A DNA stretch of 64,000 nucleotides from Bryoerythrophyllum caledonicum (Eukaryota; Streptophyta; Bryopsida; Pottiales; Pottiaceae). The translations under genes and the position numbers were made by a program. The stretch covers positions 28,836,770-28,900,769 of the forward strand of contig OZ020518.1 in NCBI GenBank assembly GCA_963971425.1. Reading direction: 5' to 3'. The notes under the pieces are model-generated. The model saw only the letters and a program-made list of their open reading frames with translations, was not told where the DNA came from and did not search any database. How positions within the stretch are numbered: the first letter of the stretch is position 1; each line of letters opens with the position of its first letter. Shown here piece after piece: positions 1 through 64,000 of the stretch.

Positions 1-3000
1 AGGTCCAAACCACCTTCGTGCAAATTTTCTGACAGTGCTGTGCTGATGCTCCAAGCTACTGTCAAACATCAACACCCAATCCCCAGCTTGAATTGGTTTT
101 GTTCTTAATCTGTGAGTCTTGTCAAATCTTTCTTTGTTTTTCAGCCTTGCTGCTTTTAGCCTTTCTAATGCTGCTCTTTGATTTTCAGGTAACCGCTCAA
201 GTTGCTCTATCCGGAGCTCCAATAACCTCTCCCTTGATATTCCATCATTCCAATCTAAAAACGTCCATGTCGGTATTGAAGTCTCTGTTGGCATGATAGG
301 TTTTTGGCCTAACATCAACTCTGTTGGCATATAGCCTGTAACTGTGCTATGAGTGGTTCTATCAGCCCATAATGCAAATGGTAAAAGTCTAGGCCACTGT
401 TTTGGTCTCCCTTTACATGCTTTGACCAAAGCGTTAATGATGGGAGGATGCCCTCTCTCACTCTTACCATTTGCCTCAGGATTGTAAGCTGTTGTAAGTC
501 TTAACTTCACTCCGTATCTTTTGAAGAACTCGACAGCTTCGGCAGCATTTAACTCACCACGATCTGCTCTCATCCTGCCGATACTACCATATCTGCTGAA
601 AATGTCTTCAAGTATAAATCTACAAATTCCTTCTGTAGATTTGGTCCTCAAAGCCCTTCCTTCAACAAAGTTTGAGAGCTCTTCTCTAGCCAAAACAAGG
701 TATTTCATGCCCCATAATCCCAATGGCATTGCAACCAAGTCAATCACCCACTGAAAATGTACTGCAAGTGGATAAGTAGGATGTAACTCATCTCTGTGTC
801 TTATTTTTGATTGCAGTTGACACTCAGTGCAAGAACCAACAAATTCCTCTACATCTTTATACAAGCCCTTCCACCAGTATCGTTCCTTGATCTTGTAATA
901 TGTGGCCCAAACTCCTCTATGCCCTGCCCAAAGAGTATCGTGAAACTCTTTAAGAACTTGATTCTTCAACTCCAAGTCGTCAACTACTCTCAGAGGCACC
1001 CCATCATCTCTTTTTGGCCTTTTCCATAATAGACCATCTCTGAGAAGATAATTATAGGCTTGATGTCTAATATCTTTAAACGTTTTGTCTGACCAGCCTT
1101 CTTGCCTTCTCAAAGTGCTCAAATAGATGCCAATGTCTTTTAATTTATCTTGATATAGCTCTTCTTTGAATAGATGAATGTCACCACTTGTATCTGCTCC
1201 ATCTACTGCCAAAACATAGCCATAATCTTCATCGTCATCTTCCTCACCAATTTCTTGTGCCTTCATCTCGTCTTCACACATATACCTGGCTCTGGATAGC
1301 ATATCAGCTACTGAGTTTTTCTTGCCAGTAATATGAACTAACACAGGATTTAGTGATCGAATGTAGGCTATCCACCGTAGCATAGCAATGTCTGGAGTAG
1401 AACAATTGGCAACCATACCAATCAATGGCAAACAGTCAGTCTCCAAGATGACATTTGCACCTATCAAGTAGTTTCTGTCTGCTTTTAGTGCCGTTAGTGC
1501 CCCTAAAAGCTCCCTCTTCACTTGTGGATATGCTCTTTGACGCTCTGTAAGAATCCTTGCTCCAAATCTTATAGCAAATCTTCTTCCTTCTGCATCGTCT
1601 TGGCCAATAGCCCAACCTGTAGCAATTGGGCTAGTATCGACTGTCACAATTACTGGTCTGCCACTATCATATTCAACTTGTCTTAGAGTTGGTGAAGACT
1701 TCAAAATGTCCTTTAATCCTTCCATTGCTAGCTCTTGATCATGCCCCCATCTAAACTTCACTCCCTTTCTCAAGAGTTTGTATAATGGATCAGCCACATG
1801 AGCAAAATGTGGTACCCAAATCTGATAAAACACACATGCGCCTAAAAACCTCCTTACTTCGGTAATGCTACTACATGCTTTCATTCTAGCAATAGCATCT
1901 ACTTTCTCAGGGTTAGGTTTTCTCCCATATCTTCCGCATAAGTGCCCAACTACCACAATTTCTCCCACACCAAACTTAGACTTGTCGATGGACAATGTTA
2001 AATCCACCTCTTCAAGCCTTCCCAGAATCATCTCCACATCTGCAATATGGTCTATCACAAATCTCCTGCAACCATCTTCATCCTTAGATAAATCTCTTGC
2101 CTCTTCCTTGCAGCCCTTGATTGGTATATCATCAACAAAAGGTATTGTCTTCTCAGGTACAAAGTCTTTTAAAATGCGGTTCATGGCATTTTGCATGTGA
2201 GCCACTGAATTTGTGGCACCTTGAGGCAATGTGCACATCCTTACAAGTCCCAATGGAGTCTTCATGGTTGTCAAATCCCTGCTCTCATTTGCAAGTTGGA
2301 ATTGATCATAACCTGAATATAAGTCTCCAATAGAATAGATGGCATGTCCTGCAAATGCTTCAGCCACTTCATCCACAACCGGTCCAGACCCTTTGTTTCT
2401 GATAGTAACCTTATTAGCCGGCTGCATGTCTTGTATGAATCTTAATGCCCCTGATTTCTTCGGCACTGTAAACCAACGGTTGGAGTATGGAGCCATAGAA
2501 GGTTCAAGTATGCCCATTTGTACCTTCTCCTTCAGTAGACTCACCAACTTTGGCAACAAAGCCCTTGGCACTGGTATTGGCTTCAAATCCCATGGCACAT
2601 GTGGCACAGTAAAAATAACCATTGGTGCAATTACATTAGGTTGCACACATCCAATTTCATCTGGTGATGACGCAAATGCTTTGCCATGTTTAGAGAGCAT
2701 GTCTCGGAATCTCTTCTTCTCTAATTCATTCAAGAATTCACCCCCTCCAATCTCTAGCTTGCCAATTGTCTCATTAGTGAACTTGTGCCCAATCTTCCTT
2801 GATTCTCTAAGTCCCGGTTCCTTCTCCGCCTGTTTAATGTGATCATCAGTGTCAGGTGGCAATTGTGTTGCAACGGGCTTCACTTTCTTTGCCACTGTCT
2901 TGTATTTGGTGTTAACATCAGCTTCAAAGTATGCACCATGGCTCTCAACCAATCCAATAGTTCTTGCTGATTTTAAAAGCTCATCAAAGAGCTCCCTTGA

Positions 3001-3345
3001 ATGAACCTCAACTACAACATCACTAGGCGTTGGCCTTTGGTCAAGTACACCTTCTAAAACCTTTACAATGTCATCAGAAAATCCTTCTTCTTCTATCACT
3101 CCAATAATATTCTCGTCATCCAATACCACACCCATTTTTTTGAATTTTTCTCCAATTTTCTTAACTGCCTTCTTACCTACTGAATCCAAATCTTCAATCC
3201 TCACAAAAGTTACAAGGCTATCTCCTGTAACATTTAAAACCACACGACCTCTACTATTTACATTGGGGAATGAAACTGTTGAGAAACCCCTTGCACCCGC
3301 GGACCCCCATCTTCCACGTGTGCAATCTAGAAACCCTGAAAGTTT
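1..3345 (-). CDS. Ty3/gypsy Pol: RT, RNase H, integrase (partial, runs off left edge)
   Basis: I read this frame codon by codon and found no stop from 3345 to 1, so it continues beyond the window. It carries in order a linker, a reverse transcriptase with an FVDD box at 2128-2139, a reverse-transcriptase-linked RNase H region near 1.3-1.8 kb, an HHCC zinc-binding domain near 0.8-1.0 kb (H-x-H spaced region followed by CTEC), and an integrase core with the D (VIDLV), D (MRADRG) and E (GKSERG) positions. Known role: copying the element RNA into DNA and inserting it. It lies one frame (-1) from the upstream Gag-protease ORF and overlaps it by 19 bp, so it is probably made as a Gag-Pol fusion by ribosomal frameshifting. 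The open frame over more than 3.3 kb indicates a young and possibly competent copy. No chromodomain is visible before the edge. Confidence 0.93.
3291..3336 (-). promoter_or_regulatory. Candidate -1 ribosomal frameshift signal (slippery site plus hairpin)
   Basis: On the minus strand the in-frame heptamer G-GGT-TTC (3330-3336) fits the X-XXY-YYZ rule and sits directly before the Gag stop TAG. After a 4-base spacer (3326-3329) the arm TTGCACACGTGG (3314-3325) can pair with CCGCGGGTGCAA (3291-3302), giving a 12-position stem with one A-G mismatch and one wobble around an 11-base loop. Slipping back one base moves ribosomes into the Pol frame, which is open. Both components and the frame relation are seen directly; function is inferred. 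Confidence 0.75.
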
Positions 3346-5843
3346 TCAGAGTCATCGATCATGGGTGCTTCTCTAAGTTGGGCTCTATGTCTCTCATGAT
3401 TTGGTTTCACAGTGAGAAACTGCACTGCTTTCTTCCCATCACAACTCCGAATCCTAGCATAGTGTGAGCCGTCATCTAAAACTTTAGTTCCCATCCTTGT
3501 AGCAGTGATATATGGTTGTCCCAAAATAATCGGATACGTACCATTGTTCTGCACAAAGAAGTTTTGTTCAACTTCAACATCTCCAATCTTGGTCTTCACA
3601 GCTGGGCATGCACCGTAAAGACCCCCTCTCTCATTATTTGCTGCTCGCAAAACCCATCCATGGTTGATGTCAATGGGCCACTTACCCTTTTCATAGATCT
3701 TCCTTGAGATTATGTTAATCTCAGATCCATGATCAACAAGAGCTAATATAGACTCATCCAAGTCTCCAAGCTTCACACGTGTCTCTGTTGTAGCTCTGGC
3801 CCAGAATGGTTGAGTATAAGTTCGCATTGTTTCATCCTCATGTTCTCCCCAAAACTCTCCACCCATACAACATGTCATTGCAATCTCTTCAGGAGAAGCA
3901 TCAGCCTTTGCCTCCTCTGGTTTCTTCGCAATGAATTCTAAGGAAAACATCTGCAAGACCTCATCTTCCATTTCTCCATCCAGAAGATTAGAAACATCTT
4001 CCACATCCTTCTCGCTCGAGCTTGTAGAATCACACATCATGACAAACACTTGCCCAATCTCTTCTTCTTCATCTTTGGTCACGTGAGTATCTATCGCCTT
4101 TGCCATCACTGTCTCTGCTGTCATTTGCCTCTTTCTCTTGATAACATCTATTATGAGCTCGTGAAAGTCTTTCTTGGCGATACCAAGAGCCTCTCTCAAA
4201 GTGAATTCAATCTTTGCATCAAGAATCCTCTCTTCAAGAATGCCCTTCATATCAATTGAAGATTCAATATCGGATTGAAGTTTGTAGGCTGGTACTTTAC
4301 CTCTTCCCTTTGCAGAATCTTCTTTCTCTTTTCCCTTCTTACTACTCATCCTTTCCTCCCATTTGTCCTTTGGTAGTGGTGCATTCCCTGGATGTAAGTT
4401 AGAAGGTCCAGCGTCTTGCTTCTGGCGAGTGTGATTTGCTGGCCCTTGTGTTGGAGTAGTATCCTTGTTGCCTGAGGGCTTCCTCTTGCTTACTGGCTCC
4501 GTTGTCTCTTCTTCTTCATCTCTGCCACGTTTAGCTTCGACCAACGCATCGCTAGGCAAATCGATCCCTTGCTCATTCTCCAGATATGCCCTGATGGTGA
4601 TCGCATCTACCGGATCATCCCATCCAGTAAGCTGTCTGATAGCTTGTGCTCCTCTGACCATCAGTTCTGTAGGTACATGAGATAAGATTTTCACCTTATC
4701 CTGCTCGACCTCAATGCTATAGGTTTCTGCTTCTTTGCCTTTCGAAGAACTGCCATTTTTCAACCGCTCATCCATCAACTTCTTCATGCCCCCTCTTCCA
4801 AAGTTGGTGTTCAAAACTTCTTCCGTCGAAGCATCTCTAATCCTTCCTTCTTTGAAAGAAATAATGCCATTCTTCATAGCATCTGCATACGACGTACAAT
4901 CTCCACGCTTGTGGCTTGGATCATCACACCAAATGCACCTCATGACAAAATCCTTCTGCCCTCCACTAGGTTGAGAACCACTCGTTTTGGTATTCCTCAT
5001 AAGCGTACTCATCTCCACCTTCAATTCCTTGATGCCCTTCATAAGCTCTTGAATCGTAGCATCATCCACCGTTTTGCCCTTTGAGGAACTTAGAGGAGTA
5101 GAAGTAGGCTGGATTGATGTTGAAGCTTTGTTTTCTACTATCGGTAAAGCTTCTATCCTTGCTCCAAGTCCTCTTGCCTTCACACGTTGTTGTTTGGCAA
5201 TAATGCTCACCCCTTCTTCCAATCTCCTCCAATTAGTGGTAAAACCACCTTCGGTAGTACTATCTGAGAGAAAAAGAAGCAATCTGTCTTCTAATGCTTC
5301 ATCCGCAGCTTGTAGAAAAAGCTCAGACTTCCTCACCTCCAGTAGACGCTTCTCAACCAAAGGTAACTGTCCAAATTTCTTCTCAAACTCTCTGAGTAAT
5401 TCGTTAGGCCCCATGTGCTTGCCAGGCCGTTGTTCCACCCAATCAAGAAACCCTCTCTTGGACATCCTCTCAGTATCTTCATCAAAGTACTCATCTCTGA
5501 GTCTTTCTTCAAATGCAGCCCATGAGGGCACATCTATACCTTCATGCAACTGTCTGACCCTCTCCCTGATCTCAGGTACAACTGCAAGGTGGAAAGTCTC
5601 AATCATCCTTTCTCCAGCTACTTGATAAATCTCCATCTCGCATCCATAGACCCTCAAAAACTTGGAAACATTCTTGCCATCAAACCTCCCTAATTTGTTG
5701 ATGACAGTCTTCAAAGCCTTCGTAGCTCCTTGTCCCGATGTATTAGCAGCTTGTTGGCCCATAAGCATCTGCATGGCCCTCATAAACTCCTCTGCAAGAT
5801 TCTGACCACCTCCACCACCTCGAGTTCCTCCAGAATCATCCAT
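3327..5843 (-). CDS. Ty3/gypsy Gag plus aspartic protease (838 aa)
   Basis: The start is the first ATG downstream of the presumed LTR and primer-binding site, giving an 838-residue protein. Residues about 50-230 resemble a retrotransposon Gag capsid. A CCHC zinc knuckle (C-x2-C-x4-H-x4-C) lies at residues 303-316, as expected for RNA packaging. A long charged Lys/Glu-rich linker covers about 420-600. Near residue 704 the motif DHGS followed by a hydrophobic stretch, and a later ILG, mark a retropepsin-like protease. The protease is therefore in the Gag frame while RT and integrase are in the -1 frame. The ORF ends in TAG at 3327-3329, one base past a GGGTTTC heptamer. The lack of internal stops argues for recent insertion. 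Confidence 0.92.
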   Translation of the reverse strand: MDDSGGTRGGGGGQNLAEEFMRAMQMLMGQQAANTSGQGATKALKTVINKLGRFDGKNVSKFLRVYGCEMEIYQVAGERMIETFHLAVVPEIRERVRQLHEGIDVPSWAAFEERLRDEYFDEDTERMSKRGFLDWVEQRPGKHMGPNELLREFEKKFGQLPLVEKRLLEVRKSELFLQAADEALEDRLLLFLSDSTTEGGFTTNWRRLEEGVSIIAKQQRVKARGLGARIEALPIVENKASTSIQPTSTPLSSSKGKTVDDATIQELMKGIKELKVEMSTLMRNTKTSGSQPSGGQKDFVMRCIWCDDPSHKRGDCTSYADAMKNGIISFKEGRIRDASTEEVLNTNFGRGGMKKLMDERLKNGSSSKGKEAETYSIEVEQDKVKILSHVPTELMVRGAQAIRQLTGWDDPVDAITIRAYLENEQGIDLPSDALVEAKRGRDEEEETTEPVSKRKPSGNKDTTPTQGPANHTRQKQDAGPSNLHPGNAPLPKDKWEERMSSKKGKEKEDSAKGRGKVPAYKLQSDIESSIDMKGILEERILDAKIEFTLREALGIAKKDFHELIIDVIKRKRQMTAETVMAKAIDTHVTKDEEEEIGQVFVMMCDSTSSSEKDVEDVSNLLDGEMEDEVLQMFSLEFIAKKPEEAKADASPEEIAMTCCMGGEFWGEHEDETMRTYTQPFWARATTETRVKLGDLDESILALVDHGSEINIISRKIYEKGKWPIDINHGWVLRAANNERGGLYGACPAVKTKIGDVEVEQNFFVQNNGTYPIILGQPYITATRMGTKVLDDGSHYARIRSCDGKKAVQFLTVKPNHERHRAQLREAPMIDDSENFQGF

Positions 5844-5871
5844 CTTTCCCTCTTAACCAAATGCCCTAAAG

Positions 5872-5893
5872 CTCTCTCAGTGGAAGCACCAAA
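5872..5893 (-). promoter_or_regulatory. Putative primer-binding site of the gypsy element
   Basis: Immediately inside the presumed LTR edge the minus strand reads TTTGGTGCTTCCACTGAGAG. This has the TGG start expected of a sequence pairing with a tRNA CCA end, and it resembles the leader region of plant gypsy elements. Which tRNA would prime is not determined. Confidence 0.45.
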
Positions 5894-7200
5894 TGTCGAG
5901 TAGAAAGTCTTTGCTTCAGGAAAACGCAGGGTTCTTGGCTGCACTTAGTTTAGAGAGGGAAAGGGAGAATATGGAACATATAATTTTGTGTTCAAGCCCA
6001 TATAAACTCATAAGTCCTCATTTAGCATACGAAAAAGGCCTCCAATCTTCAACTTGTATAATAAAACTCGATGTACATATAATAAGACATGATGCAGATG
6101 TCTTGTAGAACTTGTCTCCCAAAAACTTAACTCAAAACATTAATTATCCTTAATCTAAATCAAGCCTTAATTAAACTCTGATTAAATTAACTAAGTTCGC
6201 TTAATAATAATTAATTAATAGTTAAGATAATTATATTTAAATAATATGATTAACCTTAATTAATCCACTTAATCTTAGTTAAGCTAATTAATTACAATTA
6301 GACTAGTTAATCTTACTTAACACAATTAACCTTGATTAAGATAATTAATTCCCTAATTAACCACAATCCCACATACCCTTACCCTTACATACCCTAACCA
6401 CTTCATACCCTTCTCCTATATACCCTTACTCCCTTTGAAATCATTTATCTAACCTCTCATTAAGTACAAACCGAACTCAAACTCTCTTTTAAACTCTTGA
6501 TTAACCTTCTAATTCAAAATACCACTACGGTTTCATACAAACTCGGAATGAGTCGTGCTATAGCTACTTGAAAAGCCACTAAAATACACCACATACACAC
6601 CAAATTTCACCTCCAAAAACCCATCTGGCCAGCCGCTATGTGCAATCAAAGTTACTTCTTACAAAAACTCAAATCAGCTGACCCCTCTTCTTTCAAACTA
6701 GTGCTATGACTTCACAAAAGCTCGAAATAGAGCATAAGATAGCTCTTTGGAAAGCTATTTACAGTGTACAAACACTCACCAAAGATGTCATTTAGATATA
6801 CTTTGTACAACTTGCTACAAGGCTTCAAACCTACTGCTCATGAAAACATGGGGCAGCAGACCCCCTTGTGTTCGACAAGGCGCCGTTCACTCATACTTTG
6901 AGCTCTAAGACCAAGTGATAGCTTCATAGAGAGCTAACAACAAGGGCTACAACATACTCAAAAACCAAAACAAACTACAACAAAAACAACCCGAGAGAGC
7001 CCCCGCAGTCCAGCCCCTCCTTGGTAAGGAAGAACCCCACCCCCAAAACGGGGAAAAGAGCCAATCACAACTAACCTCAGCCCATTCAAAGGCCACATGG
7101 GCATCTTAAACCCCATTGGTTGCTCAAATTCTCCCCCTTATCAACTCTTATCATCCCTCTATCCCTTCTATTCTTTGCATTTTTAAACACTAACTACCTG
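5894..7200 (-). repeat. Probable 5' LTR of the gypsy element (outer edge uncertain)
   Basis: On the plus strand the region starts TGTCGAG at 5894, consistent with the LTR edge that touches the primer-binding site. It continues as AT-rich non-coding DNA with dense TTAATTAA-like runs (6120-6360) and TACCCTTA-like repeats (6365-6430). The partner LTR lies outside the window, so the outer border (shown here as about 7.2 kb) and the target-site duplication cannot be set. The element's promoter should lie here. Confidence 0.4.
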
Positions 7201-7301
7201 GTCATCAATCTAAAGACCGGGTTTCTTCAACAACAACAACTAACTACAAATATATTAAGAAAAATAACAACAAATGGTCTCAACTTCAGCCCCTAGATGG
7301 A

Positions 7302-7733
7302 TTAAACATGTAAAAAGTCAAGAATCTCACGAAGAACAGCAGCAATGTAACTCGATCGCCTTTCACTACCCAAGTGTCTGAGCGGGCCTTGAAGCCAAAG
7401 ACGGTGACCAAGGTCATTGGACAAGCGGGTTACCATTTGACCTTCGTTAGTGTTTTGAAAACACCCTTCAAACACCACTTGATGGCCTTCGACAAGCACA
7501 TCTCCAACCTCCAAGACGATTACTAAAGTTCTTGCCTCCGGTTGTAAACTTCTTAAACTTGTCAAAGGAACTTGTTGAGGATCAAAAGCGGTACGTGGTT
7601 GAACACGACGCTCAGAAGGCCCTGCTTCCTCTCGCTCACGTCGCCTTGATGTTGATGGTTGAGAAAGTTGAATTAGATCATCCGGTGAGTGAGCTAAAGG
7701 AAACTCCCAATCATCAGGGTCTTGAGAAGCCAT
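7302..7733 (-). CDS. Hypothetical 143-aa protein, possibly element-associated
   Basis: An ATG-started 143-codon ORF encodes an acidic N-terminus (DPDDWEF), an Arg/Glu-rich stretch (SRRREREE) and a mixed hydrophobic C-terminus. I do not recognise a domain, signal peptide or membrane segment. It lies just outside the presumed LTR in the same orientation as the gypsy element, so it could be part of the LTR or an adjacent element, or a chance ORF. No splice sites or neighbours support a host gene. Confidence 0.25.
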   Translation of the reverse strand: MASQDPDDWEFPLAHSPDDLIQLSQPSTSRRREREEAGPSERRVQPRTAFDPQQVPLTSLRSLQPEARTLVIVLEVGDVLVEGHQVVFEGCFQNTNEGQMVTRLSNDLGHRLWLQGPLRHLGSERRSSYIAAVLREILDFLHV

Positions 7734-7739
7734 ACTATC

Positions 7740-9560
7740 AACCTATAGAAACTAAGAAGAAACAATCCAAACTAATAATGACCTGAAGTAATGCATAAGG
7801 CACGGCAACCATCTACCCTTTATATGTTTTTCGATAACTTCATCAAGAAGCTTGCCTTCCCTAACATTAACTCAATGACATTTCTTTAATTGGAAACGGC
7901 TAAGCAAATTTAAGTAGCCATAGATGCCTTTCCATCTAAAAGATGGTCCACAGTAAAGTCAGATTAAGAAACAAACGACTTATCTGTAGTAGTATAAGAC
8001 TATTGCAGGCTCGATGATAATCGCCAAGTTGCAGACTTGGTTGGCTGTTAGAGCCCGTTTGTTATCCGCCGACTGATTCCGAGTTCGAGTCTCATTGAAC
8101 CCGTTGAACTGTTCGGGCGGCTGCGGCTTGGCACTTACTAGTGAGAGCAGGAAATTAAGCAGCCAACTGGCCACCTACCTACCCCTGAGCTAGAGACAAG
8201 AGATGCAGTACATCCAAGCTAGGCTAACAAGCTCCAAATGTTCCCACATTGAATTAAACTGTAGGTCACTCTACGACCACACTTTTTGTATCTATATTAT
8301 CTTTTTACATAGTGTAGTAATTTACAACACGACAACGGACTTATAACATACCATGTTAGTTGTGTTGTCTTATCACTCTGCCAGTTTCTCGTGTCGTTGG
8401 CAGTCCGATAGGGGTGCACAAAATTATCGCCAAGTCTGTGAGCGTGCCCGCTACTGACGGACGTCTCACGCCATGGGGTGGAAAATTCCCAATCAAGGGT
8501 GGAGATGCTCTAAATAGATCAATCAGCCTCCTTCAAGGCATGTGTTAGTAACTGTATTGTGAATACTCGCATTTGCCACAAGTAAGTCTACCACTCTAGT
8601 AGTCGAAGAAGCTTTTCCTAGTACATTTGAGCAGTCACTAGGAAATGATCCGTTGATGTTGTAACATGAATGCAAGTGTAGCTTTCCGTGAAGATCGCAG
8701 TGCACATAGTGTACTACACCGAACACTAAATACAGTGTGGATTCATTGTTAATGTGGGTGAAAATTTATGTGGACCTCATCAGATTTTGTTTTGGAATAC
8801 AATTGATGTGGACACATTTCAACATGTGTCATGCCATTCTTTGCCACCACACCGTCACTCACTACCAAATATCTTCCACTCCTCATCGCTTGCCGCCACC
8901 TCTCCATAATCCATATTAATGGTGTGTAAACAATTTTGAAACATCCCACACAATTATATGAGGAACATGATTTGATTTGGATTGAGAATTGAGGTGGACC
9001 ATTGTAATTTGCATGTACTGGAATTAGTGTAGGCATTTCGAAGTAGTTTGGTCCACACTATGCAGTGTTTGGTGTACTTGTGAATTTTTGATTGAACATG
9101 TGCAACTTTGCATGATTGAGGTTCTTGCGTTGGATTTATTTTCACGTGTTTTGGCAAGAGTCTTTCTCTTGTTGAAGGGATACATGTAGACTTGTAGAAA
9201 ACCTTCCCTCCTCTTGAGTCTTGGACAGGTTCCTATGATTGCAGTTTTTAGGGTTCGATTTCCTTTTATTTTAATGGAAGAAGCAAGTAACTCCATGGGA
9301 ATTTTATTTACTTCTTACTACACTGATTTTGATGTTTAGTGTCATGACTTGTAAATGGTGTTAGTTTTTACTTCTGATATAAATTTTTTCTAAGAGCACA
9401 ACAATCTATACTACTCAAAGAGGGGGATCGTAGTGGACATTGTTGGTAAAAATATTCATCAAGAGTGAAAACTTATAGCATTGACAAGTCATTTACTGCC
9501 CATGACACTAAACATCAAAATCAATGTAGACTTGTAGAAAAAGTTACACCATCCTAGCTG
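7740..9560. other. Non-coding interval with a tRNA-like fragment and inverted repeat
   Basis: No convincing gene is visible. At 8083-8091 GTTCGAGTC matches the Pol III B-box consensus and about 35 bases upstream there is a tRNA D-arm-like GGCTGTTAGAGCC, suggesting a SINE-like or decayed tRNA fragment. At 9321-9358 and 9490-9525 two arms share about 23 identical bases in inverted order around a spacer of about 130 bp. The short ORFs here overlap one another on both strands and look random. Confidence 0.4.
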
Positions 9561-10037
9561 TTTTTTAATGAAGGCAAGGAGGAGAACGGGGAGGTGGGAG
9601 GGTATGATGCGACGTTGCGTATTGGGGGACCCGGCCTAAGGCTGTGGGGCGGGGACGGGGCTGAAGGCAACCCATCGGGCGGGTAGAATGGCCCGTGCAG
9701 AGGAGAGACGAAGTTCCAAATCAGGTGAGCCCTTTGGGCCGAGGATGGGCACACGACATTTAGGTCCACTTCAAATTAGGCACTTTGAATTGGACAAAAA
9801 GTGACGTGTATCAAAGACTTGGATGATGTTTTGCATAATCTATTATACCTGTAGATTTTTCTTTTATCTAGTTGTTGGTTGAAGTGGAGATAGTTATCAG
9901 CTGTATGTAGGTCCAAAACACAATAGTTGGGGAATAGACTAAGACAAGTGCCCTCTGGAATACAAATACATAAAAATGTGGATTTTATTTGTGTCCCCTC
10001 TTTTTTACTCAATCATAAAGTTTTCTTAGAAATCTTA
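9560..10037. other. Intergenic, nothing recognised
   Basis: This is a GC-rich patch (9575-9770) followed by AT-rich sequence. The 71-codon ORF opposite the GC-rich patch has no recognisable domain. A phrase like TAATCTATTATACCTGTAGATT near 9837-9858 recurs in diverged form near 10936-10958. Confidence 0.3.
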
Positions 10038-10469
10038 GGGGTGGTTTACACTATGGACCACGGAGATTGACCACGGCCCTTTAAAATTTGTGATTGGCCA
10101 AGGAAGTGGACCCGGTCCAAGTTTGCTTTACACTACCTTGATAAACGAGATTGACCACAAAGTTCGAGGTTAAGCTATTTTTTGCCGAGTGGATAATGTT
10201 TCTTGCTCCAATGGATTTTCAGTGATTGGGTGAAATTTGTTTTATTTATTATTTTAAAATCAAAATTTCCCCCGATTTTTAGATATACATTAAAAAAATC
10301 AGCTCATTCTTGTCCCGGTCCAAATCCACTTTACACTTTAAGAAGTAACCAAGACACTCAAAAAATGATTTTTGATTTTTCATGGTCATGGCTCTAGACC
10401 AAGAGTGGCGACCATGAAAATAAATGATTTCTCTTGGTCAATCCTTGTAGTCCATAGTGTAAACTGCCC
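10038..10469. mobile_element. MITE with about 35-bp terminal inverted repeats
   Basis: The left end (GGGGTGGTTTACACTATGG, then ACCACGGAGATTGACCA) is repeated inverted at the right end (GGGCAGTTTACACTATGG, then ACTACAAGGATTGACCA), differing at a few positions. Inside, the phrases TTTACACT and GATTGACCA recur as subterminal repeats. The roughly 430-bp element has no coding capacity, so it is a non-autonomous DNA transposon. A clear target-site duplication was not found and the superfamily is not assigned. Confidence 0.75.
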
Positions 10470-11790
10470 TTTTCTTGGAGGCAAAAGATAACTTGGTGAA
10501 CTTGGGGTACAATATAAATGCAGAAATAATAAAGAAATCTTATGTTTTCTTTTTTTGCGCGAGTGGAATGCATGATTAGTAATGGCAATCAATATTCTTA
10601 GGCCTTATCTAATGCAAGTTGAAGTTGTCCCTTAGTATTTTAAGTTCCGCAAGAGTTTATCAATAGCTTCCTATTTCAAGCCAAGTCACCTTTTCTATGT
10701 GGTCGTAGTCTCCTTTGAGACCTACAAGGCCCTGGGGGAATCGGTTTTGGTACTCTTAGTGTTGTAGCTTTTTCCAAGATTGGTCATTGTCGTCGCGGTC
10801 TTTGGAATGCACGTTGGTCTCGGCAACAACTTTTCAACACAACTTCCTAATCTCCAATTGATACAAGCATTGGCGCACAACTGTGCTTTCCTTGAAGTGT
10901 GGTTGTCATGAAATCTATCCGTTTTCAAGATAATATTCTACATAATCTATCATACTTGTAGATTCTTCCATGCCTCATGAGCTCGGTAGGCCTTAAAGGG
11001 TTAATATCGTAAGACCGTAAAGTAGGGGTTGATAAAAGGGATCATTCCTTTACATTTAGAAAAATTAGTGTAGAAACCTTGAGGTACACTTGAATTAGTA
11101 TAGAAGATTTGAAGTCTTAGTTGGATGGTGGCTAGAACATAACATTCTCAGTGATTCTGGGTGTTGTAACTTTTTCTTGTTAGAAGTACAACTTTGAAAG
11201 GATAGTAACACGCAATTAAGCAATTATGCACTTAGCCAAGTGCTCCTAATTAGATAGCTACCTTGGTAGATCATAAATTCATGAAATATTTTTAATTTTT
11301 TAATTTTGGAATCCTTTAGAGTCTTTTGAGAACTTTTCTTCTGACTTTTTATTATTGATACAATATATAACATATTATAAGATGTAATAAATAATAAGTT
11401 GACACATGGCCATGCTCACTACTTGCATGTCCAAAAATAAAATAAATAAATTCTAGGAATAAATACCAATAGGAGTTGAAGGTTGTTGATCTCTATATAC
11501 AAATAGAAAAAATGTGTTTTGTCAAAAGAAGAAGAACGCTGGTCTCCGAAGGAAGCCGGTGTGAATAAAGTGTTTGTTTGTTCTACTACTAAGACCATGC
11601 CCACCGAACAGGGAGTTAGTAAGCTAGAACTACTTCCCCCTTTTGAGGGTAGACACTATTGTAACAAGTAGCTTAAAACCACGAACCAACCAATCAAAAG
11701 AGTAACAAGGAGGGAGGGAGGGAGGGGGCTGAAGAGAGAGAGAGAAGAAGGAAAAATGGAGAGGACGGTGTGTTTCGCAATGTCAGGGAA
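10470..11790. other. Intergenic, AT-rich, nothing recognised
   Basis: No coding signal is seen on either strand. A GGGAGGGAGGGAGGG purine run followed by GAGAGAGAG lies at 11709-11745. The remaining short ORFs lack domains and overlap on opposite strands. Confidence 0.3.
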
Positions 11791-11794
11791 TAGA

Positions 11795-12567
11795 GTAAAG
11801 GGGTACTTTTATGGGAGGTCTTGTGTATCGGGAAAGGCTTGGTTGTTTTCAATTTTGCGTTTATGTAGCAGGATGGACATAGCACGTTGTATGGCAATGA
11901 TGTTAATATTTTGGAAAGTGTTTGTAATTGTATCAATAGGAATTTTGAAGGTATCTTCTAGGGTTTTTATAGATGGGATAAGGGTGGTGGCACGGGCGCC
12001 GGCTGTGATTACAATAAGGGGGTCCACCTTCCATCCAAGGACAATGATGTCATCAATAAGGGGTTGGTATTTATTGATTTAGTTTTCAATTGTTTCTGGG
12101 GAGAATCTATCATTACAGTATGTAAATCGATGAATTGAATGATGTAGTCTTGGTTAATGTGGTCGGGTGGGGGGTCATTATATGGTAGCCCTCTAACGCA
12201 GAGTATGTCCAGTTTGAGTCAAACATTACAGTGGCATCGTTGAGTTTCACATGTACATGTGAGTAGCCATGGTGGAACCGTATTTTCTTGGGGGTCGTTA
12301 TTAAAGGTGCTGGCATTCATGAGGATAAAACATCTCGATTTGTTATGGGAGGTGATTAATTTGCGGATTTCCCATACCGCTTTGTTATGTCTTTTGACAA
12401 TTAGGGAGTGTATGTGGTGGTTATGACATTTAAGTAAAAGGTGTAGCCATGTGTTGGGATACGTGGAAGTGCATATTGGGCATGTTATGGATGGAAATCT
12501 TTCTATTCCAAAGAAGAGTTGTTTTCGGGCATTCCCCATATATTGACCGGCAGGATTGCTAGTTTTT
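11795..12567 (-). pseudogene. Decayed non-LTR retroelement: CCHC zinc finger plus restriction-like endonuclease tail
   Basis: Minus-strand frames read a zinc motif CPIC...HLLLKC, then KRHNKAVWEI, then a region with LDILCVRGLPY and QFID, and finally a segment around AGARATT...IPSIKTLEDTFKI. The CCHC finger followed by RHN and a (P)D...D layout is the known C-terminal arrangement of non-LTR elements that use a restriction-like endonuclease (R2-like clades). At least two frame changes and stops break it, and the expected PD reads LD, so this copy is dead. The reverse transcriptase part is missing; the frame ends upstream at a CTAG junction near 12564. Plant LINEs usually carry an APE endonuclease instead. 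Family assignment is from motif layout only. Confidence 0.6.
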
Positions 12568-14370
12568 GAGCGGTGAGCAATGCTCACTGAGGGGTGGGAC
12601 GTGAGCGGTGGAAATTTGAGCATTGAATTGTCGGAAATTCGAGGATGATATTTTGTAGAAATTGGATGATTAACCGTGGAGATGTGGCACTAGTGTACCC
12701 AATTCCCGTGGAAAATTTGGAGTCGTATTGCCTATTTCTGTGGAACTTTTGCAGTAGTAGAGCCTGCAATATCCACATTTGAAACCTGGATTATGTTCTC
12801 TTGTTTTTGAATATGCATTAAGATTTTATTTTTCTACTGAAATAATTTTTGCATAAATCACATTTTTGTAACATTTAAGTAGTTTATATTATATGATTAA
12901 TTTGTTTACTACATATTAATGCCTCGTGAGAAGTGTTTAAGCCTTAGGATTACAATCCTTAGAAGTTTAGAGGAGAAAATGATTAAAAAAGAACCACCCA
13001 ATATATTTTGAACATCATTCATCAACCTCAAAGTGTTTTAGGTGTTTATAATTTAGGGTTTAGCTTATACTTAATGATAAATTGTATTAGGATTGAAGAT
13101 AAATTTACAAATTTTAAACTGATTCAAAATTGGAGACAACAGAGAGCACCTCCTTTTGTATTGTTGAAAGTTTAGTTTTTATGAAGGGGCTAGTTTTTAA
13201 GTTGTATGTAAGATTTATTCTACAGTACACCAATTATTTGCCACCTGAATGCCACGTGCAAGTTGTTTCAATGAATTAATTTCAAACATTGATAGGTTTG
13301 TAATTAACTTCCTCAAGAAGCTGGGACCATTACAAACAAGGGAACATGTGAAAATCTCCTAAACTAGAATTCAAACTCATCCTGCCATTGCTGCCCCATA
13401 TTGTTATAGGATTTAAACGGGAGATCGCAAATAATTGCGATAGAGGACCTGTTGAAATTGTAGTTTCTGTGAAGGTCTTTAGGGTCTTTCAATTTTTATG
13501 TATGAATGATGCTATATTACCATCAATTTTTTCCTTTATAAAATTGAATTTCCAATGTCAAGAACTATAATTTGTACCTTGCTTTGGATGGATGAATTTT
13601 GGGTGGCACCAATTTTCATGTACATCGACAAAAAAAATCTCCCAACAATGGCGGGGTTTGAACTGTTGATTTTGATCAACATTTGTTGCTCGTGAAACAT
13701 AAATACATGCTAATAGTGGCAAATGAGGTGGTTCGGTGAGAACGCTGAAGACGTGGTGGGACTCTGTGGCCACCATTTAATGTTTTATTCATTTGAGTTG
13801 TAAGATCCAACGAATGATTTGTCATGCCAATTCATGTAGTGCACAATATACTTCCTTACAATTTTTTTGCCGATTCATGGCATTTGCTAAAATGTTTAAG
13901 AAATAAATTTGTAGAAATTGGAGAAATTTTATACTATATCATGTTTATTCAATTACCATTATAACCACAGAGAATATTGAGTTTTTCTCATGTTAGAGAA
14001 TGGAATAGATCTACAAAGAGGATGAAATGTTAGACGGAGGATATAGAAGAGAAGTATAGAAAATAGGAGAGAAGTAGAAAGAAGCTTATATTAAAAACTA
14101 AGGAAATATAAACAATGGAGAAAGAAGAGGAAGATGGAAAGAGGAAGAAAATAAAATTTAAGAGGGAACAAGTAGGCTACAAATGAAAAAAAATTAAAAA
14201 ATTAAAATAGAACGAAGGAAAGTAAACAGTAGGAGAAAAATGAGTCAAGAATGGAAAAAACAAATACCGTTAATGGATGGTTGAGTAATCGAGAACCGTT
14301 ATACAATGATGTGAATATTACATGGAGAACTTGGTTCAATGCCAAGAAAGCATCTAGTCCTGTAGATGGT
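12568..14370. other. Intergenic, AT-rich, no gene seen
   Basis: It begins with a short GAGCGGTGAGCAATG repeat motif next to the retroelement remnant. The rest is AT-rich, with a strongly purine-rich stretch at about 14000-14250. No ORF here shows a domain or codon pattern that I trust. Confidence 0.35.
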
Positions 14371-15030
14371 TGAGGTTGTCGGATCCAACAACTGTCACAA
14401 GAATTGGAAGTTTGAAATTTTTATACATTTGACAATCACACAAGACCAAAGCATTGTCACCAAAGCATATTAAGATAGCTGGGATCATTTTAACTAAAAC
14501 AATAGAATTGTAACACAACAAACGTAGTGAGTACGACTAGAAAATAACAACACTACTGAAATGACGATGTAGATGCTCTGAGAATTCAAGATCTACCTCA
14601 GCTTCAACATCAAGATACATAAAGACATCGGAGTTGTACTTAGGACGTGATATAGACGGGGAAGGCGGCGAGAACTGCAAAGCTTGAAGCCTCGCAATAT
14701 CTTCCGCATACGACGGAAGAGCCCAAGTCTTCGAGGAGGAAACATACTCTCTGCAAGAATCAATATACATCGAACACAAACTTAGTAGAAGCTTCTTGAT
14801 GAAAGAAATATAGTGAAGAGGAATGTCAGTGTACTCACTTACTTAGGATCTTCAAGTCTTGGCCTCTTCACCGCTAGAGGACGCATGGTCTTGGAAGTAG
14901 TTGGTGCCAAGGGTTTTTTTGCAATTGGAAGAGTTGCCAAAGGTAATGCTAGGGTCTGCATTGAAGAAAGGACTGCTTCATACAACTCCTTCTCGCTTTC
15001 CAGAGAAAAGTTGTGTCTACCAGTAGCGTT

Positions 15031-16402
15031 CACTATAAGAAACCCGTGTTTTTTGTGACAGGGCAACTAACGTGCAATTATGTTTTGTGCAGCATCCGGC
15101 ACGTCAACATTGACGTCCAAAAAAATCCGTTATAACTGACAAGCGAAAAACATGCCAAAATCTCAAAAAACAGGCCCACGTTTTTTAAAAACGTCACAAA
15201 AACTTGGAGGTTGAAGGTGTTAAAAATCTGCCATGTGGCTGCCATGTCGCATCCACGTCATCGCCACATGGACGGGCAGTGCCACATCTCCAACTTTTTC
15301 ATCCGGGCCCTTGGTAATGTGGCCCATGATGTGGCGCATGACGTGGCATACGATTGTGACTAGGCTTGCATACGTGGACCCGCCATTTTATGACGTGGCA
15401 CCTTTAAAATATGACGTGTCACTTTTTAAAATATGACGTGGCATGTCCAATCAGCATAGTTTAATGCAATAATTAATTGTGGACAGTGTAAATTGGGACG
15501 TCATTTCTAACACGGTATGTTTTCTGTGACGTTCGTTATGACGTTTTCTGTGACATTCATTGAGATGGAGGTCACCAAAAGCAAGCACCAAGTCAGTAAA
15601 AACAAGTGCCATGTCACCAAAAAGAAGCGCCATGTCATCAAAAAGTACCGTATCACTTTAAGTTTCAAGGGTAATTCAAATTCATCCAAATAGATGGATG
15701 AAAGTGAATCACTCTTGATTCAAGTGTGATGAGATAGGAGAGAAGGCCTTACATATATATACAATGGGATGCACAAGTGGTGACAATCCATATGGGATTA
15801 TTGGATTTGTCATGGTGTTAGCCTCGTGTTAGCATAAACATTAAAATGTCACAGTAGACGTCCATCCAGATGTCTGTTCTAACATCCTTTTTGCCTACGT
15901 GGCAACTGATTTCAACCTTGCCTACGTGGCACAAACATTTTAAAAAGAATCCAATTTCTACCTTGCCTACGTGGCTCAAACATGTTTTTTGTGATGTCAG
16001 TAAGGACATCCACGTTTTTTGTGACGTCAGTAACGACATCCACGTTTTTATTTTTGTAGGGATCAGCCCATCTCCATTGTGTTTTAACCGTTGGGCAGTG
16101 TTTTACGGGAGGTTGCAGTAACAATCTTGAAGTTACTCACAGTGAAGCTAAACCCCCCTGCCGACGTGGCATTGTCACCTTTCTGAGGACGTTGTCTAAA
16201 ACATGACTATGTTCACTAGGACGTCCCGCAAAACAAATATGTTTATGCTAACATCTCTGCGTTTTTCCGCCAATTTTTTCATGTTTGGTGCAACATCCAC
16301 CAGAATCCGACAGCCCAAGGCTCGGCCCGTTCGCAAAAACATGTTTTGACAAACACACTTGATCATAGCTAACGTCACAAAAATCACGGGTTTCTTATAG
16401 TG
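15031..16402. mobile_element. CACTA-type non-autonomous transposon, copy 1
   Basis: The ends are CACTATAAGAAACCCGTG and its inverse, with about 28 bp of terminal inverted repeat carrying one mismatch. A 3-bp target duplication GTT flanks it (15028-15030 and 16403-16405), as expected for CACTA/EnSpm elements. The 1372-bp interior has no transposase, but it is dense in TGACGT and ACGTGGC motifs. It interrupts exon 5 of the methyltransferase pseudogene, and removing the element plus one GTT restores the exon frame. Copy 3 has the same length and differs at only a few visible positions. Confidence 0.92.
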
Positions 16403-17433
16403 GTTGCAGGCACGAATGCTATTACCTGAAAGGAGTTCAAAGTGTAATTAAAATAAATCCATAGTAATGGAAAAGAGAGAAATCGAAAATTCCTTACAAC
16501 AATGAAGAGACAATAGATAGTATTGGAATTACCTGTAGCAACTGAAACGTCAACCACCACACCGCCTGGGCGTGTCAGAGACAATATGAGAGAGGAAAAA
16601 AAATACTCATCCTTCTCCCTTGGACCCCGCCAAGCGCGTTTACTGTTCATCAAAGGAGTTGTGCAATAATTGATATGGTGTCATTGACACTAAGATCGTA
16701 TCCCATGGCTGAAAACTCTGGCACATCCTAGAAAGAGAACTTGGACTTCTAGATGGTGGAATCTGCGGGCCGACGGACCCGTTTGAAAAGCAAGACCTTG
16801 AAAAGGTTGGTCGTAGTGAACTGAGTCTTTGCCAAAGATATAGGCAAGTGATAAACTCCCGTCCAATCCTTCAGTGCCTCAAAACCAAAAGCCCCATAAA
16901 ATGAAGATATTTCATCGAGCAATTCTTCATTATCAGAGGGAAAAAATAGAAGCATTGCTCCTTCATCATGCAATACCTCATCAGCAAAATCAAAAAGTTC
17001 ATCGAAGTACTGCTGATCACAAATGTTCCAGAATGGAACATCTGAACAAGGATCTGACACATTGGGGACAGGGAAGCCTTCAGGGACATCTGTGATCATA
17101 AGATCAGCAGCGCCTTTCATCCATGGTTTCCCGCCACGTGTGCAAGACCGATTTGGATTGCACTCCAGAGCAAACCGACATGCATTAAGAATGAAATCCC
17201 GCTATTTCAAAATAGAGGTGTTGAGAATACGCACTTGGTAGGCCAAAGTCGACATAGTGATCTTGGGCAGTGGATTTGGCTTCTTCAAAACGGCAGAGGT
17301 AAGGGTAACTGGGGAGCTCGTTGCTTCAGTCATGGTGGTGTCCTCTTTAGCTCCAGAATTCACTACGGAGGCCACCTTCAAAGCCCCAGCTGAGGATTTA
17401 GTCGGCTTTGCACCTTTTGCATTGCCCTTCTTT

Positions 17434-18767
17434 CACTATAAGAAACCCGTGATTTTCGTGACGTTAGCTGTGATCAAGTGTGTTTTTCAAAACATGTTTT
17501 TGCGAACGGGCCGAGCCCTGGGCTCTCAGATTCTGGTGGATGTTGCACCAAACATGGAAAAATTGGCGGAAAAACGCAGAGATGTTAGCATATACGTATT
17601 CGTTTTGCAGGACGTCCTAGAGAACATAGTCATGTTTTAGACAACGTCCTCAGAAAGGTGACAGTGCCACGTCGGCATGTGCTTTCAGTTTGACTGTGGC
17701 TTCACTGTGAGTAACTTCGAGATTGTTACTGCAACCTCCTGTAAAACACTGCCCAACGGTTAAAACACAATGGAGATGGGCTGACCCCCTACAAAAATAA
17801 AAATGTAGATGTCGTTTCTGACATCACAAAAAACATATTTGAGCCACATAGGCAAGGTAGAAATTGGATTCTTTTTAAAATGTTTGTGCCACGTAGGCAA
17901 GGTTGAAATCAGCTGCCACGTAGGCAAAGAGGATGTTGGAACAGACGCCTGGATAGATGTCTACTGTGACATTTTAATGTTTATGCTAACACCATGACAA
18001 ATCCAAAAATCCCATATGGATTGTCACCACTTGTGCATCCCATTGTATATATATGTAAGGCCTTCTCTCCTATCTCATCACACTTGAATCAAGAGTGATT
18101 TACTTTCATCCATCTATTTGGATGAATTTGAATTACCCTTCAAACTTAAAGTGATATGGTACCTTTTGATGACATGGTGCTTCTTTTTGGTGACATGGCA
18201 CTTGCTTTTGTTGACTTGGTGCTTGCTTCTGGTGACCTCCAGCTCAAAGTCAGATGTCATAACAAACGTCACAGAAAACATACCGTGTTAGAAATGACGT
18301 CCCAATTTACACTGTCCACAATTAATTATTGCATTAAACTATGCTGATTGGACATGCCACGTCATATTTTTAAAAGTGACAGTTCATATTTGAAAGGTGC
18401 CACGTCATAAAATGGCGGGTCCATGTATGCAAGCCTAGTCACAATCGTATGCCACGTCATGCGCCACATCATGGGCCACATTACCAAGGGCCCGGATGAA
18501 AAAGTTGGAGATGTGGCACTGCCCGTCCACGTGGCGATGACGTGGACGCGACGTGGCAGCCACATGGCAGATTTTTAACACCTTCAACCCCCAAGTTTTT
18601 GTGACGTTTTTAAAAAACGTGGGCCTATTTTTTGAGATTTTGACATGTTTTTTGCATGTCAATTATAACGGATTTTTTTGGACGTCAACGTTGACGTGCC
18701 GGATGCTGCACAAAACATAATTGCACGTTAGTTGCCCTGTCACAAAAAACACGGGTTTCTTACAGTG
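17434..18767. mobile_element. CACTA-type non-autonomous transposon, copy 2 (inverted)
   Basis: Starts CACTATAAGAAACCCGTG and ends CACGGGTTTCTTACAGTG, with one changed base in the right terminus. The flanks carry TTT at 17431-17433 and 18768-18770, a 3-bp target duplication. It is 1334 bp, in the opposite orientation to copies 1 and 3, and clearly more diverged. It splits exon 4 of the methyltransferase pseudogene in frame. Its interior holds a perfect palindrome ACGTCAACGTTGACGT near the right end. Confidence 0.9.
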
Positions 18768-19699
18768 TTTGTGGTAACCTCTGTCACAAATGCCCCCGTA
18801 GCAAGGCCCTTCTTCTTCTTTCCCGAGGATTTGTCGGCTTCAAGCAATGCCTCTTTCACCAACCCTGTATCTTCATCGTCGTCTGATACCTCTGTAGAAT
18901 GAGTTAGTAGACACTTTATTTCCTCCTCTACATCTGGACAGAAGTTCTTAGGACACTCCAGATACCAGCAGCATTCGCGGAAATGCTCCCTGGTATAGTT
19001 CTTCTTCTGTAGAGGATTGAAGATAAATGTCTCCATTGAAGAGGCGGGGTCGTACCAACTATGAACCATTGGTGGCAGCTTCTTGATAGCCCCAGCAGGT
19101 AAAAGTTCGTGCTTCATATACCTTCAAAACTCACGGAAATTGGTGTTAGAATTCAAAGAAGCCAAATTTGCGAATACAATGGAATTTGAACTCTAGCTCA
19201 ATGGTGTGGGTAACGTAGAAGTACCTGAGGCCAAGCCGTTTCACTACTTTGTCGGCATCCTTGACACTCTCAAAAGGTTTTCTCTTTTGATGCACCATGT
19301 CACCTGTGAAATACCCAAAGAAAGCTTTGTCCCAAAGCGTAATCCGCCATGTCTCAACATAGTCTTCGAAGGACATGAAATCCTTTGAATTATCCACCCC
19401 ACCACAAAGATCTAAGTATGGAATAAGCTCCTTCTTAGCCATCTCCTCAAGACTGGCCCAAAATGACGCGCGAATAAGAAACTTCTTTAAATGGTCCTCG
19501 CTAGCAGGGGGCTTTGGAAAGCAAAGGTCTTGTCTGACGCTTAATGAACTATTCCACCATTTGAGCCAGCGAACCTTATATTGTGGCTCAACTGATGAGG
19601 TTGCAATGAGTTGCAATTTTCCTAGGGTCATCTCAACCTTGGATGCAACATAGACGTTGTAGTGGAATATAACCTACAAAATCAAGACATAAAGTTTGT

Positions 19700-21290
19700 G
19701 AATATTGCAATCACTTTCTTCCCGTAAGTAAATTTGGTTAAGTATAACATCAATCTAAATATTCATTGATTGAAGCATCAAAGACTCATCTTCGAAGAAA
19801 CAATATTTGAAAAGTATAGCCATTCAAAGTTTTCAATACATCAGAGAATACATTGATTCAAGCATGGCAAAAACTAAAGACAAGGGTGACTACTTTCAAG
19901 ATCAGTCAAGCATGCCCAAAACTCATGAAATAGAGCAATCATAATTTAAATGGAACGATATACTTTGAATGGATCATCATATAGACTATAATTGTTCTTA
20001 TGAGCCATACACATATCCACAACAAATATGTGTCTATACATACGAGTATGTGGATAAATTATTGAGACAAGCAAATGCTTACCGGCCACCAATTCCACTA
20101 CGTATAATTCCAAAGTGAATTAGATGTCTTGTTCAGACCTTCATCAATGGTTATTGGATCCGACAACTCAAAACTCATACCATTGACACAAGCTACTAAT
20201 CATCTCCAAACAGGAAGTCAAATCCAGCAAGTGAGAATTTTACAAATTAAGCTCTCGAAACTCTAACAAAATCACGACGTGTTTAACATCTCCGAAGTAG
20301 TTGTTGGATCCAACAACTAGGAACAACACCAATTCAGCACAAAGAATCCTAACTATTCCATTGGCTACTTATCATCTCAAAATCGATAGTTGGATCCAAC
20401 AACTAACAAATATATTAACTTAGCACTCGTGAACTCTAACAGTGTCACCACAAAGTCATCAACTCGAAACGGGTTGTTGGATCCAACAACTCTAAATTTT
20501 TTTATCAAGTACTGCTCTTCGAAACCAAGATGATAAATGTAATGTGCAATTTTATGGCATTGATTACTGCGTGGCTATATATTCCACCATGAAATATCGA
20601 ATTAGTCGTAATTTCATACCAATTCCAGCTATTTTTACTACTAATTACAGATTACAACCTCTTTAACTCCTTAAAATCTATCCATAAGCAAAATCACATA
20701 CACTCTCCCCTGTTTATGATGCTTGGTATGTAAATGTTCCCTCTTGTTGTCGGAACCGACAACTACTCATTCTTTAAATATTGCATGGTGATCAAACTTT
20801 GAATTTTACTAAACGAATTTCACCATGAAGAAATGCACCATACTTTAATCACAAGGATCTAGGTTGTTGGATCCAACATCAAACAAGTCCAATATTTTCC
20901 AATGGTTCGACTCTAGATTTGTTAACCCTAAGTCCAAGATCCTATATATGATGCTTGGTTTGTAAATGTTCCCTCCAGTTGACGGATCCGACAAATACTC
21001 ATTCTTTAAATATTGCTTGGTGATCAAACTTTGAATTTAACTAAACAAATTTCACCATGAAGAAATGCACCATACTTTAATCACAAGGATCTAGGTTGTT
21101 GGATCCAACATCATATAGAGTCTAAAAAGACCAAAGATAATCCTACTTTCATTAAAGCCTAGGTGATCAGAGTACTACAACAAATGAATCCAACCAGGGA
21201 TAAAGATGCCAAGCATTCAAACGACAAATAAATTTACCATGAGTACACAAGTAGATTAAAAATATAATCTTGAACTTAAGAATTTTGCAA
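19700..21290. repeat. Intron packed with GTTGTTGGATCCAACAAC-type palindromes
   Basis: This large intron of the ParB/methyltransferase pseudogene holds eight copies of an 18-bp palindrome or near-palindrome, at 20150, 20300, 20386, 20473, 20746, 20863, 20978 and 21095. Copies at 20300-20317 and 20473-20490 are perfect GTTGTTGGATCCAACAAC. The copy at 20746 keeps the arms GTTGTCGG/CCGACAAC with AA in the centre. Part of the array comes from a duplication of about 170 bp. Confidence 0.85.
20716..21118 (+). repeat. Direct duplication of about 170 bp containing palindrome pairs
   Basis: The stretch from about 20716 to 20886 recurs from about 20948 to 21118 with few changes, including shared GATGCTTGGT, CATTCTTTAAATATTG and CATACTTTAATCACAAGGAT. 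Each unit carries two palindromes, one near its start and one near its end, about 117 bp apart. Confidence 0.8.
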
Positions 21291-22724
21291 GGAAACTTAC
21301 TTGTTCTAATAATCCTTTGTATGCCGGATTTGCAATGGAGCTGCACTTGTTGAATAGATTGGCCAGGTCATCTCGTTTTTTAGTAACCGCCTTTTCCACG
21401 TATTTGTGAAATCCTTCTTCACTTTGGTCAGCTTCCTCAACATCTTCGGAGTATGTTTGTCCGGCCTCTTGTGAGGCTTGGACAATTTCATCCTGATCCA
21501 ATGTAATCCCGTAAGAACCAAATAATAAGTACGACGCCATTATAAACATTGATATTGAACATGTAGTTAACTTACTTGAAAAATAAAATTTACCATGAGA
21601 TACTTGGTTGAGGGATACCAAGTTTTGATGGTCTTTGTTACACACGCTTTATATTGATCTTCTGTTAGCATTGGTTTATAATACTCCAGCTTGTGACTTC
21701 CGTACAGTTGAATACGATGAAGCGTGTGCACCAATGTAGTTTTGATGTGAGCATTCTGGTTTGCCCTACACATTCAAATATATAGATTAGATTTTCTGCA
21801 CCAAGATTCAAAACATGAACAATCAATGAAAATAAGAATTATGGCTTACTTGTTTTTGTCGTGCATGGCCTCTAGAATATCACCTTGACCACCGGAAGTG
21901 TCCAAAACAACGCAATCCGGATTCCCATGCCTAGAGTGCCAGTTAACATCCTCCGCATGCAATGTATCAATAACTTCTTTCCAAGCAAGCAATCGGTGAT
22001 TGCCATCATAGACGAAAAACATGCTACCTGATAAACCTTCCAAATCAGGGTCTGCCAAGAGCCTTTTCTCAAATGCAAAATTTTCCTCAATCCACAAAGC
22101 GCTCCAGGACTTCATGTCGTCAATAGTAACCATCCGCTTCTGACCATTCTCATTGAATTCTGATACATACATGGCTGCTGCATGCGGTTGATAGCCAAAT
22201 CGAAATGCACCGATTAGTTTGAGAATGTCAGATCGTAGGGTGGGTCTCACCAAAGGCATCGGGATCAGCTGACAGAGTGGAATCTTTATCAAAGACTTAG
22301 AGCTCGGAATCCGGGGCATATTCTCGATCACCCGGAATAAGTTACCTTGAATAAGACCCTCCTAGAGTTTAAGTTCAGCATTTTGCAGATTCACGACTTG
22401 ACGGCGAGCACATTCCTCTGTCGTCATGGGACCTCTTTGGATCTCCATAGGGGGGTTGGTTGGAGAAGGCTCCTCGCTTGCTAATGCTCCTCCTTCCTTT
22501 GAATGGATGCTAGTAGGTGTGTCAGTCTCAGGAGGGGTCCCCAAATGGGTTTGAAGTAACAATCTTGAACATTTTCGAATTAACAGCTCACCTGAAGACT
22601 CAGGCTCCTCTTCATTAAGATTTCCAGCGTCCTTGTCGATCGAAGAGTCCGTCACACGATCCACCATGTCATTCGTTGGAATTTAAGCTTCACTTAGCTC
22701 CTCAGCTTCTCCATATGAAGCCAT

Positions 22725-24220
22725 CTACGCACACCAAATCATGTTGAAACCATATGAAGGCAAAGTACTTGTGCAATGACCAATTCTAGCACCCTAGACT
22801 AACTTTCAGATCTTCTCGTAATTATTGAGTTCAGACAACTCACACTACGCATTGAAAGCACAAGTTATGCACGAACATAAATGATTGCTTATGATCTCAT
22901 TTAGAACACTCAAAATATGATTCATCAAAGTTATCAAAAATCAACATCAGTTTAAACACAGTTTCACATTTCATCACAAATTTATGTTACACATGCATTT
23001 CGGTTCGCATCTAATATCGAGACAATGAATTCCAGGATTCAAAGACTCCACGATGTGATTGTCGGATCCTACAACCTGAATTTAGTATTCCCGAAATCAT
23101 GTTGGTTCACTGATAGCTACGACTTTTATATGAGTATCGACAAGTATCACATGAGTTACGACATGATTCAGTCGTAACTCAGCCATTACAACATGAATCA
23201 TTACGCAATGAATCATTACGACAGGAACCATGTCAACTGAATCGTAACTCAGCTACAACAATAATCACATGAGTTCTAATGAACACTGAACTCCAGGTTC
23301 TGTATTCTAATGATATTCCAGGTTCAGTATTCTAATGAACACTGATACTCGTATATGCTACGACATGTATCACATAAGTTCGGATTAGCACTACTCGCGC
23401 ACCAGGAAGATCAACATTTTAAGCGACACAAAATCCATGCACAAGTTCACAGTTTCACAGTTATCGGATCCTACAACCTGAATGTACATGCGCAAGTTCA
23501 GATCAGTTTTAAATCCAATCCGCAAGTCTGGACACGACACACAGTTTCGATGGTCGTTGTCGAGGATGGGGAGTTGCTCCAAGTGTATCGGTGACTCTGT
23601 CCTGCATTTTTTTACTAATTATCTTGCTTACAACCTGTCATTAGTGTTAGGTATAAAGAAGAAAAACAAAAAGTTGAATGTTTTCATCATCCCGAACTAT
23701 GTTTTCAGATCTTCTGGATAGTTGCAACAGCAACACTGATTTTTTTTGAAAGTGATGTAGGTAGATTCATATTTTGCTTTCAAGCATGACTAGATTTCAG
23801 AATTGCTACTCGCGTGACTCACGAACGCTCACCACCTTAGCAGTTGCCGCAGACAATTCTCACTTGAGTGCATAGATACACTCTAATATTGACACTCAAT
23901 GATCTCACTGTTGGAGCCGACAATGGCAGTTGTCACTATTTGAAGACCATAGGATTCCTTCTCAAAACATATTATCTCACTAAGAACTTGTCAAGTACTA
24001 AAAAATTCAGCTGTGGAGTTCCAGGTTTCATGTGATCTACAAGTATACGGTGTCTAAAATCGGGAAGACGAAGAAGCACTTCGGCAAGAGCAATTTAATC
24101 TTCAAGCAAACCTCATATTGAACCCTAAGTGCAATATCATATTCAAGCAAACCAGAAACTTGAACCCTAAGAAATCATTTCTCGGACTTCACCTAAGAAG
24201 CATACAGATCTGGATTTTGA
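22725..24220. promoter_or_regulatory. Divergent spacer between the two cassette genes
   Basis: This is about 1.5 kb between the ParB/methyltransferase start (22724, minus) and the likely SWIM-gene start (24221, plus). It holds palindrome-family members at 23058-23075, 23460-23477 and a degenerate one near 23907-23924. Repeated words such as TCATTACGACA and CAGTATTCTAATGA occur at 23170-23340. It is the natural place for a shared promoter, but no TATA box could be assigned with confidence. Confidence 0.45.
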
Positions 24221-24524
24221 TGCTTACCAAAACGGCTCCTCGCTCTTCTGCGGGTCCACCAGCCTCACCTCCACAACTGCCACCGCTCAAGATCACCTAC
24301 ATCAACGTCTATCAACAAATTAGACTCTACACTCCACAAGTCACACGGTACACCACAAAGCTGACCTAAGTTCCAAATAGCAGACGCTTACGGCGTTCTG
24401 AACCGGCGGCATAGAAATTGTGAAGATGCAAGGGAGTTTGACGACCAAGCTGCGACGAACTATGAGGAGCACCGGCTCAACCCAAAGTTCGAGGAATCTT
24501 CGTTCCTGGTGAGATGGATGCTAA

Positions 24525-25896
24525 CACTATAAGAAACCCGTGTTTTTTGTGACAGGGCAACTAACGTGCAATTATGTTTTGTGCAGCATCCGGCACGTCA
24601 ACGTTGACGTCCAAAAAAATCCGTTATAACTGACATGCGAAAAACATGCCAAAATCTCAAAAAACAGGCCCACGTTTTTTAAAAACGTCACAAAAACTTG
24701 GAGGTTGAAGGTGTTAAAAATCTGCCATGTGGCTGCCATGTCGCATCCACGTCATCGCCACATGGACGGGCAGTGCCACATCTCCAACTTTTTCATCCGG
24801 GCCCTTGGTAATGTGGCCCATGATGTGGCGCATGACGTGGCATACGATTGTGACTAGGCTTGCATACGTGGACCCGCCATTTTATGACGTGGCACCTTTA
24901 AAATATGACGTGTCACTTTTTAAAATATGACGTGGCATGTCCAATCAGCATAGTTTAATGCAATAATTAATTGTGGACAGTGTAAATTGGGACGTCATTT
25001 CTAACACGGTATGTTTTCTGTGACGTTCGTTATGACGTTTTCTGTGACGTTCATTGAGATGGAGGTCACCAAAAGCAAGCACCAAGTCAGTAAAAACAAG
25101 TGCCATGTCACCAAAAAGAAGCGCCATGTCATCAAAAAGTACCGTATCACTTTAAGTTTCAAGGGTAATTCAAATTCATCCAAATAGATGGATGAAAGTG
25201 AATCACTCTTGATTCAAGTGTGATGAGATAGGAGAGAAGGCCTTACATATATATACAATGGGATGCACAAGTGGTGACAATCCATATGGGATTATTGGAT
25301 TTGTCATGGTGTTAGCCTCGTGTTAGCATAAACATTAAAATGTCACAGTAGACGTCCATCCAGATGTCTGTTCTAACATCCTTTTTGCCTACGTGGCAAC
25401 TGATTTCAACCTTGCCTACGTGGCACAAACATTTTAAAAAGAATCCAATTTCTACCTTGCCTACGTGGCTCAAACATGTTTTTTGTGATGTCAGTAAGGA
25501 CATCCACGTTTTTTGTGACGTCAGTAACGACATCCACGTTTTTATTTTTGTAGGGATCAGCCCATCTCCATTGTGTTTTAACCGTTGGGCAGTGTTTTAC
25601 GGGAGGTTGCAGTAACAATCTTGAAGTTACTCACAGTGAAGCTAAACCCCCCTGCCGACGTGGCATTGTCACCTTTCTGAGGACGTTGTCTAAAACATGA
25701 CTATGTTCACTAGGACGTCCCGCAAAACAAATATGTTTATGCTAACATCTCTGCGTTTTTCCGCCAATTTTTTCATGTTTGGTGCAACATCCACCAGAAT
25801 CCGACAGCCCAAGGCTCGGCCCGTTCGCAAAAACATGTTTTGACAAACACACTTGATCATAGCTAACGTCACAAAAATCACGGGTTTCTTATAGTG
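24525..25896. mobile_element. CACTA-type non-autonomous transposon, copy 3
   Basis: It is the same 1372 bp as copy 1, offset by exactly 9494 bases. I saw only three base differences (for example ACATTGACG in copy 1 against ACGTTGACG here), so the two copies are about 99.8% alike. The flanking TAA at 24522-24524 and 25897-25899 is a 3-bp target duplication. It sits in a coding exon of the SWIM pseudogene. It has no transposase gene. Confidence 0.93.
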
Positions 25897-26745
25897 TAAA
25901 CATGTTATTGGGTGAACACGTAGAGCAAAACCCATTAGCTACGAATTCAGCTATTGTGATGGCAGCAAGCAAGGAGTTCCTTGCTGAACATCTCCTTCGT
26001 CCCCTAGAATCAGAGAAGACCATGACAGTAGAAGATATGAAGGACGTCATGGAAAAGTACGCCAACCTTGCCTCTCCAAACATCAAGAATGCCATCTCAT
26101 CGTTCAAGCAGGTTGGACGCACTGGAGCAATGGATGGCATCCGTCAAATGAAGGGGTGTACAACATGGCCCTTTGTCCAGCGAAATATGTTTTCCGGTCA
26201 AAGGGGTGACAAGGATAAAGTCTTTGTATTTAAAATGAGTGAGATAGGACCCGGCTCAGGCGTTGATTTCGTGACAAGGATGCAAGCTGGCCGAGACTTG
26301 CAAGATGCGTGGCTCATGTTTGATCACTCAATTCAATCAACTTCAAAGGATTCATGGCAGATAGCGCTGGTGCAAACTGGAATGTTGTGAGGAAGATCTA
26401 CAGTTCTGGTGATCCGCAGGAGGTGATGGCCGATCGTGAGCGCACTTGCCTCCTTCATTGGACTACCTCCATGAATCGCCACACGGACAAGTACATCAAG
26501 AATGATTTCCAAAATCAGCATCGTCTCCTATGCAAGCAATACAAGGATTCCAAGACTTCAGCCGAATCCGAAGTTCGATACCTTGCAATTCGGGCATGGT
26601 GGCAATCCTATGGAGCTCCAAACAATGAGGCTCTTAAACAACTTGGACAATGGCTCGCATTTTGGCACTACCGCTACCGGCAATGGGGTGCCTCCATGCA
26701 AATGGTAAGAGTCCTTTGAGAATCTGAAGTATTTTAGTCGTATTG

Positions 26746-26763
26746 GTTGTTGGATCCACCAAC
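26746..26763. repeat. Cassette palindrome inside SWIM-gene intron
   Basis: GTTGTTGGATCCACCAAC lies in the intron 26705-26795, showing that the palindrome family is shared by both genes of the cassette. A further member, GTTGTCGGATCCAACAAC, is at 14375-14392, downstream of the methyltransferase gene's last exon. Confidence 0.8.
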
Positions 26764-28435
26764 CTAAATCCTTGTTGTTGACATGTATTCCACAGGACCT
26801 CACCGATGAAGAATGGGCTGAAATGCCATCTTGTAATTTGGCGGAGTCAATTCATAACCGTTGGCTTCAACAGTCCGGAAACAAGGGGAACGACTTGTAG
26901 GATGCAACAGTGGACGACTTCGTACGTGCATTCATGCAATGCACTAACTATTTTTAGTTCTTGAAGGGAGGGCGCTCGGGTAGTGGACCCTCCAAGCAAG
27001 AGTTGCAACTACGCCATGCCCAGAGAATGGGAGAGCCCGAGAAAGTTGTTGAAGCTCTTCATTGCATGCCTGGAGCTAAGGAGTGGTGCACCCATACGCC
27101 TCATTTTGAAGGAGAGGAAGTCTTTGGGTCTTGCAAGCGGAAGCTTGACCTTCCACTTGGATCCGAGTTTGACAGCCACCGCCCGGACCAGATGAACTTC
27201 TCCCATTCCAAAGTCCCTACCAGATCCACTAGAGCACGCCGGGAGAGTGCGCCTTCAGCCCTTGATGTATCTCTCCCTTCTTCTCCTACTTCCTCAGACG
27301 ACGTCCAAATCATGTCCCCACCGACGTCAGCACCTATGGTGTCTTTAAGGGTTACGCATTTTATGAGCGTCCATGAGTCTGAGTGCGATTTGAAGAAATG
27401 GCACATTGCTCGACTCCCTAAAAATTCAGGGAAGAGTTGCTTTGCTAAATAGGCCCGGACAGGAAGGACGTGCAAAGAGAAGATTGTGCGCCTGGATAAA
27501 AGTACTCCTATTCCTACCTATTCTGGAATCCTACACGTTCGAAGGACATTGAAGGACCAGGTCATGGAGTTCTTCCATCGTGCGGACGACATCAAACGTT
27601 GTGTAAAGGGGACGAAGAGGAAGTGGATGAACCACCGACCTCCTGTCCCCACAATATGGCTTGTGCTGAAGGGCACTAATCTCACAAAGACTGAGATTCC
27701 TTAGACTGGAGGAAGGTGGATTCCAGCTTGAAGAACACCGAGAAGTTTCACGAAGGCGTCTGTTTGGAGACACATCCAATCGAGCAGCACATCCTAGTGC
27801 TATTCCACTACCTTCTGAACCCAATGCACATCCAACGACTCGCGATTGTCGCCACATTTGCCGTCTCCCAAATGCCAAGGTCTCGGTGAAGTAGAGAAAC
27901 CTTTGGGAGTCAGCTGGTATTCTCGATGCTCGCATCTCGCAAATTATTCCAATTCCGCATCCGGCTAATGGATGCATCATCTTACTTCACTCAAAAAAGG
28001 CGCAGACTACAGTTGAGTATCGGTTGACAATCGGCCCTCTCCCCGATTGTTCTTGTGCAGATTTCAAGGACATGTTGGCACGGACCAAGAAGAGAGGCGC
28101 TTGGTACCACTGCAAGCACCTCTACTACATCTTCCGTGTGGTGTGCAATCTCGATCACGAGGATGACCATTTTGTCCATGCCCCCACTTTCAGCTTCAAC
28201 GAGATCAAGAAAGTCATGGACAAGGGAGTCAATCGTTTCCTGTAGAGGATACCAAAAGCGTATTTACTACTATAGGTCAACTTGACAGTCCTTATGTTTT
28301 GCAAATGAAGGCCTCAAAATCTGACAACCCACGGTTATAGGCAGGAAAAAATTTAATAATAGAAATATTCGAAAAAATATTAGAATATATTTTTTATTTG
28401 TAGTTAAAATTATTTATTTTTAGTAACTTTCTGCT

Positions 28436-28497
28436 CACCGCTCATGAAATCACCGCTCACCGCTCATCGCTCACCGCTCATTGCTCACAAACTAGCG
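28436..28497. repeat. GCTCACCGCTCAT short tandem repeat ending in AAACTAG
   Basis: Imperfect tandem copies of CACCGCTCAT/CATTGCTCAC end at CAAACTAG, where the flanking minus-strand ORF is cut. A related block on the opposite strand cuts the retroelement remnant at 12564-12590 at the same AAACTAG word. The stem GTGAGC-ATT-GCTCAC there, followed by CTAG, is loosely like a Helitron 3' end. Confidence 0.5.
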
Positions 28498-29345
28498 TCG
28501 TTGGTGTGGATGGTTCTATTCGAGGCTTTTTTAGTTCAGGTGGAATAGTGGGTTCTTCATATGGAATTGAATGTGCTTGAAATAAGGCGATGATGTGAGA
28601 GTCTGGGAATGGACTTACTTGTTGTTTAAAGTTTTGGTACCAGTTTTTATCTGGGGTGATGATGAGCGTAGATGTGTGGTTTGGGTCATTTTTGACAGCA
28701 AGGCATGCCCAATGTAGTGCTTGTTGTGTTTCCTCCTCGTTGTGGGGGTGTGCTATAGCATTACCAATCCATTTGTGGTCAAAGGCTTTCCCCAAGGAGC
28801 CGAATATTTTATCTCTTTCAAATGGGGAGTAGAATTTTAGTAGTTTGGTGGAGCATGTGATAGGGGAGGAGAAGTATGATTGTTCTATGTTAAAGCATGA
28901 TATTAGTGATTCTAGGATGGGGGTGGGTATTGTGTATTGTGCATTTTTGAGGGGATTGTTTTTTGAGATACGATATTTGTATCTTTAGTACAACCACATT
29001 AATTCGGTTTAAAATGATTGGGTTATTGGTTCAATGTTCATGGATGTCTGTAGTTTTATATTGTATTGGTTCCATAGCCATTGGAGTCTGGTAGTGGTAA
29101 TGGTTTGTAGATGCTAGCCATTTTCTTCATACAGATGTGCTAGGTTGTTGTCTATTTTGATTGTGTTTGAGATTGTGAGGATATCATTTTTGGAGTTACA
29201 TTCTGTGGTATAGATGCTTAGGAGTGGAATTATTGGTGGGGTTACGAATCTTGTGTCTTGGAGTTGTTCTTGGAGGTGGTGGGTTTGGATAATTTCGGAG
29301 TAGAATTTATTTTGGATCTTTTGATAGTATTGTTTTAATTTTTTG
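28490..29345 (-). pseudogene. Broken PCIF1-like methyltransferase ORF
   Basis: Reading the minus strand gives a continuous but stop-broken frame: ILESLISCF, then EQSYFSSPITC, then KIFGSLGKAF, then AIAHPHNEEE, then LIITPDKNW. The order E-x3-SP, FGS-x-G-x-x-F and a catalytic tetrapeptide region followed by a hydrophobic strand ending in P-x-W mirrors the PCIF1/CAPAM family, which methylates N6 of cap-adjacent adenosine in mRNA. At the NPPF position the sequence reads AHPH. At least three in-frame stops occur upstream of the methyltransferase part (NG*HLQ, SF*TEL, LY*RYK). The longest uninterrupted piece is 105 codons (28478-28795). It is joined at its 3' end to a short-repeat block at a CTAG junction. 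A mobile-element origin is likely but inferred. Confidence 0.5.
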
Positions 29346-31250
29346 GTGTTGTGGATGGATGTGTTTTGTCACTTCAAACACTATTATCTTCTCATCTATG
29401 AAGTCAATTAATTTTTTTTTGACAAGTTATATTTTGTAGTTTCATATCAAGATCCTAGAGATGGAGTACAAAGGAAGGATCTCATGAGCTTTTTATGCTC
29501 GTTATAGTAGAATGAGCGTCTTTAGAGTGTTTTACATTAGAAATTTTAATCAAGGATTTTCAATGATTTACATATAGGTGTTACTTTGTTTTGTTTTGTT
29601 TTATGACAATCATTGACATCTTCCAAACCATTGGTCATCTTAGGGAAAATGAAGTATATTTGGAACGCTTCATAAGTAAGAACCTGCAAAGAGTTGGTTT
29701 GAGAACATTTCAACCTAGAAAATATCCCTTTTGAATTTCAAGGTCTTATCCAATTCAAAAAATTAGAAAAGTAGCTCAATGGTATAACAATCCTCATATT
29801 AAATTGTTGGCATTTCAAAATTTCTTCAATCTTTGCGTCAAATTTTCTCCAATCTCAAAAAGATACTTCTTCCTTAAAAGATTACAAGGTCAATGGATTA
29901 GTTTTTTTCTAGTAAAAATCACCATTAGAATGATCCAATAGAAACCCTAAAGTCAATATATTTGAAATTCATGTGTTTTTATTCCAATTAGAATAAAAAT
30001 ACATGATTTTCAAAACATATTGAAAGTTTAATAAGAAAAAATTTATATTCAAACTAAATGTGTTGTCCTTATGACGGACATCCATATTTATTTGTTTATG
30101 TCATTTGATATTGCTCTAAACTCAACAATTCACAATCATCACAATTATCCATGAATGAATGAATGAATTATGTTAATGATTCTGGAAAGGACTTTCTGTG
30201 TCAAAGTTGTAAATTTTAAGTTAATCATTTTGCCTTAAGTTTGTTGTATTTTCAAAGATCGCAAAAATCAAATTCTCTGTACCTCAAAAAAATCCTTTGT
30301 ACCTCAAAAAAATTCCAAATCTCATTTTGTATCCTCTAGGATTATCTCAGGAATACTCGTGTTGAAATGAATTATGGACATAAAATACATGATGTTATAG
30401 CAAACATATTGTTTCTTCTCTCAAAAAGATCCTTGCAACGTATTTGATTTTTAAAAATAAATTGTCCCCTTCTCATGCCACATTCCAAAGGAACCAGAAT
30501 GTTTCTGTGTGTTGGTCCTACAATTCTATATGTCACATTGAAGAGTGTTTGCACTTAAGGTATTCAATCATATGGCTTCGGGTGCCATTACTCCCATGTA
30601 ACATTCCTTCTCATTATGTATAACAAAACAGCAGCATGACATTGATCACTGGTCTGATATAACTTATTCCACAATGCTAGCCCGTCCATTGAACTGGTCC
30701 AACAAAACCAACTCATCCAATACGGAAAATGACTCGCATCAAAAGGCTCCTTTGACCTATCTAAACGACATGAGCTAGGCTAAATGACACAAGCTTCTCT
30801 GTAACACTACATGCTGAAATTCCACGGTACCACGGAAACAAGTTGCCATGTTTCAAAAGCACTCACTGAAAGAACAACAAAAGCTATGGTTGTTATCCTC
30901 GCGGGTTTTTTTTAACACTAATCTGATGCTTTAGGATATCAACCGATAAAAACGAGGGTTGTTTGAACGTACCGGAAGTTTTGATAAGGTACCCTCTTTG
31001 CATTTATGATACTATTCCTTTCTCTCCATCAATTAGACCAATGGAGGAGCATGTTGTAAACCTCAAGGATTGCCCAAAAAAAAATGATTTTTGTTTGATA
31101 GGAGTGAAGAAAGAGTTGAGATATGAATATCACCTGCATTTTTATTTTTTTATTTTTTTCTTGCTTTGAGATGGTTGTAGATATTTATAAAGTCCTGATT
31201 TAAATGATGAGAATCTTGTTGCTTAATAATTGACTCTAAATCTACACACG
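29346..31250. other. AT-rich intergenic region, nothing recognised
   Basis: No ORF with credible coding features is visible. There are short local repeats, for example CCTCAAAAAAATTC-like pairs near 30280-30310. Confidence 0.3.
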
Positions 31251-31569
31251 GGGTACATCCCCCAGCTACCCTGGTAATAGGGGCGCAGCACATGACGCCG
31301 ACCACCGTGGGCCCCGCCTTCCCGCCTTCCCAACATTCATCCAAGAGTTCATCATTTGGATGATTCTCGTCCCGGATCCCTCGCTCTATTCCCATGCCTT
31401 TCACGCCCGCATTCAAAGCCTGTGGTAAAAATCGCTTTACCCTGACAGTGAAATCCTGGCGCCAGGGTAGATCTGACGCGGTTTTTGATGGGGGTGAGGG
31501 TAATTTTGCGCACAAGCGAAACACACGAGCTGCTGTGAAGGGGCACACAATCTGTTTACTACGTGCGGT

Positions 31570-32772
31570 TCCTGACTGATACTGTGGTGATACTGGTACC
31601 ATACCCTTCGGATACTGAGATGATACTCGTACGATACACCTGAGATACTCGGGTGATACTGAGGCGCTCTATGGACAAGAAAGCAGGAGCGTTGTAAACC
31701 TGTGAAGGGAGGTTCGCGTTGCAGAAGGATCTTTGATGGCGATGGTCAGGAGCGATGGGGGCCGGATTGCGGGCGATGGCGAGGGGCGCGGTCGTGGTCG
31801 TGGTCGCGGCGCAGCTGCTGGTGTCGCAATGCTGGTAGGTTTTTTTTTTAAGCTGTGAGAGCCGTGGCGCAGTCGAGGAGGTTTGTGCGGATACTCGGAT
31901 GGTGGAGTGGAGTGGAGCGATGGAGATCGGTCGCGGGATAGGTGCGCCCTCTGTGTGGAGGATTAGCGCGGTTCTGCATTAGTGCTGGTATTTTATCGCG
32001 GACTCTGGAGTTGCGGAGGTTGTCGTGTGGTGCGGATCTTGCTGGTGTGTTGGATCATCTGATCTGCGGCGGTGGAGTGTAGTGGAGCGGAACGTTGATG
32101 GTGGACGCGGATGGAACAAGTGGACGGTGGAGTCGAGGAGCCCCGGGGCTACTGGTTTGGCGGTTCCGTGGATAGCAGTTACGTGGAGTAGCAGTAGCAG
32201 TAGTAACTTGGGAATGGATTGCAGGGCGGAGGCGTGGTAGGGCTTAAGGTGGGATTGATAAGTGATCGGCGAATTCAAGAAAGGAGTTCTTCCAGTTGCG
32301 GGAGAGGCCGGAAGCCGGAAGTGGAATGGCAACAGAGTTTGGAGAAACAGCGGTGTAAGGAATAGAATATGTTAAGGATTGGAGAAGGCAAAAACAGTTT
32401 ATCAGCTGCAGTAGTGTGGTGGTGGCGAAGATTGGTTGAATGTTGGCAGGCCAGGTTGTGGTAGGTTGCAGCTGCAAGATTGGCGAGAAGCTGTATGGAC
32501 GAGTTCTTTTGACTCAGTTTCGTAGGCGCTATTGCTGGAGGTGTAGTTGAAAAGAGGAGAGATTTTTTTATATGAGTCAAGGGAAAGAAATGAAAAAATA
32601 ACGGGAGGAAGTAATGGCAGTGTCTTCAAGCCGGTATTAGTTTCATTTATTTATCCAGGACCATGGCTATAGCGTCGAGCGTTACGTTTTCCCCGAACCG
32701 CGGTTGCGTTGAGCTCTCTTTCCGCCTACACCATAGAATTCTGGCTGCTTGTTGCGTGTGAACGCTGAAGTT
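31570..32772 (+). promoter_or_regulatory. Probable promoter and 5' leader of the KCH kinesin
   Basis: GC content rises at about 31.25 kb and stays high up to the kinesin start. A cluster of seven GATACT-like words lies at 31578-31663 (TGATACTG, GGATACTGA, TGATACTCG and so on). The leader sequence contains GTGG/GAGTGG-rich stretches. No canonical TATA box was identified, and the transcription start is not determined. Confidence 0.4.
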
Positions 32773-35700
32773 ATGGACGTGGCAGGAATGGGATATGGGA
32801 ACGGTTCATCTAATGCCTTCCCTGCTACAGAGGGAACAATGTCTCATGGTCCGGGATCGCCCGTTAGTTCCTGGTACGAAGGGAATGAGACATTCTATGT
32901 TCCTGAGAAGAGGTTTCCCAATAACGACGTTCTCAAGGGGCAGGCACATGAATACATGAACCAGGGGCAAATGAATAATACGGCAGGTTCGATTGTTAAC
33001 GCTGCCGTCTATTCGGCGGGAGTCAGATTGAGCGATACACATTTGGCATCCAGAAAAGCAGTGGAAGCAGGTTGTGATCTTAGGCTATTTTTCATCTTAG
33101 GGCTGGGGCGTTAGGCTGCTCCATGAACTTCCGCTCTGCATTCTGTAGTTTAGAATAATGTCCATTGCTATGTGTGACTGTACAGGCATAGTCGGTAGAG
33201 GATTGAATGAGTCTGTCTGAATTCTTGTGACCGCCAGTGTTTACCCTGTCGGGGTTGCGTTCTCTCTTTTGGAGCTTTGGACAGGAAGTTGCTGTGTATA
33301 GTTTTTTAGAGGTTCTCTTTAAGTGAAAATTACTGAAATCACCATTCAATCTATGCCCCGAACTCCTAGCCCCATAGTGGTTCAAATAGTCGGGGGATAT
33401 TTTTCAATGTCTTGGGGGTAAAGAGCACTAACAGTGTATTTGTATCGTAAAGCTAGTCAAGATATAGGGATTGGGTTCAAGGTTCTGACTATTTTGTCGT
33501 GTTAATGCGAAATATCTCTGTTACTGACACATTATTTAATGGAATCGTAATGCTTAATAGCTAACTCTTATGGGTTGATGTGTGAACGAATTTTTTAAAT
33601 CGTGAAGTCAGTTTCTATTTAAAAAAATATCGTTGCGGTACACTGGTTGGCTGAATAGCAAGTATTTTTAACATTCGGTCTAATTTTGTCTACACGTTGG
33701 AATCTCAGCGACAAGGAGGCAGCACGCGATTCTTTGGTTGCAAGAAACTGTTGGAGATCTAGGTCTTTCAAGCAATTCGGCAGAAGAAGATTTGAGGCTG
33801 TCTTTGAGAAATGGAATTGCACTCTGCAAGCTCATCAACAAAGTACAACCTGGTGCTGTACTCAAGGTTAGTACAACTACCTCAATATACGTGCTTCATT
33901 GTCTTGATCTAAGACTGTTTTTTCTGAGCAGGTCTCAACACAATTCGTGTATTTCTTTAATCATACCATCAGTTCCCTGATTTAGGCTTTCGGGTTGGAT
34001 GATATTGTTGTGGTTGATGATTGGGAATAATTTGTGGCCATGGTTGGTTGTGACTTCCGCTGTAAATTTAATCATTGTTTCAGTTTTGCTTTTAGAAGTT
34101 GTAGTCACCGACTTATATGCTTTTCGAGGGACCACTTCTGATGGTCATCAATTTATGTTAAGTTTTTCTCTTTACAAAACATGTAGCTTAAGCAAGCCTA
34201 AATTCTCCAACTATCGTGTATCATTTTTCGACGCTATGATCCTGTTATTAGAAATTTTTACGTACATACCAGAAAACATGAAGTCGAAAGCATTTTGTTA
34301 GTGTTTTCTCATTATCCTCTGCATGTCGGTGTGTATGCATAGGTGGTGGCGAATCCGGCTCTTTCGAATCACCTTGATGGAGCCCAGTCTGCACTTCAGT
34401 ACTTTGAGAATGTTCGGAACTTTTTGGTTGCAGTTGAGGAGATGTTATTACCATCATTTGAAGTTTCTGACCTGGAGCAGGTATGAATACTGTAGAGTGG
34501 TTTGTAGCTTTTATTTTACATAATCTTAAAATTAATGAAGTAATGGCTTATCTAGAATTACGACTTGAGACAAACATATATTCCAGTACTTCTTGCATTA
34601 TACTGATGGAGGGTAGCCCTCACCATCTCGGTGGACTCATTAGGCATGCTGCTCAATGCTGGATGTTTTTCATGTGAGTGCCTGATTCTTCAGTGTCCCC
34701 TCTGCATAACATAAAGAAAAATCTTCTAGTGAAGGATAATACCTTTCATTACTTGAATTTCTGTGTGCGGGCCCTAGAAATTTTCTCTTGGGTGCATTCG
34801 GATAGTGAAGCGTGCTTTAGTAAACGTGGTCCGTTGTGAATGTTTTTCCTTTGAAACAGGGTTCAACATCTTCGAACTCATCTGCGAAGCTGGTGGACTG
34901 TATATTGGCGTTGAAATCTTACCACGAGTGGAAGCAGGGAGGTGGTTCGGGCTTCTGGAGGTTAAAGTCTCCTAGTCATCCGACAGGAAATAAGAACAGA
35001 TCCATCTCTAAGCTCAGCCGCTCTAAGAGTATAAATAATAGTTCCAACGCTCGGAAAAAATGGGCAATTCCAGATCCAGAATCTCTAGACGATACGTCGG
35101 TGACAAGTTTGTCCGACGAGCCACCTACTTTTGAACCCGACTCCTCTGTTTCAGGTCATGAAACCTCAGCGAATGGCTTATCTGAGGAGACTACGAGTTC
35201 AGTTGGGGATGGTGAGGAGGTGGCTTATAGTGAGATCAGCTCAGCAGGTACTGCGTTGGTTCCGTTTTTTTGCTCGTTAGCTCAATTTGTGACCAATTCA
35301 GCATAAATTTATGTTTAATGTTAATTAGTCGTGTTTCATATCGTCAGCTTTTACTATTTTAACAGTCTTCTGCACTTATGCAGTGTCTAAACCAACCTGG
35401 CTACAACACCTTGGAGAGAAATTCCATGAAGTCTTGCAAGTTAACGCCAAGAGTCTGCAAGGGGTTACTGATACTATTCCAATTACCTTCGATGGTTATG
35501 GTGGAAAATCAACACCTGCATTGGATGTATGTAACTGCTGACCAAATGCAACTATTTACCCAATATTTTTTTGTTGTGTCTTTATAATGGAGAAAAGAAT
35601 TTTAGCATTTTTACGGTTCAGCAATTTGCCCCGAATAAAAGGGAACGGGGACCTCTTGCAAGGACATAGATTGGTGAGAATTTAGGAAGACGAGGCCCGT

Positions 35701-38700
35701 TTTGTTCAGATTTTTGTCCAGACGACATGCTCACTAAATAATGCACCTTTGCTGTACAGAATGCGCCATCCCAATCACTTCTCAGCCTCATCAGTGCCAT
35801 CTTATGCGACAAAACTGTAGAAGAAGTGCCTGTGGTAAGGCATATTTCGCCAATCTGGAGTATAGTGATTGTTTCTGGTTCTATCTGTTACATGCAGAAA
35901 TTTTGCATGTGCAATTACAGTTTTAGAAACTGAAACTCTGACAGAGCTGAACATAGATTTAGGCCTGTTTAGCGTGTTCAAACTTTCAGAATGTTTCTGC
36001 AGGTTGTGGAGTTCATGTTGCGCAAAGTTATGGAGGAATTCGAGCGTCATCTTGTTGCCCAGAGGAGACAAGTCACAAAAGTATGTTCATTGCAGCGACG
36101 TTGCGACCTCTTTATCCTTGTAATTGACGTTCCAGTAATTGACTTTCAATACTTCCATGATTGAGGAACTAGACCTGAGGCTTTCTTTCTCCGTTTTTTG
36201 TTTTTTTAATTTTTTAATTTTTTTTGTTTCAGATGAAAAGTTCCATACAGGAGATATTGGCTCGAGAGGCCAAACTTGCTTCACAGAATTCAGTGATAGT
36301 AACACTGGTAGCTGGTACGCAAGAAGAGATAAAAGTAAGTGAAGATGCATTGCTTCATGATCTCCTTGCTTCTGTCAAGGAGTTGTGCTTTTGATTTCTA
36401 TATTGATATTTACAAATTCCTCGCCACGGCAATGTGTTCTGTGCATTTCATGAAAGTCCTCATAAAGTCGTGTGAATTACATTCACCAGGTTTTGTTCGA
36501 TGTGCACGCTGTCGGAGAAGTGCATCGTCTCCACTCTGCTGTAGTACTTACGTCTTGTTTGCGTTGCCTGATGCAAAGTGTCTCACTCTTGGTTTTAAAT
36601 GTGGGATGACAGTTACATGCTGAAATGCTACACAAGACTGAGGTAGCGTCTTTTCCTTCTTCCGAAATGCAAGTTACCCATGCTTCATCATTACTTTAAA
36701 AATGGAGCCTGTCTAGGAATGAGCTTCGTTCTCCATAATGCGTTGAATATTTTTTTATCTCGTTTATCTTGAACTAATGTAGATACTTCTTGTGCAAGTC
36801 AGGCAGAGATGAAGGCGTTGGGAGAGGAGAAAAGGGCAAAGGAAGAGGAAGTAGGCAGACTCCTTCAAGAGAATAAAGAGAAGCATTCAGCTGTGCAAAT
36901 GCTGAAGAATGAACTGGATCGCATCAAGCACTCTGACAAAGAGCTGCTGGAGCGCCTTGAAAGTCAGAAAAGGGAATTTGAGCTGGAATGCCAAGCACAT
37001 ATTAAGTCTTTGGAGTTACAACTTCAAGATTCTTATGAAAAGTTGGAGGAGCTGAAACTCAATTCGGCTAGGGAAATGAGTATCCTGAGAATGAAGGACA
37101 CTCAATATCAGACATTCCTCTCTAATCAATTGCTTGAATACAAGGTAATCTGTCCGCCTCAAATATGCGGCCTCCGTTTTAAATGCATTGATTTGCGAAT
37201 CTGATTTCATCTGATATTTTCATATATTGTATTGCTTAAAAGTAGAGGACTGACGGTAAGCTGCCGCTTCTAACCTTTGAGTTCTGTGGACGATATGTGG
37301 TCTGCAGAATCTCAGGTTGTCCCAACACAACACCAAGGATGAGTTCTCGAGGATGCAGATGGAGTGGAGCAACCAGTTCAGTCTACTTGGTAGAGTCTTG
37401 ATTTGGTTATTATTCATTCTGATGCTCTTGTTTGAGTTGAACACTCCATTGAAGAGTGTAGCACTTTAACAGTACTACCGTGATGGCGCAGAGGAACAGC
37501 TCCAGAATATGGCTCGAGCTGCATCAGGATATCACAAGGTGCTTGCAGAGAATCGAGTTCTTTACAATGAAGTGCAAGATTTAAAAGGTTTGCCACCGAT
37601 TACTGCATCAGCAATCAATTATTTGCACGCTTAAGTTCAAGTGGCGGTTGCATCAATGAGTTCTTTTGGTGGAGTAGAATGTAGATGCTTCTATTTTCTA
37701 CTCCATCAGCAGGCGTGGCTAGCTTTCGATCTCTTTGCATTCTGACTTTGGTTTTATGTGGTATTTACAATGCAAGGATGCAGATGCGTCGCATCTCTAC
37801 TAAAATTTTCTAGTAGATTCTCTGACGTTGTAGTGCATCACCGTTAAGCTGACCAATTAACTCTCTCACTTTCTGTGTTTAGGTAACATTCGGGTATACT
37901 GCAGAGTGAGACCTTTTCTCAAAGAAGAAGTTGGGAGACTAAGCACCCTTGATTATGTTGGAGAGAACGGAGAGTTAATGTTATTTAACCCTCTAAAGCC
38001 TGGCGCCAAAGACTCGCGCAAATCATTTGTTTTCAACAAGTGTTTTGCCCCAAATTCTTCACAAGGTACGATTCATTTTCAAATGTGCAGGGGTGTATTT
38101 TGAGTGTGCGTAGTTTAGGATGAGTATCTATTTTATGGACATGCAATATGTCCATAACGGTCATTAGAATTTGTTCAGTGTAATGGTAAAAATGATCAAT
38201 ATTTTCATTTTACTTCTATGCTCTCATGAATCTATTGCAACTTTTATTTTTCAGAGGAGGTTTTTCTTGATACCCAGCCACTGATTCGGTCGGTTTTGGA
38301 CGGGTTCAATGTCTGCATCTTTGCTTACGGCCAAACCGGTTCTGGGAAAACCTTTACTATGGTAATTTCTTGTGAATGTACTATTCTCTGTTTGGTCTTC
38401 TGTTTTTTTCAAAGGATCGTTGCTTAGAATTTGCCCGACTCAGTATTTTTGCCTACATCTAACAAACTACTGCATGCTACAATGATTCCTTATGCACTTT
38501 GCAGTATCTTAGATTCTGGAATGATAAAGTATTTGTTGTCTTTTATTATAAGGTAGATCGATTGTAGAGTGGGTATTGATCGTTTTAGAGTTCAATCTTC
38601 TCTTACACTTATGTGTTGTACAGCCTCTACCCCACCATTTAGTACCTTGGAACAGTAGGTGCACCTTTCTTTTTGTATACGAAACTTCCCAATGCTTCTG

Positions 38701-41700
38701 GGGTCTGATGCCTTGTTCTGAACAGAGTGGTCCAAACAACATGACTCCAAGCGATTGGGGAGTGAATTACAGAGCTCTTCACGATTTGTTTCATACAACT
38801 CAAAGCAGACAGGATGTTTTCCGGTATGAGATAGGAGTGCAGATGCTTGAGATCTATAACGAACAAGTTCGGGATCTACTTTCCGCTGACGGGGTCCAGA
38901 AAAAATATCCTTTTTTCGACGGTGCTCATCTGGATGGAATTGAGTGTTGGTGCAGTCGTATTACTTCGTTTTCATGCAGATTGATTTTGTTCTAAACGAT
39001 TTTGCATTTACAGATGGTCTACGAATGTTTTCACCTTGACCTTTGACACGCTTGAGATTCGAAACAACTCGGGGTTGAATGGCCTGAATGTTCCCGATGC
39101 CAGTATGCTGTCAGTGCGGTCAACTGAAGATGTGTTGGAGTTAATGAAACTTGGGCAAAGAAATAGAGCAGTTGGTGCGACAGCTCTCAACGAGCGGAGT
39201 AGCAGATCTCACAGGTACCATTCCTTGTCCTTTGTTAAAAAATTTGCTTGTTTCTTGTAGACATGACATAATTTAATATCAATCAAACTGCAACTTTGTT
39301 GAAAATAATTTATTGGCTGATGAAATAAAATCCTTGTTGGGTTCATATACATATCCAAGTCCAGCGTTCAGCTTAATTCGGTGCATGTTGGAAGTGGATG
39401 TAATACTGTTCACGTTGTTTCTGCGCAGCGTGCTTACAGTGCATGTTCAAGGCACTGACCTAGAATCTGGGGCTATTCTGAGGGGATCTCTCCACCTGGT
39501 TGATCTTGCCGGAAGTGAACGGGTAGATCGGTCTGAAGCTACGGGTGATAGATTGAAGGAAGCTCAACATATCAACAAATCTCTTTCAGCCCTTGGAGAT
39601 GTTATAGCTGCGTTGGCACAAAAGAATGGACATGTGCCGTACAGGAACAGCAAGCTCACACAGCTCCTGCAGGATTCACTAGGTATCGGAAGATAAATGT
39701 ATAGATGCATAATCTATATTCGTTGTCTTCTCTTTATCTGCAGTCGAGAGCTGCCCTACTTTGCTACTCTCAGGTGGTGTTCGACATTGTGATGATCAAC
39801 TATCTTAATGTTTATATCTTTTGCAGGTGGTCAAGCAAAGACCTTGATGTTTGTACACATAAGTCCGGATGTGGAATCATTTGGAGAAACTGTCAGTACA
39901 TTAAAGTTCGCTGAAAGAGTGTCAACAGTGGAACTTGGAGCTGCTCGTAGTAACAAAGAGAGCGGAGAAATTCAAAATCTTAAAGAACAGGTAGAGTTTT
40001 GAACCTTCAACACGTCCTAAAGAGAAGCCCTGCCTATTGGAATGCATGGTTATACTTAGCTTGTGCAAAACATCCTGCGCCGTAAAATTGGCTTCACAAA
40101 ATCTTGAATTTGTTGACAGTTTCTTTCATTTGATAACGTCGAGGTTCACGAAAATCGTTGTTTTTGTCTGAAGTTTACTTACTACGATTTCCGGCCTTGT
40201 AAGATTTGAAAGTTGATTCTTGGTTGTTTTTAAGATTGCTCTGCTAAAAGAGGCTGCCGCAAAGAAAGACGCTGAAATCTCGAATCTTCAAACCTTCAAA
40301 GAACGATTCGAAAGAGACGAGAGCGGTGTTGGAGTGGAGAGATTCAAGTCCAGGCCATCTAAACCAACGTCACGTGTTCGTGCGAGCATTGATACGACTG
40401 CTGTCCAAAAAGTTCGAGTGGTGCAGAATGAAGCTGCGAGTGGGGCTGTGGAGGTATGGTTTCTTGTGTACTGATGATCAAAGTACGAGTCTAGTGCATT
40501 TAAGGATTGGAGCAAACAGCAGATATTGATTGTCGACGTCGTTGGAAACAGAAAATATAGTGAATTCAGATGGCAAATTCAATGTTTTATCTCTCCCTTC
40601 GAGTAGGACCTAGTTTTAAAATAATGGTAGGTGGACCTAGATATTTTCCAGTTTCTCTTAACCAAGTGATTAAGTCATTTTCTTATGGCTTGAAGTGCTA
40701 AATGCTGCTCGTACTTTTGTGCAGCATCGGCCCAAGACGCGCAAGCTACCCGGTCAACCAAAGGCTCCTCTTCGTGTCGGTGTTACTTCAAGCCATGATC
40801 CAGAAGATCTTTCGGAGCAAGTAGTGTCCTCTTCGGCATGCTCTCCTGCAAGTTCTCCCACAGAGCAATCGGGTTTATTTGATGTAATCGAAGACGGAGT
40901 GAACAATGTAAATGTGAAGCTTAAATATCTGAAAAATCAAGAGAATGGTTCTGATTCGGGCGTTACCAACTGGACCTCTCAGAGTCACAATACAACAGAA
41001 ACTGACAGTGGGCAGTTTAAAGTGAAAGAACGAAGTAAGTCCATGCCGGAAGCAGTCCTTGCCAACCATGTTGAATTAAGTTTGTCGGGCATAAAAGATG
41101 AAGCTAAAGAGCTGCAAGAGAGATCGCAGCATGGTGCAGAAGAGAGCAGAAACTTTTCACAAGAAGTGGAGAAGCAACGAATCGATGCCAATGGTGGTTC
41201 CTTGTATGAAGGGCATGGAGATTTAGAAGCCATTCGTTCAGTATGCTCCAGTCAGCGTTCATTGCAAGGTATGTCTGTGCGCGACTACTTTCTCATGCAG
41301 TCTGAGTTCAAAGGTTTCTCGTGAGTTTCCAAGGGTTCTCTTTTGCAGGTCAGCATAAAAATCAGTGGGTGATCAATGAGAAACGTCGTCTCTTTTGAAT
41401 GATGTAGGTCTGGAAGATCAGTTGGAAAGTGATGGAAATTTCGACCTTCGGGATGGGTATGATGATAGTTCAAGCTTGTTCTCAGAGAGTGGTCTGTCTG
41501 TAGAAGCTGACCAATCCTCAACCACCACCCAGTTGGAACAAAGCAAGAAGAGCCAGGCAGGCCTTGCACAGGCTCGAAGGTATGGTTTTCTACTTTTAGC
41601 TCCATTTCAACAATCCCTTTCATTCATGTCTCGTTGTAGAGAGCGATATTGCAGCTGATGGATCTACACGTGAAAAGGCCTCACATAATTTGTTGCATAG

Positions 41701-42249
41701 CACTTAATACCATGGATTCGAATACAGCTTTCGATGGTGTCATTGTAAATGGTCACTTCAAAGCGATGTATGAATGTCGAATCTATCAAAAATGTTTATT
41801 TTAGTTCTTGATATGACATTTTGGTGTTCGTTCTGCAGATCTGTATTGCAGAGTCAAGTTCCCCGTCCTCCAATAAGTAGGAAGAATTCACAAGTGATGG
41901 ATCGTAAGTCAGTCGGAGCACTCCTTCAACCACGACACCGCAGATTACCAAGTGCAGGAATCTCATCGTCGACGGACAAGCTTTCACACAAGCGGACTTC
42001 ATCTCTTGGATCGGTGGCTAACACGGATTTCGAATCAAGTGGTATGTTTTTACCCGCCTTTCCTAGTCACTTGTTGATGGAAGGTAACTCAGTGTCTAAT
42101 CGTGTCAGACGTTTCTATGTTTCCATGCATTTTTTCCAAAGTATCGTGATTTTTTCAGTAGAGTTAAAGCCCCTTGTCATTGTCATGTTGTTATTATAGG
42201 CAACAGAAGGGTGGCAATTGGTGCCGGGTCCTCAACGTCCTGGAGGTAA
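32773..42249 (+). CDS. KCH: Kinesin-14 with calponin-homology domain (KCH type)
   Basis: Twenty-three exons join in consistent phase to 1389 codons: 32773-33070, 33709-33866, 34343-34480, 34860-35247, 35384-35526, 35760-35834, 36003-36080, 36233-36334, 36613-36642, 36803-37144, 37308-37389, 37492-37587, 37883-38065, 38255-38361, 38726-38904, 39050-39214, 39429-39682, 39827-39990, 40235-40453, 40725-41268, 41408-41579, 41839-42041, 42200-42249. A calponin-homology domain covers about residues 100-215 and coiled coil about 440-640. The motor starts at [11 protein letters not shown] (about 644) with P-loop GQTGSGKT (730-737), switch [10 protein letters not shown] (847-855) and switch II DLAGSE (880-885), and is followed by a Ser-rich tail of about 400 residues. 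KCH proteins are minus-end-directed motors linking microtubules and actin, known in moss for retrograde nuclear transport and tip growth. The neck precedes the motor, as in kinesin-14. The start is the first ATG in frame. It looks intact. Confidence 0.93.
38905..39049 (+). other. U12-type AT-AC intron in the kinesin motor domain
   Basis: The intron begins ATATCCTTTT, the exact U12 5' splice consensus, has a CCTTGAC branch-site match (39034-39040) about 10 bases from the end, and ends in AC. Splicing there joins DGVQKK directly to LEIRNNS and keeps frame, whereas no GT-AG choice I tried did so without losing residues. It lies between the DLLS and NVPDAS parts of the motor. Confidence 0.85.
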
Positions 42250-43003
42250 TAGAGAGGGGTAAGTCCATAGCGCATGGCATGAGTTGTCTACGAATGTTGT
42301 AGATGATATTATTGGAACAAAAAAAAACAGTTGATAGTAGACTAGATGATATTTTGTGCGCTCAGCTGTAACATAATTAGGGCGGTGTTTCATTTGTAGG
42401 GGAATGGAGTACCCTGTACCATAATTAGTGATCGTCTTTAATGGCTTGTACACATCAGAAGGTGGTGGCATATCATTAAAACTGAATGTGGAATCCTAGA
42501 GAATAGCTTTCGTCTGCATGATCCATCAGTGCAATGAACAGTTAATGTAGTTTCTGCTCTATTGAACAGGGTTACAAAGGCTGTGGTCCTGTAAGCTGCC
42601 CATGAGGTTCGTTGGCTGGTTGATCGAGAATTTCATAGAACTTGATTTTGAAAATAATGAGGATTACCCATTACCTCCTAAATTACTGGTAGAGGTTGCA
42701 TGGATGGAATGATCTGCTCAATTCACCCTTGTTTGTGCTGTCGTAGGAATTTTAGCCTCTAGTTCAACCAAAATGCTCCTTTTCTAGTGAAAATAAAGTG
42801 CCTTTTCTCCTCGTTATCTCAAGGATCTTGAATTTGCAATATATGAATAAACGTGTAAGAACAGAGAAAGAGAAGGAACTCGAATTTCTGTGCTTCGTAA
42901 CATTGTTTGTGTTATTACGTTAGGGGAGGCACTATAATTTAAGAGAAAATGAAATTAGAATTGGAGTTGTATTTTGAAGATATGGGTGTCAAAATTTGCT
43001 ACT
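42250..43003 (+). other. 3' untranslated and downstream region of KCH
   Basis: After the TAA stop the sequence is AT-rich with no further coding exon. AATAAA-like words occur near 42780-42860 (AAAATAAAGT, ATGAATAAACG) and could serve polyadenylation. Confidence 0.4.
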
Positions 43004-43007
43004 TTAA

Positions 43008-43930
43008 CCCCTAAAGGACCAAACGTCCCCCCGGGGTCATTTTGGATTTTGGGCATGTACCTACAATTTGAAAAAAAATCCTTTTTAATTGAATTTTTTT
43101 TTCAAGATAGGATCTGATAAGAGCTTCGTGGAGAATTTTTTTAATCTTTTTTTGGATTTGTGGTTTGAAAGTTAGTACCACTTAAAGCCAAAAGTGGGAC
43201 TTCGGGCACCTCCAAAAATTTTGACAAAAGTTTCTATTGACATTGAGATTTTTCACACATATAAAGAATATTTCCTTATTTAGAAAATTTCAAAAAAAAA
43301 TCTTGTCTTTAGTGTAAAAAGGCATTTTATTCCAAGTCAAACATTTTCACACATTGTTGGGCAACGGGGAAAAAAACTTCATCTTTTCTACATAAAACCT
43401 AGAGATCTTCATATTTTTCACTTTTTTTTTTTTCAACAACAATATATGGTGAAAACCTTCTTATTGACCGTTTGGATTATCATTTGAATACATACGTAGT
43501 TCACAAAAAAATAAAATGTGAAATGGCAATTTTTGAACCTCCACTCCTTGCACACTTGATTTGAATATGCTACACCCCTTTTTTACCTCTAAAAATTGGT
43601 GCGTTGGGAAATAGCATCATGCTGAAGACAATGGTAAAAGATTTAGACCCTGTACAATGCAAAAATTTGATACAAAATGAAGTCAAAGTCAGTTGATCTA
43701 CTCAACGCAGGGATGAAAATGAACCATTGTTTGACTTTAAACACTAAAATCTATCAATCCATGCGGTGTATTGCAACCAAATTTTGATGGCATGTTTATA
43801 TGGAAGTCTATTTTAAGATCTTACGGTTGAAAATCCAAAATTCACTTTAAAATGTGATTTTCATGTCTCTTTTTGACAGTGGCAGTTTTGGACTGGTTTT
43901 AGAGCGAATTAGGTCGTGGTCCTTTAGGGG
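43008..43930. mobile_element. TTAA-flanked MITE (piggyBac-like ends)
   Basis: The element begins CCCCTAAAGGACCA and ends with its exact inverse TGGTCCTTTAGGGG, a 14-bp terminal inverted repeat. TTAA flanks both sides (43004-43007 and 43931-43934). TTAA duplication and CCC-starting ends are hallmarks of piggyBac elements. The 923-bp interior is non-coding. A related start, CCCCTAAAGGACGAAATG, occurs at 63366-63383. Confidence 0.7.
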
Positions 43931-43934
43931 TTAA

Positions 43935-46398
43935 CACCCATACCTTCCAATTACAACTCATATTCCAATTTTTTTTTAGAGATCTTAGCTTATAAGTTCC
44001 AATTTAGTGTAGATTGGCATGAATCATATGGGAAAATGACTCTTTTCAAGGCTTTAACTACTTTTCTTTTGTCTACTCCAACCAAATATTTGCATCAACA
44101 ATTCTTTTCAGAATTTTCAAGACTAGTTTACAAAATTCATTCTACTCTTTAAGGACGATGGGTGGCTATGGCCGGCTAAGAAAACGGGTGAATTATACCC
44201 GGTCTCACTTTAATATATCCAGCCTAAATCAAATTGGGAAAGGAGAATTGGAAGGGATTATGGGGTTGATTTGGATGGCCTTACGGCAAGGCATCAGGTG
44301 CTATTCTCCAAAAAAAGCTATGGCCGTCTAGCTACTACTCTCCAAAAAGTGCTATGGTTGTCGATTTGGGTTGGCTTGTCCTTGAAGGGTTAAGGAATAA
44401 TTGAAGGTACAGACCATCTTACCTAGCATGAAGTAACATCAATGCAAAACCAATTCAAACGAACAAGGAGGCGACTCAGTACATATCCATGTCTTCTTTT
44501 GAAGAACCCTACTTGTATTTAGCGTGTTTTTTGAAAAAACACAATAGTTTATTTTATAACATTGATGATAATGGAAGTCTAGTTTTGGGCTAAAGACGTT
44601 TGTTTCCATTGTTTAAGTGATATAAACATGATTGTTCTATGAACATAATTGTTTTATAAACAATTGTGATGTTAGCAACAACAAACAATTCAATTTATAA
44701 TTCTAAAATAATTGTTTGTAAGAAATACATGTCACTTTTTGGCGAGAGAAGTAAATTCATTGACACCACGGCATTATTGAGGGGCTCTACTTTTAAAACT
44801 TCTCTAAGATAAAATTTCAATCATTGAGACATTATTCAAGTTGGTCTCAAGAGTGAACTTCCTTTTTATTTTTTAATAGTGATTGTCATGTAATTGTCAA
44901 ATACTTCAAAATGTTAAAACTTATATCAAATGTTTTTAGAGTGTGATATAAATGACATTGATGAAAAAGATTGTAAGTGGAATTGAAATATATTAGCTTC
45001 AAATACCTATATTTTTCTTGATGAATGATTTGGAGACGTGGTTTAAAGAATGGTGTTAGACTTGGACTCTTCAATTGACCATCCAAGCTTGTCTCTTGTA
45101 GATGAACTTCTCTAAGCACTATCAAATTGTGTAGTCAGTACAACATTGAATATTGGGGGAATCAAATATTCCAAAAATATAATATAATACATCTATTTGT
45201 TGCCTCAAATTATTTGCATCTCTTCATCTATTAGAATTGATTCTTATTTATTCTTAAAAATTTCACACAATGCATTAAATAGGTTTGTACTTTGTAATCA
45301 AATGTCGTCATAGCCTTCTTTACTATTAATACATCTTCATACAAAGCTAAAAAGGAATTATATAATCATAGGATATGTCAAAGATTTTTTTTTCTTGTCG
45401 TTCTAACTCAAGTTTGAAGATGCTTTTAAATTCTTCCTTCCTCACCTACCATTTTTTCGATATCTTTGTCTTCAAAGTCTTTCCCCTGATTTTTCTTTAA
45501 ATTTCATACTCTTCATTCTTCTCCCCTATCTCTTATTCAATCCAGTAGTTTTTTGACTTCATTGCTCAAGTCTGTCTAATGTCTTTCTAACCAAATATTC
45601 TAAATATTTCAGGATATAGCTCACATTCAGAATAGGGTTATAGTAGAGGGTTATAGTAGAGGGTTATAGTAGAGGGTTATAGTAGAGGGTTGAGTTTTGG
45701 AATTTTTTCGACATGCCCACCCTTGATAGTTCTTTTTTAAGATGGCATAATTTCTTATTTGTAGGTCCAATCAGAATAAACATTCAATGCCCATGTAGCT
45801 CGTGTCGTCTTGCATCTTTGTACAAAATTTTAAGAATTGGAAATAAAAATATAAATTATAAGAACATATCCAAAAATCGCAAACGTCCACCTTGGGACTT
45901 TTAGTCCTTAAGGGTTAATACAGATGAATAAAGTGACATGTAGCAAAATTCTTATGAAAGTTGGTTGTATAGATGGACAATATAGTGTTTGAAGTGACAT
46001 TAGAAGATTGTTTTATGTTTGAACAACATGACTTGCAACAAAATTATACACCAATTTCTAGTGGAAGTAGATGGGTGTAGTATTTTGAAGTAAATTTTGT
46101 AAGTAATGGAGGTTTAAATTTGTCATTTCACACTTTAATTTATTTGAATTCAATTCCTTTTGAATTGCAAAGGATGGATGGTGTAAAGTCACAGCTTTGC
46201 AAGATGAAAGCATGCTTTGAAATAAAGAGTACAGATTGAAGTCCAACACCATTACTCCATTCAAGGATAAAAAATGAAATCCTACTATAAAATTGCCACT
46301 TTCTGATAAACTCCTCCTACATCTAAAAGGAAAAAAATGTACATTCCCTAGTTTGATGTCCATCAAAGGAAAACCGACCATCTCCAATCCATTCTACT
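43935..46398. other. AT-rich intergenic region with a short tandem repeat
   Basis: No gene is seen. Four and a third copies of the 13-bp unit AGGGTTATAGTAG lie at 45634-45690. Near 45901-45917 CCTTAAGGGTTAA resembles the TTAA-type MITE end and may mark a decayed relative. Confidence 0.4.
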
Positions 46399-47640
<1,242 letters not shown>

Positions 47641-47644
47641 TATG

Positions 47645-48175
47645 TTGTTGACGAGGTCAACTCTGCATTGCTAGGCTGCAGTTTTATAGTAAAGAAACAC
47701 ACACCTTATTAGGTCATTTAGAGCATATCAATGCCAATTCAACATTTTCACATGCTTACAATTGGATTTAGTTATTTTCACACAAACAGATTGGAGTTGG
47801 ATGTGCATGTGGGAGTGCATAGAAATGGATATAAAAGACTTTTTTTCATGAAATTATTGCATGTGGTTTACATGAGGGGCGTTTATTGCTAGTAATCTAA
47901 AGACTGAACGAATTGAAATAGTGACAACTCTAGCTATACTTTGTAAACTCTAGCATATAGAAAATTAGTGAAATTTATGGACGTTAGACTGAGAAATGCA
48001 GTCAAAGTGATGAATATAGTGCATCAACATTTGTATTGATCATGGGTTCATTTGCTACGCAATTTGTTCTCATACTATTGACTAGAATGGCAAAATTAAA
48101 GTTGCAAGATCCTAAATCATTTTGACCTACAGAGAAAGTCATTTATCTATATGAAATGAGGGCAACATTGAAGGA
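47645..48175. other. Intergenic, nothing recognised
   Basis: AT-rich sequence without credible ORFs or repeats. Confidence 0.3.
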
Positions 48176-48179
48176 AAGT

Positions 48180-48400
48180 CTAGTAACCACTAATATGTAT
48201 GAGAAACTTTGTCAACATGCCACAACTACAGAAAGAAGATGACGCTACAAAAATGGTTAGGCATTTGCCATGGAAATTATGCCATCCATAGTAAAAAAAT
48301 ATGATTCTGATGATGTATTTGATTTTGATGAAACAAATTTGTATGACAGAGCCTCTCCTCGGCACTATCTCCTAGTCAAATTGGGAGGTAGTGTTGCCTG
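48180..48400 (+). pseudogene. Pogo/Tigger-like DDE transposase fragment
   Basis: The plus frame reads YDSDDVFDFDETNLYDRASP, matching the first part of the DDE_1 catalytic core of pogo/Tigger/jerky transposases (Y-x-x-D-D-V/I-x-x-x-DET-x-L-x-x-R-x-x-P). Upstream codons contain stops and the frame soon continues into unrelated Pro/Ser-rich sequence (to 48590). Only the first catalytic Asp region remains. Confidence 0.55.
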
Positions 48401-48949
48401 CCTAGTTGAAAGGTTGTTTGCAAGCTCGACATCCATGGCTTCAACCCTTGACCCTACCCCTAGAGCATCTCCTATCCTCCTCTCTAATGTACGAGCTCCC
48501 CTCTCCACCTGGTGCTTATTGCCCCTCTCGTCCCCCTCCACTCTTTTACCTAGGCTTCCTCTTCTGAGCCAGCTGGAATGCTTTTTGTGATTGAAATACC
48601 AACTCCCTACTCCTTCAATTGGCCCTCACTGCCTTGATGGTTCCCCTCTCTTTGATGCTCAGACTTTGTCTATGCTCTAACTTTGTCCCTGTCCCTTTTC
48701 ACTCTAAAGCCTAGGGTTACCCATCTATCATGGATATTTTTAGATTAATTAAAGATTAGATTTTGGTTAGGTTAGAAATTAGTTTTGGAAGTTACAACCA
48801 TCAATCTTGAGAAAGGTTAAATGCCAAAAATTGTTGACAAGACAATTAGTCTTGTCAACTCCTTCTATGCATACCATGTTGGAATCTTGTAATTAACTCT
48901 TTAAATATTATTAATTGAATTCATGATTTATTGTCCTTGAAGTTTGACA

Positions 48950-50230
48950 AGACCATTTCAGTGTTTGTGGTGAAGATGACAAATGAAGACAATTAGGTTG
49001 CAAGCAACAAGGCATATGTAGAAGATTTTAAATTAGAAATTGAACAACTTCATGAAGCTATGAAGAAATTACAAGAACCTCAAGAAATTCCAATGTCTTA
49101 CTAGGTTGATGGATCTTGAGAACAACTTGATCCTACAACATCTCAAAAAACCAACTATATGTAGAACCTAAATAGAGTCTTTCAGAGAAATTTAATGATA
49201 ACCATACTAAATTTTGAGGTTTTGTAAATCAAGTTCGATTATTTATGTTTGTACAACCACTTTGTTATCCAATCCCAGCCTCACAAGTTGGGTTAATTGG
49301 AACATTACTCACTAGCACTGCTTTGAATTGGTTTTTTCCTATTTCAGAAAAAAAAATCACCATTATTATATAATTTTGAAGGATTTACGAAGGGATTTGC
49401 CGCTTGTTTTGGGGAAGTAGATGAAAAGAAAGTTGCAGATCAAAAAATTAGAAGTCTGCATCAAGGTGGACGATCAGCCTCAGTATATGCGGCATGCCTC
49501 TAAATTTTGACAAATATAATGTGATGTTGATTGGAGGTCGGAAATGGCTCTTATTTGTCAATCTCAATGGGAATTACACAAAGATGTAAAAGATTTGTTA
49601 CTTACCTTGGATGATGCTTATTCTTTATCTGAGGCCATCACACAAGCTGTTAAATGTGATAATAGACTTTTTTTTTTGGAAGACAAGAAAAAAAGAATAT
49701 TTTATTTAACCACCCACCTATAGTATCATCATCAACGTTACCTTCAAATAATGGATTTTATTATATGAAAGTAGATGACCCTATGCAAATTGATTTGACT
49801 CAAATTAAAGGTCCATTATCATATGTGGAAAGAGGGCGTCGAGAGAAAGAAGGGTTGTGTTTTTATTGTTGAAGTAAATATCACAAGCTCCCAAATTTCC
49901 CTAAAAAGCCAACTCAGTTTTGTATTAGAGAAACCAATATGAAATTTGACCAAAAAAATAAAATTGTTCAGTCTCAATAGGAACCATATGACTAAACTAC
50001 GTAAAGAAATCACAAGGTCGTCTACTAACTTCAAATCCCGTTGAATGTTTTATTAATTCTTATCAAAATCTTTTAAAATGAAAAGGAAATTGATGCTAAT
50101 GCTCTTGTAGACTCTGGAGCTACGACTTCATTTATGAATGTTCATTTTTTTTAAAATATATAAATTGCCAATAACGCACAGAAATAAACCAGCAAATGTA
50201 GAAGTTGTTGATGGCAGGACAATTGAATCT
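48950..50230 (+). pseudogene. Decayed Ty3/gypsy Gag-protease fragment
   Basis: Frame pieces read FTKGFAACFGEVDEK and IRSLHQGGRSASVYA (Gag), then KDVKDLLLTLDDA and AITQAVKCDN, a broken zinc knuckle near 49855 (CFYC followed by a stop), and NALVDSGATTSF (protease DSGA) near 50090-50130. Several stops and frame changes are present. It is related to the neighbouring chromovirus Gag at 50.55 kb but more degraded, so two insertions of one family lie side by side. Confidence 0.7.
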
Positions 50231-50299
50231 CAAATAGTAAGACTCCACAACAATGGAACATCCAAGATAAACACAATCTAGGATTCACCAGACCTAAGC

Positions 50300-53200
50300 T
50301 TCCGCACCAGAAGAAGCAGTGTTACCTATGGTTCGACAAGAACCGCCGGTTTTACCACGAAAGGAGCCCCGGGTTAGCCTTCCAGACAAGTTCAATGGTA
50401 CGCGCTCCAAGTTTCGAGGTTTCGTCAATCAAATCTAGATGATAACAGCTTTACAGCCCGAACACTATCCGACGGAGGAGTCATGTGATGGACTGGTTGG
50501 AACTTTGCTTACCGGATAGACTCTATAGACTGTCATAGTTTGCTCCATTGTTCGAGAAAAGATTGTCAATTCTGAACAACTTCGAAACTTTTTTAGAGGC
50601 GTTTGCGGAAGCGTTTGGCGAACATAACAAGGCTCAATGGGCTACAACAAAGATTCGGTCGCTACAACAAGGAACACGCTCTGCATCAGTCTATGCAACA
50701 GATTTCAAGCAATTAGCATGCAACATCAACTGGGACGAAGAAGCATTGATGAGTCAATTTTTTTGGGGTTTAAGCGACGACATGAAAGATTTACTATTAA
50801 ATCTTTCTGATCCAAGATTGCTCAATGAAGCCCTTAGCCAAGCGGTGAAGTGCAATAACCATGTGTTTCAACGTCGCCAAGATAAACGCTCAAGACAACT
50901 TGACATACGACTCGCCACCACCCAACTTTGTTGGCAAGCTGCCTAGTCGGAGGCAGAAGACATGCAAATTGATGCAGTACAGGTGAAATTCCTTACTTCG
51001 GAAGAAAAAAAGTGACGTATGGAAGAAAGACTATGTCTGTATTGTGATAAAGGAGGCCACAGAGCTGGAAACTGTTCAATTAGATTCAGAATCAACGTGC
51101 TGTTAAGATCACAGGCGGGATAATGTTGGACAACAAAGATGCCCAGCCACAATAGGGACCATGCGGCTGGACATTTCAATACCGCAGCAACAACTAGGTT
51201 CCTCTTTTTCCGCTATGCGTGCCCGTTGCTTTACTATTCCTTTGTCTTTTGGCCCTCAAAAACTGAAAACCTTAGCATTATTAGATTGAAGAGCATCTGT
51301 TTGTTTCTTAGATGAAGAGTTTACTAAACTATACAAGATTCCTCTAGTACAAAAATCTAAATCCGCTCACGTAAAAGTAATAGACGGACGGCATTTATTG
51401 AGTGGTAGTGTCACCTATGAATCAAAACCTATAGAGGTTACATTTATGGACCATAGAAGTTTTATTATTTTCAATATTATTAGAACCTCGTCAAACCCTG
51501 TCATTCTTGGTCTCTCTTGGTTAGAAACGCATAAGCCATCCATAGATTTGAGGTTGGCGAAGGATGACATTTTCCATAGGACAATCCAAAAACAAATGTG
51601 TTAGAAGATCCCAAATCAAGAAACTCTTATTTATTGGAGCAAGAGCATTTGTAAGATTGTTCAAGGAAGGCACACCATTCATCATTTACGCAACTCCAAC
51701 TAGTAGAGAGAAGACTTCAATAGCTAGTATACCGCAACAATATTAGGATTTTCAAGACATATTTGAAAAGAAGAATGTTGACATGCTACCAGAGCATCGA
51801 CCATACGATTCTGCCATAGACTTATAGGAAGGAGCACAACCACCTTTTGGCCCAATCTACAATTTGTCGCAAACGAAGTTGACAAAATTGCGGAAGTACA
51901 TTGAGGAGAACCTGGCCGAGAACTTCATTTGTCACTCGAAGTTGCCAGCTCAGGCACCAATCTTATTTGTACAGAAGAAGGATGGCTCGCTACGAATGTG
52001 TGTAGACTATCGAGGTCTCAACAAGGTGCAAAGAAGAATCGTTATCCGTAACCCTTGATATTTGGTCTTCTAGAACAACTTGGACATGCAGGATTTTTAC
52101 AAAGACTGATCTTAGGGGAGCTTACAACCTCGTACAAATCAAGGAAGGGGACGAATGGAAGACAACTTTCTGTACAAGGTATGGCCATTTTGAGTACAAT
52201 GTCATGCCCTTTGGTCTTACCAATGCTCTAGCGGTCTTTCAAGACATGATGAATGACATCTTTCAGGAGCACCTTGACGATTTTGTTGTCATCTATCTGG
52301 ATGGTATTTTGGTATTTTCTAAGAACAAATAAGAGCATGAGAAGCACGTTCGTCTGGTCCTCAAAAAACTACGCAAGCGAGGACTCTATGCCAAGTTGGA
52401 GAAGTGCTTATTTCACCAAACTGAGATGGAGTTTTTAGAGTTCATTGCGGCCATAGAAGGCTTGAAGATGGACCCCAAGAAGGTGGAAGCAATCGTGTCC
52501 TGGGAAGTTCCAAAGACAGTTAGAGACGTAGAATGCTTTCTTGGTTTTGCTAATTTCTATCGAATCTTTGTCAAGAATTATTCTCAAGTTGTTGCCCCAC
52601 TCACTCAATTGACATGCAAGGACAAGCTTGAATGGCAAGCTCTAGCGGAAAAAACATTTCAAGATCTTAAGGTGGCATTTACTATAGCATCAATTTTAGT
52701 ACATCCGGACTTTGCAAAGGCATTCTATTTGGAGACAGATGCTTCACATTTTGCTTTGGGAGCTGTACTTTTGCAAATGGTTACAGACAAGAAGCTTCAT
52801 CTAGTTGCGTTCTATTCTCTAAAGTTCTCTGCTGTTGAGATTAACTATGAGATCTACGATAAAGAACTTCTTGCTATAGTGGATTCTTTTCAAGAGTCGC
52901 GTCACTTTTTCAAAGGAGCTGCACATCCACTGATCGTATATAGGGATCACAATAATTTGGAGCATTTCATGTCGGCTTGAGTTCTGAATTGTCGACAAGC
53001 TCAATGGAATATGTTGCTATCTAGATTTGACTTTGCTATCAATTATCGGCTTGGGAAGCAGCGAGGGCTATCCGATGCATTATCAAGGAGATCGTATCTT
53101 ACGCCAAAGGTTGGAGAAGCAACATTTGACCAACAGTGTATGACATTGTTGAAACCAAAGAAATTTAGGCTTTGCGCCGCTATTGTGCTGATGGATGTTG

Positions 53201-56010
53201 ACTTCATTAACCAGGTATGTGCCGCAACGATGGGAGATTCAATAGCCCTTGATATCAAACAGCGTATCAATGATGACAAGTTCATGGTGAAAGGATATCT
53301 CTTATATTGTGAGGAGCAGTTGTATATCCCAAAAGGACCAGCACGACTCCAAGATCTATAATCTCATCACAACTTCCTAGCTATGGGACATTTTGGATTC
53401 AACAAGACTTTGGAACTTATTTCCCGAGATTTCTAGTGGCACCAAATGTGGAAGGATGTGAAAAAATTCGTCCTCTCTTATGACATTTGTTCAAGATCCA
53501 ATAACCCTCGGCATTGCCCCTTTGGACTTCTGCAGCCACTGCTTATTCCACGTTGACCATGGCCCTCCGTTTCCATGGACTTCATTACAGACCTGTCGCC
53601 ATTAAATTCATTTGACAGCATCTTTGTTGTAGTAGATCGGCTTACAAAGATGGCACATTTTGTCCCTTGCAAAAAGACATCGTCAAGCGAAGACACAATA
53701 AGGCTCTTTCTTGATAATGTGTATCAATATCATGGTCTACCAGATGATATTGTGTCGAATATTCCATCGAAGCATCCAACTTACTACGTGGCCATGCGAT
53801 AAGTTGGACTACCGGAGATTAGGACCATTTGCCATCCAAAAGCAAATCAATCCAATGGCATAGCGTCTGGAGTTACCGGCTGCTATGAAGGTACACCTAG
53901 TGTTCAATGTCTCTTTATTGGAGCCTTATCGTGAGTCGTCTTTTCTTGGAAGAGTGCAAAATCCGCCACCTAGTATTGATATTGAGAACCACAAAGGAAT
54001 ACGAGGTAGAAAAGATACTAGATTCACGGCGTAAGTGGGAAAAATTGAAATATTCAGTGAATTGAAATATTCAGTGCATTGAAGCAGCTACAACATCAAT
54101 GAACAAACGTGGGAACAACAAAAAATGTAACTAAGGTACCACAAAAGGTACAAGATATTCATCACCGTTATCCTCAAAAACCAAAGCCATTTTAATAATA
54201 GCCTCTCAAAGGAGTTCCTTGTCCTTGAAGCCTCATAATCCTTAGTTTGACAAAGAAGGGGAGGAAGGCTCCTCTGAAGAGATGGCTAGCGAGTATAAAT
54301 CCGTAGCTTAAGCTCATTCTTCTATGTCTACAGCTTGCTCTTTTTTAGTTTCCACCTTATTGATAGCCAGGAGATAGATATCATACCAGTCATGTCATCA
54401 CACCTTAGTAATCCACGAAGACGGTCCTGAGACGAAGAGCCGCGTGTACTATAAAGACGATGGCAGATACCTAGTAACAGCCTAACAGGTCGCTAGTGAT
54501 CGTGTTTGAGGTACACCCTGCCTATGATGACACCGAGGTTCGTGTGTCGGATATTCCGTTGAAGCACCCAATGGATATTGTGTTGGATCGAGGAACCCAA
54601 TTTGTATCAAAGTTCTAGAGGTCCCTCTTTGGAATATTGAAGGTGGATATCAAGCTCTCTTTGGCTTTTCATACTCAAATTGGCGGTAAAACAGAATAGG
54701 TGAATCAAGTTTTGAAGCAGTATTTACGATGCAGCATCAACTATCAGCATCAACTATCAACAAGATGAATGGACTGCATATTTATCGCTAGCTAAGTTTG
54801 CATATAACAACAGTCTTCATGTGTCGATTAAAAAACGTCATCCTACTCTAACTATGGATATTGTTTGAAGCTCAATTTATTGAGTCCGTTAACAAATAAC
54901 AACCCGACAACTGAAGGATTTGTGAAGCAGTTATTGGAGCTTCAACTGCAAACCGCCCAAGAGGTTCACAAGATGTCCACGGATAAATTTAGAAATCAAA
55001 CACCTCCTTTTAAAGTTGGAGATAAAGTATAGCTACTTCGACGGAATATCAAGACTAGTGGCGATGTGATAAGTTGGACTATCGGAGATTAAGACCATTT
55101 GTGATCCAAAGAAATCAATCTAGTGGCATACCGTCTGGAGTTACGGGCTGTTATCAAGGTACCTCTAGTGTTTAATGTCTCTTTATTGAAGCCTTATCGT
55201 GAGTCGTCTTTTCTTGGAAGAGTGCAAAATCCGCCACCAAGTATTGAAATCCAGAACCACAAGGAATATGAGGTGGAAAAGATACTAGATTCATGGCGTA
55301 AGTGGAGGAAATTGGAATATTCAGTGCATTGGAGCGGCTACAACATCAATGAACAAACGTAGGAACTAACAGAAAATCTAACTAATGTGCCACAAAAGGT
55401 ATACTAGAGTTTCATCATTGTTATCTTCAGAAACCTAAACCCTTTAAACAACAACCTCTCAATGGGGTTCCTTCTCATTGAAGCCTCCTAATCCTTAGCC
55501 TCACGAAGAAGGAAAGGAAGGCTCCTCTAAAGAGGTGGCTAGCACGTGTAAATCTATAGCTTCAGCTCATTCTTCTATGTCTATAGCTTGCTCTCTTTCA
55601 GTTTCTACCTTATTGACAGCTAGGAGATAGATATCATACCAGTCATGTCATCCCAACCTAGTAACTCACGAAGATGTCGAGACAAAGAGCCGCATGTACC
55701 ACGAAGACGACGGAGGATACCTAGTAACAGGTCGCTAGTAATCGTGTTTGAGGTAGAGCCTGCCTATGATGGACTTCCTGAATGAGTGTTTGTAAGAAAC
55801 TTTCACAATGAAGACACCGAGGTTCATGCGTGGTTGGAAGTCCAAGGTGTAGGAAACTACCAATGGCTACAAGGGCCAATGAATCACTTGCCTCGTGAAC
55901 AACAGCTAGAGCATATAGCCAACACTATGCAACATATTTTCAACTTCTTGCGCTAGTACTGACCCGCAACAACAACACTTCTCGAAGACCTCGAAGCTAC
56001 AGGAGGGGGT
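50300..56010 (+). pseudogene. Degenerate chromovirus (Ty3/gypsy) with chromodomain
   Basis: In order: Gag (50548-50946), CCHC knuckle CLYCDKGGHRAGNC (about 51036-51077), protease region (ALLD..., about 51278-51600), RT (51864-52500) in several frames, RNase H (TDASHFALG, near 52735), and integrase pieces at 53575-53760 and 54590-55020. A chromodomain EYEVEKILDS...VHWSGYN lies at 55265-55360. The RT catalytic box reads YLDG instead of YLDD, and there are many stops. A segment of about 740 bp carrying the integrase tail and chromodomain occurs twice (about 53.80-54.53 and 55.07-55.79 kb). A purine-rich tract AGGAGGGGGTAG touches the 3' LTR. No 5' LTR is seen. Confidence 0.82.
53800..55790 (+). 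repeat. Direct duplication of the chromovirus 3' coding end
   Basis: Phrases such as TGAGTCGTCTTTTCTTGGAAG occur at both about 53934 and about 55200, and AGATAGATATCATACCAGTC at about 54372 and about 55625. This gives a spacing near 1260 bp. The upstream copy is inserted between two halves of the integrase gene, and both copies are mutated. Confidence 0.7.
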
Positions 56011-56330
56011 AGTGTTAGAGACATAGCCTCTAGAACCTTCTAGAAGTTTTCATTGGAAGCTTCTCTGGAAGTTTTTGTTAGCAACCGCTAGAAGTAGTTT
56101 CCTTCCGCAACTCTTTGGAAGCTTCTTTGGAAGTTTCTATTGGTAGTAGTTATAGGAGTATATATAGGAGTCAAGGCTGAAGAGTTCTTCAGTCTCGACA
56201 ATGCCCTTCTTGGAGTTCTAGCTCGCCTTTCTTGGTGTTGTTCGTGTACTCATCTTGTTAATCCAAGTTCTTATTAGTTCTTGTCTTGAACTCTCTTCTA
56301 GTCTCAGATCACCTGTTGGCTATTTCCATG
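56011..56330 (+). repeat. 3' LTR of the degenerate chromovirus (end approximate)
   Basis: It begins TGTTAGAGACATAG directly after the purine tract and contains repeated TCTAGAAG/TTGGAAGCTTC words and a TATATATAGGAG promoter-like stretch near 56159. The right edge is not resolved because the partner LTR is missing and the flank is another element. Confidence 0.55.
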
Positions 56331-56339
56331 TCCTTGACA

Positions 56340-57110
56340 CTCACCCCCGGCCCAAAGATCAACATCCAACTTTACTATGGAGTGCAATGGAGTGGGACCC
56401 CAAACGTATCAAATGGCCAAATGAGCTCTCAATTATGACCTACTCAACCAAGATGGGTAGAGACATCTTGAGGAAGAAGCCACTTCCGTCCATTGTCATT
56501 GGTGTCAAGTGGCACCAACTCCCCTCCCTTTTGTTTAAGTTCAAATGGACTAACATTGGAGATGTGAAAAGTGTTGGAAAAGAAGCTTGTTTTATCCAAC
56601 AACTCTACCATAATGTGGTTGCAATGAAACCGGCATTTTCTTAACATTGATGACAAGTGTAGGATTTCTGACCGGGGTGGGCAGAAGAGTATTATTCATC
56701 ACTTTCGGGAGTACCCCTAAACTAGACAGACTTGGAGTTACATCACTATGATACTAAGGGCCATTGAAAATCCCAATGGTCAACGTTGGGATAAACCTAA
56801 CCTTCAACAGACCATTTTTGCTACTAAGTTACTTAGAAACTTAGAAAGTTTAGAGAAAATTACTAGGATTTACTTTCTCCTCCAAGGTACCACAAATTGG
56901 ACACTTCGGATTGCCCGCAACAATTGGATATTCAATCAACAACAAATTGAAAGGACGGCTCAAAAGATTTTGAGTACCATTTGGTAGGAGCTCACAAACT
57001 ATGGCAAGGTGGCTTGGGACAGAGTTGTGATGGCTAGCTCTGATGGAGGGTCAATTGAGGGTCGTTTGAGCCTGTGTATAACAGAAAGGTGACCATGTGA
57101 CTTGAGGTAG
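56340..57110 (+). pseudogene. LINE-like retroelement 3' fragment
   Basis: Two frames read WDPKRIKWPNELSI... (56390-56640) and, after stops, WTLRIARNNWIF followed by ILSTIW and NYGKVAWDRVV (56895-57040). The W-x-x-RN and IW-x-EL-x-NYGKVAWDRV arrangement resembles the C-terminal zf-RVT end of plant LINE-type reverse transcriptase ORFs. No RT catalytic region is present. A 3' tail without clear poly(A) follows. Confidence 0.4.
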
Positions 57111-58171
57111 AGGGATCTACTACCGTAGTGTATCTGTCTTGTCTGTCACATGGCCGGCTTTGGCCCAATGTCTACACTTTGTGATCTTTTTTCTGCCATT
57201 AAATCTTGGTATAATTTGTGCCAACAAAAAATTTAAAAATTTAAAACGAGAAAATAAAAAGACGTTATCCTTCCCTTTTTGACATTCTGTATTTGATGCT
57301 CCACATGGCTTAGAAAGGGCTGATCTCTCCGACGCCTGAATGGAGTAGCGTCCAGAACAAGAGTGTTACACAATCTTTTATTCCACAATCTTTTGAGCCA
57401 ACAGTGATGCGCCAGCGACATGGATAATGCCTGAAATTAAAAGTGCGCAACAAGTGGCAACACAGCCGCGACTGCCACAACGAATGGCCACCAGCAAATG
57501 AGGAAATCAGGGAACTAAAAAGCAGAATCAAATCATTTCCAGTAAGAAATGTGAGCGAATCTTTCCATGCTACAGACCCTTTCCTACACTTTCCTAAATG
57601 CGTGCTCTATCTCACGTTTATTATATTCCCCAACATGGAAAATGTGTCCATGAGTGGAACATAAAATAATAATATCAAAACCCCATATTAAGGAGGTAAT
57701 ACTCTTTAAAAAAGGCATTGAATCAAATTTGATTTCTCTCAAGCTCAAGGGGGAAAACAAACAGATTACTTCCATGCTCAATGAAGACCTTGAATGACAA
57801 GTGCAAGAAAAAAGGGAAAACCACACAAAAGAATCCCTAAATACGACCAAAAAATTAAATACGCGCCCATGAAGATATAAGTTAAAAAGATGGCAACCTT
57901 TTAAAGTCCGACCTACCATCAACCCCATGCATAAATACTGCACTATGGTTCCAGCTTTTGTGGTGGAACTGGGATCCCTATGTCTTTAAAAGCGTTTAGA
58001 GGCGTAAAAACCTTCTGTACGTTTACACTAGACTTCCCTTGTAGGCAAGTACCCACGTCAATGGGCATAAACAAAGCAGGAAAATAAGTAAAAAGGAAAA
58101 TTAAGAAAGAAAAGTACAATCAATGGATGAGGAGGGATGTTCGAAGTGTACGGCAAACACGTGGAAGAGCT
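57111..58171. other. 3' flank of the ZML gene
   Basis: This non-coding stretch contains the probable 3' untranslated region of the minus-strand ZML gene (below 58172). Short ORFs on both strands lack domains. Confidence 0.35.
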
Positions 58172-60873
58172 CTATCCGGCTGCGAGAACAGGACCTCCAC
58201 CTTGAACTGCTACCATGCTTGCCATATTCTTCGGCTCGTCCACTTCCCTCTGTTGGCTTCCCATCTGTACACCCTGAACAAATTTGGACATAAGAACAGA
58301 GATGTTTCTTAGTTCCAATAAGGTTTCGATTCAGTACACTACTCTTTCCTCACTCTAACTAGTTGTTAGAGCAGATAGAAGAGCTCGGTGGTCTCTAAAC
58401 TCAAGTCAAATTTACTCCTAGACGGAATGAAATTTTATTCATACGAGGCGAACATGCATCTTGATCCAACTCATATGTAAGAATTTTCACAAGCTTGTGG
58501 AACTGCTGAAGTAAGAATACACACATGACTTACCACCACTTGAGGAGCATTCTCTATACTATGCTGCAAGCCCGCTATCTGGTGCTGCTGTGGCTGCAGA
58601 ATGATCTGTGCCCTCCAGAAACAACCACGCCAATCTCTCAGCTCAGCCGTTCAAACGATACTCATGAAAGAATGTAGACAGCAGGAAAGACGCATGAAAA
58701 CAAAACTCTAGGTAGGAACACACGCACAGCTGGCATCGAGATGTAAACATAGACACATCAGGAATCAAGTCGATGGTAAGGAACTTGGTCTAAATGGGAT
58801 TGTATGTTTAGTTTCTTTCAGTGCAATGGAGTTTGCTTACTTGCTGTGGAAGCAGCATTAGTTGTTGCTGCCCTCCAGCGGCACTAGGCAGGTTTTTCGA
58901 CAGATCCCTCAACACACCCTATCAAAGTTAAGACTCAAAGATCAGTCAACAATTTCCAATCAAATTTTCTTCTGAATTAATGAGCTGCATGTTGAAATAA
59001 AATTCGAACTTCTGAAATGGGAGAAGTTGACCAAAGTGACTTACCTTGTTGGCCCACATGAGGCCACAGGCATTGCATAGTGTGCGAGGACCAGCAGGGC
59101 CTCGTCGCATCATCGGAGTAGACCGCTCTCCAATTCCACAATGTACACATCTGGCAATCACAAAGAAGCGAAATAAAGGACCAAACCACTCAACCCAGGA
59201 GGTAGCATTGTGTCAACTGCGGTTGAAGATGCAAAAGAAGGAATAGAACATCAAGCTTAGACTTCAGAGCCTTTCATTTTGAAGGCCTACCTGGTTTTAC
59301 AATACTGATAGATCTTTCCAACTGGAAACAAGTAAATCAGAACTCTAAACTCATTAGTTTTAAACTCCAAAGGGCATAGAACGAAAGGCCATCTAGCGTT
59401 GAGAAGCTCGTACATTACTTCTGGCTGAACTCCTCCCGGTCCTACAGGCTGTCCAGGGGCTTGAGTTCCATCCCAATTCACGACAAGTGCGCCCTCTTCC
59501 TGCGGTGGCCTCGAAGATGCAAACTGGCCTTTCTTGCGCTGCATCCTGAAAATAATAGGCTTCATGTTGAGATGATCAGAAACATATCCCAACTGTTTTA
59601 CCCCCGAAAAGGAACGAACGGAGTTGCAAGGTGTCCAAAATATAATCATCAATTCGGACAAAGAAAATCATTATGACTGCCCGTAAGGTTCTCCAAAAAG
59701 GCGAAAAAATGCCTAAAACAATGAAATCAGTGCAAAGTACAAGTTATAGATAGCCACAAAGACGCACCTTTGGGCAACTTCTTTCCGAACAGTGTACCGA
59801 ATCCTCTTATCGTAGCACCTTTCCTTACGCTTCTCCCGAAATCTTGTCAAGGAAGCCAACCGCTGTGGCATGTTCATTCGGGCCGGTAGCTCTGTCATTC
59901 CCTGAGTCGCTCAAACCCAGAGAACAATTCTTACAATCCAATGTACGTTGAAAATAACTTCGCTAGGATATTAGGAGCAACATTACACATCATGCACCAG
60001 AATTGACAATATAGATACATATACAAAAAAACCTACCTTGTGATGATGATGGTTTGACACATTGGCACCTGACATGCCCGGAGGTATCTCGCGGCCGCCT
60101 AATAAAAGCAGCACAGCCTGAACCTGAACCCAAACCAACATACAACTTGCATCAGCAAATAGGAGAAATACCGCAATTCAAATCAAACGTACTGCTAAAA
60201 CAATAAGCGTCATAAAAAGTTATCAATTAACCTAAACTCAGCTCAAAGGAGAGAAAGCCGCCTACTATTCATCAGGGTATCTCGAGCAAACTCTCAAGAC
60301 GCGGCTAAAACTACTTAGACTTGAGTTTAGAGACCACCAAGCTTTTCTAATGATCCGATAACTATTTAGAGTAAACAAGAGTAGTATAATGAATGAAAAG
60401 GGACAAGGTTTCTAATCAAACTCTGGGTGACTCTATAAATAACAACAGCACATTTCAGTAGACGAATACTTTACCTTCTCAGGAGGCACGGTATCAAACA
60501 CGTAGACTTCGCCCTGATAAGACAAGGTGAGCTGAGTGGAGCCCTGGGAGCGCACCGCCAACGCGACAGGCTGGTCGCCGGGATTGCCTCCCCCATCCGA
60601 GTGCATGTCCGCCTCGTCCAGGCCCTCCTCGTCGCCCGCGTCGTCGTCGTCGCCGTCCCCCCCCCCCGCCCCATTCTCCTCCCCGCTGTTCAAGTGGTGC
60701 CCCTGGTGGTGGTGATGATGCCCATGGTGTACGTGATGGTCCCCCGCCTGCCCGTCGACGTGCATCTCGTGCATGTCGTGCCCGAGTCCATGGCTCAGGT
60801 GGTGCAGCTGCAGCGACTGGAGGTGGTCGGCGTCAGTCATCCCTCCTACATCTACTTCCTCCTCGGAGCGCAT
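58172..60873 (-). CDS. ZML: TIFY-CCT-GATA transcription factor (ZML type)
   Basis: Eight exons join in phase to 370 codons including the stop: 60873-60475, 60123-60037, 59901-59768, 59545-59414, 59150-59045, 58918-58841, 58605-58534 and 58273-58172. Residues about 36-52 are His-rich and 68-88 Asp/Glu-rich. A TIFY motif ([11 protein letters not shown]) lies near 117-127 and extends into exon 2 ([11 protein letters not shown]). A CCT domain ([20 protein letters not shown]) spans 176-219 over exons 3-4. A GATA finger C-x2-C-x20-C-x2-C sits at about 252-278. ZML factors are nuclear DNA-binding regulators; in Arabidopsis they act in cryptochrome-dependent photoprotective responses. A downstream Met (MTDADH) 11 codons later is an alternative start. 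It looks intact. Confidence 0.93.
58387..60338. repeat. Inverted repeat pair in ZML introns 7 and 1
   Basis: GGTGGTCTCTAAACTCAAGTC at 58387-58407 is found inverted at 60318-60338. Similarity continues for about 60 further bases on one side (ACTACTCTT...ACTCTAA...TAG). The copies lie in different introns of the same gene, so the unspliced transcript could fold on itself. They may be remnants of one small transposon family. Confidence 0.65.
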
Positions 60874-62700
60874 TCAGGTGAGCTGGTGAGAATGAAAAGG
60901 TGTTGTTCGTGATGTCAAAGCATGTTCTCCATGTATCATCTGCTTGTTGCGAGAGCAATGGCCGGCATTCTTGACTCGCTGTTGGGCCTCCACCTGCAAG
61001 AAAGAAACGAGGCCTGGATAAATGAAATAGCGCTAGGTTTGTGAGAGCAGGAGCCAGTCCAAACATGAAAAGCCTGCTCGCGTTCCGTGAATCACATGGT
61101 TAACCCGTGAGGACAAAAGTGTCCATCCCCATAGCTCATTAAAACATATGGAAGAGGCAGAATTGTGTATCAATGGAAGGAAGTTTGACCTAGTGGTTTC
61201 GATTCATACGTGAAGATTTCTATCTAATAAAGGTTCGAAAGGGGGTGTCTAAATGAACGCAAGCTCTGTACCAGCATAACACACTCCACTTGCACCAAAA
61301 CACAACAAGCGTGCTCGCCTTCCACGAGACCTAACTTAGACGAGAATTAAACACGAAAAAACTTGTGCTCAAACTACCGACCTAAGAGACACATCACCAG
61401 GAGCCCGTGAATACTGCTCTCGCAAGGATGCCCTCAAAACACGGTAATCTTGATCAAAAAGATCCAGAAGCGCACTGAGGAGAAGGTTGCTGTCTCGTCC
61501 CTAGAGAAAAGAGTCCTCAACAAGCGTAAACCTTAGAGCAGCTCGCGCACAATATTCCCTAAACCGAGCAACGAGTCCGACCCAACGCCGACCAATATAA
61601 CCTCCGGAAAGAAAGAACCTCTGATCGGAGAGAACCTACGCGGCGCGCCGTATGAGACAACTAAAACCTACACAAGCCCTACACGAGGCGTCCACAAACT
61701 TGGAAAAAGCGCGCCAAACCCGTGTCTGGCCTCCACTCAACCCTAAACTGCAGCGCTGCGGGAATAACTCCGTATTCTCGTCACGGCGGCCTAAAAGTAG
61801 AGGTCAACCGTTACCCTGCTCCCTGCGTCATGTCACCTTCTTGAAGCTTCTCCCAACGCACTGGCCAACAAAACGGCCTCCAAATTCCAAGAACGCGCCG
61901 TACTGAAGAAAGATCCTCCGCCCTAATTTCGCCTCCCGGACACTCCTCCTCCGCAACCAGAGCCCCCCCCTAAAAAGATGTTTCCCCCTCCAAACCGCCC
62001 CACAAACTCAAACCCGAGACGAGGTGAAGGTGCATATTCATAGCGAGTCGATCAACCAACACCGAGCTACACTGATCACACAAATCCTCCCCCTCCCCCC
62101 TCACACCCTGCCATAAAATTCCTCCTCAAACTCGGGCCAGGGCAACTAAACCTCCGCGCCGCAATCGATTCCAAGCTCCACACGCACACCATCACTAACC
62201 CCACCAAAAAAAAAAGGTGCCGGGAAAACCTTATGAGGAGGGGGAGGGGGACGAAACGAAAGAGTGTCGAGCGCGTTTACCTCAAGCCATAGCCGGTGCA
62301 ACCGCAACGCCGAGAGCGCGCAACCATGTCCAACCCGAGTACACCTTCCTTCGCTCGTTGTTACCCCAAAATGCGCGAGAATGGAGCGAAACCCACCTCG
62401 GGTGACGCCGTGGGCGACGAGAGAGGGCGCGTGCGAGGCCGTGGGAGATGGCGCACGGGCCGATTTCGCATGAGGAGGCGGCGAAAGGCTGCACTGCGCT
62501 GCGGACGAAACGCGAGACGCGACACTCGGTCGAGCTGCTCGCGCTCCGTCTCCCTCCTGCTTCTCGCTTTGTCTGCCGCAGCTTTGCCTTTTCCGGGGAG
62601 TTGTCTTTTTGCGTTTACTTTTTAGGAGCTGGTGACCGTGGTGGCAGCTTTAGTGGTGTGCAGCGGGCGTGGTGATAGGTCCAGGGGCAGTTTCCTTATC
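60874..62700 (-). promoter_or_regulatory. Probable ZML promoter and leader region
   Basis: Upstream of the ZML start the sequence becomes GC- and CpG-rich, especially 62200-62640. Splice-like words (CTCACCTG near 60880 and CACCTGCAAG near 60990 on the plus strand) suggest one or more introns in the 5' leader. Short ORFs here on both strands are Arg/Ser-rich, as expected for random GC-rich DNA. The transcription start is not determined. Confidence 0.4.
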
Positions 62701-64000
62701 AGGAGCTCTGCACGACAATTGAAAAGTCTTGGGTTTAATCATTTCTCTTATTTAGTTTTATTTTAAACATTTGTTTTGTCTTTCTGTTTGGGGTTGACTG
62801 GACGGTTGTGGAGGACCTTGGCATGTGTAGCTGATTGGTTGGGTGTTGTTGTGGGCTTTGTGGGTGATTTTTTTTGTTTTTCATTTTTTAAGCTAACATT
62901 GTTTGATTTTTTGTGTACTATTAGGGCGATTTTTTTGTTTTGGTACTAAGGTAAGCCCCCTTAAAACCGACAAGTTAAGGAATGTGCATATATGGAGAGA
63001 TTAGTTATTCTATTATTTTTCAGTCATAGCCAATAGAATTACAATTCCAACCCAAGTGATTTCATATTTTTTCGATGAAAACTGAATTAGTTATGAATTT
63101 ACAAATTGTGCAGCCATGTTTAGTGGGTGGCTAGCAGTAGGTACCCCCCATAACCAACGACCAAAAGTAAGGGTCTTGACTAATAGCAAACCTCCATTTG
63201 GTGGTAATGGGATGGAAGAGGGTTGGATATACCCCAATTTTATAGGCATTGGCTATTGGTTTTTGTTGCTTATGGGGGGGCTTACCTTACTGGCATTTTG
63301 ATTGTACTATCCCAAAGAACGCTTGATTTATGCGCTTGTGAAGACTCACATACCCTTTTTAAAACCCCTAAAGGACGAAATGTCCTAGAATGGGCTTTTT
63401 GAAGGTTCCTATTGTGTCAATTTCAAACATTTCTCTTGGAAACATGGGCATTACTAAAACCTTTGTGGGAGCATCAATTCCCTACATTTCATGGAAAAGT
63501 TGCAGGGTTTTGAATTTCAATTGGGAGAACAGGCAAGGAATAGAGGGTACTACAGAATTGAATAGTACTTTTGTAGAGGTGAATAGTGCACTATATTGAG
63601 GCGGGTAGCAATGAAGGAAAGTTCTTGGCAACTCTCATTGGTTTTACTTTGAAATGCATACTAGTTTTTTTTTTTTTCAAATTTTGTTTTTTTTCAAATA
63701 GAAGAAGACGCCATAATTTTATCTACCCTTTACATTTTAGATCCAACAATCTTTTTGAATTTCAAAATAAATTACTTTCCTTTGTAAATGGCTACTTTAT
63801 AAATCCCTGGTCATTGCAAGTCAAACACCTCCATTACTTATGATTTTAACGTGCAATGACCTAACACATGGTAAAACATGGATCTATAAAATTCATGCTA
63901 TGAGTAGTGGAAAGATATGCTACTACCTTAGAGCCAAAGGACGGTGACCCTATCTGGGCATGGAAGAAAAAAACCAAAGTGCACTCTTCAAATGCATGTA
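62701..64000. other. AT-rich end region with a partial TTAA-type MITE
   Basis: No gene is recognised. CCCCTAAAGGACGAAATG at 63366-63383 resembles the left end of the MITE at 43008, and the right end would lie beyond the window. A short inverted pair, AAGGTAAGCCCCC (62949-62961) and GGGGGGCTTACCTT (63276-63289), brackets about 330 bp and looks like another small inverted-repeat element. Confidence 0.45.

Follow-up and report, generated by a model that had tools for sequence, protein, structure and literature searches.

Palindromes private to a family of two-gene transposons in Bryoerythrophyllum caledonicum as candidate binding sites for an element-encoded protein

Results

A broken two-gene transposon

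The 18-bp palindromes found in a 64-kb stretch of DNA (the window, analysed over its whole length) are tied to one family of two-gene DNA transposons, and sister families carry differing palindromes of their own. The sites probably serve, on a somewhat better than even judgement, as family-specific binding sites for a protein encoded by the element. The likeliest candidate is the gene A product, which is ParB-like/methyltransferase-like and would act as a symmetric dimer; it may keep the genes active or shield the element from silencing.

What the preliminary description of this DNA called a cassette proved to be a DNA transposon with two genes, present here as a broken copy (Table 1). Its terminal repeats are imperfect (CAGGATTGCTAGTTTKTGAGC... 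and ...GCTCACAAACTAGCGTCGTTG), and the repeats close to the ends, GAGCGGTGAGC, have a sequence distinct from that of the palindrome. The target duplication of 10 bp is exact in the sister copies L005/6, L007/8, L009/10 and L014 and nearly matching in L011/12 (one mismatch, with the border shifted by one base), and no matching duplication was found at the ends of the window copy. The first of the nested inserts is missing from the 95% sister copies, and the last occupies the place of approximately 2.8 kb that in sister copies includes the start of gene B; compared with L010, gene B of the window copy is without its first part.

Table 1. Positions of the transposon copy, its genes, nested inserts and palindromes in the window
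Feature	Position	Strand	Basis or remark
Whole transposon copy	12551..28503		End alignment with sister copies; broken
Gene A, multi-exon	14537..22724	-	Frames read and homology; disrupted, with in-frame stops and two nested inserts
Methyltransferase-like exon, non-canonical motif DVPEGFPVP	16752..17201	-	Profile relatives and alignment
ParB/Srx-like domain exon, motif DGNHRLLAW	21846..22331	-	Own-genome matches, database relatives, weak ParB-type profile hits
Gene B, transposase	25899..28245	+	Compared with L010; open-frame relatives L042, L043
Nested non-autonomous CACTA-type insert, outside the system	15031..16402	+	Self-comparison, 99.8% with 24525-25896
Nested CACTA-type insert, inverted	17434..18767	-	91% to the other two inserts
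Nested CACTA-type insert	24525..25896	+	TAA at both flanks
Palindrome	14375..14392		1 mismatch
Palindrome	20150..20167		2 mismatches
Palindrome	20300..20317		Exact
Palindrome	20386..20403		2 mismatches
Palindrome	20473..20490		Exact
Palindrome	20746..20763		3 mismatches, both CpG retained
Palindrome	20863..20880		1 mismatch
Palindrome	20978..20995		4 mismatches
Palindrome	21095..21112		1 mismatch
Palindrome	23058..23075		3 mismatches
Palindrome	23460..23477		3 mismatches
Degenerate palindrome	23907..23924		5 mismatches
Palindrome, gene B intron	26746..26763		1 mismatch; orthologous position conserved in relatives

Gene A and gene B

Gene A comprises a ParB-like exon, middle exons and a methyltransferase-like exon. 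The ParB-like exon has 1717 candidate matches in its own genome, of which 150 were scored, and a family profile built on eight exons retrieved 292 database relatives (E <= 1), with a Pfam label absent from all 120 of these that were listed. The spliced translation of gene A matched nothing among 5.8 billion proteins, and no relatives were found in the viral contigs searched. For the ParB-like fold proposed earlier, remote profile hits recur in three libraries (DUF1015 at 0.002, phrog_1033 ParB-like at 0.017 and DGQHR at 0.029, followed by DUF6551 at 0.071 and CB_ParB_C at 0.089), but unrelated models score similarly on the same exon (KMP11 at 0.0071, DUF5531 at 0.013) and no library match to the ParB superfamily was above the curated cut-off. 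The apparent ParB identity of this exon is thus a remote one. A PDB profile search returned only irrelevant weak matches, AlphaFold folds of single exons from single sequences gave pLDDT values too low for use, 32 (ParB-like exon) and 46, and Pfam found nothing significant for gene A or gene B on the window and sister exons.

The profile of the methyltransferase-like exon found 29 relatives. The earlier assignment to a DNA methyltransferase retains the SAM-motif-like stretch seen in relatives, where a motif-I-like stretch comes after the methyltransferase-like part, and loses the catalytic motif: in a 22-row alignment, the DPP[YFW] position is taken by variants of D-x-P-[ED]-GLPVP, for which reason it is doubtful that the product is an active DNA methyltransferase.

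Gene B, a divergent transposase gene, combines a DDE-type pattern with a C-terminal SWIM-like CxC...CxH recognised by eye (Pfam SWIM, E 0.2 in L043, below the cut-off). The pattern FDHVKR / FMADSAGANWNAV / CxxHW / NLxESIHNRW, also read by eye, is one that we take to resemble that of MULE transposases. The transposase is co-inherited and could be the binder of the palindromes, which counts against the explanation favoured here.

Palindromes in the window

All 13 palindromes named in the preliminary description are present, and on the exon boundaries as read here none is exonic, in agreement with the introns, spacer or flank to which they had been assigned. The minus-strand gene has eight in a single intron and one past its end, the plus-strand gene has one, likewise intronic, and the other three occupy the spacer that separates the two divergent genes. 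When the 18-mer was searched with up to 3 mismatches, 12 matches were obtained in the 64 kb versus 0.10 expected, a number reached in none of 100 shuffles; the two weaker named sites have more mismatches than this (Table 1). The reported confinement to the cassette holds for 11 of the 12 matches, within 14375-26763, and fails for a chance-like one with 3 mismatches at 56586. Given that seven of the eight intron sites sit in tandem units (20709-20881 and 20941-21113, 94%, plus three units approximately 87 bp apart), the 13 sites are not 13 independent events. The palindrome was also considered as a mobile unit and rejected, since inspection of the sites by eye showed no flanking duplications.

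Across the 13 window sites, 3 cells are compensated, 16 changes are one-sided and 2 are two-sided without pairing. A permutation test of this pairing was non-significant (p 0.08-0.13), which leaves the suggested selection for symmetry unsupported in the window, and the commonest variants are explained by CpG decay. Positions 6/13 are CG or TA in 41 of 63 sites from four other copies (p 0.036, the sites being non-independent). In families with clear palindromes, one CpG is found constantly at positions 6-7 and another at 12-13. It is correct that most cores contain GATC, which occurs in 11 of the 13 in the window. The two centre bases nonetheless vary between families (GATC, also GTAC, GTGC and GTCC), and given that GATC is not conserved across them, adenine methylation is unlikely to be the purpose of the palindrome and the idea of a GATC methylation target was abandoned.

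Distribution in the genome

The exact 18-mer occurs 20 times in the 437-Mb assembly, always inside or next to a relative of the element: two sites belong to the window and 15 to 12 loci homologous to the element, and the remaining three lie no more than 1 kb from gene B relatives. The one control palindrome tried, with other arms, does not occur. Equal abundance of the motif in unrelated DNA, which would have refuted the earlier view of candidate recognition sites linked to the cassette, is therefore contradicted, and further cassette copies also contain the palindrome; both results strongly uphold that view. For the CpG form GTTGTCGGATCCGACAAC, 37 sites were found versus 0 for the reversed control. 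With proximity counted to the 150 scored ParB exons, 14 of these 37 are within 5 kb of an own-family exon (0.03 expected), none is within 5 kb and 2 are within 15 kb of a listed other-family exon, and 28 have either a gene B relative or a ParB exon of their own family within 15 kb. Allowing 3 mismatches, the genome holds 1253 sites versus 551 for the reversed control. The copies L013, L014, L015, L021 and L022, in which no ParB exon was found in the 10 kb read, have kept 13-19 palindromes, and transposase sequence is still present in them.

Sister families

Seventeen other families, presumed separate from identity and frame length, were read blind to the palindromes. Ten have a palindrome of their own, two a weak one (L030, L045) and five none in the 2 kb read (no palindrome family within 2 kb upstream at L036-L040). 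The core TCGGNNCCGA is common to nine of the ten, the differences residing mainly in the arms. The palindrome CGTCGGTACCGACG, from one other family, has 49 genomic sites versus 12 for its reversed control; 34 have a listed other-family ParB exon no more than 5 kb away (0.17 expected), none is near own-family ParB exons and 15 are near no listed exon. For TCCTCGGTACCGAGGA and CACTGCCGNNNNCGGCAGTG, 203 and 165 sites were found, with controls at 0, and among the first 50 sites listed for each, 16 and 11, respectively, have a listed ParB exon within 5 kb.

The motif-by-family table (1 mismatch), in which motifs are counted in the same loci where they were found, is diagonal apart from L028+L031, L035 and L041, which have GTCTCGG arms in common, and L033 and L034, which have one motif in common. 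Having alike palindromes, L033/L034 and L035/L045 may belong together. L041 is a contig from another organism, with a 38% ParB relative and three palindromes of type GGTCTCGGATCCGAGACC. Two other families were checked for the placement of the sites, which in both occupy the interval between gene A and the divergent transposase. The clusters of L027+L032, L033, L035 and L044 have three sites each, which equals the best control piece (three), and are distinguished only through their TCGGNNCCGA cores. The motif GTTTCGGATCCGAAAC, from L044, was tried as a marker of the 66% transposase class and rejected, with 1 of 30 genomic sites near that class.

Discussion

In the mechanism that we propose, the gene A protein would bind the palindrome as a symmetric dimer and, once bound, would mark the noncoding DNA of the element, namely the introns and the divergent promoter region. 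This marking would keep the element's genes active or shield the element from host silencing, and copies with many sites and no ParB part would depend on protein supplied in trans. Between families the palindrome arms differ around a constant core with two CpGs, which suggests that protein and sites diverge together.

It is unlikely, on balance, that the transposase binds the sites instead, for transposition or its regulation, through an N-terminal zinc-binding part that diverges faster than the catalytic one. Such binding would fit the identity between families, 39-40% in the N-part versus 64-66% in the DDE part, and the retention of transposase sequence in copies without the ParB part, but the sites are concentrated in the intron of gene A and in the promoter region between the divergent genes, away from the ends of the element, where the repeats differ from the palindrome. 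Distinctly doubtful is a eukaryotic transposon armour of the ParB-parS kind, in which the ParB-like protein would load as a clamp at the family palindrome, spread along the element and exclude host silencing, many families being engaged in an arms race over which palindrome each protein recognises, with the CpG core unchanged. Host transcription factors recruited for expression of the element are an improbable alternative: the TCGGNNCCGA core in most palindrome-bearing families would suit one host factor family, as would promoter-like and intron positions, but the arms vary by family and are nearly private, and the other 46 kb of the window contain no TCGGNNCCGA core.

It is very improbable that the palindromes are neutral hitch-hikers, multiplied within introns by tandem duplication. 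The tandem units of approximately 87 and 232 bp agree with this, as do the palindromes of the 232-bp duplicates, which are alike at 33 of 36 positions and conserved no better than the whole unit. By contrast, among 193 sites chosen by motif similarity the 18-mer stands at 0.83 versus 0.30 for the flanks, near chance, the palindrome at the orthologous gene B intron site (exon alignment, 12 of 16 sources) stands at 0.95 versus 0.84 for the rest, and other families have the same palindrome layout. Least probable of all is that the encoded methyltransferase modifies the sites, at the GATC adenine or at CpG, a reading which the two fixed CpGs and the motif-I-like stretch would allow and the variable centre and replaced DPP[YFW] oppose.

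Should binding by the gene A product be correct, this would add a second and seemingly separate instance of transposon families each owning a DNA-binding code across noncoding DNA, and the ParB-like protein family would be an undescribed one. With many putative protein-palindrome pairs in parallel in one genome, the evolution of specificity, together with sequence-specific anti-silencing, would be directly testable with short DNA probes.

Comparison with known systems

ParB/parS partition systems have a ParB domain beside arrays of palindromic sites, as is seen here with a ParB-like domain. In contrast with these systems, the present setting is a chromosomal eukaryotic transposon with remote similarity only; no ParA was found among the frames read, and the parS-like partition suggested earlier found no support. 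Among the open PMC papers listed in searches, no title or opening of an abstract describes a ParB-like gene or such palindromes in a transposon.

With MULEs (PMC6446971), the element has in common the length of its target duplications (10 bp; 8-11 bp in MULEs), a candidate SWIM-like finger, common in MULE groups, a second gene on the opposite strand, as in several of these groups, and a DDE-type pattern with a C..H motif, recognised by eye. It differs in that gene B matched no recognisable Pfam MULE transposase domain, and the term "ParB" is absent from the main text of PMC6446971.

A further likeness is to the VANDAL transposons of Arabidopsis and their VANC proteins, where accessory genes are carried for a proposed escape from silencing. 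According to PMC5735166 and PMC10398659, VANDAL motifs are short, densely placed in introns and in noncoding DNA upstream, spread by tandem repeats and largely private to families, which switch motif; binding to the motif has been demonstrated for VANC. The palindromes likewise are private to the family, dense in the noncoding parts of the element and rare elsewhere, with the exception of one sister motif, GTTTCGGATCCGAAAC. The VANC motifs YAGTATTAY and AGTTGTCC/AC are non-palindromic (PMC5735166, PMC10398659), whereas the motif here is a palindrome of approximately 18 bp built around an invariant CpG core. The accessory protein here, ParB-like/methyltransferase-like, is known only from its sequence, the likeness being drawn from features of the motif. 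The best reading is that the mode of action here would resemble anti-silencing by VANC and its motif, the protein and the site both being of another kind.

Palindromic sites in the window

All 13 palindromic sites listed in the preliminary description are present, and none lies within an exon of the gene models as read, in agreement with the noncoding placement proposed there. Eleven of them match the 18-mer with at most three mismatches (site 20978 has four and site 23907 has five), and the whole window holds 12 matches at this threshold versus 0.1 expected. The long intron of gene A, the gene with a ParB-like and methyltransferase-like product, contains eight sites, seven of which are inside tandem units of approximately 87 and 232 bp.

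When the 13 sites are counted position by position, GGATCC is almost invariant and the arms GTTGT/ACAAC are well conserved, with positions 6 (T in 8, C in 5) and 13 (A in 7, G in 4, T in 2) being free. These two positions are part of two CpGs in the form GTTGTCGGATCCGACAAC. Across 193 related sites, position 6 is C in 97, T in 86, A in 9 and G in 1, and position 13 is G in 97, A in 84 and T in 12; the main letter is kept in 88-97% at the other positions. C to T and G to A are the changes expected when methylated CpGs decay. Given that positions 6 and 13 sit in CpGs and vary in this manner, the symmetric GTTGTTGGATCCAACAAC is probably a doubly decayed form of a CpG palindrome. Selection for symmetry, which had been suggested from the palindromic arms of the variants, is unneeded, since CpG decay would yield GTTGTTGGATCCAACAAC and the permutation p for the 13 sites is 0.08-0.13.

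Confinement across the genome

The exact 18-mer occurs at 20 sites in the 437-Mb assembly: two in the window, 15 spread over 12 fetched loci, each of which shares homologous pieces of 65-93% identity with the element, and three within 1 kb of relatives of gene B, the transposase gene. The tie of the motif to the cassette is therefore borne out, with 20 of 20 exact sites in or beside relatives of the element. With three mismatches allowed, the same assembly gave 1253 sites versus 551 for the reversed pattern used as control. The CpG form GTTGTCGGATCCGACAAC has 37 exact sites (control 0), of which 16 are within 15 kb of a ParB-like exon of the window's own family and 12 more are near a gene B relative; five of the remaining nine are in three loci (L014, L023, L024) homologous to the element. 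Among the exons listed, those of other families have two of the 37 sites within 15 kb.

In five copies (L013, L014, L015, L021 and L022), the ParB exon and exons 2 and 3 were not seen in the 10 kb read of each. These copies carry 15, 13, 13, 19 and 18 palindromes, respectively, counted at up to three mismatches with positions 6 and 13 free, and many are spaced by about 86 bp. Sites that persist without the ParB part suggest that the partner protein comes from other copies or is the transposase.

The carrier transposon

The cassette proves to be a single DNA transposon copy, with borders placed by aligning its ends with those of sister copies. Four sister copies have exact 10-bp target duplications (ACCTTATGAA, ATCTCTCCCA, ACCTTTATCC and GGGCCTTGGT) and a fifth has a near match; comparison of both ends of the window copy revealed no matching duplication. 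The element splits a LINE-like frame, and the L009/L010 copy likewise appears inserted in a LINE of this type.

The window copy is dead, given the in-frame stops in gene A, the three nested CACTA-type elements and the missing start of gene B (approximately 2.8 kb absent relative to the copies L006 and L010). The nested elements are mutually 91-99.8% alike, two being 99.8% identical, and are absent from the 95% sister copies; TAA flanks the third on both sides.

Features of the window and their coordinates
Feature	Position	Strand	Remarks
Retrotransposon gag-like frame with DUF4100	3327-5843	minus	
LINE-like frame split by the element	11760-12550 and 28504-29400	minus	read by eye
Transposon copy	12551-28503		
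Nested non-autonomous CACTA-type element	15031-16402		ends CACTATAAGAAACCCGTG...
Nested non-autonomous CACTA-type element	17434-18767		ends CACTATAAGAAACCCGTG...
Nested non-autonomous CACTA-type element	24525-25896		ends CACTATAAGAAACCCGTG...
Kinesin gene with N-terminal calponin-homology domain	33684-42196	plus	read by eye
Reverse-transcriptase RNase H frame	52396-52980	plus	
Direct repeat, about 750 bp	53783-54529 and 55054-55771		83% identical

The N-terminal part of gene B from L010 has 25 long matches at 95-100% identity in the 437-Mb assembly, query locus included, and one further partial match; 19 of the 25 are given with an open frame of 718 residues, although in one of them a stop falls within the match. 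ParB-like exons at 92-99% identity number 27, the window's included, and 23 have the 292-residue frame, one with an internal stop. So many closely similar copies, mostly with open frames, indicate that the family has probably been active recently. Its size and introns mark the host genome as eukaryotic, and the kinesin gene next to the element, taken together with the types of retroelement present, suggests a land plant or one of its algal relatives.

Encoded proteins

Gene B, read by eye, shows a DDE-like motif order, a C..H motif and a C-terminal CxC...CxH finger. Given that no Pfam MULE match was found for it, the label "Mutator-like" is based on how long the target duplications are, on the finger and on these motifs.

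The N-terminal domain of gene A has invariants over eight aligned rows that include DGNHR and AW. With a profile of these eight exons, 292 relatives were retrieved at an E-value of up to 1, the best at 4e-73, and the 120 listed are all unnamed or "hypothetical", without Pfam domains. As to the ParB-like fold proposed earlier, weak matches to ParB-type models recur, but unrelated models score similarly, mostly in one to three members each. Weak matches are to phrog_1033 in 12 of 68 family members, DUF1015 in five (best 0.002), DUF6551 in three, CB_ParB_C in two and DndB in one, and to DGQHR in one of eight; DUF1015, DUF6551 and DGQHR we take to be of the ParB-like group. As to the proposed DNA methyltransferase, a later exon of gene A is methyltransferase-like, but DPP[YFW], the motif expected of a DNA amino-methyltransferase, is replaced in the alignment of relatives by D-x-P-[ED]-GLPVP variants.

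Palindromes of sister families

Seventeen further presumed families were read, none selected by palindrome: 14 were chosen for their ParB-like exon (L025-L030 and L033-L040, extended by L031, L032, L042 and L043), two for their transposase (L044, L045) and one, L041, for its ParB similarity when a prokaryote genome collection was searched. Ten have a clear palindrome of their own and two a weak one; in the other five (L036-L040) none was found in the 2 kb read.

Palindromes of the sister families
Loci	Palindrome	Motif	Sites
L025	clear	CGTCGGTACCGACG	
L026	clear	TCCTCGGTACCGAGGA	
L027 with L032	clear, loose	CNATCGGGNCCGATNG	
L028 with L031	clear	TCTCGGATCCGAGA	10
L029 with L043	clear	ACTGCCGNNNNCGGCAGT	11 and 8
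L033 and L034	clear, one motif	CCTTCGGTGCCGAAGG	
L035	clear	GTCTCGGTCCCGAGAT	
L041	clear	GGTCTCGGATCCGAGACC	3
L044	clear	AGTTTCGGATCCGAAACT	3, two with changed arms
L030	weak		
L045	weak		

As a control, the rest of the window was put through the same procedure in 2-kb pieces (23 pieces, 46 kb), one of which gave a cluster of three and the others smaller ones. Cluster size alone sets apart L025, L026, L028 with L031, L029, L034 and L041, while L027 with L032, L033, L035 and L044 stand out by three to seven TCGGNNCCGA cores each versus none in the 46-kb control. In 18-mer coordinates, CpGs occupy positions 6-7 and 12-13 in all ten clear families. L042 (L025 family) and L043 (L029 family) have the same layout as the element, with palindromes lying between gene A and a divergent, open transposase frame (732 or 736 residues). 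L041 is a 4.7-kb contig (CADCWO010000058.1) in a cyanobacterial metagenome bin (Synechococcales); its broken-up frames look like exons, so it is probably misbinned eukaryotic transposon DNA.

In the assembly, CGTCGGTACCGACG has 49 sites (control 12), 34 of them at 20 loci where a listed ParB exon of another family is no more than 5 kb away, versus 0.17 expected; none is near own-family exons, and 15 are near none of those listed. The motifs TCCTCGGTACCGAGGA (203 sites) and CACTGCCGNNNNCGGCAGTG (165 sites) both have a control of 0, and 16 and 11 of the first 50 listed, respectively, are within 5 kb of a listed ParB exon; ACATCGGATCCGATGT, which joins the shared core to arms picked arbitrarily, has no site genome-wide. 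Counting against such linkage, only one of the 30 sites of GTTTCGGATCCGAAAC (control 0) is near the transposase class of its discovery. This motif also clusters outside the listed class, for example at C10:14773693, C11:2659605 and C12:11705731, and these clusters may mark another element family that has a palindrome of its own.

Comparison with known systems

Among open PMC papers, the titles and abstract starts listed by literature searches mention neither such a protein nor such palindromes in transposons. The sites described here combine a motif private to its family, placement in noncoding DNA, growth by tandem repeats, change of motif from family to family, and retention in copies that have lost part of the gene; this pattern resembles the one described for VANC proteins and VANDAL elements (PMC5735166; PMC10398659). 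In the simplest carry-over from that system, a dimer of the gene A protein would bind the palindromes and, once bound, would keep the element open; both the binding and the anti-silencing effect are inferred. The proposed way of working resembles that of VANC/VANDAL, whereas the protein and the type of site are different.
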